From Sphingopyxis sp. FD7 (GTDB lineage Bacteria > Pseudomonadota > Alphaproteobacteria > Sphingomonadales > Sphingomonadaceae): DNA of 64,000 bases. Of the stretch, positions 1 through 64,000 are shown piece by piece. Under the pieces are notes generated by a model that was not told the DNA's origin, made no database searches, and worked only from the letters and a program-made list of their open reading frames with translations. The stretch covers positions 2,790,001 through 2,854,000 of the forward strand of contig NZ_AP017898.1 in NCBI RefSeq assembly GCF_003609835.1, given 5' to 3'. Both the position numbers and the translations under genes were made by a program. Numbering within the stretch: the stretch's first letter is position 1; each line of letters begins with the position of its first letter.

Positions 1-1225
1 CCGAAAGCCCCGCCGACAATTGGCCGAGCGCCTGCGCACCATCCCCCACCGCACTCGCCCCGCGACCGATTTCCTGCACGCGCGAATCGATCTCGCGCCC
101 GGCGAAGACCGCCTGTTCGACATAGGATGCGATCGTCAGCGTCGTCGCGCTCTGTCCGTCGACGGCGCGGTCGATCGCGTCGGAAAAGCCGTTGTTCGCT
201 TCGATTGCCTTTTCGACCTCGGCGAAGCCCGCCGACACCTGGCCGACGATGTCGCGGATATGGTCGATATAGCCCGCGATATCGTCGGCGGCGGTGCGCG
301 TCTGGCTGGCGAGCGTTTTCACTTCGGCGGCGACGACGGCGAAGCCGCGGCCCGCGTCGCCCGCGCGCGCCGCCTCGATCCCCGCGTTGAGCGCGAGCAT
401 GTTGGTGCGGCTCGCCATATCGATGATCAGCGCGAGCATCTGTTCGATCGACTGGCTCGCCGCCTTGAGCGCGCTCGCACGCTCGTTCGCCTGCCTTATC
501 TTGTCGTGGGCGTCGCTACGCACCGCGCGGGCGCGCGCGCCGTCCTCGACGATCCGCGCCATGGTCGCCGCGAGCGCGCGACCGCGATCGCCCAGATCCT
601 GGAGGCCCGTGAGCGTCTGCGCCGTCGCGCCCGCGACGGTCACCGCATCGCGCCCCGTCTGGTGCGCGCGATGGGCCAGCTCGCCCGCCACCGCCTCGAC
701 CTGCCCCGCCATGTCGGACAGGCTCGCGGTCAGCGCGGCAATATCGCGCTGGAAGGCGCGCCCCGCGGCGTCGATATGCGCCGCGCGCGTCGCGCGCTCC
801 TGCGCCAGCTCGACCTCGCGCAGCATCGCCAGCCTGGCAAGCTGGCTGCCGTCGAGCGTTTCGACGAAGCGTCCGCCCTGCACGAGGATCAGATCCTGCC
901 CGTCGGGCGCCCCCGCCGCGATCCGCAGCAGGTCGGTCGTCGAATGTTCGACATCGGCGGTTGGACAATCCTCTATCATCGACGCGATCGAGCCGCCGAT
1001 CGTCGGATTCTGCATCAGCGAAAACCAGAAGGGACAGAAGAGCAGCTCGCGCACGCGCTGTTCGCGGATCACCCCGACCGGCCGCCCGGCCGCATCGACC
1101 ACCGCGAGCGTGCGGAGGCCGGGGTTGGCGCGGAACTGGTCGATCACCTCGGACATATGCGCATCGACCCCGACCGCCGCCACATGGCCCGACGTTGGCG
1201 AAAAGGCGTTGGCGATGGCGTTCAT
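1..1225 (-). CDS. CBS-domain methyl-accepting chemotaxis-type protein (3' end outside window)
   Basis: The reading frame is open from an ATG at 1223-1225 to the left edge of the window, so the C-terminal end is missing. The first ~60 residues look like a CBS-type sensory module (motifs [14 protein letters not shown] and REQRVREL). The rest is an alpha-helical signalling domain with the chemoreceptor hairpin signature [20 protein letters not shown] followed by [15 protein letters not shown]. No membrane segment is visible, so it is probably a cytoplasmic receptor that signals through CheA/CheW. The hairpin identifies the superfamily firmly; the ligand is unknown. It is read away from the lipoprotein gene at 1408. 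Confidence 0.85.
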
Positions 1226-1407
1226 GGGATCTCGCGAGGCTCCGTCCGATGGGTCCGAGCGCGTCCTACGCCGCCATGGTAAACATGAATTTAACTATTT
1301 GTTTCAGTGATGTGACATCCTGGCTCCGGCGAACGCCGCTCTGCCGCAATATGCTGTTCAGATTGCGCCGGTTATGCGATGGGACGCCAGCCGCGAGGAG
1401 AGAGACG

Positions 1408-1713
1408 ATGCGCGCCTTGATTTTGCCCCTGATCGCCGCTCCCCTGCTCGCCGGCTGCGTCAGCGCCGTGAAAACGGTCGTCACCGCGCCGGTCAAGGCG
1501 GTTGGCCAGGTCGCCGACTGGTCGACGACGAGCCAGGACGAAGCCGACCGCAACCGCGGGCGCGAACTGCGCAAGCGCGAGGAGCAGATGGGCAAGCTGG
1601 CGCGCCAGCGCGACAAGGCGGTCGAAAAATGCCGCGACGGCGACGAGGAACAATGCCGCCGCGCCGAGGTGCTTGACCATGAAATCGAGGCGCTGATGGC
1701 GGCGCCCTATTAA
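1408..1713 (+). CDS. small outer-membrane-type lipoprotein, unknown function
   Basis: A 101-residue protein starting at the ATG after a purine-rich ribosome site (GAGGAGAGAG). The N-terminus is a lipoprotein signal: charged start, hydrophobic core and the lipobox LAGC with Cys17 or so as the lipidated residue. The mature part is highly charged, rich in Arg/Glu/Lys, and probably forms a coiled helix (about residues 45-95). I do not recognise a named family. A longer upstream reading frame exists but would bury the signal peptide, so the start at 1408 is preferred. Confidence 0.75.
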   Translation: MRALILPLIAAPLLAGCVSAVKTVVTAPVKAVGQVADWSTTSQDEADRNRGRELRKREEQMGKLARQRDKAVEKCRDGDEEQCRRAEVLDHEIEALMAAPY

Positions 1714-1757
1714 TTTGAAGGTGGCTGAGGCTCTCGGCCATTCCTCAAATTCCGTTG

Positions 1758-1825
1758 GTGTCGAGCGAAGTCGAGACACCCCGAAGGTCGGCGCTCCCCA
1801 AGCGTGTCTCGACTTCGCTCGACAC
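1758..1825. repeat. dispersed inverted repeat (perfect 22-bp arms)
   Basis: Arms 1758-1779 and 1804-1825 are perfect reverse complements with a 24-bp loop; the core is TCGAGCGAAGTCGAGA. A related copy lies at 51303-51390. It sits between two genes and is host DNA, resembling the REP-like elements common in sphingomonad genomes. It may act as a bidirectional terminator between the lipoprotein gene and the convergent S24 regulator gene. Confidence 0.85.
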
Positions 1826-1859
1826 GAACGGGAATGGAGGGCTCACCCCAACGTCGCCG

Positions 1860-2528
1860 CTACCGCACCCGCCGTCCCGTCCACACGACGCGCCCGACGA
1901 TCCGGATCGCCGACAGCGGCAGATCGTCCCAGCTGCGATAATGCGGATTGTCGCTGATCACCGATACGCGCCCCGGCCCCGGCGCGCGCGCGATCCGCTT
2001 GACCATCAGCACATCGTCCATGCGCAGCACGTAAATGCCGTCGCGCAGCCGCGCCGCCGCGTCGCTGCCGTCGACCAATATGTCGTCGCCGTCGTCGAGC
2101 GTCGGCGCCATCGAATCGCCTTCGACGCGGATGATGCTGAGCGCGCGCGGATCGGCGCCAAGGTCGCGCAGCCATTTGGGATCGAAGGCGACCTCGCCCT
2201 CGACCGGCTCGCCATCGACGCTCGCGCCCGCGCCCGCCGACGCCCCGATCGCCAGCTTGGGCACCAGGATCATCCCCGGCCCGCGACTCCGCGCCGGGGT
2301 CGCGACACGCGCCACCGGCCCACCCAGCATCGCTTCGGACACCCCCAGATAGGCGGCGATGCGCGCGCGATCCTGTTCGGCCAGCCGCCGCGGCGAACCG
2401 CGCTTGATATATTGCTGAATATAGGCCGGGTTGCGCCCGATCACCTGCGACAGGCGCGCATAATCGACGCCCTTTTCCGACAATAGCCGGTCGAGCGCCG
2501 CGCGCGGGTCGTGAACTGGGTCGATCAT
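1860..2528 (-). CDS. HTH / S24 peptidase-fold (LexA-like) transcriptional regulator
   Basis: A 222-residue protein. Residues ~10-70 form a helix-turn-helix region (RLSQVIGRNPAYIQQYIKRG). Residues ~85-220 are an S24 peptidase fold with the catalytic pair Ser139 (GDSMAPT) and Lys177 (MVKRI), as in LexA and phage repressors. An Ala-Gly motif (SAGAG, near residue 98) could be the self-cleavage site. I chose ATG 2528 over an upstream frame start at 2585 because the family normally begins just before the HTH. It lies outside the prophage end at 2695 and is divergent from the interrupted small gene, so it is a host gene; the S24 repressor at 22839 is the prophage's own. Targets are unknown. Confidence 0.85.
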   Translation of the reverse strand: MIDPVHDPRAALDRLLSEKGVDYARLSQVIGRNPAYIQQYIKRGSPRRLAEQDRARIAAYLGVSEAMLGGPVARVATPARSRGPGMILVPKLAIGASAGAGASVDGEPVEGEVAFDPKWLRDLGADPRALSIIRVEGDSMAPTLDDGDDILVDGSDAAARLRDGIYVLRMDDVLMVKRIARAPGPGRVSVISDNPHYRSWDDLPLSAIRIVGRVVWTGRRVR

Positions 2529-2665
2529 GGCGGTCTGGTCCCGTCCTTCCGCATTCTTCCTAGCAAGCGGATTTTTCCTAGACAAGTAGGTAATTGAGCA
2601 TCAGATAGGAAATATCCTATCACGCGACTCGCCCGGTTTCGCCGGGTTTCATCAGGGAGGACAAT

Positions 2666-2694
2666 ATGGAGCGCAGCCTGTTGCAGCGGATCGA
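2666..2694 (+). pseudogene. 5' fragment of small host gene split by the prophage
   Basis: An ATG at 2666 preceded by an AGGGAGG ribosome site begins a frame of nine codons and two bases before the prophage starts at 2695. Joining it to the sequence after the right end (using one copy of ATCGA) gives a continuous 73-residue reading frame that stops at 42051. The restored protein begins MERSLLQRIEAFLKETAMPP. See the entry at 41854-42051. Confidence 0.85.
2690..2694. other. target-site duplication, left copy (ATCGA)
   Basis: The five bases ATCGA directly precede the prophage's first TG. The same five bases follow its last CA at 41854-41858. This is the expected scar of MuA-family transposition. 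Confidence 0.9.
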
Positions 2695-2744
2695 TGTAGC
2701 CGGCCAAAAATTCTGGCCAAAAACTCCGGCCAAAAATTCGCTCG
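2695..2744. promoter_or_regulatory. left prophage end: three tandem transposase-binding repeats
   Basis: Three 13-bp direct repeats, GGCCAAAAATTCT, GGCCAAAAACTCC and GGCCAAAAATTCG, begin at 2702, 2715 and 2728. The same motif occurs at the right end (41586, 41734) and, inverted, at the right terminus. By analogy with Mu attL they are the probable binding sites of the transposase. Confidence 0.8.
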
Positions 2745-2800
2745 ATTATGTTAAATTTGCACCCACCTAAAGCGCGGTTTCAAAGAGCCGTCGTGGGGCC

Positions 2801-3097
2801 TTAATCGACCTTGCAGGGCAGCCCTTCCACTCCCTGCTCTTTGAACCACAGACAGACATCGTTGAGCTTGTCCCAGCCGCGCTGCCCCCACTCATCCTTG
2901 TTTCGCTGATGCTGCCGATTTCCCTCCTCACTGTTCTGCTGGAGGATGGCGACATCAGGGAGCGGCTTGCGCTCCTGCTCGAACATCACTGCACTCGGGG
3001 ATGAGAGACGTGTCGACTCCACCGTCGCGCAGCTCGTTACACAGATCGATGCGCTGGCGATCAGTAAGACCGTTGTCGGGAATGCCCGCAGTCGCAT
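2801..3097 (-). CDS. Rz1-like outer-membrane spanin lipoprotein
   Basis: A 98-residue protein starting ATG 3097. The N-terminus is a lipoprotein signal with core lipobox VTSC. Its first 143 bp overlap the end of the Rz-like gene (2955-3362) in another frame, the arrangement typical of phage Rz/Rz1 spanin pairs. The mature part is polar and longer than most Rz1 proteins and is not proline-rich. The spanin pair links inner and outer membranes and fuses them in the last step of lysis. Function is assigned from signal, overlap and position after the endolysin, not from sequence identity. Confidence 0.7.
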   Translation of the reverse strand: MRLRAFPTTVLLIASASICVTSCATVESTRLSSPSAVMFEQERKPLPDVAILQQNSEEGNRQHQRNKDEWGQRGWDKLNDVCLWFKEQGVEGLPCKVD

Positions 3098-3362
3098 TGT
3101 CGAATTCCTTTCTTGCGGTGGCCTCGGCCCGTCGCCGCGCTGCCGCGCGCTGGGCAGCCGAGGTGTCGGCCTGACGGCCCGTTCGCTCCAGTTTCGCAGA
3201 CGTCTTCGCCTCGTGCGTCGTGATGACGTTGGCGTCGTATGTGCATTTGCCGACCCCCGCGAGGATCAGGGCAACGCCGATCACGATTGCCCAGGCGATC
3301 GGGCGCGCCGCGCGGACCCCGACGCCTTTGCCTATGAGCCAATAGGCTATCAGCGCGATCAT
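2955..3362 (-). CDS. Rz-like inner-membrane spanin
   Basis: A 135-residue protein whose ATG overlaps the stop of the holin-like gene (ATGA). It has a membrane segment at about residues 19-38 (IAWAIVIGVALILAGVG), then a charged helical stretch rich in Ala, Arg and Glu (residues ~50-90), the standard i-spanin layout. The cysteines near the C-terminus may support disulfide dimerisation. It overlaps the Rz1-like gene. Confidence 0.7.
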   Translation of the reverse strand: MIALIAYWLIGKGVGVRAARPIAWAIVIGVALILAGVGKCTYDANVITTHEAKTSAKLERTGRQADTSAAQRAAARRRAEATARKEFDNATAGIPDNGLTDRQRIDLCNELRDGGVDTSLIPECSDVRAGAQAAP

Positions 3363-3709
3363 ACCGCACCCCCGCCGTCATAGGCTTCGCGCGCCGCGCG
3401 CGCGCCGATCGCCTCAAGGCTCCGCTCGCCCCAGCGCGCGCGCCAGCGCCCGACGGGACCGCCAAGCGAGAAGGCGAGGACGACGACGAATTGATAGGCG
3501 ACCGTCATCAAGGCAATCATGGCGATGATGTTGAGGCGCATCCGCTCGGTCGAGACGCTCCACCCGCCACGCCAGAGCAGCACGACGAGCGCGATCAACA
3601 TGAGCGCGGCAACGATGCTGCCGATCCACATGCGGTCGATCATCCAGTGCCGCTTGGCCTCGGCTGGCGTGCGCGCGGCCAACAGCTCATAGGGGATGCC
3701 GCCGTTCAT
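3359..3709 (-). CDS. holin-like protein with two membrane segments
   Basis: A 116-residue protein. The start at 3709 overlaps the endolysin stop (ATGA), so it is translated with the endolysin. Two hydrophobic segments are clear (IGSIVAALMLIALVVLLW and LNIIAMIALMTVAYQFVVVL), followed by an amphipathic C-terminus. Position between endolysin and spanins makes it the best holin candidate in the prophage. I do not recognise the exact family. Confidence 0.6.
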   Translation of the reverse strand: MNGGIPYELLAARTPAEAKRHWMIDRMWIGSIVAALMLIALVVLLWRGGWSVSTERMRLNIIAMIALMTVAYQFVVVLAFSLGGPVGRWRARWGERSLEAIGARAAREAYDGGGAV

Positions 3710-4332
3710 CGCGGGTCGATCCCGACCGACTGGAGCCACGACGCGACGTCGAAACAGGGGCATTCCTTCAGCCACTCGTTCGACGTGATCTTGCCATCGC
3801 CATTCCGGTCGGGGCTGGCGTCGCGGTGCCCCATGAAACGGGCGGCGGGATAGGCCGCGCCCAATTCACGGCACAGCCATTCCAGCGCCTTCTTCTGCGC
3901 GTCGGTGCGCGTGTCCTTCGCCTTGCCCTGGGCATTGAGCCCACCGACGTAGACGACGGCGATCGAGCCGGTGTTGAAGCCCTTCACATGGCTGCCGGGC
4001 ACGCTCTCGTCGCGGCCGATCTCGATCGTGCCGTCCAAGCGGATGACGAAATGATAGCCGATGTCGCTCCAGCCCTGCGCCAGATGCCATCGCTTGATCG
4101 TCGCGGCGTCGATGTCCTGCCCCTCGCGGGTCGCGGTGCAGTGCAGAAAGATGCGAGTGATATTCTTGCCAGTGCCCTTGACGACATCGGGCGCGATCTG
4201 CCCGATCAGCGGAAGCGAGACGCCAAGCTTCCGAAGCAGCATGTCGGCCGTCTCGTTGCCATAGATGCCGTCTTCGGCCGCACCGACCGCGCGCTGGATG
4301 CGCTTTGTCTTTTCGAGAAGGTTCACCGTCAC
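3706..4332 (-). CDS. endolysin: N-acetylmuramoyl-L-alanine amidase (T7-lysozyme-like)
   Basis: A 208-residue protein starting at GTG 4332 after a GGCGGAG site. It degrades peptidoglycan at the end of the lytic cycle by cutting the amide bond between muramic acid and the peptide. The amidase_2 zinc ligands are visible: His64 (LHCTAT), His169 (MGHRDASP) and a Cys in CPCFD (191-193); GYHF at 92-95 is also conserved. Between His169 and the Cys lies an EF-hand-like loop, DRNGDGKITSNE, a known insertion in this amidase branch that suggests calcium binding. Residues 10-40 resemble a short peptidoglycan-binding-like segment. No signal peptide, so export needs the holin. Confidence 0.88.
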   Translation of the reverse strand: MTVNLLEKTKRIQRAVGAAEDGIYGNETADMLLRKLGVSLPLIGQIAPDVVKGTGKNITRIFLHCTATREGQDIDAATIKRWHLAQGWSDIGYHFVIRLDGTIEIGRDESVPGSHVKGFNTGSIAVVYVGGLNAQGKAKDTRTDAQKKALEWLCRELGAAYPAARFMGHRDASPDRNGDGKITSNEWLKECPCFDVASWLQSVGIDPR

Positions 4333-4405
4333 TGCTCCGCCGGGAAGGTCATTTGCCTTGACCTAACCCCAAGGAAGCACAGCGACCGGGGCCCGCTGGC
4401 GGACC

Positions 4406-5152
4406 TCACCGCCACTCCTCGACGGTGAGCGCCCATTTGGTGACGGCGGGATCTTCGCGCTCGAACTGCTCCAGTTTGCGGAACAGCGCATAATGAACCG
4501 ACGTGGCGAGTGGCGGATAATCCGGTCCCTCGACGGCGAGCAGTGTTTTGCTCTCCCCCAGCTCCTCGACGATCTGCCACAACTTGGCAAGCGCCGCGTT
4601 GTCGAGGTCGACGAAACGCCATTGGAAAGAGGCTTTAACGACCCCTTCGTCGACCCCGAAGCCGCCATCGGGCAGCGCGACGACGCGCGACGTATCGATC
4701 GGCATCCGTCCGCTGCCATAGGCATAGGGCCAATCGAAGGCGAGGCCGACGATGACGCGGCCGATCTCGATCGGCGTGGTCGGCTGGTTCACCGTGAAGC
4801 GGAAATAGCGGCCCGCGACCGGCGCAGCCAGGCGAGCAAAACAATGATAACGGGTGCGGATATTTCCGGCCAGCCGCATTGGCTGAGCATTGACGTGCGT
4901 AGCCGTAACCGCGCCACCAAGCGCGTCGATCGTCTGGATCGTCCACACGGCGTCGGCGCGAGCGTTGGTCGCGGCCAGGAAGAAGCTGTCGACATTCTCG
5001 ACGGCCTGCAGATCGATTTCAAAGGCCTGCGCACCCACGCCCGGTGCGACGCCGATTTCGCGGGGTGATTTGGTTTGGAGATTGTCGGCCCCGCTCCAAC
5101 CGGCAGCCGACGGGACGAAGGAGATCGGTTTCACGATCAACAGGCCGGGCAT
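4406..5152 (-). CDS. phage tail-associated protein, unknown role
   Basis: A 248-residue protein with no clear named domain. Its ATG overlaps by one base the TAA of the gene at 5152-5514, so it is part of the tail operon. The central region is beta-rich with regularly spaced aromatic residues (RTRYHCFARL, GRYFRFTVNQ), like carbohydrate-binding-type beta sandwiches of tail tips. The C-terminus (residues ~190-248) is predicted helical. It lies after the fibre and before lysis genes. A receptor-binding accessory or tail-tip role is inferred from position only. Confidence 0.55.
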   Translation of the reverse strand: MPGLLIVKPISFVPSAAGWSGADNLQTKSPREIGVAPGVGAQAFEIDLQAVENVDSFFLAATNARADAVWTIQTIDALGGAVTATHVNAQPMRLAGNIRTRYHCFARLAAPVAGRYFRFTVNQPTTPIEIGRVIVGLAFDWPYAYGSGRMPIDTSRVVALPDGGFGVDEGVVKASFQWRFVDLDNAALAKLWQIVEELGESKTLLAVEGPDYPPLATSVHYALFRKLEQFEREDPAVTKWALTVEEWR

Positions 5153-5514
5153 TACAGTCTCCTCAGGACGGTGACCTTGGTCCCGCCATTGCCATCGATC
5201 TCGTCGGCGCCCAGGACGAACACATCGATCCCTTCGGCATAGCCGCCCTTGTCGGCCGTCAGCGTGACGACCTTGCCGATTATTTCGACATGCAGGCCGG
5301 GGACGCGGAGTATCTCGACGACGAGCGGGCCGGAACGGAAGGAGAGTTGTCGCGCCGCCTCGGCGACCGCGTCAGCCTTTAGAGCGAGCGCGCTGGAGAT
5401 CGTCGTGTCGATCGCGATCGTGCCCCAGGTCGCGGCGGCGATCGGATCGGACGCGATCGCGGAAATCTCCTCGCTCGCCAGCCACTCGGCAAAATCGGGA
5501 TCGACCTGCGTCAC
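5152..5514 (-). CDS. small tail-operon protein, unknown function
   Basis: A 120-residue protein starting at GTG 5514, which overlaps the fibre gene stop (GTGA). The alternative longer frame (to 5871) lies antisense-like inside the fibre gene and is rejected. The C-terminal half alternates hydrophobic and polar residues (VEILRVPGLHVEIIGKVVTL), suggesting beta structure. No family recognised. Confidence 0.6.
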   Translation of the reverse strand: MTQVDPDFAEWLASEEISAIASDPIAAATWGTIAIDTTISSALALKADAVAEAARQLSFRSGPLVVEILRVPGLHVEIIGKVVTLTADKGGYAEGIDVFVLGADEIDGNGGTKVTVLRRL

Positions 5515-6941
5515 GCCGCGACTGCCGCCTCCAGCGCCGCGATCCGCGCGTCCTGCGCGGCGATCAGGAACAGCGCGAGCTGGTCGACGCGGACCCCGAA
5601 GCGGCTTCCGGCGGGGCGACCGGCCTGCGCCGCGCGCGCCGGGGCGATGAGGTTGCCTTCCCCGTCGCGGACTTCGTCGGTCGCCGCGACCGGCTCCACC
5701 GCGTCCCACTTGTCCCAGCAGAGGAAGGCATAGGCGCTGCCCGGATCGACGCCCTCGGCAAGCGGCTCGATCAGCCCCTCGTCGGCCATGATCGCCCACA
5801 CCGCCTGCGCGCGCACGCCGAAGTGCATCCGCGCACCGTCCGCGCCCTTCGCGGCGATCGCGTCGTTCCACTGATAGAAACCGAGTTCAGCCGCGATCCG
5901 CCGCGCGGCGCGCAGTTCGGCTTCGGTCGGCGCGCCGCGCCACGTCTTGTCACGCTCGTCGGACGTGTTGATCGTGCCATTGACGGCATAGATTTCGCTG
6001 ACCCGGTTCTCGCCGCCGCCAAGCGTATAGGCATTGTCGGCGACCGGATAAAAACCGCCCGCTGACGAGATCGCCCAGCGATAGGTGGCATTGGTGCCAA
6101 AGCGTATCTGGTGGTTCAGGCTGTTCCAGATGTCGAAACCGTCATCGATTGCCGAATAGCCGCAAAAGCCCTTCGCCCCCGACGGATCGTAGAAGCCCTG
6201 AAAACAGGCGCCGCCGCCGCGCGCGGTGGTCGTTTCGAGCCGCTGGATTTCGCCGCCCGACTTGACGTGCAAACGCACAGCGGGGGGCACGCCGATACCG
6301 AAATCGCGCGCGGTCGAGATACGAACTGCCTCGACGGCATCGATCCCAAACCGAATGTCATATCCGCTAGAAGTCGAGCCGATATATCCGTAACCGCTGC
6401 CGGCATCGCCATTGGCGGAAACCACGAGGCCGCGATTAGCATCCTCGTGATTTTGCAACAACACTCCGACGCCGGATGGGCCTTTGAGGGCCAATGCGCC
6501 GCCATCGAAACGAGCCACCTCGCCCCCAGCGACGGCGATGCCAACGATATTGTTGCCAACGCGATAAAGGCCTGTGTCCGTATCCGCCCCGAAACGCAGC
6601 GCCGGGGCCGCCGCCGTCCCGTCAGGGAAGTTGCCTGATCCGATCCCATCGCGAACCGCACCGAAATCGTCGATCAACGTGGTAACGCCTTCCGAAAGGG
6701 CGATGATCCGCCCCTGCGTCGGCACGATGCGGTATGCCTGCCCCGCTGCGGTCGCGCCCGCATAATTCGGGCTGATCGTCAGCTGCGTGTCGCTATCGAC
6801 GTTAACGACCTCATACATGAAGCCATCGGGGCCGCGAAAGCCGTCCCCGGCGAGCGCATTCTTTACAAAGGCGGTGCCCGCGCCGATGATAGTCGCGCTT
6901 CCATTGGTGACGGTGACGGTGCCCGTTTTGTACCAAGTCAT
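5511..6941 (-). CDS. tail fibre/spike with S74 intramolecular chaperone
   Basis: A 476-residue protein starting ATG 6941, which overlaps the stop of the gene before it (ATGA). The N-terminus (residues 1-75, TGTVTVTNGSATIIGAGTAF) is a beta-rich attachment domain seen in phage fibres. The middle is Gly/Asn-rich and repetitive. The last ~110 residues form a peptidase S74 chaperone domain, with the Ser-Lys region TSDERDK that cuts the chaperone off after trimer folding. The protein should recognise the host surface. The C-terminal coiled segment (AAQDARIAALEAAVAA) fits S74 trimers. Confidence 0.82.
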   Translation of the reverse strand: MTWYKTGTVTVTNGSATIIGAGTAFVKNALAGDGFRGPDGFMYEVVNVDSDTQLTISPNYAGATAAGQAYRIVPTQGRIIALSEGVTTLIDDFGAVRDGIGSGNFPDGTAAAPALRFGADTDTGLYRVGNNIVGIAVAGGEVARFDGGALALKGPSGVGVLLQNHEDANRGLVVSANGDAGSGYGYIGSTSSGYDIRFGIDAVEAVRISTARDFGIGVPPAVRLHVKSGGEIQRLETTTARGGGACFQGFYDPSGAKGFCGYSAIDDGFDIWNSLNHQIRFGTNATYRWAISSAGGFYPVADNAYTLGGGENRVSEIYAVNGTINTSDERDKTWRGAPTEAELRAARRIAAELGFYQWNDAIAAKGADGARMHFGVRAQAVWAIMADEGLIEPLAEGVDPGSAYAFLCWDKWDAVEPVAATDEVRDGEGNLIAPARAAQAGRPAGSRFGVRVDQLALFLIAAQDARIAALEAAVAA

Positions 6942-7384
6942 TGTTCTGCTCCTGAAAGAATGATCGCGTCGCGCCAGGCGAAACGGGCGCCGCCCGCCGC
7001 GCTCACCGGCTCGATCGCTAGAAGGATAAGATCGCCGCGCTCGACCGGCAGCGCGGCGCGCAGCTCGCCCCGCTTCCAGTCGCCCACCGCGCCGTAATCC
7101 CACGCTGCGCGACTGCCCGCTGCCCAGCGCCCCAAGGCGTCGGCGTTGCGTTCGATGTCGGCCAGTGCAATCGGCGCCAACGCGGCCGGTACAAGATAAA
7201 GCCGCAAGGTCGCTGGGTCGGTGCCCTTGATCTCGACGGCGGCATCCACGGCCGGGGCAGGTGCGGTCATCTCGGCCGAAGCGACGAGCGTTATCGCGTC
7301 GATAGAGCTGGCGCGGTCCGAGCTGCACCCCGGCGCGAGCGCGAAGGCGGCAATCGCCATCGTCAAGCGTGCGAACTTCATCAT
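6938..7384 (-). CDS. secreted or lipoprotein-like protein in the tail operon
   Basis: A 148-residue protein that overlaps its neighbours on both sides by ATGA, so it is translated in the tail operon. The N-terminus (MMKFARLTMAIAAFALAPGC) looks like a signal peptide ending at a Cys, but the -2 Pro does not match a standard lipobox. The rest lacks known motifs. A signal-bearing protein between the J-like and fibre genes is unusual. It could be a lipoprotein that blocks superinfection or a tail-tip subunit whose N-terminus only resembles a signal. Confidence 0.55.
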   Translation of the reverse strand: MMKFARLTMAIAAFALAPGCSSDRASSIDAITLVASAEMTAPAPAVDAAVEIKGTDPATLRLYLVPAALAPIALADIERNADALGRWAAGSRAAWDYGAVGDWKRGELRAALPVERGDLILLAIEPVSAAGGARFAWRDAIILSGAEQ

Positions 7385-10368
7385 GTGATCTGTGTCCTCT
7401 TCATGATTTCGGCGGAGATTTGAACGTCCTTCCAGCGGACATCGACGGCGGAGAGCGCATCGAGCGTGACGATATAGAGCTGGCCGCTTTCGGGCGCCGT
7501 ATCGATCCACGACAGATGCGCATTGTCCCAGACGTTGTAGATATATTCGAGCTTGTCGCTGTTCATGGGCGATACCGCCGAGGCGGGCAGCGCAGGATAG
7601 CCGCCCGGCGTCGCGCCCGGATCGGCCTTGAAGGCCGCCGCCTGCGCCGCCGTCACCTCGCGCAGCCTCGCCCATACATGCTGCGCCGCCAGCGCCTCGA
7701 TCTTGAAGTTGCCGGTCATCGTCACGCGAACCGCGTTGGTGCCGGGCGGCAGCGGCGGCAGCTCGACCATACCGACCAGGACGTCGTTGGCGCTTCGCAG
7801 CAGCGAAGGCGGCGTCGACACGACGATGCCGCCGACCGCGCCGCCCGCGACCGACAGCGAATCGACCGACAGCTGCGAGACATAAAGCCCGCCGTTGCGG
7901 AACTCGAAGGGCGCCTTCGACACCCCGCCCGCCGCATCCCAGATGCGCAGATAATCGACGATGAAATCCATGCCGCCCGTTTGGCCGTCATTGTTTGCGA
8001 CCCAGCCGATGACGCGCCCATTGACGTCCAGCTTGACGCCATAGCGCGCGAAAAGACCGTCGATGCTCTCGGCCTGCTGTTCGATCGTCGCGCTATGCTC
8101 GCCGACCGTCGTCGAAACCTGGCTGATCTGCGTCGCCAGCGCGCTATCGGTCGATGATCGGACCTGCTGCTCGATCGCGATCGCGCCCTCGGCCGCGCCG
8201 ACCCGCGCCGCCAGTGCTTCGCGCGCCATCGCTTCGGCCGTGTCGCCATCGATCAGCCGCGCCGTGATTTCCTCGCGGGCCAGTGCCAGCGACGCGACCG
8301 TCGAACGCTGGCGCCGATCGCCGGCGAGAAGTGCCGCCAGCGACGCCGCCGCTTCATCCTCCTGGCGGCGATCGACCAGCCGCGCGACGCTGATCCCCCG
8401 TTCGATCGACGCGGTGTCGCCCAGAGCGGACAGGCTGTCCTCGGCCGTCGCGACGCGTGTTTCCAGATCGTTGAAGGTCGCTGCATCGACCTTGGTGACG
8501 ATCGCGCCCTGGAGCGCATCGATGTCGATCCTTGCGTCGGTGACCGTCGCCGACAAGGCGTTGACGGTCGCGGCGTCGGCCTTCAGCAACAGCGACGCAT
8601 CATGGCCGTCCAGCCGCACCTCGGCACTCGTCAGCCGTGCCTCGATGCCTTCAAAGACGGGCACCTGCGACGGATCGATCACCGCCGTCGCAATCGCATT
8701 GTCGACATAGGACGTGGTGGCTTTCAACGCGACCTGCGCCTGCACGGCGTCGAGCGTCACCGACACGTCGTTGATCCGCTCGGCTGTCGCATCGATCGCC
8801 GACAGCGTCACCTTTCCAGACGCGGGATCGACATAGATGCCCGCGTCGCGGATGACGCCCTGCGTCCGCGCGAGCCGCGTATCGATCTGCGTCACGACGG
8901 CGGCGAGGCGGTCGAGCGCGTCGGTCTGGACGCGCATCGCCCCCTCGGTCGCCGCGCCGATCGCGGCGGCGCGCACCTGTCCCAGATCGGTGGCAGCGCC
9001 GCCGCCGCGGTCGATCAATAACCGCCCGCCCTCCGTCAGCACGAGCGACATATTCAAAAGGTCCGCGGGCGAGCGCGTATTGCCCTCTTCGTCGCGGATA
9101 TTGCTCGGCAGGTCGCTCGCGGGCGAAGGCACGATCGCCCCGTCCGTAGCACCTGGTTCCGCGGGCTTCAAATCCTCCAGCGGCGTGCCGTCGAGATAGC
9201 TGACATCGTCCGCCAGGATGACGGCGGCCGATATTTCGCTGTCGCTATGAACGCGATGATTGCGGCGATAACCGACCTTGCGCGTCTTCACCGGCGGCAA
9301 CTGCCGTTCACGGCCGAGGAAGATCGCCTGAAACGCCGCTACCGGAGCGCCCCATGCCCATTCGCCGATGCGGATCGTCGCGTCGGGCTGGAGCACCCAA
9401 TAAAGCGACACGCCCAGCAAGAGGCGGTCGATCGCCTGCGCGACGGTGTCGGTGCCGACTGCAATGTGGACGCCGCAGGGCGCGGGCCGCAGCGCCTCCG
9501 CTGCGGCCAGATCGGCGAGGGCCGGCCCACCAACCGCTGCCAGCATCTTCGCGACGATCCCCGCCGCCGTCTCCGAATATCCCCCGCTGTTCTCGCCGCG
9601 AATGTCAGCCGTCAACGGCCCCGCGGGAACGGTCCACCATTTGACGCAGGCAATCGACGGCGCGGCCACACACCCGCCATCGGGCGCATCGGCCGCCTGG
9701 AGCGCGGTGAAGGTCGCGGCGACGCTGCCCTGCCACGGCAGCTCGACGATGGCCCCGGCGCGGCCCTTGTCGCGCACGGCGTCGAACGCGCCGATCGGTT
9801 TCGACGGATCGCCGAATTCATAGATATTGTTGGCCTTGTCGAGCAGGCCACCCTCGACATTATAGACGCGACCCCAGCTCCGCCGCTTGGGCCTGCCTGT
9901 CGCCTCGGACGGCCCCTCGATCCCACCCTCGCCGGTAAAGCCCGCGCCGAGCAGCGGCTTGTCGAGCAATTGGCTAGGGTCGGCGATCGTGAGCTGCAGC
10001 TGCCCCTCGTTCACCACGACGTCGGCGACCGTGCCTGTCAGACGCCGAACGAGGGCGCCGCCCTCTTCGCCCGCGTCGATCGTGACGGCGGCATCGCGCC
10101 AATAATAGCCGAGCAGCTCGGTCATCAACGACGACGCGCCGGGCACGAAACCAATCTCGCCGTTGGTCGGCACCGTTCCGCCCGTCCAGCCATTGTCGTC
10201 GAAGCCAAAGGCCGCGCGGAAACGCGGCATCGCGACGACGCCGGCATGATAATTTTCGCCGTTCCGTCGATAGGGCGTGTCGGTGCCGCCACCCGCCAGT
10301 CGGACGGTGACTTCGGCGCCCGTATCGGCGCGGCGCGGCTGAACGTCGATGAATGCGATCTCGCTCAT
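7381..10368 (-). CDS. tail tip / host-specificity protein (J-like, DUF1983 region)
   Basis: A 995-residue protein. The first ~440 residues form the tail-hub-like part. Residues ~450-750 contain long helical repeats (VEQQ/ALATQISQVSTTVGEHS type) typical of the J central region. The segment GVKLDVNGRVIGWVANND followed by DFIVDYLRIWDAAGG matches the DUF1983 region of lambda J-type proteins. The C-terminus is a beta-rich tip. It overlaps the tape measure gene by 4 bp and the next gene by ATGA. It should sit at the tail tip and help choose the receptor. Confidence 0.78.
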   Translation of the reverse strand: MSEIAFIDVQPRRADTGAEVTVRLAGGGTDTPYRRNGENYHAGVVAMPRFRAAFGFDDNGWTGGTVPTNGEIGFVPGASSLMTELLGYYWRDAAVTIDAGEEGGALVRRLTGTVADVVVNEGQLQLTIADPSQLLDKPLLGAGFTGEGGIEGPSEATGRPKRRSWGRVYNVEGGLLDKANNIYEFGDPSKPIGAFDAVRDKGRAGAIVELPWQGSVAATFTALQAADAPDGGCVAAPSIACVKWWTVPAGPLTADIRGENSGGYSETAAGIVAKMLAAVGGPALADLAAAEALRPAPCGVHIAVGTDTVAQAIDRLLLGVSLYWVLQPDATIRIGEWAWGAPVAAFQAIFLGRERQLPPVKTRKVGYRRNHRVHSDSEISAAVILADDVSYLDGTPLEDLKPAEPGATDGAIVPSPASDLPSNIRDEEGNTRSPADLLNMSLVLTEGGRLLIDRGGGAATDLGQVRAAAIGAATEGAMRVQTDALDRLAAVVTQIDTRLARTQGVIRDAGIYVDPASGKVTLSAIDATAERINDVSVTLDAVQAQVALKATTSYVDNAIATAVIDPSQVPVFEGIEARLTSAEVRLDGHDASLLLKADAATVNALSATVTDARIDIDALQGAIVTKVDAATFNDLETRVATAEDSLSALGDTASIERGISVARLVDRRQEDEAAASLAALLAGDRRQRSTVASLALAREEITARLIDGDTAEAMAREALAARVGAAEGAIAIEQQVRSSTDSALATQISQVSTTVGEHSATIEQQAESIDGLFARYGVKLDVNGRVIGWVANNDGQTGGMDFIVDYLRIWDAAGGVSKAPFEFRNGGLYVSQLSVDSLSVAGGAVGGIVVSTPPSLLRSANDVLVGMVELPPLPPGTNAVRVTMTGNFKIEALAAQHVWARLREVTAAQAAAFKADPGATPGGYPALPASAVSPMNSDKLEYIYNVWDNAHLSWIDTAPESGQLYIVTLDALSAVDVRWKDVQISAEIMKRTQIT

Positions 10369-13300
10369 CGCAGGTCCACGTTGCGAGAGATGTTGCCGCC
10401 GCCGCCCCCGCCCACCATGACTACCCCGCCGCCCCCCGCACGCAGGATCGCGCGCATTTCCGCCAGAATGTCGTTGGTCTCGTTGGTCAGCTGGTTCTGC
10501 GTCTGCATCGCCTTGCTGGTGTCGACGGTCGCTTGCTGCGCGGCGCGGATGCGTTCATTCTCGGCCGCGATGATCGCCTCGGCCGTGCTGATCGCGTTCG
10601 AACGATCGCTGGCATATTCGCTGCCCGCAGTGCCATAGGCGTCGCGGCTCGTCTCGACGAGCTGGCGGGTCAGGTCGGCAAGCTTGTCGGCTGCGCCATC
10701 GACGCCCTTTTCGGCGTCCGACTTGGCCGCGGCGATCTCGGTGAGCAGCTTGTCGCGGCGCTCGGCCGCCGTGCCTTCGAACAGGTCGCCGAATTTCAGG
10801 TCATCGAGCAGCTGCTGGAGCGATCCGACGCGGCTCGACAGGATCTGCTCGACCAGCTTGGCGCGATCTTCGGCGTTGCGCGCCTCGATCTTGCTGACGT
10901 CAAAGCCATATTGGGTCGCGATCCGGACGCGCTCTTTCGCCTGCTCCTCGAACTCGCGGAACTGGCGCTCGATCGCGGAGCCAATGCCGCCGAGCAATTC
11001 CTCGACTTCGCGAACCTTCAGCGCCTCCTGGACTGCCTTGTCGATGTCGGTGCTCGACCGCAGCGCCTTTTGCATGGCCGCTGAAAGCCCCTTGATCGCC
11101 CCGTCGCCAATCGCGTCGGCGATGGCATAGGCGATCGCGCCCGCCTCATCGTCGCCGAAGTCGCGCGCGCCATTCTTGATCTTCAGCGACGAGCCGCTGG
11201 TGTTGACACGGTAATCGCCGCCGCGGACGCCGATGGTGGTGTAGAAAGAACCGACCGTTGCATCGAGGGCCTCGGCGATGCGCTGGAGCCCGCCGGTGAC
11301 CGATCCGGCCAGCCCTTCGGCCGCGCCGTAGTTTTTCTTGTCCTTGCCGCCGATTGTATAATCGTCGACCCCGGTGATCACGGCCCCAGCCGAGCGCGAC
11401 TTCTTGAACAGCCCGCCGAGAAGCCCGCCCGCAATCGACCCGATGATGTCGCCGCCGGGGATAGGAAGGAACGAACCGACCGCGCCGCCGATCTGCGATC
11501 CTGTCGTGCTCATTTTCAGGCCCAGCGACTTGCCGACGCCGGCGACGAACGATCCGGTCTGCGCACCGCCGAACGCCTTGGCCAGCGTGCCCTTCAGCTT
11601 GTCGGGCAGGCCGGGCAATTCCTTCGCCGCACCCAAAATGCCACCGATCGGCCCTGCCGTGAAGAAACCGGCATAGGCGCCCTCGAAAACGGGCGACAGC
11701 TTGCGGAAGAAATCGCCGCCCAGATATTCGTCGAACAGCTTGGCGAGCGGTTCATATTGCGCACGCGCCAGATCGCGCAGAAAATCATTCTGCTCGCGCA
11801 TCAATGCGGCGCCGATCGGCGACGGCCGATTGCCCGACACGACGATCGGCGCGTCGGCGCTCGCCGCGCCGCGCGCCTGGCCGAACACGCCCAGGAACGA
11901 TTTCGCGCCCTGGCCGATCGCACCGCGCGCGGTCGACCGATTGATGTCGGCCGTCGCCGCCGCCACCGCGTCGGTGAACATTTTCAGGGCCGCCGACGAT
12001 CGCCCGGCTTCGCCTTCCAGCCCGTCGATCTGTTCCGCCAGATCGTCGATCTCGCGATCGAGCGGCGTCTTGCCGCGCACCCGCTTTTCCAATGCGCGCA
12101 GGCTGTCGCCGAAGATCGCCTCGACCGCCATGCTGCCCCGGAAGCGCTTGATCAGCTGCTCGCTATTCTTCAGGAAATCGCCGCCGCTGCCGCCGCTGAA
12201 CAATTCCTCCAGCGCGCCGCGCAGGTCGCCGATCGACGACATATAGATCGAGATGATGTCCTGGCGCTTTTCGAGCAGATCGTTGATCCGCTCTTCGATC
12301 GCAACCGTCGCCTCGATCTGTTTTCGCGCCGTCGCCGTAAGCGGCACATTTTTCGCTGTCAGATCCTGAATGCGCGCGAGGAGCTGCGCTTCACGTTCTC
12401 GCCCCTGCAACATGAGGAGCTGCTGCGCCCACTGGTCGCGGCTAGTCTTTAGCATGTCGGTGAGCGGCCCGTCGACCGTCTCGACCGCTACGATTTTCAG
12501 CCGCTCCGCCCGCGCGACGAGCTGCTCCCAGTTCGGCGGCTTGCGTGCGCTGAGCACGGCGATGACGCCGTCCAGCTCCTCGACCGCCGCCTGCGCCTTG
12601 ACGATGCCGTCGGGCAACGGGACGAGCCGCTGCTGGATGGCGTCGAGCGGCGCCGCGATCCCGTCCATCACCGCCGCGCGCGCGCCCTTGGCCTCGCCGA
12701 TCAGCTTCTCGAACGACGGCGGCTTGCGCTTCTCCAGGTCGGCGATCAGCCCGTCGATCGCCCGCAGGTCGGCGAACGCCTTGTCCAGCGCGCGCGGCGC
12801 CGGGTTATAGCTGTCCGCGATCCGCGCGATCTTCTCCGCCGCGCTCTCGCCGAAATTGGCGAGTGCGTTGGCCGCGCCGGCGCCGCTACGTGCCTTGGGC
12901 CCTTTCGGACCAGCCTTCCGGAACTCGCTGGCGAGCTGACCTTCGGCGAGGGACTTATCGATCAGGTCGGCCAGCTCGACCTTTGCTTCGGCCGAAACGC
13001 GGTTCGCAAGGGCAGTCAGGAACGCGCTCTTGTCGATGCCTGCGCGCGAAAAATCGATGTCGTTGGCCAAGCGCGCGGCCTCGTCGGCCGAAATGCCGCC
13101 CTGCTCGACGCCCGTTACAAGGCTCGACAACCGCTGGCGCTCGCGCTGCGAGATCGCAAGACCCGTTTCGCCGTAACCACGGTGCAGGATGCGCTGAAAT
13201 GCCAGCCCAAAGCCTCCCCGCGGCGCGTCCTTCGCATCGGCAAGTCCCGACACCGCATCGGTTCGCGCCTTTTCCGCTTCCAGGCGAAGGTTGGCGGACA

Positions 13301-13988
13301 TTATCCGGGCATTGAGGATCAGCATCTCGTTCTGAGCTTTGATCTTGCCTGTCGTGAGGTCGAAGATCTCCCCCATGACACTTTGCGCCTGGCTGAGGCC
13401 GCTCGATGCCATTTCCGCCGCGCTGGCGGCCTCTGCGCCTTCGAACAGCTTGGCGGCGAACATCGACACGAGCGGGATCGCGACGCCCAGCGCGATCCCG
13501 AACGGCCCGCCCATGATCGAAGCGAACTTGGCGATCTTCGACGATGACTTGTCGGTTTCGCCGCCCATCATCGCGATCGCAAATTGCGCCTGCGACGCCT
13601 GCTGTGAAAATGCCGTCAGGATGGGCGTCCCGCCCTGGACCTGGATCAGGAAATCCTGCGCCTGCTGCCCCAGCTGCATCTGACCCGCACGATGCCGCGC
13701 CTGCGCCCGCGCGATGACGTCGGCCGCCTGCTGCTCGGCGCGCGCCGCCGCCCTTGCTGCCCGTTCCTGATCCTTGCGCGCGCGCTCGACCTCGCGCGCC
13801 GCGCGGGCCGCCTCGCGATCGCTCGCGGCAACCTGATTGGTCGCGGCCGACGCCGTGCGCCCCGCGCCGGCCATGTCGCGCAGGCCGCCCGCTGCACCCT
13901 TGGCGCGCTGCTCGCTCGCGGTCAGCTGACCGACAAGCCCGTCGTCGCGCGCGCGCAGCCGCGCTTCAAGGATCGTCTGCGCGCTCAT
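10365..13988 (-). CDS. tail tape measure protein
   Basis: A 1207-residue protein. Residues 1-110 are a charged coiled coil (REAARAAREVERARKDQERA). Hydrophobic stretches follow (IMGGPFGIALGVAIPLVSMFAAKLF, near residue 160; and Gly-rich segments near 760-870), as in tape measures that penetrate the membrane. More coiled coil follows to the end. At about 0.15 nm per residue it would set a tail near 180 nm, which fits a long flexible tail. It overlaps the tail chaperone extension and the J-like gene by ATGA. The C-terminus is Gly-rich. Confidence 0.9.
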   Translation of the reverse strand: MSAQTILEARLRARDDGLVGQLTASEQRAKGAAGGLRDMAGAGRTASAATNQVAASDREAARAAREVERARKDQERAARAAARAEQQAADVIARAQARHRAGQMQLGQQAQDFLIQVQGGTPILTAFSQQASQAQFAIAMMGGETDKSSSKIAKFASIMGGPFGIALGVAIPLVSMFAAKLFEGAEAASAAEMASSGLSQAQSVMGEIFDLTTGKIKAQNEMLILNARIMSANLRLEAEKARTDAVSGLADAKDAPRGGFGLAFQRILHRGYGETGLAISQRERQRLSSLVTGVEQGGISADEAARLANDIDFSRAGIDKSAFLTALANRVSAEAKVELADLIDKSLAEGQLASEFRKAGPKGPKARSGAGAANALANFGESAAEKIARIADSYNPAPRALDKAFADLRAIDGLIADLEKRKPPSFEKLIGEAKGARAAVMDGIAAPLDAIQQRLVPLPDGIVKAQAAVEELDGVIAVLSARKPPNWEQLVARAERLKIVAVETVDGPLTDMLKTSRDQWAQQLLMLQGREREAQLLARIQDLTAKNVPLTATARKQIEATVAIEERINDLLEKRQDIISIYMSSIGDLRGALEELFSGGSGGDFLKNSEQLIKRFRGSMAVEAIFGDSLRALEKRVRGKTPLDREIDDLAEQIDGLEGEAGRSSAALKMFTDAVAAATADINRSTARGAIGQGAKSFLGVFGQARGAASADAPIVVSGNRPSPIGAALMREQNDFLRDLARAQYEPLAKLFDEYLGGDFFRKLSPVFEGAYAGFFTAGPIGGILGAAKELPGLPDKLKGTLAKAFGGAQTGSFVAGVGKSLGLKMSTTGSQIGGAVGSFLPIPGGDIIGSIAGGLLGGLFKKSRSAGAVITGVDDYTIGGKDKKNYGAAEGLAGSVTGGLQRIAEALDATVGSFYTTIGVRGGDYRVNTSGSSLKIKNGARDFGDDEAGAIAYAIADAIGDGAIKGLSAAMQKALRSSTDIDKAVQEALKVREVEELLGGIGSAIERQFREFEEQAKERVRIATQYGFDVSKIEARNAEDRAKLVEQILSSRVGSLQQLLDDLKFGDLFEGTAAERRDKLLTEIAAAKSDAEKGVDGAADKLADLTRQLVETSRDAYGTAGSEYASDRSNAISTAEAIIAAENERIRAAQQATVDTSKAMQTQNQLTNETNDILAEMRAILRAGGGGVVMVGGGGGGNISRNVDLR

Positions 13989-14745
13989 TTATGGATCTCG
14001 GCAAGCGTGGCCAGCGCGGCCTGCTCCATCGCGCGCAGACCGGGCAGGGTGGCGGGCGTGATCTCTATACCTGCCAGCTCGGCGGTCGGCTTGATCGCGG
14101 CATAATCGAGCCCGGCGAGCGCGCCTGAAAAGGGGTGCCGCCGCCATTGCGTATCGAGCGCAAAGAAAAGCGCGACCGTGCCGGCATCGTCCTGATGAAT
14201 TTCGATCGCGTCGTCGTCGGCGCGCGCGTCCGCCTGAAATCGCGCCGGCAGCACAGTGCTTTGCGTAACCACGTCGTCGGCCTTTTCCCGTCGGCCGCCG
14301 CGCCCCGATGCCCAGGCGCGCGCGACCGCCCTCAGTTTCCCTTGCGCTGCTCCGGTTGGGCCTTGCGCAGGTCGCGATAGGCTTCGGTCACGCCACCGGC
14401 GAAATTCGGGACGCGAAGCATCCGCTCCAGATTGTCCTTGGTAAACGGGACCGATCGGCCGCCCTCGCTGCCGTCGTCCTCGATCACGCCTTCCCAATTC
14501 TCCAGAATGCGGAGAATGAAGGGGGACAACACGCCGCTCAGCGTCTTGCGATCATCCGGATTGTCGGCCTGGACCAGCTCGCTTCCGACCTTGGCCACGT
14601 CGTCGTTGAATGCGACGAACTCATCCTCGTCCAGAATGACAAAGCGCCCGCGGATCTCGTTGACGACGATTTCGCCCTCTTCGGTGACGCCGTTGAAGCG
14701 GATCGGCCACCATGCCTTGGCCTGCGAAACGATTTTATATGCCAC
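13985..14745 (-). CDS. tail assembly chaperone, frameshifted long form (GT-like)
   Basis: The short chaperone frame (14332-14745) ends G GGA AAC TGA. A slip of one base back at this heptamer (14335-14341) enters the frame that stays open to 13985, giving a ~253-residue fusion ending in ALATLAEIHK just before the tape measure start (13988). The extension has no good start of its own. This matches lambda G/GT and other long-tailed phages, where the long form binds the tape measure. The slip is inferred; the frame relation (-1) and the heptamer are seen. Confidence 0.8.
14332..14745 (-). CDS. tail assembly chaperone, short form (G-like)
   Basis: A 137-residue acidic protein starting ATG 14745. 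It lies between tail tube and tape measure genes, the fixed place of tail chaperones. The last codons read AAG GGA AAC TGA, containing the slip heptamer. Most ribosomes should stop here; a minority would make the long form. Confidence 0.82.
   Translation of the reverse strand: MAYKIVSQAKAWWPIRFNGVTEEGEIVVNEIRGRFVILDEDEFVAFNDDVAKVGSELVQADNPDDRKTLSGVLSPFILRILENWEGVIEDDGSEGGRSVPFTKDNLERMLRVPNFAGGVTEAYRDLRKAQPEQRKGN
14335..14341 (-). promoter_or_regulatory. slippery heptamer G GGA AAC for -1 frameshift
   Basis: On the minus strand the sequence reads GGGAAAC, fitting X XXY YYZ in the zero frame, three bases before the short-form stop. Lambda uses the near-identical GGGAAAG at the same place. Confidence 0.8.
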
Positions 14746-14900
14746 GATGGCCTCCTGTCAGAATATGGCGGGGATGTTCGGCTCCCCGCGCCGGACCCTG
14801 ATTGACGGCCAACATTGGGCTGTCGCTCGCTCCGGCACGATCGTCGGCTAGGCGCCGCCGCCCCGAACGGCAGCCGCACGCCATCACAGCCCCTCGGGTG

Positions 14901-15845
14901 TCAGGTTGCGGTAATGACCAGATCGTCCTGGCCGGCGAGGATGTTCATGCGGATGTCCATTTCCCACATCAGCTTGCGGTCTTCCTCGGTCTCGTTGATC
15001 GAGACGATCTGCGTCTGCGCGCAGGCGACCTCCACGATATTGCCGGCCGCGACGCCGTGCGTCAGGTTCAGGTCCATGATCGACGAGCTGTCGAGCGCTG
15101 CCAGATAGTCCTTCGCGGCCATCGACGGCGCTTCGACGACAAGCCGCCCCGTGATCGCATGGTCGCCCCGGTTGACATAGCGCGAGCCGATCAGGTTGCG
15201 CAGGCTGATCCCGACGCCGGCGTTGAGCGTCAGGCTGCGCGTGATGACCGCGAAGCCATCTAGCAGCAGCAGCGTGTTGTCGGTGTTGACTTCCAGCGGG
15301 TCGATCCAGCGGTCGATGGTCGCCGCGCCGGGGGCATTGACGTCGCGCGGAGCGGCAGCGGGGATAAGGCACGTATAATTGAGCCCGATGAACGGATAGG
15401 CGCCCGCGGTGAAATCCATGGTAAAGGTGCCGCGCGAACCCAGCCCCTTGCGTCGCTGGTCGCCCATCCAGTGATACTGCGTCAGCGACGATTGAGGGAC
15501 ATTGGCGGCGGCCATACGCTGCTCCGCGCTTACCCCAGGGGAAAGCACCGGGGCAGCCATGCCGCACGCTTCGAGCAGCTCCATCCACGCGGGAGCGGTG
15601 CCAGCGGCGCCCGATCCCGCAACCTCGACCTCGTAGCTCAGCTCCTGCCGCTTGTTCGTTGCCAGGATCGGCGTCGCGCCGAAGCTGCCGCGGTCAAGGT
15701 TGCGTTCGAGGGGGTCGGTAATCAGCGGCGACGCGCGAAAATTGCGCGTAAGGATCGCATTGGCAGCGAGCGTCGGCGCGGCGTCGGTGCCATAGGCCAC
15801 CTCCTTTTTCGCGGCGAGCACTTTGACGGCGTCAACCATCGACAT
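14901..15845 (-). CDS. tail tube protein
   Basis: A 314-residue protein in the tail-tube position (before the chaperone and tape measure). The start SMVDAVKVLAAKKEVAYGTD is typical of tube proteins of B3-like phages. It is rich in beta structure and Gly/Ala. Without a sheath gene nearby it defines a non-contractile tail. It overlaps the preceding small gene by 14 bp. Assignment rests on synteny and overall resemblance. Confidence 0.78.
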   Translation of the reverse strand: MSMVDAVKVLAAKKEVAYGTDAAPTLAANAILTRNFRASPLITDPLERNLDRGSFGATPILATNKRQELSYEVEVAGSGAAGTAPAWMELLEACGMAAPVLSPGVSAEQRMAAANVPQSSLTQYHWMGDQRRKGLGSRGTFTMDFTAGAYPFIGLNYTCLIPAAAPRDVNAPGAATIDRWIDPLEVNTDNTLLLLDGFAVITRSLTLNAGVGISLRNLIGSRYVNRGDHAITGRLVVEAPSMAAKDYLAALDSSSIMDLNLTHGVAAGNIVEVACAQTQIVSINETEEDRKLMWEMDIRMNILAGQDDLVITAT

Positions 15846-16134
15846 TCTCCTGTCCGCCCGCGTCCGGCTTCAGCGCGGGATCTTCGATATTGGCCTCGGC
15901 GAGCCAGCGACGCCGCGCGACGCCCGACGTCGGCAGGCCATGCTCGTCCAGCTCAAGGCCGGATTTCGGATCGCGAGCGCGCGGCGCGGTCGGCGCGGCC
16001 TGCGTCGTCGTTCGTTCGGCCTCCTTGCCCTTTCGGCCCTTGGGGGCCTTGTCCTCGACGGGCGGCGGGGTGGTCACCTCGCTGCCATTCTCGCCGGGGG
16101 TTGACTGGAACGCGGGATCGGTGTCATCCGCCAT
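15832..16134 (-). CDS. small Pro/Lys/Thr-rich protein, unknown function
   Basis: A 100-residue polar protein rich in Pro, Thr and Lys (TTPPPVEDKAPKGRKGKEAE). The frame ends 14 bp inside the tail tube gene. Its composition suggests a disordered protein. No family recognised. The ribosome site AGGAAAGGAA precedes the ATG and lies in a duplicated segment (16131-16285). Confidence 0.5.
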   Translation of the reverse strand: MADDTDPAFQSTPGENGSEVTTPPPVEDKAPKGRKGKEAERTTTQAAPTAPRARDPKSGLELDEHGLPTSGVARRRWLAEANIEDPALKPDAGGQENVDG

Positions 16135-16285
16135 CAGCTGTTTCCTTTCCTAAGTCTCCATGCGGCCATAAGGTCCGCCTCCACTGCGAGCGGGGGTCCG
16201 TCAGCGGACATCGGTTGTCGCCCATGCCTTCGGCGCACCGCCATCAGCTGCTTCCTTTCCTCAGTCGCCATGCGGCCGTAAAATC
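16131..16285. repeat. imperfect direct repeat: duplicated end of the gp37-like gene
   Basis: Two ~45-bp copies (about 16131-16175 and 16241-16285; period 110 bp) carry the same last residues, AAWRLRKG[SN]S, stop codon, and ribosome site. Upstream of this the first copy still resembles the gene (ADGPPLAVEADL versus ADGWGVAWAVDF). This looks like a decayed partial gene duplication. Confidence 0.75.
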
Positions 16286-16672
16286 GACGGCCCAGGCAAC
16301 CCCCCAGCCGTCAGCGGCTATCAGCCGCCCGCCGGCATAATCGCAGGCGCCCGAGGCGTCGGGATGCTTCCAGCCGGTCAGCGCATCCATCACCTTGACG
16401 ATCTGCTCCTCCAGCTCGCGCGACGGGCTGCCGTCGACGCGCATCTTCGGCTTCAGCACAATGACGACACGGAACATCGTCGCGACCCGCTGGTCGTGGA
16501 TGCCGTTCATCTCATTGGGCCGCGCGGTCTCGCGATCGGGGATGACGAACAGCGCGGGGCTATGCGCCGGCGCCGCCTTCAGTCCCGCCCATTCGAGCAC
16601 GCCCGCGACCTCCCGAAAGCCGCCCGCGATCAAGCGATCGACGATCGGCTGCGCCCGGATCAGCCGGATCAT
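16244..16672 (-). CDS. gp37-like protein (tail terminator/completion candidate)
   Basis: A 142-residue protein overlapping the G-like gene by ATGA. Its place after gp36 and G and before the tail tube, with the N-terminal pattern of a helix followed by FVIPDRETARPNE and a beta-rich second half, fits Mu gp37/tail terminator proteins that cap the tail tube. The terminal residues are duplicated downstream. Confidence 0.65.
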   Translation of the reverse strand: MIRLIRAQPIVDRLIAGGFREVAGVLEWAGLKAAPAHSPALFVIPDRETARPNEMNGIHDQRVATMFRVVIVLKPKMRVDGSPSRELEEQIVKVMDALTGWKHPDASGACDYAGGRLIAADGWGVAWAVDFTAAWRLRKGSS

Positions 16673-17178
16673 GCCGCAGCCCCCGCGTTCATCGCACGCA
16701 GCAGATGGCCGACCAGGATGCGGTCGATCGCCATGATGTCGTCATCGGAAAAGCCGAGGAATGACCGGCGCGGCATGGTGACGCTGGCGCGATAGCCGAA
16801 CGGCGTGTCGAGCGCCTTGCCCGTCTTCGGTCTGATCGTGCCCCCGAATTGATGGATCTTGCCATAGATCGCCGGGCCGCCGGTGCCATAGACGCCGACC
16901 GAGGCGAAATCCTCGCCGCTCTGCCGTTCGAGCGCATTATACAGGTCGCCGCTCGCCTGGAGCGTCTTGCGCCCCTCCTCGATCGCGGCGGCCGATTTCT
17001 TCCAGGGAATGCCCAGCGGGTCGCGCTCTTCCTGAAAGCGGTCGAGCGTTCCTTCGAACATCGCCTCCGACGACTCGGCCATTGGTGCCGACAGATCCGA
17101 CGCGGCCTCGCGCAGCCGACGCAACGTCGGCGCCAGCGCGTCGACCGTCGTGATGTCGATGTCCAGCCCGGCACTCAT
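16669..17178 (-). CDS. virion morphogenesis protein (Mu G-like)
   Basis: A 169-residue protein with the family pattern: long N-terminal helix, then DPLGIPWKK, GRKTLQASGDLYNAL and IYGKIHQFGGTI, ending MPRRSFLGFSDDD. These match the Mu G / virion morphogenesis family, which acts in head completion or head-tail joining. The gene follows gp36 with an ATGA overlap. In Mu, G lies next to F; here it is on the other strand in the head-tail block, as in B3-like phages. Confidence 0.85.
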   Translation of the reverse strand: MSAGLDIDITTVDALAPTLRRLREAASDLSAPMAESSEAMFEGTLDRFQEERDPLGIPWKKSAAAIEEGRKTLQASGDLYNALERQSGEDFASVGVYGTGGPAIYGKIHQFGGTIRPKTGKALDTPFGYRASVTMPRRSFLGFSDDDIMAIDRILVGHLLRAMNAGAAA

Positions 17179-17918
17179 CGGCCGTAGGACCGCAGGCCGC
17201 CGACATAGCCCGAAAGCGCGTCGGGATAGGCGCGTCCGCCCGAATGGAACGAAACGCCGCCCTCGTCGGACGGCGGCGCGGCGGTCGCGCCCGGCAGGCT
17301 CGACTTGCCGTCCTCGATCCGCTCCAGCGCGCGCTGCGCGGCCTTCGCGGGCGCTTCGATCCCGTCGGGCGCGCCATTCGGATAGAGCCGCGCGCGGGCG
17401 ATGTCGCCGATCCAGACCTTGACGATCTCCGGCACATCGGCGAGCGGCATCGTATAGCGGCTGCCGAGCGCGGCCTGGACGATCGCCTGGGCAGCGGTCA
17501 GCGCGCCGACGAGCAGATCCTTGCCGATGCGGCCGTCGCCGCGCTCGTCGGTCATGCGGACGGTTTCGTCCAGGCCGAACCGCTGGACAAATTCCGCGAT
17601 CGTCAGCATCGGCGCCCCGCCGTCGGGCATCGCCCAGGCGAGATCGAGCACGGCGACTTCGACTTCATCCTGCGCGCGCGCGCCGCCGGCGTCGTCGACG
17701 GTGACGGTCACCAGATATCGCTCGCCAGCCCCGCCTTCGCGAAGTTCCAGCGTCAGCGCCGAGGCTAGCAGATTGCCGACGGCCACCAGCTCGGGCGCGC
17801 CGGGCACGAGCCCGCGCGCCTCGACCTCGATGCCGACAAGGTTGCTGATCGTCGTCACTCCGCCGAATTCCATCGGCAGGCGGGCGATCTCGGCAGGCTG
17901 TTTGACGACCAGTTTCAT
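17175..17918 (-). CDS. gp36-like (DUF1320) protein with an extra N-terminal domain
   Basis: A 247-residue protein starting ATG 17918. The C-terminal ~145 residues match the Mu gp36/DUF1320 family: MLTIAEFVQRFGLDETVRMTD, ...ALGSRYTMPL, and VPEIVKVWIGDIARARLYPNG. The first ~100 residues are an extra beta-rich domain (EVEARGLVPGAPELVAVGNLLASALTLEL...). The domains are joined at the internal Met, so it could be a fusion of two formerly separate genes, or two start sites in one gene. Likely a connector or adaptor near the portal. Confidence 0.72.
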   Translation of the reverse strand: MKLVVKQPAEIARLPMEFGGVTTISNLVGIEVEARGLVPGAPELVAVGNLLASALTLELREGGAGERYLVTVTVDDAGGARAQDEVEVAVLDLAWAMPDGGAPMLTIAEFVQRFGLDETVRMTDERGDGRIGKDLLVGALTAAQAIVQAALGSRYTMPLADVPEIVKVWIGDIARARLYPNGAPDGIEAPAKAAQRALERIEDGKSSLPGATAAPPSDEGGVSFHSGGRAYPDALSGYVGGLRSYGR

Positions 17919-18130
17919 CGGCCGCGAACCCTCTTTGCAAGCCGGATGCAGCGCGTGATGGCTTCGTCGGCAAACAGGGCAATCAGGAGGAAGAACCAAA
18001 GCGCCGCGGCGACGCCGCCCCATGTCGCCAGTCCAACGCGCTCGCCCCTGGGCGCGGCAACGACCCCGGCCGTGACGATCAAGGCCAGCCCGGTCGAAAT
18101 GGTGAGATAGAAGATGGCGAACGCCTGCAT
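17915..18130 (-). CDS. small membrane protein (two hydrophobic segments)
   Basis: A 71-residue protein starting ATG 18130, overlapping the gp36-like gene (ATGA). Two membrane segments are seen (about residues 3-22 and 31-50), ending in a basic tail. A longer frame to 18265 is rejected because it lacks a good start and its extra residues look like a shadow. No family recognised. Its role among head genes is unclear. Confidence 0.55.
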   Translation of the reverse strand: MQAFAIFYLTISTGLALIVTAGVVAAPRGERVGLATWGGVAAALWFFLLIALFADEAITRCIRLAKRVRGR

Positions 18131-18131
18131 C

Positions 18132-18359
18132 TCAGCCTCCCGCGACCGGATAGCGAAGCGCCGCAGCGGCAATCCCGCCCCCGACGATCCACCCGACCGC
18201 GCCGGCAAGCGCCGCGAGCAGCCCGAGCAGAAACAGACCGAGCCCCATTTCGAACATCGGCACATAGGCCCGGTGACCCAGCCGGACGACGGGCAGCGCC
18301 ATCAGGATAACACCGATCAGCATCACTACGCCGGCGATCTGCGACAGCAGCTCGCTCAT
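18132..18359 (-). CDS. small membrane protein (two or three hydrophobic segments)
   Basis: A 75-residue, almost wholly hydrophobic protein (IAGVVMLIGVILMALP, MGLGLFLLGLLAALAGAVGWIVGGG). It stops one base before the next membrane protein gene and overlaps the gene above. The pair in the head operon is not typical of Mu. Possible roles are holin or membrane morphogenesis factor; neither is supported by motif. Confidence 0.55.
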   Translation of the reverse strand: MSELLSQIAGVVMLIGVILMALPVVRLGHRAYVPMFEMGLGLFLLGLLAALAGAVGWIVGGGIAAAALRYPVAGG

Positions 18360-18640
18360 GCTTTCTGGGCCTTGGGTTTCGGCGCAGCCTTTGGCTTCAT
18401 CGGCGCCTTGGGCTTCGCAGCCGCAGGCGATGCGGCGGGAGCGGGTGTCGGCGTCGGCGTGGGTGTTGGGGTCGGTGCGGGCTTTGGTGCAGGCGACTTC
18501 GCCAAGGTCGGCACCGGCTTCAGCGCGCCGATCGCGACCAACTTGTCGCCCTGGGCTTCCCGCAGCGAAACGATCGTGCCCGGCGGGATGGGCTTCTTTC
18601 TGCCGTTCGACAACGGCGTAACGACTTCATAATCGGGCAT
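18356..18640 (-). CDS. head-operon protein with Pro-Thr repeat tail (gp35-like position)
   Basis: A 94-residue protein starting ATG 18640. Residues 1-~45 are compact (VVTPLSNGRKKPIPPGTIVSL) like Mu gp35-type small head proteins. The rest is a low-complexity Pro/Ala/Thr/Lys tail with a PTPTPTPTP run. It follows the capsid gene directly and overlaps the membrane protein gene by ATGA. The tail may be a flexible linker. Confidence 0.58.
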   Translation of the reverse strand: MPDYEVVTPLSNGRKKPIPPGTIVSLREAQGDKLVAIGALKPVPTLAKSPAPKPAPTPTPTPTPTPAPAASPAAAKPKAPMKPKAAPKPKAQKA

Positions 18641-18721
18641 GGTCGAACCTCTTGAATTTGGGGAAAGGTGGGCCGCCTCCAAGATACCCCTGGAGTGCGG
18701 CCCACGATTGCTGCGCGGCGA

Positions 18722-19663
18722 TTAGGCCCCGGCACCCTGGAACAGGAACCCGGCGTCAGCGCCGACCAGCTCGGCCGAGAATTCGTCGAAAACATCATTG
18801 TCCCAGCTGCGCGTGTCCTTTTCCCACTGGCTGGGCGACACGAACGGATGCGCTTCGAGCTGATAGGTGTAGCCATAGCTCGGCAGTGGCATCGCGCGCT
18901 GGCCTTCGGGCGGGACATAGGCGAGGATCGCATCATCGCCCCAGATGTCGACGGTGGTGTCGTCGTCCTGGTCGTAGATGCCGTCACCGGACACGACGAG
19001 CGGAATGTCCAGATATTCCTGGAGCATCGCGTTGGAGATCGTCGCTGCCGTCGTGTGCTTGAAATGCTCGAGCACCTTGGGATGGTCCTTCAGCGCCTTT
19101 CGCGCGGTAGCAGCAAGCGCAAGCGTGTTCGGGCGCTTGCCCGTGCGGCCGCGGATCACTTCGACTGCGTCGCTGATCTGCGTTCGCGGGTCGCTGTCGG
19201 GATGGGTCCAGACATCGGTTCCGGCGAGGGCAAGCTTGTTGGTCGCGGCATAACTGGCGGCATTGCGCGCGACCTCGGCCTGCTGGATTTCCTTCTCCAT
19301 CGCGATCACCGCCAGCACGATATCGACGGCGCTCTGCTGAAGGTCGATGCCCGGAACCGCGGCGGCTTCGCCGATATATTCGATCGGCACCGATGCGCGC
19401 AGGGCTTCCTGATGCAGGTTCACCGCCTTGCCTTCATAGCCGAATTCGAGCTGCGCGATGCGGGCGCCGGGCGCGCGGCGCGTCTTGCGACGACGGAAGC
19501 TCGACCGGTCGAACTCGATGCGCTTGGCGGCGCGCGTCGGCATGGTGACCGTCGGGAAAAGGAAACGCCCGATAAATTCGGCCTGGACATAGCCTCGGGC
19601 ATGGTTGGACAAAATCGGATCGACGACGCGAACCTGTGCGGCATTCATTCCCGGACCGGTCAT
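18722..19663 (-). CDS. major capsid protein
   Basis: A 313-residue protein in the capsid position after the protease/scaffold and decoration genes. Motifs of the family with the HK97-type fold used by B3/D3112-like phages include an N-terminal arm, QAEVARNAASYAATNKLALAG, and LKDHPKVLEHFKHTTAATISN. Beta-rich C-terminal part. It should be the most abundant late protein and build the icosahedral head. Assigned by synteny and overall resemblance. Confidence 0.85.
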   Translation of the reverse strand: MTGPGMNAAQVRVVDPILSNHARGYVQAEFIGRFLFPTVTMPTRAAKRIEFDRSSFRRRKTRRAPGARIAQLEFGYEGKAVNLHQEALRASVPIEYIGEAAAVPGIDLQQSAVDIVLAVIAMEKEIQQAEVARNAASYAATNKLALAGTDVWTHPDSDPRTQISDAVEVIRGRTGKRPNTLALAATARKALKDHPKVLEHFKHTTAATISNAMLQEYLDIPLVVSGDGIYDQDDDTTVDIWGDDAILAYVPPEGQRAMPLPSYGYTYQLEAHPFVSPSQWEKDTRSWDNDVFDEFSAELVGADAGFLFQGAGA

Positions 19664-19712
19664 GGATGATATTCCTCGTTACTGTTGAAAAAGGGGGTGA
19701 CAGTGGCGCCGA

Positions 19713-20051
19713 TCAGTGGACCAGCAGCACCTCGATAAGGTCGCCGTCAGCGACGGCGGCCTGAAGCGCATAGGCGGCGATCGGCCCGACGCCCGCCTGG
19801 GCGATGCCCTTGCCGCTGCCGTCGGCCGCGGGCTTGATCGGGCCACCGACAGCAATCGCACCGCCCGCTTCGAGCATGGCGGTGCCGAGCACGCGCACCG
19901 ACAGGGCGACGCCAACGGCTGCGCCATAGGCGGAGACGCCGAGCGGTTGCTCGCCGTCGGCGGCATGATTGCCGGTAAAATCGACGAACCGTGCAGCTGA
20001 GATGCCGGTCGCGGCCGAAACCGTGAGGGAAAGAATGGGGGACTGCTGCAT
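19713..20051 (-). CDS. capsid decoration/stabilisation protein
   Basis: A 112-residue beta-rich protein, Gly/Ala-rich (VGVALSVRVLGTAMLEAGGAIAVGG and PAADGSGKGIAQAG), between the protease and the capsid genes. This size and sequence style match head decoration proteins of the DUF2190 type in transposable phages. It should bind the outside of the head after expansion. Confidence 0.7.
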   Translation of the reverse strand: MQQSPILSLTVSAATGISAARFVDFTGNHAADGEQPLGVSAYGAAVGVALSVRVLGTAMLEAGGAIAVGGPIKPAADGSGKGIAQAGVGPIAAYALQAAVADGDLIEVLLVH

Positions 20052-20095
20052 CGGTGTTCCTTTCAGTCAGGCAGCGAAAAGGGAGGCGGGAGGCG

Positions 20096-20611
20096 TCAGC
20101 CGCCCGCGCGGCGGACGGCCTCCATCCAGCCGAGCTTGGGATTTTCGGCCTGGAGCGCGGCGGCCTTCGCAAAGATTGCCGCGCGGGCGGGATCGACCTC
20201 GTAACCGGCGGGCGCGGCAAAGCTCGCGAGCTGGCCATCGATCGCCTTGCCGTCGTCGGCCGCGATTTCGCCCAGGCTGACGAGCGGCTGCGCCGTGTCG
20301 AAGATCTTCATCAGCGCGGCGCGCGGGCTCATATCGGCAACGCCCTCGCCAAAGCTGACGACATCGTCGCCGCCAAGCGCATCGAGCACGCCGACCAGCA
20401 GCGCCTTGCCCTCGGGCTTGATTTTCGCTTCCTTCAGCAGCCCTTCGGCAAAGCTGACGTTCGCGTCGTGACGTTCCTTCGCGGCTTTTTCGGCCGCAGC
20501 CCGCTCGCGCTCAGCGATGCGCTCCTCGCGTTCGGCGAGCGATTGTTCGCGTTCGGCGAAGCTCGCTTCCCAATCCTTGCGGGCATCCTTGTTGTCGTCG
20601 GTGGGCGGCAT
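20096..20611 (-). CDS. nested scaffold protein (internal start, Mu Z-like)
   Basis: An in-frame ATG at 20609-20611 is preceded at ideal distance by CAGGAG (20618-20623). Translation from here gives 171 residues made of the coiled-coil scaffold and C-terminal domain, without the protease. Mu I/Z and lambda C/Nu3 use the same nested layout. Expression from the internal start is inferred. Confidence 0.6.
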   Translation of the reverse strand: MPPTDDNKDARKDWEASFAEREQSLAEREERIAERERAAAEKAAKERHDANVSFAEGLLKEAKIKPEGKALLVGVLDALGGDDVVSFGEGVADMSPRAALMKIFDTAQPLVSLGEIAADDGKAIDGQLASFAAPAGYEVDPARAAIFAKAAALQAENPKLGWMEAVRRAGG

Positions 20612-21082
20612 GACTTTCTCCTGCTCAAAGGTGACGAGGTCGCCGGCATCACCGGCTGCGAAACTGACCCGCCCCAGCCCCTTCACGCCGGGCGCGTGCG
20701 CGCCCAGGAAGCCGACATGCTTTAGGTAAAACTGACCGGGCGTGGGATTGTGCGGGTTGTCGGGCGGATAGAATTGCGCCGACACCTTGGCGTAGCGGCC
20801 CGCCTTCACCGCCTCGGCAAAGCTGGGCTCCAGCTGGGCGGGATCGGGATAGGCCAACAGCTCGTCACCCTGGACCTCAAGCCGGTCGATCCAGCCATAG
20901 GCGGGATCGTTGAGCTGCGGATGACCGATGACGAGCGGGGCGGGGTTGGCGGCGGGGTCATAGCTCGCCGCGATCGCCGCCAGATCGCCTTCGCCAAGCG
21001 ACACCTTGACCCCTTCGACGGACGTGAAGGTGCCGGTGCGGAAAAGGCGGATCGGTTTGAGGGCGGCGGCGGCGTTCGTCAT
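20096..21082 (-). CDS. prohead protease/scaffold (Mu I-like)
   Basis: A 328-residue protein starting ATG 21082. The first ~160 residues match the Mu I protease family (LVIGHPQLNDPAYGWIDRLEV; YAKVSAQFYPPDN; GQFYLKHVGFLGAHAPGVKGL). The C-terminal half is a charged coiled coil (EASFAEREQSLAEREERIAERERAAAEK), the scaffold. An internal start at 20611 can make the scaffold alone. The protease matures the prohead by removing the scaffold. It is the first gene of the leftward head block. Confidence 0.85.
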   Translation of the reverse strand: MTNAAAALKPIRLFRTGTFTSVEGVKVSLGEGDLAAIAASYDPAANPAPLVIGHPQLNDPAYGWIDRLEVQGDELLAYPDPAQLEPSFAEAVKAGRYAKVSAQFYPPDNPHNPTPGQFYLKHVGFLGAHAPGVKGLGRVSFAAGDAGDLVTFEQEKVMPPTDDNKDARKDWEASFAEREQSLAEREERIAERERAAAEKAAKERHDANVSFAEGLLKEAKIKPEGKALLVGVLDALGGDDVVSFGEGVADMSPRAALMKIFDTAQPLVSLGEIAADDGKAIDGQLASFAAPAGYEVDPARAAIFAKAAALQAENPKLGWMEAVRRAGG

Positions 21083-21095
21083 GCCCCGCACTTAG

Positions 21096-21137
21096 GCGGC
21101 TTAACGAAGCCGCATCGGCGTCCGCCGTCGGACGCCG
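21096..21137. promoter_or_regulatory. two adjacent hairpins upstream of the head operon
   Basis: GCGGCTT-AACG-AAGCCGC (21096-21113) and CGGCGTCCG-CCGT-CGGACGCCG (21116-21137) are perfect stems in the 5' region of the protease gene. No U-run follows on either strand. They may separate the repressor transcript from the late transcript or act in late mRNA control. The rest of 21138-21350 shows no gene I can support. Confidence 0.5.
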
Positions 21138-21350
21138 AATGGATCAGTCCGTCAGGGCCCGCTTAGCTGAACCGGATAGCGACTGGCAAGCGCCCGCGTC
21201 GGCGATTGACGCGATCAGCCCGCCGGAGGAAGGGTCGCTCCTGCATCGACGGCATCGGCTGAATGGTGCCCAAATTTGCCGTGGGCACGTTGCCCATGCG
21301 CATCGGCAGGAAAAAACGACCCAACCCACCACTTTTCACCGGAGGGGCTT

Positions 21351-21566
21351 CTACGGGCAAATTTTCCGCTGATCCGACACCCCGTCGGCGCGCCCCAATT
21401 GGTCCAGACGCTTTGCGATGGCTTTCCACATCTCGACGCCCGCCAAATCCCCCGTCAATGCCAGGGCACCGATCCGCTCTGCCACGAATAGGTTGGCGCG
21501 TTCACCATGCTGCCGCTCAACCTCTAGAGCGCACGCCCAAACATGCTGTTCCGGCGAGAGGCTCAT
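21351..21566 (-). CDS. DUF6961-like small protein
   Basis: A 71-residue protein starting ATG 21566. The pattern SLSPEQHVWACALEVERQHG, then FVAERIGALALTGD and WKAIAKRLDQL, matches a small sphingomonad family I know as DUF6961 (from memory). These are short helical proteins of unknown role. It lies in the leftward operon after the repressor, coupled by overlap to the small membrane ORF above. A longer frame start at 21593 is possible but unlikely. Confidence 0.65.
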   Translation of the reverse strand: MSLSPEQHVWACALEVERQHGERANLFVAERIGALALTGDLAGVEMWKAIAKRLDQLGRADGVSDQRKICP

Positions 21567-21676
21567 CCGGCAACCCGTTGCCAGATGCCCCAACCGGCCA
21601 TGCCAACCGAAAGCAGCAGTAGAGACCAGAACTCGGCCGCAAAAAGAAGACGGCGAAGCCGGGCGCTAAAAGGCAC
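21563..21676 (-). CDS. possible 37-residue membrane peptide
   Basis: A GTG-started frame of 37 residues (FWSLLLLSVGMAGWGIW is hydrophobic) whose stop overlaps the next gene's ATG (ATGA) and whose start overlaps the secreted protein gene end by 11 bp. Overlaps on both sides suggest a real coupled gene. The ribosome site is weak. One membrane helix with a basic N-terminus (ARLRRL). Confidence 0.45.
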   Translation of the reverse strand: MPFSARLRRLLFAAEFWSLLLLSVGMAGWGIWQRVAG

Positions 21677-22016
21677 GCTTGGGCGCCGGATCGACAGAGC
21701 ACTTCCCCCTGTCGGTCGAGTTGATCATACGGATGGTTCGGGTCGCGGTTAGATCGACGCGGCTAATTCCATAGTCCAGCATGTCATCCTTGAACACAAC
21801 GCGGTCGGGCGTAAAGGTGCCCGCCATCCGAACGGTATAGCCCGTTTTCGGAACCAGCACACTGACGGTCCCCGCGCCCTCATCGGCCGTGATCTTAACC
21901 TCCGACCTGGTGCCTTCGCTGTTCGTGAAGACACAAGTCATATAGGTGGGGGCCGCTCCCGCCGGAACCGCGAAGCTCACGGCGATCAACGCCAACGCAA
22001 AAGAAACGGCCTTCAT
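21666..22016 (-). CDS. secreted periplasmic protein, possible lysogenic conversion gene
   Basis: A 116-residue protein with a classical signal peptide (MKAVSFALALIAVSFAVPAGA, cut after AGA). The mature part is a small beta-rich domain with two cysteines (Cys28-ish and Cys107-ish) that may form a disulfide. A strong ribosome site (GAGGAGGA) precedes the ATG, 11 bp after the chimeric MuF gene. In the repressor operon, so it could be made in the lysogen and alter the cell envelope. No family recognised. Confidence 0.7.
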   Translation of the reverse strand: MKAVSFALALIAVSFAVPAGAAPTYMTCVFTNSEGTRSEVKITADEGAGTVSVLVPKTGYTVRMAGTFTPDRVVFKDDMLDYGISRVDLTATRTIRMINSTDRGKCSVDPAPKRAF

Positions 22017-22026
22017 TATGTCCTCC

Positions 22027-22842
22027 TCAAACTTGCTTCGTCAGCACAAGCGGAGCTTCCGCCACCCCGCAGTTCGGCCATAGCGCCAGCCAGTCTTGAT
22101 CGAAACCGTCGCTTTCCGGCTTCCTCGACACAAGGTGGTCGGCTGCGACCGTCCAGCTCATTCTGCGCATCCGCGCCTCGCTGACCTGTTCGACGCGGCA
22201 ATTGCAGCCCCAGCCGTTTGGTGGAAACATCCAGCGCCAGGCAGGATGCTCGACAGGCAGGATGACGCCATGCCGCTCTTGATGATCAGTTTCCGGATCT
22301 CGCCGCCAATGGTCGGATCGATAGCGCAGGAAAGGGAACATCTCCTTTTCGCGCTGATATTTCGCACGGCGATGCGCCGCGATGCCGATACGGCAGATCC
22401 ATCGCCATAGATCACCGATCGGCCCATAATCGGACGAGCTTGCCAGGATTGCCTCCGCCACGACGCAACAGCGCGCATCATCCGGTGGGAACCTGAGCAC
22501 GGCCCCCACCTCACGCGCGATTGCCTCTTCAAGCGACGGGAGCGCCGCGTCGGTCGCTGAGGGCGCCTTCAGCCGCTCCAGCAACCACCGGACCTGGTCC
22601 CGACCTTCCCAGTGGGCGATCGCCAAGTCGGGCGGAGCGGTGAGCCATGCCCAGAGGAACCGCATCTCCTCTTGGGTAGCGAGATACGTGCGCCGTGATC
22701 CGCCGCGGCCGAGCCACTCTCCCATCACTTCCGCGACCAGCGGCCCACCCAGCCGCACGGTCCTTTCGTTGAGCAGCGCTTCGCGCCAATCATCCGGTAA
22801 ATCCGCCGAGCAAGGCGGGAAATTCGGAATGCCGCTATTCAC
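22027..22842 (-). CDS. chimeric protein with a partial MuF head-morphogenesis domain
   Basis: A 271-residue protein starting at GTG 22842, which overlaps the repressor stop (GTGA). Residues ~152-230 match the prophage's own MuF protein (39173-40402) very closely: AKYQREKEMFPFLRYRSDHW, HGVILPVEHPAWRWMFPPNG, WGCNCRVEQVSEARMRRM, including the Cys/His/Pro core. The first ~150 residues (helical, with TYLATQEEMRFLWAWL) are unrelated to MuF. The MuF C-terminus with the nuclease-like domain is absent. Coupling to the repressor suggests expression during lysogeny. Function unknown: remnant of an inversion, or a repurposed MuF fragment such as an immunity or exclusion factor. Confidence 0.75.
   Translation of the reverse strand: MNSGIPNFPPCSADLPDDWREALLNERTVRLGGPLVAEVMGEWLGRGGSRRTYLATQEEMRFLWAWLTAPPDLAIAHWEGRDQVRWLLERLKAPSATDAALPSLEEAIAREVGAVLRFPPDDARCCVVAEAILASSSDYGPIGDLWRWICRIGIAAHRRAKYQREKEMFPFLRYRSDHWRRDPETDHQERHGVILPVEHPAWRWMFPPNGWGCNCRVEQVSEARMRRMSWTVAADHLVSRKPESDGFDQDWLALWPNCGVAEAPLVLTKQV
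22153..22362 (-). repeat. MuF-derived inverted repeat, left copy (partner 39566-39777)
   Basis: About 210 bp of the minus strand here match the plus strand of the MuF gene at roughly 80% identity by eye, with exact runs such as AAATATCAGCGCGAAAAGG and GGCTGGGGCTGCAATTGCC. Because the copies are inverted, recombination between them would flip the ~17 kb between. Confidence 0.8.
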
Positions 22843-23543
22843 GTCTTCTTGATCACGGCGACAACGCGGCCGACGATATGGATTTCGCCGTCATAGGCTA
22901 CGTCGTCCCGCACATTCGGATTGTCACTCTTGATGACTATCGCGCCATCGGCTCGCGTGGCAAGCCTCTTGACCATTCCCATCTCGCCGATCGCACAAAC
23001 CCAGATCAAATCGGCGAATGATGGCGACGTCTCGGCGAGATCGATCAGCATGATGTCGCCGTCGTCGATCGTCGGCGACATCGAGTTCCCTTTACCCGGC
23101 GCGAAGCGAAGCATCTCGGGCGGCGATGAGGTATAGTGCCTCACCCAGTCCGCAGGGAAGTATCGGGCTGTTTCGGTGACAACGATCCCGTCGACGAAGG
23201 TTGCACCGAGGCCATAGGCAAGGTCGATTTCCTGAATGAGCACGAGCGACGAAGAGGGCGGCTCGCCTTCGTCTCCGGGCATCTCTGCGGCGTCAGTGTC
23301 AATGAAATCGTCAACTGAAGAGCCAATCACCTGACAGATCGCCTTCAACGTTCCTACCTTGGGCGTCGAGACGCCTGACGTGATGGCGTTGAGAGATTGC
23401 CTCGAAATTCCGGCCTTTTCCGCCACACTTGAGGCTGCGCCATAGGCAAAAACCGCAAGCCGCAAAGCCGACGCCGATTGCTCGGTCCAGCCGAGGACGC
23501 GCGCATTGTCGTTTTTTGGTTGACTTGACGACTTACTTGTCAT
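22839..23543 (-). CDS. prophage repressor, HTH plus S24 peptidase fold
   Basis: A 234-residue protein starting ATG 23543, divergent from the Ner-like gene. Residues ~28-75 are an XRE-type HTH (AEKAGISRQSLNAITSG). Residues ~110-234 are an S24 domain with Ser154 (GNSMSPT) and Lys192 (MVKRL). The S24 fold suggests RecA-stimulated inactivation, unlike Mu c. I see no clear Ala-Gly cleavage pair, so self-cleavage is unsure. It probably binds the palindromes at 23525-23563 and silences the early promoter. A longer start at 23672 would cover the operator and is rejected. Confidence 0.88.
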   Translation of the reverse strand: MTSKSSSQPKNDNARVLGWTEQSASALRLAVFAYGAASSVAEKAGISRQSLNAITSGVSTPKVGTLKAICQVIGSSVDDFIDTDAAEMPGDEGEPPSSSLVLIQEIDLAYGLGATFVDGIVVTETARYFPADWVRHYTSSPPEMLRFAPGKGNSMSPTIDDGDIMLIDLAETSPSFADLIWVCAIGEMGMVKRLATRADGAIVIKSDNPNVRDDVAYDGEIHIVGRVVAVIKKT

Positions 23544-23563
23544 TAGTCGCGTCAACATGACAA
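23520..23563. promoter_or_regulatory. divergent operator/promoter region of the lysis-lysogeny switch
   Basis: Two inverted repeats overlap the repressor start: TTGTCAT (23537-23543) with ATGACAA (23557-23563), and TTGACGACT (23525-23533) with AGTCGCGTCAA (23545-23555). TTGACT at 23520 may be a -35 element of the rightward early promoter. These are likely sites for repressor and Ner. Confidence 0.65.
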
Positions 23564-23580
23564 ATGTAAGGCGAACTGAC

Positions 23581-23838
23581 ATGCAAGACTGGCATCCACA
23601 GGATGTCAGAGCGGAAATCCGCAAGCGCGGCGGCACCCTTTCGTCTCTCGCTAAGCAGGCAGGCGTCTCCAAACAGGCTCTTGGTGCTGCGATCGATCAT
23701 CGCGCTTCCGAACCAATTGAGCATGTGATCGCTGATTTTCTGGATCTGAAGCCGCACCAAATTTGGCCTTCCCGTTACAACGCCAAGGGGCGGCGCATCC
23801 GTTACCGCTCCACCCGCGACACGCAGGTGGCTGCATGA
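23581..23838 (+). CDS. ner: Ner-like DNA-binding regulator
   Basis: An 85-residue protein. DWHPQDVRAEIRKRGGTLSSLAKQAGVSKQALGAAI is the Ner/Nlp winged-helix pattern, with PIEHVIADFLDLKPHQIWPSRY at the end. Ner proteins turn down early transcription and help the lytic switch in Mu. I use ATG 23581 because the family begins just before DWHP; ATG 23557 would overlap the operator. The stop overlaps the transposase start (ATGA). Confidence 0.88.
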   Translation: MQDWHPQDVRAEIRKRGGTLSSLAKQAGVSKQALGAAIDHRASEPIEHVIADFLDLKPHQIWPSRYNAKGRRIRYRSTRDTQVAA

Positions 23839-25697
23839 CGCGGGCCTATCACACCGGGCGCGCCGCGCCAACGTCCCACCAATGTTCCGCTGAATTGCCG
23901 TCTCAAACCGGCACATCGGGAGGCAAGGTGCCCGGCTATGCGTCGGCGCAGGAACTGGCTGATGCAGCACTTCCGGGCTTGCCGACGACAAAGCGGAGTA
24001 TCAACCGTCGGGCCGAAACCGACGGCTGGCAATATATCGACCGCGTCGGGCGCGGCGGCGGGCGCCTCTATCGCGTCGCCGACTTGCCGATCGAGGCACA
24101 GCAGGCTCTGCTTCAACAGCGAATAAGCGCCGCTTCAGGCACACCGGTCGGCCGTCCGAAGGGCAGCGACTATTTCACCCGCAATCCCGAAGTCGCCGCG
24201 GCCGTCGAGGCGATCCTTGCCAGCCGCCGCCTTGCCGCCCCTGGCGTGATGGAGCTGCTGCAGGACAACTTCGTCACCCTGCCGTCGCTCCGCTCGCTCC
24301 GCCGTTTCATCGCGAAGCTGGAGGATGAGCGCAAGACCGTCATCACGTCGATGCGCGATCCCGACGCCTTCAAGAGCAAATATCGTGTCTCCATCGGCCG
24401 CGCCGACGCCAACACCACCCGCGCGCATCAGATTTGGGAAATCGACGCGACCAAGGCGGACGTGATGACCACCGAGGGGCGCAAGATGATCCTCGGCCTG
24501 ATCGACCGCTGGTCGCGCCGCGTCCTCTTCATGGTCTGCCCATCCGAAAGCGCGCAATCGGTGCGCCGTCTGCTCATCACCGCGATCGAGCGTTGGGGCG
24601 TCGTTCCCGAAATCGTCATGACCGACCGGGGCGCGGGCTTCATCAACGGCGCGATCGTCTCGGCCCTCGAAATGCTCGGCATCGAACATTGGCCGTGCCC
24701 ACCCGCGTCGGGCGACAAGAAACCGCATATCGAACGCGTCTTCGGTACCTTCCAGCGCCAGCGCACCGAACTCTTCGACGGCTACTTGGGGCATAGCGTT
24801 GCCGAAGCCCAGCAGCTGCGCGCCAAGGCGCGTAAGGACAGCGGGCGCCCGGTCATCACCGCGCGCATGTCGCCCGCCGAGCTTCAGGCCGCGATCGATG
24901 GCTGGACCGATGGGGTCTACCATCTCCGCGAACATGGTTCGTTGCGCATGTCGCCGATGCGCAAATGGCAGTCCTCGCCTGTCCCGGCCCGCGCCGCGCC
25001 CGGCGCCGACGTGCTCCGCATGGCGCTCTCGGCCCTCGTCGGTCCGCGAACCGTCGGCAAGCGCGGCATCCAGTGGCAGGGCGGGCGCTATTGGTCGCCC
25101 GCGCTCGCGCCTTGGGTCGCGCGCCAGGTGCTCGTCCGCCGCGACGAGGACGAGCTGGGCGAGCTGCTCGTCTTCAGCCCTGACGGCGAGTTCATCGACG
25201 TCGCGGTGAACCACGCCCGTTCCGGCCTGTCCGAAGCCGAATTCGCCGCCGAGGCGCGCGCGCAGCAGGCACGGTGGCTGCGCGAACAACGCGCCGACCT
25301 GAAGGACCGGGCGAAAGACTTCAACTTCGAGCGCGCGCGCGATGCGATCCTGCGTCGCGACGCCGAAGCGGCGGGCAAGCTTGTCCAATTGCCGATGCCG
25401 ACGCAGACGCACTCGACCCCGGCGATCGACACGCTCTCGGAAGCCGCGGGATCGGCATCGCCCCAGCCGGCACGCCGCGAACGTCCCGCTGCCGCGACGA
25501 TCGTGACGATGCCCAAAAGCCCGGCGGTCAAGATGCGCGAGGCCGACGAAATCATCGCGCGCGCCGATGCCGGCGAGACCGTCGACGCCGATGCCCTCCG
25601 CCGTGCCCGCCTTTACGCCTCGACCAGCGAATACCGCGCCCAGCGCGCCGTTGCCGAGCACCTCGCGACCCCCACCAGCGGCAAGACATCCGCCTGA
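23835..25697 (+). CDS. DDE transposase of the MuA family
   Basis: A 620-residue protein starting ATG 23835. Residues ~33-92 are a MuA-type DNA-binding winged helix (YASAQELADAALPGLPTTKR). Residues ~195-330 are the rve core with the triad Asp204 (WEIDATKAD), Asp264 (MTDRGAGF) and Glu300 (KPHIERVFGTFQ). A beta-barrel and C-terminal domain follow (residues ~380-480) and a charged tail that should contact the ATPase. It integrates and replicates the phage by transposition using the GGCCAAAAA repeats at the ends. Confidence 0.95.
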   Translation: MTRAYHTGRAAPTSHQCSAELPSQTGTSGGKVPGYASAQELADAALPGLPTTKRSINRRAETDGWQYIDRVGRGGGRLYRVADLPIEAQQALLQQRISAASGTPVGRPKGSDYFTRNPEVAAAVEAILASRRLAAPGVMELLQDNFVTLPSLRSLRRFIAKLEDERKTVITSMRDPDAFKSKYRVSIGRADANTTRAHQIWEIDATKADVMTTEGRKMILGLIDRWSRRVLFMVCPSESAQSVRRLLITAIERWGVVPEIVMTDRGAGFINGAIVSALEMLGIEHWPCPPASGDKKPHIERVFGTFQRQRTELFDGYLGHSVAEAQQLRAKARKDSGRPVITARMSPAELQAAIDGWTDGVYHLREHGSLRMSPMRKWQSSPVPARAAPGADVLRMALSALVGPRTVGKRGIQWQGGRYWSPALAPWVARQVLVRRDEDELGELLVFSPDGEFIDVAVNHARSGLSEAEFAAEARAQQARWLREQRADLKDRAKDFNFERARDAILRRDAEAAGKLVQLPMPTQTHSTPAIDTLSEAAGSASPQPARRERPAAATIVTMPKSPAVKMREADEIIARADAGETVDADALRRARLYASTSEYRAQRAVAEHLATPTSGKTSA

Positions 25698-25713
25698 CTG
25701 AAGGAGAATAGCC

Positions 25714-26484
25714 TTGATCGACCTTTTGACCCGCCCCGCGCCGGCACCCGCCGCGCCCCGGCGCGGATATGCCCCCCTCCCCAACATGGCGCTCGCGCTA
25801 CAGACGCTTGTCGAATGCACCGAGGCCGAGGAGGATCAGCCCCGCCTTGGCCTGCTCTATGGCAACAGCGGCTTCGGCAAGACCGTTGCCGCCGCCTTCG
25901 CCGCCGCGCAGACCGGCTCGGTCTATATCGAGGCAAAGAGCCTCTGGACCGTGCGCGCGCTGCTGGAGGCGAAGGCGGAGGAACTCGGCATCACCAAGCC
26001 GGAGCGCACCGCGCCACGCCTGCTGCGCCAGATCATCGACGAACTGAACCGCGCGCCGCGCCCCCTGATCATCGACGAGATGGACCACCTGGTCAAAAAG
26101 CAGATGGTCGAAATCATCCGCGACATTCACGACGCAACGTCGATCGCGATCCTGATGATCGGCGAAGAAGCGCTGCCGTCGAAGCTGAAAGAATGGGAGC
26201 GGTTCGACAACCGTATCCTCGTCGCAACGCCCGCGCAGCCCGCAACGGCCGAGGACGCACTGCTGCTCCGCGACCACTATGGCCTGAATGGCATCATCGC
26301 CGACGATCTCGCCATCTATTTCGCCGAGCGGTGCAAGGGCGTCACGCGCCGCATCGTCAACAACCTGCGCGCGGCTGCCCGCACCGCCGCGACCGAAGGT
26401 GTCGACACGATCGACCGCGCCTGGTGGGGGCCGCGCCTCGTCACCAACGGCGACATCCCGACGCGCCGGAGCCTCGGCCAGTGA
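25714..26484 (+). CDS. AAA+ transposition ATPase (MuB-like)
   Basis: A 256-residue protein starting at TTG 25714 with an ideal AAGGAG site (25701-25706). Walker A GNSGFGKT (50-57) and Walker B LIIDEMD (118-124) are clear. It should form DNA filaments that choose targets and activate the transposase. Mu B has an extra N-terminal HTH domain that is absent here; a separate HTH gene at 27708 may supply it. The unusual TTG start may lower expression. Confidence 0.9.
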   Translation: MIDLLTRPAPAPAAPRRGYAPLPNMALALQTLVECTEAEEDQPRLGLLYGNSGFGKTVAAAFAAAQTGSVYIEAKSLWTVRALLEAKAEELGITKPERTAPRLLRQIIDELNRAPRPLIIDEMDHLVKKQMVEIIRDIHDATSIAILMIGEEALPSKLKEWERFDNRILVATPAQPATAEDALLLRDHYGLNGIIADDLAIYFAERCKGVTRRIVNNLRAAARTAATEGVDTIDRAWWGPRLVTNGDIPTRRSLGQ

Positions 26485-26550
26485 GCCCGCGTCGGCCTCA
26501 TCTCACTGCGCCGCCGCTCTATCGCCCGGCATTGGCTGTCGCGCAGCTTG

Positions 26551-26958
26551 TCAGGGCGCTGGATCCAACAGCTCGTCTTGTCCGGGCAACAAATGCTGTT
26601 GATGAACGGCTTCAGCGACGTGCCGAACAGCTTTGCGATATCCAAGACCGCGGACGTCTCCAACGTCTCGAACTACGGCTAATATATTGGCTGACCGAAG
26701 AGCATAAGCGCGCGCCAGCACCCACAGAGGCAGCCTGTCCGCTTCCGCAGTGCGATCCCACGTCGCGCGGCGCTTCGATGGCGTCGCCGTCGCAAAGGCC
26801 AGTGCGCGCTGCAACGCCGCCGCGCTCATGTCGCGCCAGCATTCCGGATCGTCATCGTCCAGCATTTGTCGAAACGACGCCTCTTCCTGCGGGGACAGAA
26901 GATCCAGCAGTTCGTCCGCAATCAGCCGCGCCTGCCACGCATAATCATCAAGGCTCAT
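26551..26958 (-). CDS. reverse-strand protein inside the early operon, unknown function
   Basis: A 135-residue protein on the opposite strand to its neighbours, starting ATG 26958 after a GGGAG/GCAGG site. The N-terminal two thirds (SLDDYAWQARLIADELLDLLSPQEEASF...) have normal codon use with G/C at third positions and helical, acidic composition. The last ~40 residues have weaker codon bias. A plus-strand frame (from GTG 26481) covers the same DNA but has poor codon use. Possibly an antisense-placed regulatory gene. No family recognised. Confidence 0.55.
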   Translation of the reverse strand: MSLDDYAWQARLIADELLDLLSPQEEASFRQMLDDDDPECWRDMSAAALQRALAFATATPSKRRATWDRTAEADRLPLWVLARAYALRSANILAVVRDVGDVRGLGYRKAVRHVAEAVHQQHLLPGQDELLDPAP

Positions 26959-27013
26959 CCTGCATCGCTCCCACCGAATCGGACTGCAATAGCAGCCGCA
27001 AAGGCGCTGCGTA

Positions 27014-27700
27014 ATGGCGACTTCGGCTCTCCCACGCTTCTGGCCGCCGCAGCATTGGGCCGCGCGTCAGCGTCTCGCCGATCCCGCCGAGGCGCTGTGG
27101 AGCGAGCTGCGCATCGCGCGCGGCGCGATTGACGTCGTCGAACTGACAATCCGCGCGATCGAGCATTGCGAGGACGCCTTCGCAATCCGCGGCGATGCCT
27201 TCCGCCGCTTCGATCAGCTGCTCGACGACTGGGTCGCGCGCGGCCTCGTCACCGTCACCGGCCATCCGGCCCGCTACGATCTTGTCAGGGAATATCAGCA
27301 CTTGCGCTCGCCGCCACCGCCGCCCGCTCCGCGCGCCCTCCCGTTCCCGAAGCGGACCCAGCAACAACGGCTATGGACCGCTATGAAGGTGCTCCGGACA
27401 TTCGACCTGCCGACCCTGTTGATGGCGGCCGACGCGAATCGCCGCGCGGCGCTCGACATGGTCCGCACCCTCGAACGCGGCGGATGGCTTCGCGCGACCG
27501 CCAACGGCTGGACCACCACCGCCGCGCGTAAATGGGGGCCGGTCGTTCCGTTGATGCGCCGCCAGATCGTCTCTGGCGTCAGCGTCATGCGCGTCACCGA
27601 CCGCCTTACCGGCGCGATCGTCGACTTTCCGGCGCGCTCCTACGCCGCCCGCGCTCGCGGTCAGGACAATTCCAGCAACAGCTTAGCGGACGGGGGGTAG
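27014..27700 (+). CDS. early protein with winged-helix features, unknown function
   Basis: A 228-residue protein. Residues ~95-165 resemble winged helices (MKVLRTFDLPTLLMAADANRRAALDMVRTLERGGWLRAT). Residues ~15-75 also look like a DNA-binding helix bundle. It follows the transposase/ATPase genes in the position of Mu early accessory genes. I do not recognise a named family. Confidence 0.7.
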   Translation: MATSALPRFWPPQHWAARQRLADPAEALWSELRIARGAIDVVELTIRAIEHCEDAFAIRGDAFRRFDQLLDDWVARGLVTVTGHPARYDLVREYQHLRSPPPPPAPRALPFPKRTQQQRLWTAMKVLRTFDLPTLLMAADANRRAALDMVRTLERGGWLRATANGWTTTAARKWGPVVPLMRRQIVSGVSVMRVTDRLTGAIVDFPARSYAARARGQDNSSNSLADGG

Positions 27701-27707
27701 GTTAACC

Positions 27708-28115
27708 ATGTCGGGTAACGTTAATAAAAACAGCGACTTGTCGAACCTCGATCGCGCGCGCGCGGCATGGGGACCGAACCTGCCTCGCTGGGTCCAGCTG
27801 CTCGCCAGCGCCTGCGATGCGACCAGCCAGCGGGTCGCCGGCGAAAAGCTCGGAAAATCGAGCGGCTACGTCAGCCGCCTGCTCAACAATTGCTATCCCG
27901 GCGATCTTGCCGAGGCCGAAAAGCTGGTCCGCGCCGCCTGGGGAAATGAGGATGTCGTCTGCCCGCTGTGGGGACCGATCCCGCTCGCCAGCTGCATGAC
28001 CGCGCGCCGACGCACTCTGCCGCCGACGAACCGCGTCCATCATCTGCACCGCAGCACCTGTCCGACCTGCCCGAACAACAGCGACGAGCGGCATGACGAA
28101 GTGGAGGCCGCCTGA
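27708..28115 (+). CDS. HTH protein resembling the N-terminal domain of Mu B
   Basis: A 135-residue protein. Residues ~28-75 (LLASACDATSQRVAGEKLGKSSGYVSRLLNNCYPGDLAEAEKLV) resemble the HTH at the start of Mu B, which has a similar ...ISSFINDKYNGD... helix pair. As the ATPase at 25714 lacks this domain, a split MuB is possible. The C-terminal part has several Cys (STCPTCPNN) that might bind metal. It could otherwise be an independent regulator. Confidence 0.6.
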   Translation: MSGNVNKNSDLSNLDRARAAWGPNLPRWVQLLASACDATSQRVAGEKLGKSSGYVSRLLNNCYPGDLAEAEKLVRAAWGNEDVVCPLWGPIPLASCMTARRRTLPPTNRVHHLHRSTCPTCPNNSDERHDEVEAA

Positions 28116-28231
28116 TGCGCCCGCCCGCCGACGTCCGCCGCGTGCAATGGCGGGGAGCGGTCCTCGCCTTCTCCTGGCTGTTGCCGCTGCTCGCCACGCT
28201 GCTCACCGGCGTGATGGTGGTGACTCCGTGA
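28115..28231 (+). CDS. 38-residue membrane protein
   Basis: ATG overlaps the previous stop (TGATG) and the frame ends overlapping the next start (GTGA). One membrane helix (VLAFSWLLPLLATLLTGVMVV) with a basic N-terminus. Too short for family assignment. Coupled translation on both sides supports expression. Confidence 0.5.
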   Translation: MRPPADVRRVQWRGAVLAFSWLLPLLATLLTGVMVVTP

Positions 28232-28341
28232 TCGCGCCGCCTCCGCCCCCGTCGCTGTGGAACCAGCTGCTGCTGGCGATCTCCAGCGTCCTCGCCGGCG
28301 CCTTCGTGGCCGCCGCCATCATCTTCGCCCCGCTCATCTGA
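28228..28341 (+). CDS. 37-residue membrane protein
   Basis: GTG start overlaps the previous stop (GTGA). One membrane helix near the C-terminus (LLLAISSVLAGAFVAAAIIFAPLI). Ends just before the Gam ribosome site. A tandem pair of such tiny membrane genes might serve in exclusion or lysis timing; there is no direct evidence. Confidence 0.48.
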   Translation: MIAPPPPPSLWNQLLLAISSVLAGAFVAAAIIFAPLI

Positions 28342-28352
28342 AAGGAATAACC

Positions 28353-28952
28353 ATGGGCCGCCGTAAAGCCGCACCTCAACAAGCGCCGACGACGCTCCCT
28401 GAAGCGATCGCCACGCTCGAACGCTATCTTTCCATCACGGGTGAGATCGACCGCACGAAGGCCGAAGCCGATCGCGCGATCCTTGCGATCCAGACGTCCC
28501 GCGACGAACTCGTCGCACCGATGAAGACGCAGGCCGAAGATCTGTTCCTTCAGCTGCGCGCATGGTGGGGCGTCGCCGGGCCGGACATGGCAAAGGGCCG
28601 CAAGTCGATCGAACTGGCCGGCGCGCTGATCGGCATCCGCACGACGACACCCAGCCTGAAACTTCCACGCGGCATGAAAGTCGAAGAGGCAGTGGCATTC
28701 GTCCAGGCGATCGTCGCCGACTATCCGGGCGCCCGCGATCTGCTTCGCGTCAAGACCGAGCTGGAAAAGCCGGCGCTCATCAAGCTGCTGCGCAGCTCGA
28801 CGGCCGTCGGGCCGGTGGTGGAGCGGATCTCGCGCGGCGGCTTCACCGTCGCGCAGCGTGACGAATTCTTCATCGATCGCGCGGCGCCGAAAGAGCCCGA
28901 TCCCGAAACCGTCGAAACGCCCGCGCCCGTGATTGCCGAGGTGCGCTCGTGA
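28353..28952 (+). CDS. gam: Gam-like host-nuclease inhibitor
   Basis: A 199-residue protein starting ATG 28353 after AAAGGAA. It matches the Mu Gam family: early coiled coil (ITGEIDRTKAEADRAILAIQTSRDEL), RKSIELAGALIGIRTTTPSLKLP, and the helical end. Gam binds the ends of linear DNA and protects infecting phage DNA from RecBCD-type nucleases; it is related to Ku. It sits early, as in Mu. Confidence 0.85.
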   Translation: MGRRKAAPQQAPTTLPEAIATLERYLSITGEIDRTKAEADRAILAIQTSRDELVAPMKTQAEDLFLQLRAWWGVAGPDMAKGRKSIELAGALIGIRTTTPSLKLPRGMKVEEAVAFVQAIVADYPGARDLLRVKTELEKPALIKLLRSSTAVGPVVERISRGGFTVAQRDEFFIDRAAPKEPDPETVETPAPVIAEVRS

Positions 28953-29203
28953 TCCGCGTTCGCGGCGCCAGCGCGGGGGAGGTGCAGATCCTTCTTCGCT
29001 TCGACAACGGCTGGACTGCGTCGATCGCGCCGGGCGCCGACGGCACCGCCGTGCTCGCCGCCTGGGCCAGCCACGAGGACGAACCGCGCTTCGGCCTGTG
29101 CCGCGTCGCGGGCGGCGGCCCCGCGAGCGCCGGCGAAGTCGCCGCTTTCCTCTCCGACATCTTCAATGCAGCCGAGGTGAAATCCCATGACAAAACGATT
29201 TGA
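28949..29203 (+). CDS. small early protein, unknown function
   Basis: An 84-residue protein, GTG start overlapping the Gam stop (GTGA). Compact and acidic with beta-like alternation (EVQILLRFDNGWTASIAPG). No family recognised. It also overlaps the next gene by 17 bp. Confidence 0.55.
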   Translation: MIRVRGASAGEVQILLRFDNGWTASIAPGADGTAVLAAWASHEDEPRFGLCRVAGGGPASAGEVAAFLSDIFNAAEVKSHDKTI

Positions 29204-29489
29204 AGCCAGCACCTCGGACCGGGTCGGGTTCCACATGATCCGCGCCCAGGTGGTCCCCGACGCAGTCGGGCCGCACGACGCGCGCTTCACGGGGGTCGGC
29301 TTCGCGATCGTCGACGGGCGGCTGTCGATCGCGATCATGGATGCGATCACGGGCCTCACGCTGTCGGCCCGCGTCGATGGCGCCGACCTTGATCGCTTTT
29401 GCGGCATCTTTGCCGATCACCTCACCGAAGTGTCGCCAGAGGCGGCGAACGCCCAGCTGGAGGCCGTGTCATGGCCGACCATGCAATAA
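29187..29489 (+). CDS. small early protein, unknown function
   Basis: A 100-residue protein starting ATG 29187 and overlapping both neighbours. Beta-rich middle (DARFTGVGFAIVDGRLSIAI) and helical end. No family recognised. Same early operon. Confidence 0.55.
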   Translation: MTKRFEASTSDRVGFHMIRAQVVPDAVGPHDARFTGVGFAIVDGRLSIAIMDAITGLTLSARVDGADLDRFCGIFADHLTEVSPEAANAQLEAVSWPTMQ

Positions 29490-29860
29490 GCGACACCGTC
29501 ACCATCCGCGTCGATCGCTTCCGTCGCTGGTTGCCCCAGCTCGTGGCTGCGACTGCCGAGATCGGCTGCATGGACGCGACCGAGCTGGTGGCGCCGTGCC
29601 GCATCGGATGGAATATCAAGCTTCGCGCCGCGATCATTCTCGCTGCCGTCGACGTCTTCGGCAAAAGCTGGAGTGAGATCGGCCGCGCCCTGGGCGGGCG
29701 CAATCATGCGACGATGAGGCATACCTATAAGACCGCCGAGCGGCTCGCCCAGCACGATGCAGAGTTCCAGAAGCTGTCGCAGCTGATCCTCGCGGTTGCG
29801 CGCGAGATCGCGCGGCGTCCGGCCATGACGGTCGAGATCGAGCCGGAGCTGCCGCTGTGA
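29471..29860 (+). CDS. DnaA domain IV-like DNA-binding protein
   Basis: A 129-residue protein. Residues ~51-105 match the DNA-binding domain IV of DnaA: LRAAIILAAVDVFGKSWSEI, GRALGGRNHATMRHTYKT (compare the DnaA box-binding signature GGRDHTTVLHA). There is no AAA+ domain. It could bind DnaA-box-like sites as a regulator or block host initiation. Transposable phages do not need an origin, so its role is open. Confidence 0.75.
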   Translation: MADHAISDTVTIRVDRFRRWLPQLVAATAEIGCMDATELVAPCRIGWNIKLRAAIILAAVDVFGKSWSEIGRALGGRNHATMRHTYKTAERLAQHDAEFQKLSQLILAVAREIARRPAMTVEIEPELPL

Positions 29861-30048
29861 AGCCCAATCCCGGCCACTGCCCCGACGAGGCAATCGGCAA
29901 GCGCGTCCGCGTGCGGCTGGCTGACGGCTCGATCGCAAAGGACGTGCCCGGCGCCCCGCCGGGCTGGGCCGCCGATGGCCGGAACGGCTGCCGCTGGACG
30001 CTCACCGGCCACCCCCTCGACATCGCTGAATATGAGGTGATTTCATGA
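29857..30048 (+). CDS. small early protein, unknown function
   Basis: A 63-residue protein, GTG start overlapping the previous stop (GTGA) and ending by overlap with the next gene. It contains a short beta-like core (GKRVRVRLADGSIAKDV). No family recognised. Confidence 0.55.
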   Translation: MKPNPGHCPDEAIGKRVRVRLADGSIAKDVPGAPPGWAADGRNGCRWTLTGHPLDIAEYEVIS

Positions 30049-30320
30049 AAGCCGACGAAGAGAAGCTGCTCGCCTTCATCGCCAGTAGGATCGAAGCGAC
30101 CGGCGAAGCCCCGACCTATAGGGAAATGCGGGCGCACACAGGACTTCAGAGCAACCACGGCGTCGCCCTTCGCATCGACCGCCTCTGCGCCCAGGGACAT
30201 CTCGTCCGCAACGCGCGCGTCCACCGCGGGCTGAAGCTCGCGGGCTCGCCGTTGGGCAATATCCCGACCGCCGAGTTGCAGGCCGAACTGGCGCGCCGCG
30301 AGCGGGAGAGCGGACGATGA
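30045..30320 (+). CDS. LexA-DNA-binding-domain-like winged helix protein
   Basis: A 91-residue protein. Residues ~5-65 (EKLLAFIASRIEATGEAPTY, REMRAHTGLQSNHGVALRID, RLCAQGHLVRN) follow the LexA N-terminal winged-helix pattern. The protease half of LexA is absent. It could bind LexA-type operators without being cleaved. ATGA overlaps on both sides. Confidence 0.68.
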   Translation: MKADEEKLLAFIASRIEATGEAPTYREMRAHTGLQSNHGVALRIDRLCAQGHLVRNARVHRGLKLAGSPLGNIPTAELQAELARRERESGR

Positions 30321-30577
30321 CAACGCTCCTTCCCGACGAGGCGGCGATTGTCGCCGCATGGTCCGCGTCGGAGGCCGCCACCGAGTTGCTGCGTTTCGCG
30401 CGCGAAGGCCGCTTCAGCGGCAACATACCATTTTCGGATGACGTTGTCGGCAAGCTCGCAGACGCCATGCTGAAGGTGATCGACATCGAGGGGCCATCGC
30501 CCTTCCTGATCGCCGAAGAGCGTGAGCTTCTTGCCGCGTTTCGCGCCCACGTCGCCCAATTCATCGAAGGTTGGTGA
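30317..30577 (+). CDS. small early protein, unknown function
   Basis: An 86-residue helical acidic protein (ATELLRFAREGRFSGNIPFSDDVVGKLADAM). No family recognised. ATGA overlap with the gene before. Confidence 0.55.
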   Translation: MTTLLPDEAAIVAAWSASEAATELLRFAREGRFSGNIPFSDDVVGKLADAMLKVIDIEGPSPFLIAEERELLAAFRAHVAQFIEGW

Positions 30578-30579
30578 AA

Positions 30580-30801
30580 ATGAGCGACCTGCAATTCAAG
30601 TTGGCCGTGCAGCGCGTCACGCGCGGCAAGTTCGACATCGGCCTCTCCGGCGTGTTGCGCGATCTCTATAACGCCGGCCTTCCCGATCTCGGCGGCGCCC
30701 AGGTCGCGCGCCAGCTCCGCGCTCTCGGCTATCGCCGCGATGGATGGCACGGTACCGGCTATGACCGGACGCCCCGCTATGTGTGGGGGAACGCGTCGTG
30801 A
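30580..30801 (+). CDS. small early protein, unknown function
   Basis: A 73-residue protein starting ATG 30580 (a GTG at 30571 is possible). Basic, with LRALGYRRDGWHGTGYDRTPRYVWG at the C-terminus, a pattern that resembles small winged-helix phage proteins. No firm family. Overlaps GemA by GTGA. Confidence 0.5.
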   Translation: MSDLQFKLAVQRVTRGKFDIGLSGVLRDLYNAGLPDLGGAQVARQLRALGYRRDGWHGTGYDRTPRYVWGNAS

Positions 30802-31517
30802 CCGTCCTTCCCGAACTGCGCCGCCGCCGCGCCGCGCCCGTCGATCCCAAGGTCGCGCTGATGCGTGCGATCATGGCCGCCTGCAAACGCCAGGGCGTCG
30901 ATAACGAAACCCGCCGCGCGGCGCAAAAGCGTATCACCGGCAAGAACTCGATGACGGACATGACCGTGGCCGAGCTGATCCGCCTGCGCGATCATTTCAA
31001 TCGCGGGTGGAATGGGCCGAAGAGCCAGCGACCGCACGTCGGCAAGATCCGCGCGCTTTGGTGGTCTCTCTACTGGATCGGCGCGATCGAGCGCGTCGAT
31101 GACGAGGCGCTCAACGCCTTCGTCAAACGCCAGGCGCATATTCAGCACATCAATTTCCTCGACCATCGCGGCGCCATGCCGGTGATCGAAGGGCTGAAGG
31201 CTTGGTTGGAGCGCGAAGGCGTTATGTGGTGGTCGGCGGAGCAACTCGCCGGCGTGGTCGCGACCGGCGCGATGACATCGGCGGGCACGCCCTTTTCGCA
31301 GGCCGAGGCCGATCGCCATGCCGTCCTGAGCCAGCTCGCGGCCCGCCTCGACGACGCGGGCTTGATGAACAGGCTCGCGCTCTACAGCTGGATTGGCAAC
31401 GCCGTCGGCCGCCCGACCTTGAACCAATGGACCTTCTCGGCGTCCGAGCTGGATCAGGCTCTCCGCGCCCTTGGCAAGAAATACCGCGCGCATCTCGCAA
31501 AGGAGCAGCGGCTGTGA
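30798..31517 (+). CDS. GemA/Mu gp16-like (DUF1018) regulatory protein
   Basis: A 239-residue protein from GTG 30798. Residues ~15-140 match the Mu gp16 family: KVALMRAIMAACKRQGVDNE, MTVAELIRLRDHFNR, VGKIRALWWSLYWIGAIERVD and FVKRQAHIQHINFLDHRGAM. GemA affects host DNA topology and gene expression in Mu. A C-terminal ~90-residue extension is added (QLAGVVATGAMTSAGTPFS), with no family recognised. Confidence 0.8.
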   Translation: MTVLPELRRRRAAPVDPKVALMRAIMAACKRQGVDNETRRAAQKRITGKNSMTDMTVAELIRLRDHFNRGWNGPKSQRPHVGKIRALWWSLYWIGAIERVDDEALNAFVKRQAHIQHINFLDHRGAMPVIEGLKAWLEREGVMWWSAEQLAGVVATGAMTSAGTPFSQAEADRHAVLSQLAARLDDAGLMNRLALYSWIGNAVGRPTLNQWTFSASELDQALRALGKKYRAHLAKEQRL

Positions 31518-31741
31518 GCGGCCACACGATTCGCGATAGCTTCCGTGGCGCCGTTCCTGTTTGGCGTCAGACCGGGCCGCACACCGTGGAGCGCGTCGGT
31601 GTGCCCGCCCTGATCGGCGTGTCCCTCGATGTCGACGCTTTGGTCAGCAAGCTGGGTGAAAAAGCCCTGAAGTCGAAAGGCAAGCGAGCGACAGCCTTCC
31701 ATGGCGCTCTTGTCCTTCAGGTCAAGGAATTGCCGGAATGA
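31514..31741 (+). CDS. small early protein, unknown function
   Basis: A 75-residue protein from GTG 31514 (overlaps the GemA stop). Beta-like start and basic middle (KLGEKALKSKGKRATAFHGAL). No family recognised. Confidence 0.5.
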   Translation: MSGHTIRDSFRGAVPVWRQTGPHTVERVGVPALIGVSLDVDALVSKLGEKALKSKGKRATAFHGALVLQVKELPE

Positions 31742-31992
31742 CCTGCCACCCCATCAATTTCGGCAATGACACCCGCGGTTTCGTCTGCACAGGTCGGCGC
31801 GGGCGCCGCAAGTGCATCGAGTGCGGCCAGGCCGCCGACCTGCTCTGCGACTGGAAGGTCAAGGCGCGGCGCACAGGCACCTGCGACGCGCCGATCTGCT
31901 CGATCTGCACGAGCAAGCCCGCCGAAGGCAAAGATCTGTGTCCGAAGCACGCGGCCGAATGGGCTGCCTATCCGAAGGCGGGCGCCCGATGA
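31738..31992 (+). CDS. zinc-ribbon-like protein
   Basis: An 84-residue protein with paired cysteines: CIECGQAADLLCDW, and CDAPICSICTSKP...CPKHAAEW. These suit one or two zinc-binding motifs. Small zinc proteins are common near late-activator genes in Mu-like phages (Mu Com is one), but I do not see clear Com homology. ATGA overlap with the gene before. Confidence 0.6.
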   Translation: MTCHPINFGNDTRGFVCTGRRGRRKCIECGQAADLLCDWKVKARRTGTCDAPICSICTSKPAEGKDLCPKHAAEWAAYPKAGAR

Positions 31993-32483
31993 AGCTCGAT
32001 CGCCCCTGCACGATCGATGAGCTGCCGATCCCCGCCGACGCCCGCGTCACCAAAAAGTGGACCGAGCAGATGCGCGAAATGGCCGCCCATATCGGCGCCT
32101 ATCGCACGCTCCTGGTCGTTGACGCTCTCGGGGGGCAGTCGATTTACATCCCGGCGTCGTCCGCGCGCGGTCGGTTGGCGGAGGTCATCGGCGAAGAGGG
32201 CGCCGCGATCATGTCGCGGATCTACGGCTGCAACCGGATCCGCGTCCCGGTCGGACGTGCCGCGCTCCATGAGGCGCGCCGCGCCGGCGTCATCGCGGCG
32301 ATCCGCGAAAAGCGGATGACGATCGGCGAGGCGGTTCCGATCCTCGGAACCTCGCGCAGCTATCTCAGCCACCTCGTCAACGCGACCGACGAGGGCGATG
32401 ATGCGGCGCCCTTTGTCCCCAGGCGATCCCGTCATGATCCACGCCAGCTCGATATGTTCGCCGTGTCGAGCGACGCCGAATGA
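31989..32483 (+). CDS. Mor/C-like transcription activator candidate
   Basis: A 164-residue protein from ATG 31989. The stretch LGGQSIYIPASSARGRLAEV, then IMSRIYGCNRIRVPVG, echoes the Mor/C family (a GG..YIP loop before an HTH), and the HTH-like IGEAVPILGTSRSYLSHLVN follows. It is the last regulator before the packaging genes, the place of Mu C. It should turn on late promoters. Family match is moderate. Confidence 0.6.
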   Translation: MKLDRPCTIDELPIPADARVTKKWTEQMREMAAHIGAYRTLLVVDALGGQSIYIPASSARGRLAEVIGEEGAAIMSRIYGCNRIRVPVGRAALHEARRAGVIAAIREKRMTIGEAVPILGTSRSYLSHLVNATDEGDDAAPFVPRRSRHDPRQLDMFAVSSDAE

Positions 32484-32815
32484 AGCGGCAGCAACCGGTA
32501 GCGGCCGATACCGCCGCGTTTGCGCGGTCTATGAGGGCGGCGGCCGATCAGCCCGACGCGATGGAGATTCTGGACCCCACCTATCGGGCCGCCGCAATCC
32601 TGTTTGCGCGCGGCATTTATGTCGAGCCATGCCGGCGCTTGATCCCGCAGCATCCGATCGTCTATCTCGCCTGCTGGCCCGATGGTGAACGACGCCATCT
32701 TTCCGAAACCGAACTCCTCACGCTCGCTGGCGCCCCCGCCGGACAGGTGTCCGCGAACGGACGCCGCATTCTACCAGATCGTCCTGACAATGTGATCCCC
32801 GCGCGCGGCGCCTGA
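32480..32815 (+). CDS. small protein ending the early operon, unknown function
   Basis: A 111-residue protein, ATGA overlap with the Mor-like gene. No family recognised. Its stop codon lies in the loop of a terminator hairpin, so translation and termination may compete. Confidence 0.55.
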   Translation: MKRQQPVAADTAAFARSMRAAADQPDAMEILDPTYRAAAILFARGIYVEPCRRLIPQHPIVYLACWPDGERRHLSETELLTLAGAPAGQVSANGRRILPDRPDNVIPARGA

Positions 32816-32831
32816 AAGGCGCCGCTGTTTT
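32805..32831 (+). terminator. rho-independent terminator of the early transcript
   Basis: Stem GCGGCGCC (32805-32812) and GGCGCCGC (32818-32825) with loop TGAAA, followed by TGTTTT. The stop codon of the gene at 32480 is in the loop. Confidence 0.82.
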
Positions 32832-32852
32832 GCAGCTGCATTGGGGTTTCAC

Positions 32853-33212
32853 ATGGGTTCAACACTGGCAAAGTTCATGGTCTATTGGCCGCTTGCCGTT
32901 TTCGCGCTGCCGATCCTGCTGGCGGTCGGCCTTCTCTGGCTCCGCACCAAGTTCCCCGAACTGGCCGCGTTCAACCAGGCGGTCAAAGACATCGCCGATC
33001 TCAAATCCAAGGTCGGCATTTTCGAAGTCGAGCTGAAGGAGTTGCGCAACGACATCGAAAGTGAGCCGACCCGCGCCCAGGTGCTGGCACAGCTCGCCGA
33101 CGCGATCGCGCGGCTGAGCCGGGTCGAAGGCGGGATCGAGGGCGTCAACCGCCAGCTTCAGGCACAGAGCCAGTGGATACAGGCCCTCGCGCTGCCGGAG
33201 GGACGCCGGTGA
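32853..33212 (+). CDS. DUF2730/Mu gp25-like membrane coiled-coil protein
   Basis: A 119-residue protein from ATG 32853. An N-terminal membrane segment (VYWPLAVFALPILLAVGLLWL) is followed by a coiled coil (VKDIADLKSKVGIFEVELKELRNDIE). Matches the Mu gp25/DUF2730 layout and position, first gene of the packaging block after the terminator. Confidence 0.75.
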   Translation: MGSTLAKFMVYWPLAVFALPILLAVGLLWLRTKFPELAAFNQAVKDIADLKSKVGIFEVELKELRNDIESEPTRAQVLAQLADAIARLSRVEGGIEGVNRQLQAQSQWIQALALPEGRR

Positions 33213-33499
33213 TCCATCCTGCCATTGCTCCGACCGTTCGGCGGGCGATCCTCGATCTCATTCACGACGTCGGCGGCGAGGTCGATGACGACACAGCGAC
33301 GATCCTGCTCAACGAGATCGGTCATCGCGTCGCGCGATCGGATGTCGCCGACGAAATCCGCTGGCTCGCCGACAAGGGGCTCCTGAAGGTCACCGAAACG
33401 CCCGCGATGCTCGTCATCGCCTCGACGAGCGACGGCCGCGACACGGCCATGGGCCGCCTGCGGTTCGAAGGCGTCAGCCGTCACAAGACGGGCGAATGA
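33209..33499 (+). CDS. Mu gp26-like winged-helix protein
   Basis: A 96-residue protein from GTG 33209 (overlaps the gp25-like stop). TVRRAILDLIHDVGGEVDDD, IGHRVARSDVADEIRWLADKGLL is a winged-helix pattern. Position between gp25-like and terminase small subunit matches Mu gp26. Role unknown. Confidence 0.7.
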   Translation: MIHPAIAPTVRRAILDLIHDVGGEVDDDTATILLNEIGHRVARSDVADEIRWLADKGLLKVTETPAMLVIASTSDGRDTAMGRLRFEGVSRHKTGE

Positions 33500-33500
33500 C

Positions 33501-34034
33501 GTGGCGCCCCGTTCCTCTATCGAGCGCAACCCGGCCCTTCAGGCTGCCGTCGAACGGCTGATCGCCGAAGGCGAGCACACGATCGACGAGATCCACGAAG
33601 CGGTCGCCGAATATGGCGTCTCGCGCTCGGCCGTCGGTCGCTACGCCAATCGCTACCGCCCGCTTGTCGACACCATCATCCGCGATCGCGCCGTCCGGCA
33701 GGCGATGCAAAAGCATCTGCCTGCCGGCGTGGACACCGGCCTGATCGACATCGCCATCCATCGCGCGCAGTCGGAAGTCCTGCGCGCGATGGATGCCATG
33801 GGCGACGATGAGGAGCCCGCGAACGCCGATCGCATCGCCAAGCTCGTTCGCGCTCTCAATGGCGTCATCAAGGCGATGCGCGAAAAGCGCGAGTTCGAGG
33901 AGGAGGTCCGCGCCAGCGAACGTCAACGCGCCGCCGACGCGGCCGTCGAGGCATTGGCCGAAGCGGGCGCCGGCGAAGCACAGATCGACACGATCCGCCG
34001 CCGCATCCTCGGTATGCGGGAAAAGCCGCAATGA
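33501..34034 (+). CDS. terminase small subunit (DUF3486, Mu gp27-like)
   Basis: A 177-residue protein from GTG 33501. N-terminal HTH (HTIDEIHEAVAEYGVSRSAVGRYANRY) and C-terminal coiled coil (REKREFEEEVRASERQRAADAAVEAL). This fits the Mu gp27/DUF3486 family that recognises the pac site. Precedes the large subunit with one gene between. Confidence 0.82.
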   Translation: MAPRSSIERNPALQAAVERLIAEGEHTIDEIHEAVAEYGVSRSAVGRYANRYRPLVDTIIRDRAVRQAMQKHLPAGVDTGLIDIAIHRAQSEVLRAMDAMGDDEEPANADRIAKLVRALNGVIKAMREKREFEEEVRASERQRAADAAVEALAEAGAGEAQIDTIRRRILGMREKPQ

Positions 34035-34456
34035 GCGGTGCCGATCAGCCCGAACCGCTCCTGCGCTTTGCCGGGCGGCGCCCCGACGAGGGCATCCGCG
34101 CGGCCACGCCGTTTCCGCTCGCGGTCGCGCTGCGCGACTATGCGATCGCGCGGGGGCTCGCGATCGACAAGCTGGAGCGCAGCCGCGTCCGCGTGTCCGG
34201 GAGCATTTATCTCGCGATGACCGATTGCAGCGGGCGCTGCTGGAATATGCGCGTCTCCAACCATCGCCGCCCGCGACGCACCGGCCATCCGACCCCGCAC
34301 ATCGATCTCATCAGCTTGGACGGCGTCGCCGGCATCGCCGTCGGTCGCCGCCTGATCGACGACATCATCGCCGGGAATGTGCCGTGGTTCGATCCAGACG
34401 CGACCGTCCGCCCCCTCCCGCGCACCCGCCGCAACAGCAGGATACGCCGCCGATGA
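34031..34456 (+). CDS. small protein between terminase subunits, unknown function
   Basis: A 141-residue basic protein with ATGA overlaps on both sides. It has IDKLERSRVRVSGSIYLAMT and a basic tail. No family recognised. Not present in the standard Mu order. Confidence 0.55.
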   Translation: MSGADQPEPLLRFAGRRPDEGIRAATPFPLAVALRDYAIARGLAIDKLERSRVRVSGSIYLAMTDCSGRCWNMRVSNHRRPRRTGHPTPHIDLISLDGVAGIAVGRRLIDDIIAGNVPWFDPDATVRPLPRTRRNSRIRRR

Positions 34457-36129
34457 ACGCCGCCGCCGAAGCCCCGACGGTGCTGCTGCCGTATCAGGTC
34501 GAAAGCATCGAACTCGCCGAGGAGCATCAATTCCTCGTGGTCGAAAAGTCGCGCCGTATCGGCCTGTCCTACGCCTTCTCGCCCTGGGCGAACCTTATGG
34601 CATCGGTCGCGACCGGCGCGCAGAACGTCTACTATATCGGCTACAATCTCGACATGGCGCGCGAGTTCATCGGCTATTGCGCCGACTTCGCGCAGGCATT
34701 CGAGGATGTCCGCGTTTCGCTGCCCGACGAGGATCGGGCCGACAGCTTCGTCCAGCGCCGTTTCGACGGGAGCTATCTCGATACGGCGGGCAAAGTCCTG
34801 GTCGATGCCGCCGACGGCGATTTCCGCTCCGATCGCGTTGTCCAGGAGGCGCGCGGCGGCTTCCTGATCAAAGGCGACGCCGGCAAGTCGATCAAATCCT
34901 TCCGGATAGACTTTCCGTCGGGCAAGGCGGTGGTCGCGCTGCCGTCCAGCCCGCGATCGGTGCGCGGTAAGCAGGGCATCTTCATCATTGATGAAGCGGC
35001 CTTTCACGACAATCTGGAAGAGCTGATCAAGGCGATCCTCGCCGCCCTCATGTGGGGCGGCCGCGTCATCGTCATTTCGACCCACGACGGCACTGACAAT
35101 TATTTCAACACCCTGGTCGAAGAGATCCGCGCCGGCAAGCGCGGCGGCCACGTTCACCGCATCACGCTGAAGGATGCGATCGCCGCCGGGCTCTACCAGC
35201 GCATTTGCCTTGTCCAGGGGAAGGACTGGACGCCCGAGGCCGAGGCGAAGTGGGAGGCCGATCTCCGCAAGACCTATGGCGACGCCGCCGACGAAGAGCT
35301 GGACGTTATTCCTTCACGCGGGACCGGCACCTATCTCGCGCGCGCCACGATCATCGAAGCGATGTCGGCCGAACTCCCCGTCGTTCGCCTTCGCTGCCCC
35401 GATGGCTTCGAACGGTGGGATGACGAACGACGCCGCGATTGGCTGCTCGAATTCCTTGAGGACGAGGTCAAGCCCTGGCTCGGCAGCTTCGATCCCTCCC
35501 GCCGCACCTTCATGGGTCAGGATTTCGCGCGCTCCGGCGACGTCTCGCCGGTCAAGTTTGGGCAGCATGACGAATATATGCGCTTGGTCTGCCGACTGAC
35601 GCTGGAAATGCGCAATGTCCCCTTTTCGGATCAGGAATTCATCCTCGAATGGCTGATCCGCCGCGTCCCGCATTTCGCCGGCGGCAAGATGGACGCCCGA
35701 GGCAACGGCTCGGCGCTCGCCGAGAAAATGCAGATGCTCTTCGGCTTCGATGTGATCGAGGCGGTGATGGCGAGCGACAAGACCTACCTGAAATATATGC
35801 CGCTGCTGAAAGCGGGGATCGAGGATCGGACGTTCGTAATCCCCTATGACGAGGGCGAACTCGACGATTTGCGGATGATCAAGATGATCCGCGGCATCCC
35901 GAAAATCCCCGACGGACCGCAGCGGAGCAAGGAAGACGGCAAGATCGCCCGGCGCCACGGCGATAACGCGATTGCCGACATGCACCTGATCGCCGCCGCT
36001 GCCGAAGATCCCGGCGACATCGAATTCATGAGCGCCGGCTCGCGCACAAGCAACGCCGGTGACTTCGGCACCAGCAATCGCGGCTTCGGCACCGTGTCGC
36101 GCCGCTCATCCGGAGGATTTGGACTATGA
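34453..36129 (+). CDS. terminase large subunit (Mu gp28-like)
   Basis: A 558-residue protein from ATG 34453. The ATPase has a Walker A-like EKSRRIGLS (31-39) as in Mu gp28, and Walker B GIFIIDEAAF (175-184). The nuclease half contains GQDFARSG (near 360) and FAGGKMDARGNG. It cuts and pumps DNA into heads; in Mu-like phages it takes host DNA on past the right end. Confidence 0.92.
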   Translation: MNAAAEAPTVLLPYQVESIELAEEHQFLVVEKSRRIGLSYAFSPWANLMASVATGAQNVYYIGYNLDMAREFIGYCADFAQAFEDVRVSLPDEDRADSFVQRRFDGSYLDTAGKVLVDAADGDFRSDRVVQEARGGFLIKGDAGKSIKSFRIDFPSGKAVVALPSSPRSVRGKQGIFIIDEAAFHDNLEELIKAILAALMWGGRVIVISTHDGTDNYFNTLVEEIRAGKRGGHVHRITLKDAIAAGLYQRICLVQGKDWTPEAEAKWEADLRKTYGDAADEELDVIPSRGTGTYLARATIIEAMSAELPVVRLRCPDGFERWDDERRRDWLLEFLEDEVKPWLGSFDPSRRTFMGQDFARSGDVSPVKFGQHDEYMRLVCRLTLEMRNVPFSDQEFILEWLIRRVPHFAGGKMDARGNGSALAEKMQMLFGFDVIEAVMASDKTYLKYMPLLKAGIEDRTFVIPYDEGELDDLRMIKMIRGIPKIPDGPQRSKEDGKIARRHGDNAIADMHLIAAAAEDPGDIEFMSAGSRTSNAGDFGTSNRGFGTVSRRSSGGFGL

Positions 36130-38168
36130 ACGCTCGCACCCGCAAGCGGACGGCGACGGCCGCGAACCGCAGGCTGCCGGCGCAGCTCGGCGCGGAGATC
36201 GCGACGACGGCCGACGGCCGCGACATCACCCAGCCATTCATTTCGGGGTTGCGCCAGCCCGCCGATCCGCGCCTTGCCGGTGCGGTCGATTGGGGCGTCT
36301 ACGATAGCGTCTATCAGGACGATCAGGTCAAATCGACGTTCCAGCAGCGCCGTCTCGCCGTCGTCAAGCATACCTGGTCGACCTTGCCTGGCGACGAGAA
36401 TGATCCGCGATCGGTCGAGGCCGCCGAACGCTTCGGCGCGACGATGGACCGCATCGGCTGGGACCGCATCACCGACAAGATGCTCTATGGCATCTATAAC
36501 GGATACGCCGTCTCCGAAATCATGTGGGGCGCCCGTGATGGGCTGATCGACATCGACCGCGTTAAGGTCCGCCACGCGCGCCGCTTCCGCTACGACGCGC
36601 AAATGCGGCTCCGGATGCTGACCATGGCTGGTGGCCTCGGCGAGATTCTGCCCGATCGCAAATTCTGGGTGTTCAAGTCGGGCGGATCGAACGACGACGA
36701 GCCCTATGGTCGCGGCCTCGCCGAATGGCTCTATTGGCCGGTGCTGTTCAAGCGCAACGGTATCGGCTTCTGGAACATCTTCCTCGACAAGTTCGGCTCG
36801 CCGACGGCCGTTGGCAAGTTCCGGCCCGGCACGCCGAAGTCCGAGCAGGCCAAATTGCTCGCCGCGCTGCAGGCGATCGCCACCGACAGCGGGATTGCTG
36901 TTCCAGAGGGCATGGTAATCGAGCTGCTCGAAGCCGCGCGATCGGGAACCGGCAATTACGAGCAGCTCGTCCGCTACATGGACGAGGCGATCGCCAAGAT
37001 CGTCCTCTCGCAGACGATGACCACGCAAAACGGCTCCAGCTTGAGCCAGGCCGAGGTGCATCAGGACGTGAAGTTCGAAGTCGTCAAATCCGACTCCGAT
37101 CTGCTCTGCGACAGCTTCAATGCCGAGGTGCCCCGCTGGTGGACCGATCTCAACTATGGCCCCGACGTCGCCAGTCCGATCGTCTCGCGCCCGGTCGAGC
37201 AGGAAGCCGACACCAGGGCGCAGGCCGAAACCGACGAAAGCCTTGACCGCCTCGGCTGGGTCCGCACCGAGGAAAGCTTCCGCGACACCTATGGCGACGG
37301 CTATGTCCGCAAGCCGAAAGCGGCCGATCCCGCCGATGGCGACAAGGTCGACGTCGACGATCCGGACGCCGACGAGGCGAACGATAACGATCCCGCCGAT
37401 CCCAATGTCAACGACCGCAATATCAGCTTCGCGGCCGACGATCCGCGCCCGCTCTACGTTTACCGTCCCTTGACCGAGGAAAGCGCGACCGAGCTGCTCG
37501 CCTGGGCGCGGGAGGAGGGCTTCACCGAATTGATGGAGCCCAAGGATCTGCACGTCACCGTCATGTATTCCCGCCGCCCGGTGAATTGGATGAAGATGGG
37601 CGGCTTTTGGGGCTGGGGTCCAGACACGAGCGAGCATCTCGTCCCCTTCGGCGGCCCGCGCCTGGTCGACCGGATTGGCGCCGACGGCGCCGTCGCGCTC
37701 CACTTCTTCTCGGGCCATCTCAACCAGCGCAATCGCGAGATGCGCGACGCCGGATGCAGCTGGGATTATCCCGACTATCTGCCGCACATCACCTTCACTT
37801 ACTGGCCGGGCGACGTCGACCTGAAAAAGGTGACCCCGTTCCGCGGCGAGCTGCGGTTCGGTCCCGAGGTTTTCGAGCCGATCCAGTCGGAGTGGGAAAA
37901 GGAAATCCGCGAGGCGAGCTTCGCCGAAAGCGACGTCCCCGACAGTGCGACCGACAAACTGGTCGACGATCTGATCGCCGAAGACGGCTACCGCGCCGTC
38001 CGCGCGCTCACCGATCCCATGCTGGGCGCGATCCGCGCCGCCCGGTCACCCGCCGAGCTGCTCGCCATCCTCGGCGCCGGCCCCGGCGACACCGCGCCGA
38101 TCGGCGCCGACCTCGAAGCCGCCGGCCTCGCCGCCTCGCTCGATGCCGGGGAGAGCAACGATGACTGA
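36126..38168 (+). CDS. portal protein (DUF935, Mu gp29-like) with inserted 2H phosphoesterase-like domain
   Basis: A 680-residue protein. Residues ~30-345 match the Mu gp29/DUF935 portal core (DDQVKSTFQQRRLAVVKHTWS; DKMLYGIYNGYAVSEIMWG; PYGRGLAEWLYWPVLFKRN; VLSQTMTTQNGSS). The last ~75 residues also match the family end (ATDKLVDDLIAEDGY...AARSPAELLAIL). Between them, residues ~440-590 carry two HxT motifs, H476-V-T478 and H554-I-T556, spaced as in 2H phosphoesterases, after an acidic linker (407-427). Most gp29 proteins are nearer 500 residues. 2H enzymes include Acb1, which cuts cyclic nucleotides to defeat CBASS. The insert's substrate is unknown. Confidence 0.88.
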   Translation: MNARTRKRTATAANRRLPAQLGAEIATTADGRDITQPFISGLRQPADPRLAGAVDWGVYDSVYQDDQVKSTFQQRRLAVVKHTWSTLPGDENDPRSVEAAERFGATMDRIGWDRITDKMLYGIYNGYAVSEIMWGARDGLIDIDRVKVRHARRFRYDAQMRLRMLTMAGGLGEILPDRKFWVFKSGGSNDDEPYGRGLAEWLYWPVLFKRNGIGFWNIFLDKFGSPTAVGKFRPGTPKSEQAKLLAALQAIATDSGIAVPEGMVIELLEAARSGTGNYEQLVRYMDEAIAKIVLSQTMTTQNGSSLSQAEVHQDVKFEVVKSDSDLLCDSFNAEVPRWWTDLNYGPDVASPIVSRPVEQEADTRAQAETDESLDRLGWVRTEESFRDTYGDGYVRKPKAADPADGDKVDVDDPDADEANDNDPADPNVNDRNISFAADDPRPLYVYRPLTEESATELLAWAREEGFTELMEPKDLHVTVMYSRRPVNWMKMGGFWGWGPDTSEHLVPFGGPRLVDRIGADGAVALHFFSGHLNQRNREMRDAGCSWDYPDYLPHITFTYWPGDVDLKKVTPFRGELRFGPEVFEPIQSEWEKEIREASFAESDVPDSATDKLVDDLIAEDGYRAVRALTDPMLGAIRAARSPAELLAILGAGPGDTAPIGADLEAAGLAASLDAGESNDD

Positions 38169-38832
38169 TCGCGCGATCATCGACAAAATCCGCAAGCTGC
38201 TCGCACTCGCGAAAGGTTCGACTGAGCATGAGGCGGCCGCCGCGCTCGCCAAGGCGCGCGAAATGATGGACGCGCACGGCGTGTCCGACGCGCATATCGC
38301 TATGGCCGATATCGAGGAGGCAACCGCGCGCGCATCGCGGACGCAGCGACCGCCGCGATGGGAAGGCATCTTGTGCGCCACCGTGCGCCGCGCCCTTGGC
38401 GTGGAAGTCTTCATCACCGCTTGCGGCGACCGAACCTACGTCGGGCGGGCACCGGCGGCTGAGATCGCGGCCTATGCCTTCGCAGTGCTGTTTCGTCGGC
38501 TGAAGGCGGCGCGCGCAGACTATATCCGGACGCAGCTCAAGCGGTGCGGACCGGCGCGGAAACGCCAACGCGCCGACATATTCTGTGAAGGGTGGGCAAT
38601 CGCCGTTTTCCAGAAGATCGCTGAGCTGATGCCCGAACCGCAAGGAGATGAACTGATCGGCCAATATCTGGCTGAGAGGCATCCGCACCTCGCGCCCGTC
38701 GGCTCCCGCGCTGCGAAGCTCAAAGGCCGAGTCGCGGGCAACGACTATTGGCGCGGTCGCGAGGCGGGTCATGACGTCCAGCTTCATATGGGTGTCGGCG
38801 GCACAGCCGCGCGGCTGGCGTTGCCAGCGTGA
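38161..38832 (+). CDS. DUF2786-containing phage protein
   Basis: A 223-residue protein from ATG 38161. The N-terminus (IIDKIRKLLALAKGSTEHEAAAALAKAREMMDAHGVS) is a clear DUF2786 domain. The rest contains conserved Arg/Cys and two DY/GW motifs (FCEGWAIAVFQKI; GNDYWRGREAG). DUF2786 proteins are common in phages and are of unknown biochemistry. Overlaps the portal gene by 8 bp. Confidence 0.75.
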   Translation: MTDRAIIDKIRKLLALAKGSTEHEAAAALAKAREMMDAHGVSDAHIAMADIEEATARASRTQRPPRWEGILCATVRRALGVEVFITACGDRTYVGRAPAAEIAAYAFAVLFRRLKAARADYIRTQLKRCGPARKRQRADIFCEGWAIAVFQKIAELMPEPQGDELIGQYLAERHPHLAPVGSRAAKLKGRVAGNDYWRGREAGHDVQLHMGVGGTAARLALPA

Positions 38833-39176
38833 AGCGGGCGCGGCCGACATATCCGCGCGTCAATTGCCTCGTGCCGGGCTGCAAGCGGGGCACGACTCGC
38901 GCCGCGCCGCATAACGACGGCTCGCCGCCTGAAGTCATCTGCGGGCCGCACTGGCGCACCGTGCCGAAGGAATGGCGGCGGCGTCTCTCGCTATACGCGC
39001 GTCGATATCGCGCGGCCGAGGCAAAGGATGACCAGCGCGGCATGAGGATGGCGGGTCAGCTCTGGTGGTCGCGCTGGCGCCGCATCGGCGATCTATTTCG
39101 CGAGCCCGAGAGCGAAATGGTCGAGGACATGCCGATTACCTTGGTCGAACGGCTCAAGGCAGAGGGCCTGCTATGA
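38829..39176 (+). CDS. small Cys/His protein, unknown function
   Basis: A 115-residue protein from GTG 38829. CLVPGC...ICGPHW looks like a small zinc site. The rest is basic and helical (WRRRLSLYARRYRAAEAKDDQRG). It lies between portal and MuF. No family recognised. Confidence 0.55.
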   Translation: MKRARPTYPRVNCLVPGCKRGTTRAAPHNDGSPPEVICGPHWRTVPKEWRRRLSLYARRYRAAEAKDDQRGMRMAGQLWWSRWRRIGDLFREPESEMVEDMPITLVERLKAEGLL

Positions 39177-40402
39177 CGACGCGCCCCGACCTCCGCGACA
39201 CGATCTACATGGACCCAGGCGACATCATTGCCGCCTGGGTCGAGCGGTCGAACTATCGCTTTTCCGAGCATTGGACCGACACTTGGCAGGAAGAGCACGC
39301 GGCAGCCTTCACCGTCGCCAAGATCGCGAAGCTCGATCTCCTCACCGCGATCCACAAATCGCTCGACGACGTCATCCAAGGCGGCGGCACGTTCGAGCAG
39401 TGGAAGGCGAACCTGCTCCCCGAGCTGAAGAAGCACGGCTGGTGGGGCGTCGTCCAGGACGAGGCGCTGACCGGCACGCCCGATCCCGTCATTGTCAACG
39501 AACGCCGCCTGCGCACAATCTACCGGACCAACATCCGGATGAGCATGGCGGCTGGCCGGTGGCGCAAATATCAGCGCGAAAAGGAGCTGTTCCCCTATCT
39601 GCGTTACCGCTCTGACCATTTCCGCAAGCACCCGCGCCTCGATCACAAGAGCTGGCACGGCCTGATCCTGCGCGTCGATGATCACGCGTGGCAATGGATG
39701 TTCCCGCCTAACGGCTGGGGCTGCAATTGCCGCGTCGAGCAGGTCAGCGAAGCGCGGATGCGCCGCATGGGCTGGAAGCTCGACGAGGCGCCCAATCCGC
39801 CGCGCCACGACTTCATAACGGCGGCGGGCGAGATCGTGTCGGTGCCGCAGGGTGTCGCGCCGGGCTTCGGCTACAATCCCGGCACCGCGCACCTTCGCGT
39901 CCTCGCCGATCGCGCGACGGCTTCGCTGAAATCCGCCCTTGCGGCTGGCAACGATCAAGCCGCCCACCACACGCTCCGTCAACTGATCGGCGACCCGGCG
40001 TTCGAGCAGTTCCTTGCGATGCCGGATGGTGCGTTCCCCGTCGCGATCCTCGATCCGGATCATCAGGCCACGATCGCGGCCGCATCGCGCATCGTCATGC
40101 TGCCGGGCAAGGTATATCGCAAACAACTGGGCGAGTTCCCCAACATTTCTTCCGGTCATCCCGAACTGACGATTGCGGATTATCGGATGCTTCCCGACAT
40201 CGTCGAACGTGCCATTCTCGTCGCGATGCAGGGCGACAACCGTTTGATCTATTTCGCTGACGAAGCTGGCCGTCTCTGGAAGGCGGTAGTTCGTCAGGAC
40301 GCCGGGGTCGGATTTCCGGCGGTGGTGAGTTTCCACAGGAGTCGCGCGCGCAACATCGCACCCGAAACGCGCAATCTCGAAATCCTGCTGGATCGCCGCT
40401 AA
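39173..40402 (+). CDS. MuF head-morphogenesis protein with C-terminal nuclease-like domain
   Basis: A 409-residue protein from ATG 39173. Residues ~1-125 are the helical head; residues ~130-200 are the MuF core (RKYQREKELFPYLRYRSDHF, DHKSWHGLIL, MFPPNGWGCNCRVEQVSEAR). Residues ~300-405 resemble the phage-barnase-EndoU-ColicinE5/D-RelE (PBECR2-like) nuclease domain: SSGHPELTIADY with His329, MLPDIVERAILV, RLWKAVV with Lys370 and SFHRSRARN with His388. MuF is a minor head protein injected or placed at the portal, and such C-terminal domains are known toxins or effectors. A ~210-bp copy of the core lies inverted at 22153-22362. Confidence 0.82.
   Translation: MTTRPDLRDTIYMDPGDIIAAWVERSNYRFSEHWTDTWQEEHAAAFTVAKIAKLDLLTAIHKSLDDVIQGGGTFEQWKANLLPELKKHGWWGVVQDEALTGTPDPVIVNERRLRTIYRTNIRMSMAAGRWRKYQREKELFPYLRYRSDHFRKHPRLDHKSWHGLILRVDDHAWQWMFPPNGWGCNCRVEQVSEARMRRMGWKLDEAPNPPRHDFITAAGEIVSVPQGVAPGFGYNPGTAHLRVLADRATASLKSALAAGNDQAAHHTLRQLIGDPAFEQFLAMPDGAFPVAILDPDHQATIAAASRIVMLPGKVYRKQLGEFPNISSGHPELTIADYRMLPDIVERAILVAMQGDNRLIYFADEAGRLWKAVVRQDAGVGFPAVVSFHRSRARNIAPETRNLEILLDRR
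39566..39777 (+). repeat. MuF-derived inverted repeat, right copy (partner 22153-22362)
   Basis: The copy within the intact MuF gene. It is paired with the fragment in the repressor operon. Confidence 0.8.
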
Positions 40403-40702
40403 TGACGGAAGGGGCAGCGAGCGGCAGGGACTTCCGGTCCCCTGCTAAAGCGGTCGACGGCCGAAACCTCGCGCTACGGAGGGAAGAATTCACCGCGTCG
40501 CGCTCACTGCACGGCCGATATAGCACCCAAGCCATCAATTCTCAATTCCCGCCGAAAGAGGCGGGGGAAAGGGCGTTGGCGCGCCCTTTAACCGACGGAG
40601 GACACCCGTCATGGCCCAACCGGTTCCGCTCTAGAAAACGAAGAGCTGGACCACCCCGCCTGTCCGACCGGACGGCGGAACGAATAGGGAACATTGATAA
40701 TC
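40403..40702 (+). other. non-coding leader between MuF and the methyltransferase
   Basis: About 300 bases with no convincing protein. A strong hairpin (GCAGGGAC/GTCCCCTGC, 40424-40445, one bulge) follows the MuF stop and may terminate or stabilise mRNA. At 40611-40634 a strong GGAGGA ribosome site leads into a 7-codon frame (MAQPVPL) ended by TAG, after which the frame stays open 20 more codons (SWTTPPVRPDGGTN). A bulged hairpin (CCGCC-T-GTCC-GACC-GGAC-GGCGG, 40656-40678) ends 25 bases before the methyltransferase start. These look like translational control of the methyltransferase. Confidence 0.5.
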
Positions 40703-41548
40703 GTGTCGAGTCTGCCTTCCTCTCCCGCGGCGGGGCTGTCGCCCGTTGCGCCGACCCGTCCTGTCGCAGGCTACATCGGTGGCAAGCGCAACCTTGCCAA
40801 GCGTATCGTGCAGCGGATCAACACTATCCCGCACGTCACCTATGCGGAGCCCTTCGTCGGCATGGGCGGTATTTTCCTGCGCCGGGATCATCGACCGCAG
40901 GCCGAGGCGATCAACGATTGGTCGGCCGATGTTGCGACCTTCTTTCGCATCCTCCAACGGCACTACGTCGCCTTCATGGACATGCTTCGCTTCCAGCTGA
41001 CGACGCGGCTGGGTTTCGAGCAGCTTCTTCGCACCGATCCGACCACGCTGACCGATCTGGAGCGCGCCGCGCGCTTCCTTTATCTTCAGCGGGCATCCTT
41101 CGGCGGAAAGGTCGCCGGCCGCGTCTTCGGCGTGTCGCCGACGACGGCGGCGCGCTTCGACATCACCAAGCTGGCGCCGCTGCTCGAAGCGGCTCATGAG
41201 CGGCTGGCATCCGTCACGATCGAGCGGCTGCCCTGGTCGGAGTTTATCACCCGCTATGACCGGCCGGGGACGCTCTTCTATCTCGACCCGCCTTATTATG
41301 GGTCTGAGCGCGACTATGTCGGCGACGATTGCAAGCCTCTTTTCGAGCGCAGGGAGTTCGAGGCGATGGCCGAGCAACTCGGCGCCATCCGCGGGCGCTT
41401 CCTGCTCAGCGTCAACGACCATCCGGACGTCCGCGCGATCTTCGCGGGCTTCGATATGGAGGCCGTCAAGACCACCTATTCGGTCGGCGGGATGGACCGC
41501 GCCAAGCGCGTCGGCGAGCTGGTCATTTCAGGAGGGGGCAGCGGGTGA
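40703..41548 (+). CDS. DNA adenine N6-methyltransferase (D12 class)
   Basis: A 281-residue protein from GTG 40703 (AGGGAA site ~11 bases upstream; TTG 40694 is an alternative). Motif I EPFVGMGG (49-56) and motif IV DPPY (195-198) are clear, and the N-terminus has GYIGGKRNLAK as in Dam-type enzymes. It is an orphan (no nuclease next to it), so it probably protects phage DNA or alters regulation. It is the last gene before the right end, the place of the DNA-modifying mom gene in Mu. Confidence 0.88.
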   Translation: MSSLPSSPAAGLSPVAPTRPVAGYIGGKRNLAKRIVQRINTIPHVTYAEPFVGMGGIFLRRDHRPQAEAINDWSADVATFFRILQRHYVAFMDMLRFQLTTRLGFEQLLRTDPTTLTDLERAARFLYLQRASFGGKVAGRVFGVSPTTAARFDITKLAPLLEAAHERLASVTIERLPWSEFITRYDRPGTLFYLDPPYYGSERDYVGDDCKPLFERREFEAMAEQLGAIRGRFLLSVNDHPDVRAIFAGFDMEAVKTTYSVGGMDRAKRVGELVISGGGSG

Positions 41549-41583
41549 TTTCGCGTCCCACTTCGCGTCCCAGTTCCGCGTGG

Positions 41584-41853
41584 CCGGCCAAAAACTCCGC
41601 GAGGCTCTGCCCCGCAGATATGTGCGCTTTGCGACGTCCCACTTAGAAAACCGCATAAGTGGGACGCACCGACGCGTTTCTGCGCCTTTCAGGGCCATTG
41701 AAACGCCATTTTCGCCGCAATGCACGTCATCCCGGCCAAAAATTCGATATCCCACGTCGAAACCGCAAAAATCCCGGATTTCGGCCACTTCGGTCCCGCC
41801 CAAATGCCCCGATGTCCCCGCATATCCCGTCACACCATTATTGGCCGGTCACA
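41584..41853. promoter_or_regulatory. right prophage end: dispersed transposase-binding repeats
   Basis: GGCCAAAAACTCC (41586-41598), GGCCAAAAATTCG (41734-41746), and at the terminus TATTGGCC followed by GGTCACA (41838-41853). The end matches the inverse of the left end (TGTAGCCGGCCAAAAAT). The region 41549-41853 holds no gene I can support. Confidence 0.78.
41635..41666. terminator. 11-bp hairpin after the methyltransferase
   Basis: CGTCCCACTTA (41635-41645) and TAAGTGGGACG (41656-41666) pair perfectly with a 10-base loop. No U-run follows, so it may be a processed terminator or part of the end complex. GTCCCAC-type motifs repeat nearby (41556-41576). Confidence 0.5.
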
Positions 41854-41858
41854 ATCGA
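41854..41858. other. target-site duplication, right copy (ATCGA)
   Basis: Identical to 2690-2694, directly after the terminal CA. Confidence 0.9.
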
Positions 41859-42051
41859 GGCATTTCTGAAGGAAACGGCGATGCCGCCGACGGTCTTTGG
41901 CCGCGCGGCGGTGCGCGACCCGCGCCTCGTCAGCGACCTGCGCGGCGGACGCGAACCGGGCGCGAGATTGAAAAGACGTGTGGAACATTTCATGAACAAG
42001 TGGCGCGCGGAGCGTGTGAGCGAATGCGCCGAAACGGAAGCCGCGGCATGA
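41854..42051 (+). pseudogene. 3' fragment of the host gene split by the prophage
   Basis: Starting in the right target duplication (ATCGAG...), the frame reads IEAFLKETAMPPTVFGRAAV, RDPRLVSDLRGGREPG, and ends ...ETEAAA at 42051. Joined to the left fragment this is a 73-residue protein. The core (PPTVFGRAAVRDPRLVSDLR) looks like a small HTH found in sphingomonads. Its start is now 39 kb away, so it is probably not translated normally, though upstream prophage sequence could fuse to it. It overlaps the next gene by ATGA. Confidence 0.85.
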
Positions 42052-42374
42052 TGTCCTGGTCGCCCGCACGCCCGCCGCGCCCCGGTTGCCCGCACCGCCG
42101 CCTGCGCCACCTGCTGACCCGCGAGCTGCCGCTCGGCCTGGCCGCCGACGCCTCGACATTCCGCCCCTGGGCCAGCGCGAGCTTCGTCGGCGCGCGTCAT
42201 ATCTTTCCCTGCACCCTTGCCGCGGGCGAGGCCGAGCCGATGCGCCGCGCGCTACAGGAGCGGCTGGGCGCGCTCGAATGGCGGCTGCCCGGCCATATCG
42301 TCGCCGATGTCGCGGTGGAGTGCGGGCGCGATCCGCAGATGCTGCGGATCGAGATTTTGACGGTCGAGGATTAG
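42048..42374 (+). CDS. small host protein, unknown function
   Basis: A 108-residue protein whose ATG overlaps the split gene's stop (ATGA), so it was coupled to it before the insertion. It has WASASFVGARHIFPCTLAAG and ends in a beta-like DVAVECGRDPQMLRIEILTVED. No family recognised. The prophage probably removes its normal transcription. Confidence 0.6.
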   Translation: MMSWSPARPPRPGCPHRRLRHLLTRELPLGLAADASTFRPWASASFVGARHIFPCTLAAGEAEPMRRALQERLGALEWRLPGHIVADVAVECGRDPQMLRIEILTVED

Positions 42375-43249
42375 CCGACCGATTGCCGCGTCATCCGCTG
42401 CAAGGTGCCGAGCGCGGCTTCGAGCGCGAAGTCGATCTCGGGCTCCTCGGCGGGAACCGCCGCGTCCGCGCCCGGAATCGCCGCGCGCGCGACCGCCGCC
42501 TGTCGGCGCCGCGCGAGGCCCGCCTCGAAGCGCGCGACCATCGCGGCGAGCGACGTGTCGGCGAGGTCGGATGCAGGCGCGGGAGCGGTCATTTCGGCGG
42601 GCTGGAGCCAGGGCGCGTCGGCACCGAGATCCTCTTCGGTCGCCAGGTCGGCGAGGATCAGCTCGTCGTCGGCCGCGATGTCGACACCTTCGCCGCGCGC
42701 GGGATCGGCGGCGGCTTGAAGAACGGGCGCCTCGAAACCATCGAGCCCGCCCGCGGGCAGATCACGCCCCGCGCGGAGCGGGGGGCGCAGCGAATCGTCG
42801 GGGTGGAGGTCGGCGCGGCGGCGCGTGAACACGGGCTCGTCATCGTCGCTCGCTTCGGCGTGCCGACGAAACGGATTGCGCAGCCGCGACAGACCGGCGG
42901 CCTCCGGTCTGGCGATCAGCAGCGCGACAAAACCGGCGATCAGCGCCGCGACCGCCGCCATGCCAAAGGCGAGCGCGAGGCGCCCGCCATTGCCGACCGG
43001 CGGCACGAACAGATCCGAAAGGCGGTCGAGATAGAGGTTCCAGCTGATCGCGCTGACCCAGGCGAAGGGCATCAGCGCGGCAAAGAGGAAGGTCAGCGCG
43101 GCAGCGCCGATCACCGCGGGGATCGCGGGCCGGAGCGCGCGCAGCAGCGCGCCCGCCATGCCCTTTGCCCCATAGTCGCTCGTCTCGTCCATATCGTCCC
43201 AAATCCATGGCCCCATCGGGCCCGCGTCGCGTCGTGCCATTTGCCTCAT
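42371..43249 (-). CDS. membrane protein with acidic C-terminal domain, unknown function
   Basis: A 292-residue protein starting ATG 43249 (overlaps the glycosyltransferase stop by ATGA; a second Met at 43240 is possible). Two membrane segments at about residues 37-62 and 88-112. The C-terminal ~150 residues are acidic and Ala-rich (cytoplasmic or periplasmic). Coupled to the glycosyltransferase, so perhaps in the same surface-glycan system. No family recognised. Confidence 0.65.
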   Translation of the reverse strand: MRQMARRDAGPMGPWIWDDMDETSDYGAKGMAGALLRALRPAIPAVIGAAALTFLFAALMPFAWVSAISWNLYLDRLSDLFVPPVGNGGRLALAFGMAAVAALIAGFVALLIARPEAAGLSRLRNPFRRHAEASDDDEPVFTRRRADLHPDDSLRPPLRAGRDLPAGGLDGFEAPVLQAAADPARGEGVDIAADDELILADLATEEDLGADAPWLQPAEMTAPAPASDLADTSLAAMVARFEAGLARRRQAAVARAAIPGADAAVPAEEPEIDFALEAALGTLQRMTRQSVG

Positions 43250-44451
43250 GCGCCGCGCAGCAGTCGCTGGTAAACCGGCTCGTAACGTAAAATGTTTGAT
43301 GACCAGTTACGATGGCTTTCGACAAAAATACGTGCCGTCCGCCGCCTTTCGGGCCACATCTCGCGATTTGCCAGCAGCTTGTCGAGCGCATCCGCCATCG
43401 CTGCCGGATCGTCGGGCGCGAACAGCGTGCCGGTTGCGCCATCCTCGATCAGTTCGCGGTGTCCGCCGACATCCGACGCCGCGACCAGCCTGCCCTGCGC
43501 CATCGCCTCGAGCGGTTTCAGCGGCGTCACAAGGTCGGTCAGCCGCATCTTCTTGCGCGGATAGGCGAGGATGTCGATCAGCGAATAATAACGCTCGACC
43601 TCGCCATGCGGCACGCGGCCAACGAAATGGATCCGCGCCGATGCGGGCGACGCCGCCGCCTGGGCCTTCAGCGCCGCCTCCATCGGCCCGCCGCCGACGA
43701 GCAGCAGCCGCGCCGTCGGCTGCGCGGCGACGAGCGCGGGCATCGCGGCGATCAGGTCGTCGATCCCCTCATAATCGTAAAAGCTGCCGATATAGCCGAT
43801 CACCGCATCATCGGCCGCGATTCCCAGTTCGGCCGCGAGCGCATCGTCGCGCGGCGGCGGGTCGCCGAACAGGTCCAGATCGACGCCGTTCGGCGACACA
43901 ATAATCTTCGCCGGGTCGATCCCGCGCGCGATCAGGTCGCCGCGCAGCCCGTCGCAGATCACCGCGACCGCATCGGCCGATCGGACGGCGTGCGTTTCGA
44001 CCGCCTTGGTCAGCCGGTAGCGCAGGCTGCCCTCGCGTCCCGTCCCGTTGCCGACCGCCGCATCCTCCCAGAAAGCGCGGATTTCATAAATGACCGGGAT
44101 ACCCAGCCGCTTGCCGATGCGCAGCGCCGCCAGTCCGTCCAACACCGGCGAATGGGCATGGAGAACATCGGGTTTCCAGTCCCGCGCCAGCGCCTCGACG
44201 CGCCGCGCCAGCGCGCCGATCTCGCGCCATTCGCGCAGCGGCGAGCGCGCGGGCGCGATCGGCGGCGTGCGATAGAAGGTCAATCCGTCGACCGTTTCGC
44301 CATCAGGGCCAGGCTCGGGATGCCGAACGCCGGTGACGCCCGCGACTTCCCACCCCTTTGCGACCTGCGCCTTCATCAGCGCGCGGGTACGAAAGGTATA
44401 GCCGCTGTGCGTCGGCAGGCTATGGTCGAGAACATGCAATATGCGGGTCAT
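43246..44451 (-). CDS. glycosyltransferase, exosortase A system-associated (GT4 fold)
   Basis: A 401-residue protein. The start RILHVLDHSLPTHSGYTFRT matches the exosortase-A-linked glycosyltransferase family (Daro_2409 type). GT-B motifs follow: VSPNGVDLDLF (near 205), IGSFYDYEGIDDLI (near 240), and EAMAQGRLVAASDVGGHRELI (near 330). It transfers a sugar from an activated donor in the making of a surface polysaccharide or glycan. It reads away from the 54-aa gene and ligase at 44518. Confidence 0.88.
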   Translation of the reverse strand: MTRILHVLDHSLPTHSGYTFRTRALMKAQVAKGWEVAGVTGVRHPEPGPDGETVDGLTFYRTPPIAPARSPLREWREIGALARRVEALARDWKPDVLHAHSPVLDGLAALRIGKRLGIPVIYEIRAFWEDAAVGNGTGREGSLRYRLTKAVETHAVRSADAVAVICDGLRGDLIARGIDPAKIIVSPNGVDLDLFGDPPPRDDALAAELGIAADDAVIGYIGSFYDYEGIDDLIAAMPALVAAQPTARLLLVGGGPMEAALKAQAAASPASARIHFVGRVPHGEVERYYSLIDILAYPRKKMRLTDLVTPLKPLEAMAQGRLVAASDVGGHRELIEDGATGTLFAPDDPAAMADALDKLLANREMWPERRRTARIFVESHRNWSSNILRYEPVYQRLLRGA

Positions 44452-44517
44452 CGTGCGGGGCTTTGACAGACAAGGCTTAACGCGGCGTCAACCCCGATAG
44501 CCTAGGCGGCGTCCGAT

Positions 44518-44682
44518 ATGGTCGACAATTTCTCCATTGGCCTGACGCACTTGCTGATGGCGATCGCGCTGGGGCGCCTGCTCTATCGGGGCGATCTCGA
44601 CCGCGAGGTGAGCCCGCGGATGCTGTGGCAGCAGCGCCGCGACGCCGAACGCGCCGCAGAGGACGCATCGGCCGATGCGTGA
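44518..44682 (+). CDS. 54-residue protein upstream of the O-antigen ligase-like gene
   Basis: Starts ATG 44518 and overlaps the ligase start by 8 bp, indicating coupling. An N-terminal hydrophobic helix (FSIGLTHLLMAIALGRLLY) is followed by a charged helix. No family recognised. Similar tiny genes precede exosortase-linked ligases in related genomes, I believe. Confidence 0.65.
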   Translation: MVDNFSIGLTHLLMAIALGRLLYRGDLDREVSPRMLWQQRRDAERAAEDASADA

Positions 44683-46057
44683 CCTGGTTTTCGTCGCCTT
44701 TCTCTTCGCCTTCATCGGGGTCGGCTTTCGCAAGCCGTTCCTGTTCGTCCTCTGCTTCTGCTACATCGACATCGTCGCGCCGCAGCGGCTGAGCTATTTC
44801 CTCATTAATTCGATCCCGGTTTCGCTGATCGTCTTCGGCCTTGCGATCACCGGCTGGCTGGTCGCCGACGACAAGCGCGATACCAGATGGTCGGGGCGGC
44901 AGAGCTTGCTCGTCCTCATCCTCCTCTATTGCTGGCTGACGACGATCCACGCCGATTTCCCCGTCGAAGCCGCGGACAAATGGAGCTGGGTGTGGAAGGC
45001 GCTGCTGTGGGCGATCTTCCTGCCGCTGACCTTGCGCACCAAGCTGCGGATCGAGGCGCTCGCGCTGATCATGCTGCTGTCGGCGGCGTCCATTGCGATC
45101 GCGGGCGGGATCAAGACCGCGGCGGGTGGCGGCGGCTACGGCACGCTCCAGCTGCTGCTCAACGAAAATTACGGGCTGTATGAAGGGTCGATCATGTCGA
45201 CCGTCGGCATCGCGATCATTCCGCTCATCCTGTGGTATCGGCGCCACGGGACGATCTTTCCGCCCGACTGGCGCGTCTCGCTCTTTGCCTTCGCGCTCTG
45301 CTTTGCGTGCATGTTGCTGCCCGTGGGGACGCAGGCGCGCACCGGGCTCGTCTGCCTCGCCGTGCTCGCCGTGCTGTCGCTGCGCGCGGTCAAGCATCGC
45401 TTCCTTTACATTGCCGGGGCGGGGCTGCTCGCGGTCGCCGCGATCCCCTTCCTGCCGCAAAGCTTTACCGAACGCATGGAAACGATCCGCGACCACCGCG
45501 CCGACCAGTCGGCCTCCACCCGCGTCGCCGTGTGGCAGTGGACATGGGATTATGCCAAGGAAAACCCGTTCGGCGGCGGCTTCGAGGCCTATATCCAGAA
45601 CCGCGTGCGCGTCGAAAAGGCGGCGAGCGATTACGACCCCGCCGCACCGCAGAACGCCGAACCGACGGTGTATGAGGAACATTCGCGCGCCTATCATTCG
45701 AGCTATTTCGAGATGCTGGGCGAACAGGGTTATCCGGGGCTTGCGCTCTGGCTGCTCCTCCATGCGATCGGCCTTGTCCGCATGGAGCAGCTCCGGCGGC
45801 GCTATCTCAAGACGCGCCGCGCCGAGGAGCAATGGATCGCACCGCTCGCGACCGCGCTCCAGCACGGCCATATCATCTATATGGTCGGATCGCTGTTCGT
45901 CGGCATCGCCTTCCAGCCGTTCATCTATATGATGCTCGCGCTCGAGATCGGGCTGTCGACCTATTGCCGCCGCCGCGAGCAGGAAGCGGGATGGCGCCCG
46001 CTGATGGCGCGCCCGGCACAGGTTCCGGCGCGCCACAGCCTGCCCGCGAACCCATAG
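44675..46057 (+). CDS. O-antigen ligase/polymerase-like membrane protein, exosortase A-associated
   Basis: A 460-residue multi-pass protein (about 10-12 membrane segments). The start RDLVFVAFLFAFIGVGFRKP and SYFLINSIPVSLIVF match the exosortase-A-associated O-glycosylation ligase family. The large periplasmic loop has VAVWQWTWDYAKENPFGGGF, the polymerase/ligase signature. It should join glycan units to a lipid or protein in the periplasm. No exosortase is in this window. Confidence 0.85.
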   Translation: MRDLVFVAFLFAFIGVGFRKPFLFVLCFCYIDIVAPQRLSYFLINSIPVSLIVFGLAITGWLVADDKRDTRWSGRQSLLVLILLYCWLTTIHADFPVEAADKWSWVWKALLWAIFLPLTLRTKLRIEALALIMLLSAASIAIAGGIKTAAGGGGYGTLQLLLNENYGLYEGSIMSTVGIAIIPLILWYRRHGTIFPPDWRVSLFAFALCFACMLLPVGTQARTGLVCLAVLAVLSLRAVKHRFLYIAGAGLLAVAAIPFLPQSFTERMETIRDHRADQSASTRVAVWQWTWDYAKENPFGGGFEAYIQNRVRVEKAASDYDPAAPQNAEPTVYEEHSRAYHSSYFEMLGEQGYPGLALWLLLHAIGLVRMEQLRRRYLKTRRAEEQWIAPLATALQHGHIIYMVGSLFVGIAFQPFIYMMLALEIGLSTYCRRREQEAGWRPLMARPAQVPARHSLPANP

Positions 46058-46210
46058 AAGCGGAACCATCGCAGCGGCCGAGCGCTATGGGATCAGGCAT
46101 CCGCACAGGTTTTGCGTTACGCGCGCGGATTTTTGACCTATCCGGGGCGCGCCCGACAAGGGCATGATGCTTCGTCCCACCAATCGAACCAGAGGACCAA
46201 CAGGCCCCGC

Positions 46211-47401
46211 ATGACCGCCACGATCCTGACCGCCGCCGCCAAGACGTCCCCTGCCAAAGCCAGTGCCGCGACCGGCGATCCGCTCGACGCCATGCGCGAC
46301 TGGCTGGACGGCAGCGTCGCCTGGATAAACAGCCACTGGCTGGAGATCGGCATCGCGATCGCGCTCGGCCTCGCCATCTATTTCCTGCTTTCGATGATTC
46401 GCCGGATCGCGCTGAAGCGCGCGCAGGCGGCGCCGGGACAGTTCACGCTGACCGACATTGTCGGGCGCGTGATCCACAAGACCAAGTCGCTGGTGCTCGC
46501 GATCATCTCGATCCGGCTCGTCGCGGGTTATGCGCAACCGCCCGCGCTGGTGATGCAGGCGATCCATTACGCCTTCACCGTCGCCGTCGTGCTGCAGGCG
46601 GCAATCTGGGCGCGCGAAATCCTGCTCGGACTGATCCAGCGCCGCGCCGCCGAGGGGCATAATGAAACGCTGAGCAACGCGATGGGGATCATCCGCCTGC
46701 TGATCAGCGTTGCGCTGTTCGCGGTCGCCGCGATCGTCATCCTCGACAATATGGGGGTCAATGTCACCGGCCTGGTCGCCGGGCTCGGCATCGGCGGCAT
46801 CGCGATCGGCCTTGCCGCGCAGGGCATTTTTTCGGACCTGTTCGCGTCGCTGTCGATCATCTTCGACCGGCCGTTCCGCGTCGGCGAGACGATCAAATAT
46901 GACAACAGCACCGCGACGGTCGAGCGAATCGGGCTGAAAAGCACGCGGCTCCGTTCGATAAACGGCGAACTGCTCGTCATCTCGAACACCAATCTGCTCG
47001 CCAAGGAGATCACCAACTATGCGCATCTGCACCGCCGCCGCGTGACCTTCATGATCGGCGTCGTCTATCAGACGACGCCCGCGATGCTGCGCGACCTGCC
47101 CGCGCTGCTGGAGGAACAGGTGAAGGCCGCGGGCCACGAGTTCATTCGATCGAGCTTTGTCACCTTCGGCGCGTCGAGCCTCGATTTCGAGCTGTTGTTC
47201 GACGTGTTCAGCGACGATTATGACGTCGTGACCGCCGCGCGCACCGATGTCGCGATCCGCCTGTTCGAAGCCATGACGGCCGCGGGTTATGATTTTGCCT
47301 ATCCGACGCAGACGACCTTTACCGCGGCGCCCGACGGGACGATGATTCTCCCCTATGCCGACCCCGCGACGACCAGGGCGGCAAAGCCCGCCGGGGGCTG
47401 A
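46211..47401 (+). CDS. MscS-family mechanosensitive channel
   Basis: A 396-residue protein starting ATG 46211. Several N-terminal membrane segments lead to the pore helix GLVAGLGIGGIAIGLAAQGI, then LFASLSIIFDRPFRVGETIK, the conserved MscS entry to the cytoplasmic vestibule. The soluble domain ends near 370. It releases solutes on hypo-osmotic shock. Confidence 0.92.
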   Translation: MTATILTAAAKTSPAKASAATGDPLDAMRDWLDGSVAWINSHWLEIGIAIALGLAIYFLLSMIRRIALKRAQAAPGQFTLTDIVGRVIHKTKSLVLAIISIRLVAGYAQPPALVMQAIHYAFTVAVVLQAAIWAREILLGLIQRRAAEGHNETLSNAMGIIRLLISVALFAVAAIVILDNMGVNVTGLVAGLGIGGIAIGLAAQGIFSDLFASLSIIFDRPFRVGETIKYDNSTATVERIGLKSTRLRSINGELLVISNTNLLAKEITNYAHLHRRRVTFMIGVVYQTTPAMLRDLPALLEEQVKAAGHEFIRSSFVTFGASSLDFELLFDVFSDDYDVVTAARTDVAIRLFEAMTAAGYDFAYPTQTTFTAAPDGTMILPYADPATTRAAKPAGG

Positions 47402-47494
47402 CGCTACGGCGCCGCGGCCAAAGTCCTTGGCCCTTGTGCAATGCGGCAGGAGAGGCCTAGAACGCGCCCCGAACCAGGATTGAGGGGATGATTT

Positions 47495-47953
47495 ATGGCC
47501 ACCATCACGCCGCAGGAATTGCAGTCAAAGGTCGGGCAGCATCTCGGCACCTCCGATTGGGTGCTCGTCGACCAGGCGATGATCAACAAGTTCGCCGACG
47601 CCACCGGCGATCATCAGTTCATCCATGTCGATGAGGAAAAGGCCAGGCTGACGCCCTTCGGCGGCACCATCGCGCACGGTTTCCTGACGCTGTCGCTGAT
47701 CCCGATGCTCGGCGCGCGCACCGACGGGCCGAAGATCGAAGGCGTCAAGATGGGCGTCAACTATGGCGGCAACAAGGTCCGCTTCCTCGCCCCCGTCCGT
47801 TCGGGCAAGCGCGTGCGCAGCCATGTGAAGCTGCTCGAACTCGAAGAAAAGCGCCCCGGCCAGTGGCAGCAGACCAATGAAGTGACCATCGAGATCGAGG
47901 GCGAGGAAAAGCCCGCCCTGATCGCCGAATGGATCAGCCAGTTTTTCGTTTGA
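47495..47953 (+). CDS. MaoC-like (R)-enoyl-CoA hydratase
   Basis: A 152-residue protein with the hotdog hydratase motif FADATGDHQFIHVDEEKA, followed by FGGTIAHGFLTLSL; Asp and His in the first motif are catalytic. It hydrates enoyl-CoA to (R)-3-hydroxyacyl-CoA, often for PHA synthesis or beta-oxidation. It precedes a thiolase and CMD gene. Confidence 0.85.
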   Translation: MATITPQELQSKVGQHLGTSDWVLVDQAMINKFADATGDHQFIHVDEEKARLTPFGGTIAHGFLTLSLIPMLGARTDGPKIEGVKMGVNYGGNKVRFLAPVRSGKRVRSHVKLLELEEKRPGQWQQTNEVTIEIEGEEKPALIAEWISQFFV

Positions 47954-48007
47954 GCTCAGCCCTCCCCGGCAAAGATTTCGCCAAACTCATCGAAAAGGAA
48001 TTGCATC

Positions 48008-49189
48008 ATGCGTGACGCCGTTATCGTTTCCACCGCCCGCACCCCGCTGACCAAGGCGGCGCGCGGTTCGTTCAACAACACCCTCGCCCCGACGCTGGGC
48101 TCCTTCTCGGTCAAGGCCGCGGTCGAGCGCGCGGGCCTGGAGGGCGGCGAGATCGACGACGTCGTCTTCGGCGCCGCGATGCAGCAGGGGTCGCAGACGA
48201 TGAACGTCGCGCGCCTGATCGCGCTGCGGTCGGGCCTGCCCGTCACCGTCCCCGGCATGTCGATCGACCGCCAGTGCTCGTCGGGTCTGATGACGATCGC
48301 GACCGCGGCGAAGCAGATCATCGTCGACCGCCAGGACATCTGCGTCGCGGGTGGCATCGAAAGCATCTCGAAAGTCAGCGGCAGCGGCAAGGTCTTCATC
48401 GAAACCGACGCCGATCTGATCGCGATGCACAAGGACACCTATATGCCGATGATCGGCACCGCCGAGGTCGTCGCCAAGCGCTACAACATCAGCCGCGAAT
48501 ATCAGGACGAATACTCGCTCCAGTCGCAGCAGCGCACCGCTGCCGCGCAGGCCGCGGGCAAATATGACGACGAGATCGTCGCGTGCAAGGCCACCATGGC
48601 GGTGATGGACAAGGAAACCAAGGAAGTCAGCTTCAAGGAGGTCGTCGCCGACAGGGACGAGTGCAACCGCCCCGACACGACGCTCGAAGGGCTGGCCAGC
48701 CTGAAGCCGGTGATGGGCGAAGGCCACACGATCACCGCGGGCAACGCGAGCCAGCTCGCCGACGGATCGTCGGCGTGCGTCGTGATGGAGGCCAGGGTCG
48801 CCGAAAAGCGCGGGCTTCAGCCGCTCGGCCGTTATGTGGGCATGGCCGTTGCGGGCACCGAACCCGACGAAATGGGCATCGGCCCCGTCTTCGCCATCCC
48901 CAAGCTGCTCGAACGCTTCGAGCTCAAGATGGACGACATCGGCCTCTGGGAACTCAACGAAGCCTTCGCCGTGCAGGTGCTTTACTGCCGCGACAAGCTC
49001 GGCATTCCGAACGAGCTGCTCAACGTCAACGGCGGCTCGATCTCGATCGGCCACCCGTTCGGCATGACCGGCGCGCGCTGCGTCGGCCACGCGCTGATCG
49101 AAGGCAAGCGTCGCGGCGTCAAATATGCCGTCGTGACGATGTGCATCGGCGGCGGCCAGGGCGCAGCGGGCCTGTTCGAGGTCTTCTGA
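48008..49189 (+). CDS. thiolase (acetyl-CoA acyltransferase family)
   Basis: A 393-residue thiolase with the triad Cys90 (DRQCSSG), His349 (GHPFGMTGA) and Cys379 (CIGGGQG). Full length for the family. It cleaves 3-ketoacyl-CoA or condenses acetyl-CoA. Its stop overlaps the next gene start (TGATG). Confidence 0.93.
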
Positions 49190-49773
49190 TGCGCCTCAGC
49201 GCTCCGCGCATCGAGCCGGTCGATCTGGACCGGCTCGATGCCGAACAGCGCGCCGCGCTCGAACCCTTCCTTTCCACCGAGGGTGGAAAGGTCGGGGGCG
49301 GCAAGATCCTTCATATCTTCCGCACCCTCGCGCACGCGCCGAAGGCGCTCACCGCCTTTCTCGCGTGGGGCAATTATATCCTGTCGAAGCGCAACGCGCT
49401 GAGCCCACGGAATCGCGAACTCGTCATCCTGCGCACCGGCTATAATTGCCGGTCGGGTTACGAGTGGACGCAGCACAAACGCATCGGCCTCGATTGCGGA
49501 CTTTCCGAAGCGGAGATTGTGCGGATCAAGGCTGGACCCGATGCAGCGGGATGGGGCGACATCGAGCGCGCGATGCTCCGCGCGACCGACGAGCTGACCG
49601 CCAACCATTTCGTCAGCGACGCGACCTGGGCCGCGCTCGCGCCGCTCGGCGACAAGGGGCGCATGGACCTGGTGATGACAGTCGGGCAATATACGCAGGT
49701 CTCGATGATCCTGAACAGCTTCGGCGTTCAGGTCGAGGAAGGATGGGAGGTCGACCCCGACCTCAAGGCCTGA
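49189..49773 (+). CDS. carboxymuconolactone decarboxylase (CMD) family protein
   Basis: A 194-residue protein from ATG 49189. LSPRNRELVILRTGYNCRSGYEWTQHKRIG is the CMD core (Glu/Cys/His cluster). The lack of a CxxC pair argues against an AhpD peroxidase. The exact reaction is unknown. Same operon as the thiolase. Confidence 0.85.
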   Translation: MRLSAPRIEPVDLDRLDAEQRAALEPFLSTEGGKVGGGKILHIFRTLAHAPKALTAFLAWGNYILSKRNALSPRNRELVILRTGYNCRSGYEWTQHKRIGLDCGLSEAEIVRIKAGPDAAGWGDIERAMLRATDELTANHFVSDATWAALAPLGDKGRMDLVMTVGQYTQVSMILNSFGVQVEEGWEVDPDLKA

Positions 49774-49790
49774 CGGGAAGGGATAAGGAC

Positions 49791-50081
49791 ATGAGTGCCA
49801 TCGGCATTATCGCCACGCTGCGCGTGCAGCCGGGCAAGGAAGAGGCCTTTGAGGGCGTCTTCGCCGAACTCGCCGCCGCGGTGAGCGCGAACGAGAGCGG
49901 CAACAGCTATTATAAACTGTTCCGCACCGAAACGGCGGGCGTCTACAAGGTCATGGAATGTTATGACAATGACGCCGCGGTCGAAGCGCACCGTGCGTCG
50001 GAGCATTTCCGCAGGCTGGGCGCCAAGCTCGGCCCGTGCCTCGCGGGCGCGCCGGAGATCGAGCGGCTGACCGCCGCCTGA
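49791..50081 (+). CDS. antibiotic biosynthesis monooxygenase (ABM) domain protein
   Basis: A 96-residue protein. IIATLRVQPGKEEAFEGVFAEL and YKVMECYDNDAAVEAHRASEHFRRL fit the small ABM (YgiN-like) ferredoxin-fold family. Such proteins act on quinol-like substrates or have unknown roles. Short gap from the CMD gene. Confidence 0.85.
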   Translation: MSAIGIIATLRVQPGKEEAFEGVFAELAAAVSANESGNSYYKLFRTETAGVYKVMECYDNDAAVEAHRASEHFRRLGAKLGPCLAGAPEIERLTAA

Positions 50082-50150
50082 GGACCGGTTGCGGACGGCG
50101 GGTTTCGGCTGATAGCGGTCTGAGGCGATCCTCCCCAAAACAGCCGCCGC

Positions 50151-50621
50151 TCACCCCACCTCGGCAATCTCCCCCGCCCGGTCGCCCAGCACATAGCGCG
50201 GCCCCGCGCCGCGCTGCGCCGCCTTGTCCTGCGCGTTGTAGAGTCGGCATTTCTTCAAGGACAGGCAACCGCAGCCGATGCACTGGTCGAGCAGGCCGCG
50301 CGTGCGCGTCAGCGCCGCGATCTGCGCGTCGATGCGCGCGCGCAGCCCGGTGCTGATCCGCGTCCAGTCGGCGGCATTCGGCGTCCGTCCGGCGGGCAGC
50401 CGCGCCAGCTCGGCGCCGATCTCCTCAAGGCTCAGCCCCATCTGCTGCGCGATCAGGATGAACGACACGCGGCGGATGTCGGCGCGCAGGAAGCGCCGCT
50501 GCCCGCCGCGCGTGCGCAGCGCCTCGATCAGCCCCTTCGCCTCGTAAAAGCGGATCGCCGATACCGCGACGCCGGTGCGCGCGGCCAGCTCGCCGATCGA
50601 AATCAGGTCGGTGCGGTGCAT
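50151..50621 (-). CDS. soxR: redox-sensing MerR-family regulator SoxR
   Basis: A 156-residue protein starting ATG 50621. N-terminal MerR HTH (ISIGELAARTGVAVSAIRFYEAKG), and the [2Fe-2S] motif CIGCGCLSLKKC near the C-terminus. It senses redox-cycling agents. A longer frame upstream runs through a dispersed repeat (50634-50727) and is rejected. Confidence 0.92.
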   Translation of the reverse strand: MHRTDLISIGELAARTGVAVSAIRFYEAKGLIEALRTRGGQRRFLRADIRRVSFILIAQQMGLSLEEIGAELARLPAGRTPNAADWTRISTGLRARIDAQIAALTRTRGLLDQCIGCGCLSLKKCRLYNAQDKAAQRGAGPRYVLGDRAGEIAEVG

Positions 50622-50633
50622 GACATAAACTCC

Positions 50634-50727
50634 CGTCATTGCGAGGAGCGAAGCGACGCGGCAATCTCCAGCCGTCGGCACAGCCGGGCCGACAGCTGGA
50701 GATTGCTTCGCTTCGCTCGCAATGACG
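50634..50727. repeat. dispersed inverted repeat upstream of soxR
   Basis: Arms CGTCATTGCGAGGAGCGAAG... and ...CTTCGCTCGCAATGACG form a long imperfect hairpin. This repeat type recurs in many alphaproteobacterial genomes. It lies in the soxR promoter region. Confidence 0.8.
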
Positions 50728-50817
50728 GACCAGAGAATGATCGTCATTTCCTCTTGATCTAAACTCGACTTGAGCTTTCATAAGTCGCGGCGTCAACCCG
50801 AATCAGGAGTTCCCCCC

Positions 50818-51213
50818 GTGACGCACCCCTTCATCGAACATGTGAACCTCACCGTCAGCGACCCCGACCGCACCGCCGGCATATTGTCGGCGATCTTCGG
50901 CTGGCACGAGCGCTGGCGCGGCCCGGCGCGCGATGGCGGCCGCACGATCCACCTCGGCAGCGACACCGCCTATATCGCGCTCTACACCGGCCCCGACGGC
51001 GAGCATGCAGGCGTCCGCTATCCCAAGGGCGAACCGCTCAACCATGTCGGGGTGCAGGTCGATGACCTCGACACCATCGAAATGCGCGTGAAAGCGGTCG
51101 GCCTCACGCCGTTCAACCACGGCGACTATGAACCCGGCCGCCGTTTCTATTTCTTCGATCCCGACGGCATCGAATATGAAGTCGTCAGCTATGCCGAGCC
51201 GCGTGCGGGCTGA
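50818..51213 (+). CDS. VOC (glyoxalase-fold) family protein
   Basis: A 131-residue protein starting GTG 50818 after AGGAG. HPFIEHVNLTVSDPDRTA, HLGSDTAYIALYTG, NHVGVQVDDLD and YFFDPDGIEYEVVSY are the two beta-alpha-beta-beta-beta units of the VOC fold with metal ligands His/Glu. Substrate unknown. Confidence 0.88.
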   Translation: MTHPFIEHVNLTVSDPDRTAGILSAIFGWHERWRGPARDGGRTIHLGSDTAYIALYTGPDGEHAGVRYPKGEPLNHVGVQVDDLDTIEMRVKAVGLTPFNHGDYEPGRRFYFFDPDGIEYEVVSYAEPRAG

Positions 51214-51302
51214 ACCGGGCATCAAGTGTCGGTCAAGCGCGCGGTCGGATTGACGACGAAGGACCGCGATCCTGGCAAGCACGCCGCTCTAAGAAGGTTG
51301 GA

Positions 51303-51390
51303 AAATCCGTTCGCATCGAGCGAAGTCGAGATGCCCATCGGTCGTGTATGCCTGTGGGGTGTCTCGACTTCGCTCGACACGAACGGATTT
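51303..51390. repeat. dispersed inverted repeat (same family as 1758-1825)
   Basis: Arms of ~31 bp with four mismatches around core TCGAGCGAAGTCGAGA; loop ~25 bp. It is placed between convergent genes. Confidence 0.8.
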
Positions 51391-51395
51391 CGCGG

Positions 51396-52388
51396 TCAGC
51401 CCACCGGCGGGCCGATCCGCCCCTCGCGATACTCGAACCCGCCCTCGCGGTCCCGCTCCAACAGCGCCGGACCGTCGAGATCGACCCAGCGCGCGCGCTG
51501 GGCGAGCACAAAGGCCGGGGCGATCGCAAGGCTGGTCGACAACATGCAGCCGACCATGATCGCCAGCCCCGCGGCGTCGGCGGCGTCGGCGATGCGCAGC
51601 GCCTCGGTCAGCCCGCCCGCCTTGTCGAGCTTGATGTTCACCCCGTCGTAAAAGGCGCCGATCCGCGCGACGTCGGCTGCCGTCTGGCAGCTTTCGTCGG
51701 CGACGAAGGGGATCGACGCATAAACGGGATCGAGCAAGGCGTCGGCGCCGACCGGCACCGGCTGCTCGATCATCTCGACCCCCATGTCGGCAAGCGCCTC
51801 GGCCTCCTCCAATATGTCGACCTGTCCCCAGCTTTCGTTGGCATCGACGATCAGCCGGGCATGAGGGGCGCCCTTGCGCACCCCGGCGACGCGCAGCCGG
51901 TCGTCCTCGCCGGTCAGCTTGATCTTGAGCAGATGATAGCCGTCGGCCTCCGCCGTCGCCGCCTGTTCGGCCATCGCGCCGGGGCTGCCGAGCGAGATGG
52001 TGAAGGCGGTCGTGCGCGCGGTCGGCGCGCCGTCGCAGCCCGCAAGCTGCCAGAGTCTCACGCCGCGCTGCCGCGCCTCCAGATCCCAGAGCGCGCAATC
52101 GAGCGCGTTGCGCGCCGCGCCCGGCGCCATGATTTCCTGCACCGCGGCGCGCGCCTCGGCCGCGTCCATCCCGGCGAGATGCGCCGCGGCGAGCAATATC
52201 TGGTCGCGGCACGCCGCCGCATCTTCGCCCAGATAATAGATCGGCGTCCCCTCGCCGCGTCCCACCGCACCGTCTCCCTCGATTTCGGCGACGACGACGT
52301 CGACATGGTCCCTGGCGCCGCGGCTGATGACGAACGAGCCCGCGACCGGCCAGCGTTCGACGCGCGCGCTTTTCAGTTGGATAGCCAT
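51396..52388 (-). CDS. dipeptide epimerase (enolase superfamily)
   Basis: A 330-residue protein with the muconate-lactonising-enzyme barrel: KIKL (catalytic Lys near 166), DANESW, EQPVP, ADES (metal ligands) and NIKLDKAGG (second Lys). It fits L-Ala-D/L-Glu epimerases that recycle murein peptides. Confidence 0.88.
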   Translation of the reverse strand: MAIQLKSARVERWPVAGSFVISRGARDHVDVVVAEIEGDGAVGRGEGTPIYYLGEDAAACRDQILLAAAHLAGMDAAEARAAVQEIMAPGAARNALDCALWDLEARQRGVRLWQLAGCDGAPTARTTAFTISLGSPGAMAEQAATAEADGYHLLKIKLTGEDDRLRVAGVRKGAPHARLIVDANESWGQVDILEEAEALADMGVEMIEQPVPVGADALLDPVYASIPFVADESCQTAADVARIGAFYDGVNIKLDKAGGLTEALRIADAADAAGLAIMVGCMLSTSLAIAPAFVLAQRARWVDLDGPALLERDREGGFEYREGRIGPPVG

Positions 52389-52400
52389 GGCGGGACGTTA

Positions 52401-52808
52401 ATGATCGAAGCGATGACCGGCAAATCCCTTTCCGAACGCATTGGCGACGTGGGCCGCCGCCTCGCGGTCGAGGCGCACGCCGCCTGGCTCGCCGCGCGCG
52501 ACCCGCGCGTGCCGTGGTTCGCGCGGCTGCTCGCGGTCGCGATCGCCGCTTATGCGCTTTCGCCGATCGACCTCATTCCCGATTTCGTGCCCGTGCTCGG
52601 CTGGATCGACGACCTCGTCGTCGTGCCGCTCGGCCTGCTTGCGGTGCGGCGGCTGATCGCGGCGCCGCTGTGGGCCGAACTCCAGGCCACGGCCGAAGCG
52701 GCAAGCGAGCGCCCTTCGAGCCGCGCGGGCATGATCTTCATCCTGCTGATCTGGGCCGCGCTGCTCGCCATCGTCTATTGGTCGGTCCGCACCTCGCCGC
52801 TCCACTGA
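52401..52808 (+). CDS. DUF1232 membrane protein
   Basis: A 135-residue protein from ATG 52401 (ATG 52413 possible). The DUF1232 motif ARLLAVAIAAYALSPIDLIPDFVPVLG is exact. Two to three membrane helices, with one at the end (IFILLIWAALLAIVYW). Function unknown. Confidence 0.85.
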   Translation: MIEAMTGKSLSERIGDVGRRLAVEAHAAWLAARDPRVPWFARLLAVAIAAYALSPIDLIPDFVPVLGWIDDLVVVPLGLLAVRRLIAAPLWAELQATAEAASERPSSRAGMIFILLIWAALLAIVYWSVRTSPLH

Positions 52809-52822
52809 ATCGCTATTTGCCT

Positions 52823-52901
52823 CGTCATCCCGGCGGAGGCCGGAATCTCGCCGCAGCGCCGGAACGGGGGGGGCGAGACCCCGGCCTCCGCCGGGATGAC
52901 G
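52823..52901. repeat. dispersed inverted repeat (CGTCATCCCGGCGGAGG type)
   Basis: 21-bp arms 52823-52843 and 52881-52901 are perfect reverse complements around a 37-bp loop. Separates DUF1232 and the peptidase gene. Confidence 0.85.
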
Positions 52902-53014
52902 ATTCAGGCGGGGTCAATCATGCCCCAGCCCCGAATCCGCTTGCCCCACCCTTTTCCATCCTTACATATCGGCGCACGATAATTTCTTTTCAGCATAATG
53001 AGGATCGCCTTGCC

Positions 53015-55174
53015 ATGCCCGCCAAACGCCTGTCCGCGCCGCTCGCGCTGGTCGCCCTTGCCATGACCCCCGCCGCCGCGCAGGCCGCCGACGCGGCGGC
53101 GGCATCCGCGCCCGCCCCCGCGCTCACCTATCCGGACACGGCGCGCGGCGACACGGTCGATCCGCAGTTCGGGGTCGATGTCGCCGATCCCTATCGCTGG
53201 CTGGAGGATGACGTCCGCGTCAATCCGAAGGTCGCGGCGTGGGTCGCGGCGCAAAACAAGGTCACCGACGCCTATCTCGATACGCTGCCCGGCCGCGACG
53301 CCTTCCGGGCGCGGATGACCGAGCTGTACAATTACGAACGCTTCGGCCTGCCGACCAAGGCGGGGACGCGCTATTTCTATACGCGCAACGACGGGCTTCA
53401 ACCGCAGTCGGTGCTTTATGTCCGCGAAGGGCTGAATGGCGAGGGCCGCGTGCTCATCGACCCGAATCTGTGGGCGAAGGACGGCGCGACCGCGCTCGCC
53501 GAATGGGAACCGTCGGACGATGGCAGGCATCTCCTCTATTCGGTGCAGGACGGCGGCACCGACTGGCGCATCGTGCGCGTCAAGGATGTCGCGACGGGGC
53601 AGGACTTGCCCGACGAGGTGCGCTGGGTGAAGTTTTCGTCGCTCGACTGGGCGAAGGACGGCAGCGGATTTTTCTATTCGCGCTTTCCGGAACCCGAAGC
53701 GGGCGAGGCCTTCCAGTCATTGAACGAAAATCACGCCGTCTATTTCCATCGGCTCGGCACGCCGCAAAGTGAAGACGTGCTGATCCACGCGACGCCCGAC
53801 AAGCCGAAGCTCAACAACAGCGCGCTCGTCACCGACGACGGCGAATATCTGCTCGTCGTCTCGTCGGAGGGGACCGACGAACGTTATGGCCTGACGCTGC
53901 ACCCGCTCGGCAAGCCGGGCGCGAAGCCGATCACCCTGGTCGACGATTATGCGAACAACTGGGAATATGTGACCAACGCGGGCACGCGCTTCACCTTCCT
54001 CACCAACAAGGGCGCGCCGCGCGGGCGCCTTGTTTCGTTCGATATTGCGAAGCCGGGCAAGCTCACCGAACTCGTCGCCGAAAATCCGGCCACGCTGGTC
54101 GGCGCGTCGCGCGTCGGCGACCGCATCATCCTCTCCTATCTCGGCGACGCCAAGTCGGAGGCGCGGATGGTGGCATTGGACGGCAAGCCGGTCGCGAACA
54201 TCAACCTCGCCGACATCGGCGCGGCGTCGGGATTCGGCGGGAAATCGAGCGACCCCGAAACCTTTTATGCCTTTTCCAGCTTTGCGCGGCCGACGACGAT
54301 CTACCGCTTCGACACGCAGACCGGAAAGAGCGAGATTTTCGCCGAGCCCAGGCTGACGTTCGATCCCGCCGACTTCAGTGTCGAGCAGCGTTTCTACAAA
54401 TCGAAGGACGGCACCGAAGTCCCGATGTTCGTCGTGATGAAAAAGGGCATCGACCGCAGCAAGGGCTCGCCGACGCTGCTTTATGGCTATGGCGGCTTCA
54501 ACGTTTCGCTGACGCCGGGCTTTTCGCCGACGCGGCTCGCATGGGTCGACAAGGGCGGCGTGCTCGCCATCGCCAACCTGCGCGGCGGCGGCGAATATGG
54601 CAAGGCGTGGCACGACGCCGGCCGCCTCGCGAACAAGCAGAATGTCTTCGACGACTTCATTGCCGCGGGCGAATATCTGATTGCTCAGGGCATCGCGGGC
54701 AAGGGCCAGCTCGCGATCGAGGGCGGCTCGAACGGCGGGCTGCTCGTCGGCGCGGTCACCAACCAGCGCCCCGACCTGTTCGCCGCCGCGCTGCCCGCGG
54801 TCGGGGTGATGGACATGCTGCGCTTCGACCGCTTCACCGCGGGGCGCTATTGGGTCGACGATTATGGCTATCCGTCGAAGGAGGCCGATTTCCGGAACCT
54901 GCTCGCCTATTCGCCCTATCACAATATCAGGGTCGGCGTGGCCTATCCGGCGGTGCTGGTGACGACCGCCGACACCGACGACCGCGTCGTTCCGGGGCAC
55001 AGCTTCAAATATACCGCCGCGCTCCAGCACGCCAAGGCGGGCAGCAAGCCGCACCTCATCCGCATCGAAACGCGCGCAGGCCATGGCAGCGGCAAGCCGA
55101 CCGACAAGATCATCGCCGAGGCCGCCGACAAATATGCCTTTGCGGCGAAGTGGACCGGGCTGGACGTCGAATAG
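53015..55174 (+). CDS. prolyl oligopeptidase (S9A), secreted
   Basis: A 719-residue protein with a signal peptide ([19 protein letters not shown]). Beta-propeller domain, then the alpha/beta hydrolase domain with GGSNGG (Ser), [14 protein letters not shown] (Asp) and RAGHGSG (His). It should cut peptides after proline in the periplasm. Full family length. Confidence 0.92.
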
Positions 55175-55175
55175 G

Positions 55176-55661
55176 ATGAGCTACACCCTCTCCTTCACCG
55201 CCGCCGATCCCGCCGAACGGTGGGCCGAGGCGGGCGACGCCGCGGTGGCGCTCGTCGCGGGCGAGCATGACGGGATCGCCAATATGGCGAATGTCGCGGC
55301 GCTGATCTGGCAGGCGATCCCCGACCTCAACTGGGCGGGCTTCTATCGCTTCGACGGGCAGGAACTGGTCCTCGGCCCGTTCCAGGGCAAGGCGGCGTGC
55401 ATCCGCATTCCGCTGGACAAGGGGGTGTGCGGCGCCGCCGCGCGGCTGCGCGTGGCCCAGCGCGTCGACGATGTCCACGCCTTTCCCGGCCACATCGCCT
55501 GCGACGCCGACAGCCGCAGCGAACTGGTCGTGCCGGTGATCGCGAACGACCGGCTGATCGGCGTGCTCGACCTCGACAGCCCGCTTCCCGCCCGCTTCAC
55601 CGCCGCCGACCAGGCCGGCGCCGAGGCGCTGGTCGCGCGCATCGCGGCGGCGCTGGCGTGA
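55176..55661 (+). CDS. msrC: free methionine-(R)-sulfoxide reductase (GAF fold, fRMsr)
   Basis: A 161-residue protein with the fRMsr cysteines in CIRIPLDKGVCGAAA and HIACDADSRSELVVPV. It repairs free Met-R-sulfoxide. GAF-type fold over residues ~20-160. Starts one base after the peptidase stop region. Confidence 0.85.
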   Translation: MSYTLSFTAADPAERWAEAGDAAVALVAGEHDGIANMANVAALIWQAIPDLNWAGFYRFDGQELVLGPFQGKAACIRIPLDKGVCGAAARLRVAQRVDDVHAFPGHIACDADSRSELVVPVIANDRLIGVLDLDSPLPARFTAADQAGAEALVARIAAALA

Positions 55662-55745
55662 AGCGGCGGCGGCGCTGACAAAAGCGGGACCATGCGCGGG
55701 GCAATGGCGGCTTTGGGGTAGGGAGCGGACGTTCGCCTTATTGTT

Positions 55746-55830
55746 GTACCCCGGCGAAAGCCGGGGTCCAGGGCGCCCAGGAGCAGGCGTTGGCTCATCC
55801 CGCTCTGGACCCCGGCTTTCGCCGGGGTAC
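55746..55830. repeat. dispersed inverted repeat (GTACCCCGGCGAAAGCC type)
   Basis: Perfect 25-bp arms 55746-55770 and 55806-55830. Lies in the 321-bp gap before the 55983 gene. Confidence 0.88.
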
Positions 55831-55931
55831 GGCAACGATCGGTCGAAACCGGATATCGACTCCCATCCACCTGACCCAAATCGGGACGCAATCCTTAGGG
55901 TTAACGGATTCGCGAATCCGCGCCCTTTTTG

Positions 55932-55947
55932 CTAACAACTTGTTAAC
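55932..55947. promoter_or_regulatory. CtrA-like box (CTAA-N7-TTAAC)
   Basis: CTAA CAACTTG TTAAC differs by one base from the CtrA consensus TTAA-N7-TTAAC, 36 bp before the glycine-zipper gene start. Low confidence without binding data. Confidence 0.35.
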
Positions 55948-55982
55948 CAAACGGTTCGCGCCGGGGAACAGGGAGCTTAGGC

Positions 55983-56777
55983 ATGCGCACCATCTTGCTA
56001 TTGGGTCTGGCCGCGGGATCGGTGCTGCTGACAGAGCATGCCCACGCCGAACCGCCCGCGCTCGACTATGGCGTGCCCGCCGATCCCGACGCGCGCGTCT
56101 ACACCGGCTATCCCGACCGCGTGCCCAGCGAAATCGAATATCGCCGCGTCAGCGGCTATGATGCCGAGGGTCGCTGGACGGGCACGTGGGACGGCACCTA
56201 CGAGACGCCTGACGGCCGCCGTTACGAGGGCCGCTATGAAGGCACGGTCGAAGGGCATGGCGCCCCCTACCCGCCACCGCCCTATGGCCATGCCTGGTAT
56301 CACGGCGATTATGATCCGCGTCATGACGCCGAAATGGAACGCCGCTGTGGCCGGGGGGGCACAGTCGGCGGCGCGGTTGCCGGTGCTGTCGTGGGGGGCA
56401 TCGCCGGCAACCGCATCGCCGGGCGCGGCAACCGCACCGAAGGCACGCTCATCGGCGGCGGGCTCGGCGCGCTCGCGGGCAGCGCGATCGGCAGCGCCGA
56501 AGACAGGAAGAAATGCGAACAATGGTGGGCGCGCAGCCGCGGCCACCATCGGGGCGGCCATGTAACCACGCATTACCACGGCGGCTACGGCTATGGTTAT
56601 GGCTGGTACACGCCGGGAGTCGTCGTTACCACGATCATCAATGGCGCGCCCGTCGTGACCGAAACGGTCGAAACGACGACGCGCACCTATTATGAAAATG
56701 TGCCGGTGCGCAAACGCCATGTGGCGAAGAAAAAGTGGAAGCCGAAACCCAGGCCGAAACCGCGCTGCGTCTGCTGA
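55983..56777 (+). CDS. glycine-zipper 2TM-type envelope protein
   Basis: A 264-residue protein with a signal peptide. Residues ~120-170 are a glycine zipper (GGTVGGAVAGAVVGGIAGNR; LIGGGLGALAGSAIG) like the 17-kDa antigen family. The C-terminus is Tyr/Gly-rich then basic (KKKWKPKPRPKPRCVC). An envelope role is inferred. Confidence 0.82.
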   Translation: MRTILLLGLAAGSVLLTEHAHAEPPALDYGVPADPDARVYTGYPDRVPSEIEYRRVSGYDAEGRWTGTWDGTYETPDGRRYEGRYEGTVEGHGAPYPPPPYGHAWYHGDYDPRHDAEMERRCGRGGTVGGAVAGAVVGGIAGNRIAGRGNRTEGTLIGGGLGALAGSAIGSAEDRKKCEQWWARSRGHHRGGHVTTHYHGGYGYGYGWYTPGVVVTTIINGAPVVTETVETTTRTYYENVPVRKRHVAKKKWKPKPRPKPRCVC

Positions 56778-56997
56778 CAAGCCGCACGCGCTGGTCACCC
56801 GTGCCCGTCCCGAAGGCCCGTCGTCCGCTGGATGGCGGGCTTTTCGCCGGCTCACCCGTCGCCGCAAGATGAACCTCGGCCAACCAAGGCTGAACGCCGG
56901 ATAAGCGCCGGGTTCAGCGCCGTGTCACCACCGAATCGCTAAACCCTCCCCAACAGGCCGCGACGTGCCGCCTGCGCTTGTTTGAGGAGACCGAACC

Positions 56998-57537
56998 ATG
57001 GCTAGGAAGGCCAATCTGACCAGGGCCGCAATTGGGGCGGCCACCGCGGGAGCGTTGGCGATGAGCGCGACCCCCGCGATGGCGCGCGACCATTATGACG
57101 ACGACGGAATCGGCGCGGGCGAGATCATCGCCGGCGCCATCGTTCTGGGCGGCCTTGCGGCGATCCTGTCGTCGGACAATGACCGTTATGACCGTTATGA
57201 CCGTTATGACCGTTATGATTATCGCTATCGCGATCGCTATGGCGATCCGCGTTATGGCTATGGCTATGATTATCGCCGCTATGGCAACAGCCGCCGCGCG
57301 GTTCGCCAGTGCGTCAATGCCGTCGAATATGGCAGCCGCCGCTACGGCCGCACTGACGTCACCGAGGTGACGAGCATCGACCGCAAGCGCGACGGCTACA
57401 AGGTCAAGGGCCGCGTCGTCGTTCGCGACGGATACGGCGGTCGCTGGGGTCGCGGCGGCTATTATGATCGCGGCAAGTTCACCTGCGACGTCCGCTACGG
57501 CCGGGTACAGGACATCCGTTTTTCAGGCCTGCGTTAA
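56998..57537 (+). CDS. secreted Tyr/Arg/Asp-rich protein, unknown function
   Basis: A 179-residue protein with a signal peptide (cut after MAR region). It has a short hydrophobic segment (AGEIIAGAIVLGGLAAIL), a DRY repeat (coded by four GACCGTTAT units) and a C-terminal cystine-like domain (FTCDVRYGRVQDI). Similar small proteins occur in sphingomonads. Function unknown. Confidence 0.75.
   Translation: MARKANLTRAAIGAATAGALAMSATPAMARDHYDDDGIGAGEIIAGAIVLGGLAAILSSDNDRYDRYDRYDRYDYRYRDRYGDPRYGYGYDYRRYGNSRRAVRQCVNAVEYGSRRYGRTDVTEVTSIDRKRDGYKVKGRVVVRDGYGGRWGRGGYYDRGKFTCDVRYGRVQDIRFSGLR
57181..57216 (+). repeat. four tandem copies of 9-bp GACCGTTAT
   Basis: Perfect direct repeats encoding DRY units within the gene at 56998. 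Confidence 0.95.
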
Positions 57538-57699
57538 CATCCCGAACCTATGGCAAGGAGCCCGCCCGTGCCCCGGCACGCGGCGGGCTTTGTCATGTCC
57601 GCGCCCTTCCTTTTGCCATGAGCAAATATCGAATCCGACCTTGCTAAGCCGCCCGCGTCCCGCAACAGTGGATTTTTCACAAATGAGGGATCCCAGTTC

Positions 57700-59550
57700 A
57701 TGCGCCGCCGCACACTCCTCGCCGCCGTCCCCGCCGCCGCGCTGTTGCCGACAGCAGGCCTCGCGCAAGGAAGGAAGCCCAAGGCAGCGCCCGCCGCCGC
57801 CAGGCCGGACGGTTCACTGCCGCCGGTATGGGAAGCGGGCGCCGACCGCTTCGTGCGGCCCGACGTGCAAAGCGGCGATCGCCCGGTCGGCGCGAGCTTC
57901 GCCTCGCGCACCGCCGTTTACGGTCTCAGCGGTGCGGCGGGCACCGCGCACCCGCTCGCGACGCAGGCGGGGATCGACATGTTGAAGCGCGGCGGATCGG
58001 CGGTCGATGCGGCGATCGCGATCAACGCATGTCTCGGACTGCTCGAACCCACCGCGAACGGCATCGGCGGCGACGTCTATGCGATGATATGGGATCCGAA
58101 GACGAAAAAGCTCGCGGGACTGGCCGGATCGGGGAAAAGCCCGCGCGGGCTCGATCTCGCGACGGTGCGTAGCCGCGCCAGGGGCGGCACGCTGCCCGCC
58201 TATGGCGCGATCAGCGTATCGGTGCCGGGCACCGTCGACGGCTGGTGGACGATGCACCAGCGCTACGGCAAATTGCCCTGGAAAGACCTGTTCGAGCCTG
58301 TCATCGCGCATGCCGAAGCGGGGGCGCCAGTGCCCGACCTGATCGCTTATTATATGCGCCGCAGCCTCGCCGGTTTCCGCCAGCCGGGCCGCGGGATCGA
58401 AGAGATCGACAATGCGCTGCGCACCTATGGCCTGAACGACGGGAAGGGACCGGCGGCGGGGCAGGTTTTCCGCAACCCCGACCTCGCGCGCACCTTTCGC
58501 CTGATTGCCGAAGGCGGACGCGACGCCTTTTACGAGGGCGACATCGCACGGACGATCGACGCCTATTTCAAACGGATCGGCGGCTGGCTGCGCTACGAAG
58601 ATCTGGCCGCGCACCGCTCCGAATGGATCGAGCCGCACAAGATCGATTATCGTGGCACCGACGTCTACGCGCTGGGCGCCAACACACAGGGCATCGCAAC
58701 CTTGCAGATGCTGGGCATTCTCGAACATTTCGACCTGAAGGGCGCGGGGTTCCAGTCGGCGCTGTCGATCCATCTGCAAGCCGAGGCGAAGCGCCTCGCC
58801 TATGAGGATCGCGCGCGCTACTATGCCGATCCGCATTTTGCCGAGGTGCCGGTCGAATGGCTGATCTCGAAGGATTATGCGGCGAAACGCGCCAGGCTGA
58901 TCCGCCCCGACCGCCTGCTCACCCCCGTCCATCCGGGACAGGCGCCCAGCCACGGCGACACGACCTATTTCAGCTGCGCCGACCAGGACGGCATGATGGT
59001 GTCGATGATCCAGTCGAACTTCCGCGGCATGGGATCGGGACTGGTCGCCGACGGTCTCGGCTTCATGTTCCAGGACCGCGGACAATTGTTCAGTCTGGTC
59101 GACGGGCATCCGAACATCTATGCGCCCGGCAAGCGGCCGTTCCAGACGATCATCCCCGGCTTTGCGGCGCGCGGGGACGTGCCGTGGATGAGCTTCGGCG
59201 TGATGGGCGGCGACATGCAGCCGCAGGGCCAGGCGCAGATCGTCATTAACCGCGTCGATTATGGACTCGAAATCCAGGCTGCGGGCGACTCGCCCCGCTG
59301 GCATCACGAGGGGTCGTCCGAAACCATGGGCGAGGATGCAGCCGATCTGGGCCCGACCGGCCTCTTGCGGCTCGAAAGCGGCGTACCCGAAGCCAGTCGG
59401 CGACGGCTTGCCGACATCGGCTGGACGCTCGGCGAACCCGACGGCGGGTTCGGGCGCTATCAATGCGTCGAACATCGCATGGACGGCGATACGCGCGTTT
59501 ACGCCGCGGCAAGCGAAATGCGCGCCGACGGATGCGCGCTGGCCTATTGA
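57700..59550 (+). CDS. gamma-glutamyltransferase family protein, exported
   Basis: A 616-residue protein. RRRTLLAAVPAAALLPTAG is a possible Tat-type signal. The nucleophile Thr is in SHGDTTYFSC; GGSAVDAAIAINACLGLLEP and NGIGGDVYAMI are GGT motifs. It self-cleaves before the Thr into two chains and moves or hydrolyses gamma-glutamyl groups. Full family length. Confidence 0.9.
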   Translation: MRRRTLLAAVPAAALLPTAGLAQGRKPKAAPAAARPDGSLPPVWEAGADRFVRPDVQSGDRPVGASFASRTAVYGLSGAAGTAHPLATQAGIDMLKRGGSAVDAAIAINACLGLLEPTANGIGGDVYAMIWDPKTKKLAGLAGSGKSPRGLDLATVRSRARGGTLPAYGAISVSVPGTVDGWWTMHQRYGKLPWKDLFEPVIAHAEAGAPVPDLIAYYMRRSLAGFRQPGRGIEEIDNALRTYGLNDGKGPAAGQVFRNPDLARTFRLIAEGGRDAFYEGDIARTIDAYFKRIGGWLRYEDLAAHRSEWIEPHKIDYRGTDVYALGANTQGIATLQMLGILEHFDLKGAGFQSALSIHLQAEAKRLAYEDRARYYADPHFAEVPVEWLISKDYAAKRARLIRPDRLLTPVHPGQAPSHGDTTYFSCADQDGMMVSMIQSNFRGMGSGLVADGLGFMFQDRGQLFSLVDGHPNIYAPGKRPFQTIIPGFAARGDVPWMSFGVMGGDMQPQGQAQIVINRVDYGLEIQAAGDSPRWHHEGSSETMGEDAADLGPTGLLRLESGVPEASRRRLADIGWTLGEPDGGFGRYQCVEHRMDGDTRVYAAASEMRADGCALAY

Positions 59551-59699
59551 GACGGGCGGGCGGCGAGGCAGCACGACTGCCGCCCGGAAAATTACCGCGC
59601 GCGATATCCGAATATTTACCTTCTTCCTTTAGAAGATGGGTCGGGACCAATAAGATAACCGTCCGAGGTGGGAGTCGGGCGGCAGATGTTGAGTCGCGC

Positions 59700-60134
59700 A
59701 TGTCCTATTCCGAGGCCACCCCCGCCTCACCGCCCCCGGAGGAGAAGCGCCAGCCGCGCCAGTCACGGCTGGTGAAAGCGGCGCTCGGCTGTGAACGGCT
59801 GGGGCGCTTCGACGTCACGTTGCGCAATGTCTCGCTCACCGGGATCGGCGGACAGGGGCCGCACATGCTGCAGATCGGCGAACGGATCAGCGTATTCCTG
59901 CCGGGGCATCAACCCATGCTGGGGACGGTGCGCTGGGTCGCGGGGACGCGTTTCGGCATCCAGACCGACCGCGAGATTGAAACCGTCCGCTTGCGCGCGG
60001 CGCATGACGATCAGATCGTCCCGGCCGACAGCCGCCTCGATTTCCAGATCGTGCCGCCGCCGCAAATCGACACTTGGCGACCCGGCGTGACCCGCGCCGC
60101 CAACCTGCCGGGGCATTTCGGCCGAAAGCGCTGA
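59700..60134 (+). CDS. PilZ-domain protein (cyclic di-GMP)
   Basis: A 144-residue protein from ATG 59700. RQSR and NVSLTGIGG are the PilZ cyclic-di-GMP binding elements, followed by a beta-barrel (GTVRWVAGTRFGIQ). It may link c-di-GMP to surface behaviour. Confidence 0.8.
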   Translation: MSYSEATPASPPPEEKRQPRQSRLVKAALGCERLGRFDVTLRNVSLTGIGGQGPHMLQIGERISVFLPGHQPMLGTVRWVAGTRFGIQTDREIETVRLRAAHDDQIVPADSRLDFQIVPPPQIDTWRPGVTRAANLPGHFGRKR

Positions 60135-60166
60135 ACGCGGCTCCCGACCGACCGTCCGGTCAGCCG

Positions 60167-61387
60167 TCAACCACCGTGCGCGCGGATCCACTCCTCGACC
60201 ACCGGCGCGATCGCCTCGCGCCACTTGCGGCCGTTGAAAATGCCATAATGGCCGACGCCCTTGGCCAGCAGATATTTCTTCCGCTCGGCGGGCAGCGCCT
60301 TCGCCAGCGTCAGCGCGGCCCTGGTCTGGCCGATCCCCGAAATATCGTCGCGCTCGCCCTCGATCGCCAGGATCGCGATATCCTCGATCGCGCCGATGTC
60401 CACCAGCTCGCCGCGATGCTCGAACGCGCCCTTGGGCAGCAGGTGGCGCTGGAAAACCGCATCGACGGTCTGGAGGTAAAACTCGGCGGTCATGTCGCAC
60501 ACCGCGCGATATTCGTCATAGAACTCCTTGGTCTTGTCGGCGCTTTCGCCGTCACCCTCGACCAGATGCTTGAACATTTCCCAATGGCTCATCATGTGAT
60601 TGCCAAGGTTCATCGACATGAAGCCGGCGAGCTGCAGGAAGCCCGGATAGACACGGCGGCCCGCGCCCGGATAATAGGCCGGCACGGTCGCGATGACATT
60701 TTCCTGGAACCAGGCATAGGGCCGCGTCGTCGCATGTTCGTTCACCGCGGTCGGCGCCTTGCGCGTGTCGATCGGCCCGCCCATCATCGTCAGCGTCTTC
60801 GGGCGGCATTTGTGCCCCGACGCCGCCATGATCGCCGCGGCGGCGAGGCTCGGCACCGACGGCTGACAGACCGCGAGCATGTGCGCACCCGGCCCGATAT
60901 GTTCGAGCCACGAAATCAGATAGTCGATATAGTCATCGAGATCGAACTTGCCCGCTTCCAGCGGAACGTTGCGCGCGTCGCGCCAGTCGGTGATCCACAC
61001 GTCATGGCCCGGCAGCATCCGTTCGACCGTGCCGCGCAGCAGCGTCGCATAATGGCCCGACATCGGTGCGACGATCAGCAGCTTGGGCGCGTTCTTCGTG
61101 CCCTTGTGCCTGAAATGCTTGAGCTGGCCAAAAGGCCGCCGCGCCTCGATCGCCTCGGTCACGCGCACCGTCGCGCCATCGACGACCGTTTCATACAGTC
61201 CGAACCGCGGCTTGCCGCGCGGCGCGGCGGCATGGGCAAAAACCTCAAGCGCCGAGGCGAACATCGGGCTGCCGCTGAAATAGCCGAGCGGATTGGCGGG
61301 ATGCTGCATCGCCTGCGCCCCCGCGGTCGCCAGCGCGCTGGCGCCCGCCAGCCAGTTCTTCTGCATGTCAAAGGCGTGATACAGCAT
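60167..61387 (-). CDS. phaZ: intracellular polyhydroxyalkanoate depolymerase
   Basis: A 406-residue protein with the PhaZ core, including the CQPSVP nucleophile box (Cys), DVWITDWRDARNVP and the C-terminal YGIFNGRKWREAIAPVV. It mobilises stored PHB. Reads against the PilZ gene. Confidence 0.9.
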   Translation of the reverse strand: MLYHAFDMQKNWLAGASALATAGAQAMQHPANPLGYFSGSPMFASALEVFAHAAAPRGKPRFGLYETVVDGATVRVTEAIEARRPFGQLKHFRHKGTKNAPKLLIVAPMSGHYATLLRGTVERMLPGHDVWITDWRDARNVPLEAGKFDLDDYIDYLISWLEHIGPGAHMLAVCQPSVPSLAAAAIMAASGHKCRPKTLTMMGGPIDTRKAPTAVNEHATTRPYAWFQENVIATVPAYYPGAGRRVYPGFLQLAGFMSMNLGNHMMSHWEMFKHLVEGDGESADKTKEFYDEYRAVCDMTAEFYLQTVDAVFQRHLLPKGAFEHRGELVDIGAIEDIAILAIEGERDDISGIGQTRAALTLAKALPAERKKYLLAKGVGHYGIFNGRKWREAIAPVVEEWIRAHGG

Positions 61388-61562
61388 TGATCAAGATTTC
61401 CTTGCGTCCGATTGGGCGCTCTTCCGGCGTTCCCCTGTCGTCCAGTCTAGGCGTTGATCGCCATTGTGCAACGCATCATTTCGCGCTGCTTCACGGCGTT
61501 TGAAGGCGCGGCGGCATTTTGCGGCGTTGAGCGCGCATCGCCCCGCTGCTAGGGCCGACGCC

Positions 61563-63356
61563 ATGGCCAGCCAATCCGACCAGCCCGCCGCGAAAGCCGG
61601 TCCCAGCCGCAAGCTCGGCAGTCTGCATATGGTGTGGCACTTTGCCAGCCGTTATCCGCTGCAACTTGTCATCGCCGCCGTCGCGCTCTGCATCGCGGCG
61701 CTCGCGACGCTGGCGATTCCCTATCAGTTCAAGGAAATGATCGACAGCGGCTTCATCGCGGGCGGTGGCGACGTCGCGCCGCATTTCCGGCTGTTTTACG
61801 TGATCGTCGGCGTGCTGGCGCTGGCGACGGCGCTCCGCTTTTATTTTGTCAGCTGGCTCGGCGAACGCACGGTGGCCGACATCCGCCGCGCGGTACAGCG
61901 CAACCTGCTTCGCCTCGCGCCCGGATTCTTCGAGGAAAACCGCCCGTCCGAAATCGCTTCGCGCATGACCGCCGACACGGCGATCATCGAACAGGTCGTC
62001 GGCACCACCGTCTCGGTCGCGCTCCGCAACATGGTGATGGGGATCGGGGGCATCGCCTATCTCTTCAGCCTGTCGCCCAAGCTGACCGCGGGCATCTTGC
62101 TCGGCATCCCGGTCATCATTCTGCCGATCGTCCTTCTCGGCCGGCGGCTCCAGAAAGTGTCGCGCGCCAGCCAGGATCGCGTTGCCGACATCGGCGCGAC
62201 CACCGCCGAACAGATGGGCGCGATGAAGATCGTCCAGGCCTTCGGACAGGAGGAACGCGAAGCCGCGCGCTTTGCAAGCGCGGTCGAGGCCAATTTCGTC
62301 ACGGCCAAGCGCCGCATCCGCCTGCGCGCGATCATCACCGCGACGGTCATCGGCCTGCTTTTCGGCGCGATCACCACTTTGCTCTGGTATGGCGCGGAAG
62401 GCGTCGCCCAGGGCACGATCACCGGCGGCACCATCGCCGCCTTTGTGCTCACCGGCGGTCTGGTCGCGGGCGCTTTCGGCGCGCTGACCGAGGTTTATGG
62501 CGATCTGCTCCGCGCCGCCGGCGCCGCCGAGCGTCTCAGCGAGCTGCTGAACGCCGGGACCACCATCGCAGCCCCCGCGCACCCGCGCTCGTTCCCCGAT
62601 CCGCCCACCGGCGCGCTCGAGTTTCGCGGCGTTGAGTTCCGCTATCCGACGCGCCCCGACGCCCCGGCGCTCCATGATTTCAGCCTCACGATCCGCCCGC
62701 GCGAAACCGTCGCGATCGTCGGCCCGTCGGGCGCGGGCAAGTCGACGCTGTTCCAGCTCGCCGAGCGCTTCTACGACCCGCAGGCGGGGCAGATTTTGCT
62801 CGACGGCGTGCCGCTCGTCGACGCCGATCCCGCCGACATCCGCGCGCGCATCGCGATGGTGCCGCAGGAAACGGTGATCTTCGCCGCGTCGGCGCGCGAC
62901 AATCTGCGTTACGGCCATTGGGACGCCAGCGACGAGGATCTCTGGGCTGCCGCGCGCGCCGCCAATGCCGAGGAGTTCCTCCGCAAGCTGCCGCAAGGTC
63001 TCGACACTTTCATGGGCGAAGGCGGCGCGCGGCTGTCCGGCGGCCAGCGCCAGCGCGTCGCGATCGCACGCGCGCTGTTGCGCCGTGCGCCGCTGCTGCT
63101 GCTCGACGAGGCGACCTCGGCGCTCGACGCCGAGTCCGAAAGGCTGGTGCAGGATGCGCTCGAAACGCTGATGCACGATCGCACGACGGTCGTCATCGCG
63201 CACCGTCTCGCGACCGTGCGCGCCGCCGACCGCATCATCGTGATGGACGAAGGGCGGATCGTCGAGGAGGGCCGTCACGACGACCTCGTTGCCGCCGACG
63301 GCCTTTATGCCCGCCTCGCGCGCCTCCAGTTTCAGGACAGTCTGGCGCCCGCCTGA
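61563..63356 (+). CDS. ABC exporter, fused membrane and ATPase domains
   Basis: A 597-residue protein from ATG 61563. Six membrane segments (residues ~20-310), then a nucleotide-binding domain with Walker A GPSGAGKS, signature LSGGQRQR and Walker B LLLLDEAT. A half-transporter of the MsbA/lipid A-like group. Substrate not evident. Confidence 0.92.
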   Translation: MASQSDQPAAKAGPSRKLGSLHMVWHFASRYPLQLVIAAVALCIAALATLAIPYQFKEMIDSGFIAGGGDVAPHFRLFYVIVGVLALATALRFYFVSWLGERTVADIRRAVQRNLLRLAPGFFEENRPSEIASRMTADTAIIEQVVGTTVSVALRNMVMGIGGIAYLFSLSPKLTAGILLGIPVIILPIVLLGRRLQKVSRASQDRVADIGATTAEQMGAMKIVQAFGQEEREAARFASAVEANFVTAKRRIRLRAIITATVIGLLFGAITTLLWYGAEGVAQGTITGGTIAAFVLTGGLVAGAFGALTEVYGDLLRAAGAAERLSELLNAGTTIAAPAHPRSFPDPPTGALEFRGVEFRYPTRPDAPALHDFSLTIRPRETVAIVGPSGAGKSTLFQLAERFYDPQAGQILLDGVPLVDADPADIRARIAMVPQETVIFAASARDNLRYGHWDASDEDLWAAARAANAEEFLRKLPQGLDTFMGEGGARLSGGQRQRVAIARALLRRAPLLLLDEATSALDAESERLVQDALETLMHDRTTVVIAHRLATVRAADRIIVMDEGRIVEEGRHDDLVAADGLYARLARLQFQDSLAPA

Positions 63357-63402
63357 TCGCCCGCCAAGCCGCCCCAACGGGGCCAGCCGCAAAGGATTGC
63401 CG

Positions 63403-63939
63403 ATGCTCTACGATCTGACCGTGCCGGCCTATGTGAACGGATTGAAGGCCCTGTCGGCCCAGCTCGACAAGGCATTGGCCTGGGGCGCCGATAGGGGCGT
63501 TGGCGAACAGCAGTTGCTGGTTGCGCGGCTCGCGCCCGACATGTTCCCGCTTGCCGCGCAAGTCCGCTTCGCCTGTTTGCAGGCGGTTCAGCCCGCGACG
63601 CGCCTCGGCGGGACAGGCGCACCCGGTTTTGCCGAGGATGTCGCCGATTTCGCCGGCCTTCAGGCGCAGATAGCCGATGCGCTGGCGTGGCTGGACACGG
63701 TCGATCGCGCGGCATTCGACAGCGATCCGGGCCGACCGGTCGGCTTCGATCTGCCGAACGGCATGGCCTTCGACATGACCGCGCTCACCTATGTCCGCGA
63801 CTGGGCGCAGCCGCAGTTCTATTTTCACCTCGTCGCCGCCTATGCCATCCTGCGGCATATGGGGGTGCCGCTCGGCAAGGCCGATTATGTCGGCTATATG
63901 ATGGCCTATCTCCGCCCCGGAACCGCTCCGACGGGATAG
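63403..63939 (+). CDS. DUF1993 family protein
   Basis: A 178-residue protein with the DUF1993 pattern: start LTVPAYVNGLKALSAQLDKA, then QFYFHLVAAYAILRHMGVPLGKADYVG at the end. A DinB-like helical bundle is likely. Function unknown. Confidence 0.82.
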   Translation: MLYDLTVPAYVNGLKALSAQLDKALAWGADRGVGEQQLLVARLAPDMFPLAAQVRFACLQAVQPATRLGGTGAPGFAEDVADFAGLQAQIADALAWLDTVDRAAFDSDPGRPVGFDLPNGMAFDMTALTYVRDWAQPQFYFHLVAAYAILRHMGVPLGKADYVGYMMAYLRPGTAPTG

Positions 63940-63960
63940 CGTCCTGACCGCGGGGCGCGA

Positions 63961-64000
63961 TCAGATCAGGTCGCGATAGCCGTCGATCCCCGGAAAGGCG
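63961..64000 (-). CDS. 3' end of a leftward gene (partial)
   Basis: From the right edge 12 codons read ...AFPGIDGYRDLI and stop at 63961-63963. The rest is outside. Too short to name. Confidence 0.35.
   Translation of the reverse strand, partial: AFPGIDGYRDLI

Follow-up and report, generated by a model that had tools for sequence, protein, structure and literature searches.

The question raised by this locus is why a phage portal protein carries an enzyme domain in its C-terminal portion, and where that domain would act. The window analysed is a stretch of 64,000 nucleotides from Sphingopyxis sp. FD7. It contains a Mu-like prophage, and the portal ORF is part of the prophage's head genes (Table 1).

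Architecture of the portal protein

The ORF encodes a Mu-type portal interrupted by a second domain. The core accounts for positions 3-335 of the 336 in the Portal_Mu (DUF935) model, and in the predicted structure its closest Foldseek matches are the JBD30 and Mu portals. The linker that follows is predicted with low confidence (pLDDT about 38-43 across residues 401-440), and the tail aligns with that of portals of approximately 520 residues that lack the inserted domain. The initial annotation had described a DUF935 portal with both terminal parts intact around an insert bearing two HxT motifs; the domain matches and the alignment agree with this, and the motifs read H476-V-T478 and H554-I-T556. 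Among the neighbouring head genes, the terminase ORF was called mechanically and its real start probably lies further downstream.

Table 1. Features of the prophage head region (positions in the window; aa, residues of the portal ORF).
Feature	Position	Strand	Evidence
Head-maturation protease/scaffold, 331 aa, repeated SFAE/SFAA-type motifs	20096..21091	-	phrog_976 E 4.3e-81; motif count
Terminase large subunit (mechanical ORF)	33793..36129	+	phrog_2 E 8e-28
Mu-type portal with Acb1 cassette, 680 aa	36126..38168	+	ORF list; Pfam Portal_Mu and Acb1
Portal core, aa 58-390 (Portal_Mu, PF06074)	36297..37295	+	Pfam E 4.2e-96; Foldseek ranks 1-3 (JBD30 and Mu portals)
Flexible acidic linker, aa 391-433	37296..37424	+	low pLDDT; variable in alignment
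Upstream motif S434-F-A-A437, candidate head-protease site	37425..37436	+	sequence position; flank counts
Acb1 domain, aa 442-592 (PF23474), HxT at H476/T478 and H554/T556	37449..37901	+	Pfam E 1.7e-35; residues; predicted fold
Downstream motif S598-F-A-E601, candidate head-protease site	37917..37928	+	sequence position; flank counts
C-terminal tail, aa ~602-680, common to portals without Acb1	37929..38165	+	alignment
MuF-type minor head protein	39065..40402	+	PF04233 E 2.3e-15; phrog_220 E 3.9e-77

The inserted domain belongs to the Acb1 family

The insert had been described as 2H-like. Its match to PF23474 (122.3 bits, the cut-off being 27) is far above chance and, at the level of sequence, singles out one 2H family, Acb1. 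The same family was named by a PDB profile search; a search of NCBIfam gave no match. The predicted fold of the domain is that of a 2H protein, the best Foldseek matches being the Acb1 crystal structures 7t26 and 7t27 (ranks 1 and 2), with target TM values for 7t26 of 0.78 and 0.75.

The HxT/HxT catalytic tetrad of T4 Acb1 is complete (Table 1). The T4 contact residues Y12, W74, F107, E141 and W147 correspond here to Y, D, Y, E and W, four of the five being alike in kind and W74 being lost. Conservation was counted over an alignment of 30 distinct Acb1 domains carried by portals of the Mu type. The first threonine and the second histidine are invariant (30/30 each); the second threonine position holds threonine in 28 and serine in 2. 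The first histidine is present in 28, with asparagine in L014 and tyrosine in L052. The conditions that the initial annotation named as refuting, a fold lacking the 2H core and loss of the HxT motifs in close homologues, mostly did not arise, the exception being the first histidine in these two relatives. The stacking residue W74 is replaced in all 30 copies, while the position of E141, the adenine contact, is glutamate in 29 and that of W147, the lid tryptophan, is tryptophan in 28. From these residues we infer that the portal domain would be catalytic.

The domain thus shares with T4 Acb1 (gp57B) and Erwinia phage FBB1 Acb1 (7t26/7t27), as presented in the accessible text of Hobbs 2022 (PMC9117128), the PF23474 assignment, the HxT/HxT motifs, the Y12, E141 and W147 positions and the top fold match. 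However, the T4 and FBB1 enzymes are separate small proteins, whereas here Acb1 lies within a portal, flanked by candidate protease sites, and another residue takes the place of W74.

Occurrence of Acb1 in portals

Near relatives among the portals lack Acb1 at the same site. The domain is therefore an accessory cassette, which the portal does not need. A portal tree of 42 rows shows 5 changes in its presence or absence, of which at least 4 fall on starred branches; the insert pairs L025/L041 and L047/L054 were judged from proteins and codon views. In nine pairs the domain has dN/dS values of 0.06-0.28, which point to purifying selection. Excision at DNA direct repeats was considered and rejected: L015 and L036 have a sharp right border in common but differ at the left border, so no mechanism of gain or loss is claimed.

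Acb1 is fused to three Pfam portal families, the Mu-type PF06074 together with PF06381 and PF04860, in line with the earlier remark that related domains occur fused to another portal family. The Pam3 portal (8hds) likewise combines portal and Acb1 (residues 469-619), with 34% identity to the domain described here. In contrast to the present ORF, Pam3 and the other Phage_portal_3-Acb1 fusions belong to a different portal family and carry the domain at the extreme C-terminus, and the second motif of Pam3 Acb1 is HxS rather than HxT. The Pam3 portal is absent among the 50 Foldseek matches listed for the isolated domain, a hint, provided that 8hds belongs to that library, that its deposited model omits Acb1. 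Separate acb1 genes are also found in packaging modules: that of Yong-M3-232 immediately follows the portal gene, and that of ZHS is flanked by terminase and portal.

Fusions of 2H domains to MuF or portal proteins, termed 'polyvalent proteins', and their proposed role in packaging and counter-signalling are already published (Iyer 2017, PMC5512222; Iyer 2022, PMC9503650). The present protein, an effector-type enzyme domain on a portal, belongs to the fusion class of Iyer 2017, but the accessible portions of the two papers contain no Acb1 assignment, cassette presence/absence or protease-bracketing motif. Neither Acb1 in Mu-type portals nor a protease-bracketed Acb1 cassette was found in searches of an open-licence library.

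Motifs flanking the cassette

The cassette is bracketed by SFAA and SFAE, both of which recur in the head-maturation protease/scaffold of the prophage. This protein contains 7 copies of the strict motif against 0.18 expected from shuffling. Over the 48 called genes of the prophage there are 11 copies, of which the protease accounts for 7 and the portal for 2, with none in 23 flanking genes; the motif was chosen after the sequence had been seen. A broad form brackets the cassette on either side in 28 of 30 Acb1 portals (shuffled sequences give 1.0 of 30 upstream and 3.2 of 30 downstream), including a chance-like match in L060 (ELGV), the linker of which reads SFSE. The strict form is on both sides in only 15 of 28 rows. 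Of 15 portals free of Acb1, 13 show a broad match ahead of the tail, but 7 have another one closer to the end. The motif counts exclude portals truncated at contig ends (L049, L058, L059, L066 and L073), L061, which had been read in a wrong frame, and the distant L067-L072.

A protease match was obtained in all but 4 of 37 records, and the comparison of portal with protease covers 26 of the 33 matched records; the L216 protease was wrongly extracted. The portals of Mu and B3 match their own proteases through motifs of a different kind, AALSA in Mu, within AALSAE at residues 427-432 of gp29, and EFAE in B3. In an exact test that assumes no motif, 8 of 14 phages have no repeated 4-mer common to the portal and its own protease, and the portals of L051 and phiSHP3 are matched as well or better by foreign proteases; the L060 row of this test is unreliable, its core/tail border having been mis-set. 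In Phage_portal_3 phages the portal linker and the scaffold both contain an x-D-A pattern, which was rejected as too simple to count.

The arrangement suggests that the flanking motifs may be head-protease cut sites releasing Acb1, and we infer that cleavage and release would take place in the prohead. The motif common to portal and protease could instead bind the scaffold. The Mu virion structure lacks the final 124 residues of the portal, a loss that the authors link to protease I in the available part of their account (PMC11915804), and the missing stretch aligns with the Acb1-holding stretch described here. The JBD30 paper describes scaffold cleavage, and its accessible text does not mention cleavage of the portal. 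Given the absence of the portal end from the Mu virion structure, delivery would need release and ejection, not an enzyme fixed to the portal, as the initial annotation had envisaged for every incoming head.

Possible function of the portal-borne Acb1

These observations can be joined in a proposal that we hold to have an even chance of being correct. Acb1, an anti-CBASS 2H phosphodiesterase, would sit in the flexible C-terminal portion of the portal and, being translated within every portal subunit (by analogy with Mu, 12 to a head), would enter the prohead. The head-maturation protease would recognise a motif like x-S-F-A-[A/E] and cut on both sides, freeing a protein of about 160 residues, a size close to the 152 aa of T4 Acb1, either within the head or in the producing cell. 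It would cleave adenosine-containing cyclic di-/trinucleotides at that place, blunting CBASS-type signalling; action in the next host would follow only if Acb1 leaves the head with the DNA. Weighing against the proposal are the replaced W74, the loss of the first histidine in two relatives, the limits of the motif counts given above and the lack of a clear CBASS match: in the host genome no SMODS CBASS gene scored above the cut-off of the one profile used (SMODS); the single match (23.2 against 26.5 bits) looks like an MNT-HEPN type protein.

Ejection of Acb1 into the next host is possible. The fuller scheme, in which the portal is a loading dock from which Acb1 is excised in the prohead, stays in the head, is ejected with the DNA and disarms cyclic-nucleotide defence before phage expression, while the cassette moves among unrelated portal families on the same route, we consider less likely than not. 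T4 internal proteins and Alt are targeted to the head, trimmed by the protease and ejected; the same logic would operate here, with portal fusion as the means of targeting. Alt is treated in Iyer 2017 (PMC5512222, accessible portion). Acb1 itself was discovered as a product of the infected cell. If the scheme is true, a copy that enters heads with the portal and is then released by the protease could be active as early as the first minute of infection; head loading would also give a reason for the presence of Acb1 on portals of three families. A bracketing motif common to a portal and its own protease also offers a simple sequence test for portal-fused domains that are cut loose, and bears on how effectors fused to portal or MuF proteins could exit a capsid.

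An alternative with an appreciable, though less than even, chance is that Acb1 acts only in the producing cell, while carried by portal subunits that are unassembled or assembling, against cyclic nucleotides made late or after induction, the fusion serving co-expression and dosage with nothing delivered. Portals are late proteins, which fits such a role, as do the separate acb1 genes in the packaging modules of Yong-M3-232 and ZHS and the activity of T4 Acb1 from infected-cell lysate, given in the available text of PMC9117128. However, it leaves unexplained both the choice of three portal families as partners and the bracketing motifs.

The two remaining readings concern the activity of the domain itself. 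That it processes RNA, either at 2',3'-cyclic ends or through RNase activity, rather than cyclic oligonucleotide signals is improbable: membership of the 2H superfamily, the presence of LigT among the Foldseek matches and the RNase role put forward for portal- and MuF-fused 2H domains in the accessible part of Iyer 2017 (PMC5512222) favour it, but the family is Acb1 by both Pfam and PDB profile search, and the adenine-contact and lid positions are kept in Mu-type copies. The RNA-end role raised in the initial annotation is for these reasons less likely, and the argument is weaker for the Phage_portal_3 copies because the E141 position is glutamate in only 39 of 60. A domain that is structural or a relic, and plays no part in catalysis, would suit a carrier that is a structural protein and the natural absence of the first catalytic histidine from two relatives, yet the other catalytic residues are nearly invariant and close portals do without the domain; given the selection on it and its pattern of presence and absence, this reading was set aside as very improbable.

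An Acb1 domain in a Mu-type portal

The portal has a Portal_Mu domain (PF06074, DUF935; residues 58–390, E 4.2e-96) followed by an Acb1 domain (PF23474; residues 442–592, E 1.7e-35). Pfam directly names the second domain as Acb1, bearing out the initial annotation, which had placed a 2H domain within a DUF935 portal. The combination is real; its parts are ordinary and their arrangement is unusual. The frame's PHROGs matches are to portal families and to family 755; the name of the latter, 'RNA ligase', is also borne in the T4 record by 57B, the gene of Acb1 (Hobbs 2022, PMC9117128). Among solved structures the closest in sequence is the Pam3 portal (8hds, aa 468–619, E 3.6e-23), then FBB1 Acb1 (7t26, E 1.4e-6). 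A profile built from 50 relatives lowers these E-values to 7.5e-47 and 3.5e-18 and next retrieves two chains (9q2g, 9q2y) whose deposited name is 'Anti-CBASS protein Acb1'.

The full-length model is moderate (mean pLDDT 70.6, pTM 0.48), with a better Acb1 part; in Foldseek the JBD30 and Mu portals take ranks 1–3 and 7t26 rank 18 (target TM 0.78). Modelled in isolation (mean pLDDT 86.0), the domain has a predicted fold that matches the Acb1 crystal structures 7t26 and 7t27 best (ranks 1–2), with LigT structures further down, in agreement with the 2H fold first proposed.

The prophage likely extends from about 2529 to 42374, by arithmetic from a matching 39,846-base IMG/VR contig with colinearity assumed. 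Whereas Mu has a single late run, this prophage has two modules on opposite strands with approximately 13 kb between them.

Features of the prophage (window positions) and of compared loci (L-numbers)
Feature	Position	Strand	Length	Source
Head/tail module incl. protease and capsid	3359-21091	-
Terminase-portal-MuF module	33793-40402	+
Mu-type portal with Acb1	36126-38168	+	680 aa	ORF call
DUF2786/DUF7168 gene, between portal (whose end it overlaps) and MuF	38143-38832	+
D12-class adenine methyltransferase, adjoining MuF gene near prophage right end	40694-41548	+
ChaB, Acb1 and XkdF-type protease domain, one frame	L028:5743-6813		357 aa	Pfam
Phage_portal_3 portal, then Acb1, then PBECR3 nuclease domain, one frame	L147:1848-4223			Pfam
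N-terminal Acb1; C-terminal half without Pfam match	L150:3914-4897		328 aa	Pfam
T4 57B and ipI	L094:1592-2411
DSS3P8 Acb1-like protein	L089:3992-4444
ZHS Acb1-like protein	L090:2116-2715

Active site

Acb1 has the tetrad H44/T46/H113/T115, the stacking residues Y12, W74, F107 and W147, and an adenine contact, E141 (Hobbs 2022, PMC9117128). The window domain was scored from locus L003, whose domain is 100% identical. Its two HxT motifs, noticed at the outset, fall on the tetrad positions in the alignment (H, T, H, T); at the four stacking sites, 12, 74, 107 and 147, the residues are Y, D, Y and W, and position 141 is E. Among 30 different Acb1 domains of Mu-type portals, Y12, T46 and H113 are kept in all, E141 in 29 and W147 in 28; position 107 carries Y or F in 25 copies and H in the other five, and an aromatic residue at position 74 is found in none. 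A broader set of 98 domains has a similar pattern, except that E141 is E in 39/60 Phage_portal_3-type copies. Loss of HxT motifs in close homologues, which the initial annotation had held to refute its proposal, is mostly not seen: H44 is kept in 28/30, and the tetrad is otherwise retained, with T115 as T in 28 and S in two. The two natural losses of the first catalytic histidine (N in L014, Y in L052) are in portal-borne domains that are otherwise intact. As judged from the alignment, the active site is kept in Mu-type Acb1 and one T4-type contact differs. The domain is very probably an active Acb1-type enzyme, and one aimed at CBASS-like signals is the likely case.

An accessory cassette on several head proteins

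Related portals of ~520 aa lack Acb1 at the same site of the alignment. In a phylogeny of 42 portal cores its presence or absence changes five times, at least four of these on starred branches, and portals with and without it form sister pairs (L015 with, L036 without; L025/L041). The dN/dS of the domain is 0.06–0.28 in nine portal pairs, in two of which dS exceeds 1. These comparisons indicate that Acb1 is an accessory cassette under selection. It is matched in 9/298 genomes of the host's family (E<=0.001); eight matches above cut-off lie in frames of 615–701 aa, three with a Mu-type portal and five with the other portal type (translations, local profiles), and 3/13 strong Portal_Mu matches in these genomes carry it. 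In 398 genomes of the phylum there are four matches, two above cut-off (frames of 628 and 701 aa).

By Pfam, Acb1 is joined to three portal families: Portal_Mu, Phage_portal_3 (PF06381) and Phage_portal (PF04860; L137, L151). Locus L028 has it on a protease-type head protein also. Named phages with portal-Acb1 include Pam3, Rhizobium RHEph05 and Pseudomonas psageB2. The Mu-type combination was met in prophages and virus contigs, and in 0/12 named-phage loci inspected (drawn from 60 listed of 321 matches). A separate acb1 gene directly follows the portal in Yong-M3-232 and lies between terminase and portal in ZHS; in the stretches examined of RcXuper, DSS3P8, a T4-like Yersinia phage and T4 it is away from annotated packaging genes. 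In T4 it adjoins ipI, the gene of an internal virion protein. The Acb1-like proteins of DSS3P8 and ZHS are annotated 'prohead protease', probably a misnomer.

The domain tree holds 98 domains, a sample biased to near relatives because it was drawn from the best 80 of 372 matches and individually found loci. It separates 93 rows (portal-borne copies, Yong-M3-232, L150 and L028) from the other five separate genes (support 86/92). Because Mu-type copies are interspersed among Phage_portal_3 copies, Acb1 has probably moved between portal families, the number of moves being poorly resolved and long branches flagged.

Fusions of 2H domains with MuF or portal have been described (Iyer 2017, PMC5512222; Iyer 2022, PMC9503650), with proposed roles as RNase or in breakdown of defence nucleotides (Iyer 2017) and as packaged and injected factors that counteract nucleotide signalling (Iyer 2022); the idea of the initial annotation was therefore already published in general form. 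In the open-licence literature we found no Acb1 cassette in Mu-type portals, no presence/absence of it in close portals, no Acb1 common to three portal families and no bracketing motif common to portal and protease.

A motif shared with the head-maturation protease

The cassette starts shortly after S434-F-A-A and ends shortly before S598-F-A-E. This motif, chosen after sequence inspection, was written as a broad pattern, [SEADN][FL][AG][AEV], and a strict one, [VIA][SA][FL][AG][AE]. The broad pattern is on both flanks of 28/30 Mu-type copies, compared with 1.0/30 upstream and 3.2/30 downstream in letter shuffles of the same flanks; the misses are L118 (upstream SFAL, one letter off) and the distant L153. 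The strict pattern is on both flanks in only 15/28 rows, and clade L011–L019 has EFAA and SLAE/DLAE/NLAE variants throughout. In 13/15 portals without Acb1 the linker ahead of the tail also contains the broad pattern (exceptions L053, L060); a single copy holds for the linker only, because seven of the 15 have another match closer to the end.

Under a simple composition rule for gene calling, the strict motif occurs 11 times in 48 prophage genes (12,387 aa) and is absent from the 23 genes called on the flanks (7,315 aa). Seven copies lie in the head-maturation protease/scaffold (0.18 expected; 0/20,000 shuffles), two in the portal (0.08 expected; 61/20,000) and two elsewhere. In 27 distinct related protease reads of <400 aa there are 123 copies against ~4 expected. 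Across 26 portal-protease pairs, which are not independent tests because they are related to each other, common 5-mers occupy 38/6,703 positions in portal tails and 7/10,010 in cores. It is possible that the motif serves for binding without being a cut site, but its sharing by portal and protease is read here as marking a putative recognition site of the head protease. Excision of Acb1 by the head protease is about evenly balanced, a rating lowered from slightly favourable after the strict-pattern and Acb1-free portal counts. Ejection of Acb1 into the next host is rather unlikely.

Mu and B3 have motifs of their own: Mu protease I contains three copies of AALSA and the Mu portal one (AALSAE, 427–432), and B3 has four copies of EFAE in its protease and a single one in its portal tail. 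A motif-free test of 14 Mu-like phages scored 4-mers that recur within a phage's own protease and also occur in its portal tail. Mean scores, computed from the score matrix, are 2.1 for own and 0.4 for foreign proteases, although in L051 and phiSHP3 foreign proteases score as well or better. With six phages positive (the window prophage, L051, Mu, B3, RR1-B, D3112) and eight scoring zero, the suggested link between portal and protease is evident for only part of the set. The Mu structure published in 2025 (PMC11915804) lacks the last 124 residues of gp29; its authors, citing Grimaud 1996, state that protease I may cleave the gp29 C-terminus. These 124 residues align with the Acb1-holding stretch of the window portal.
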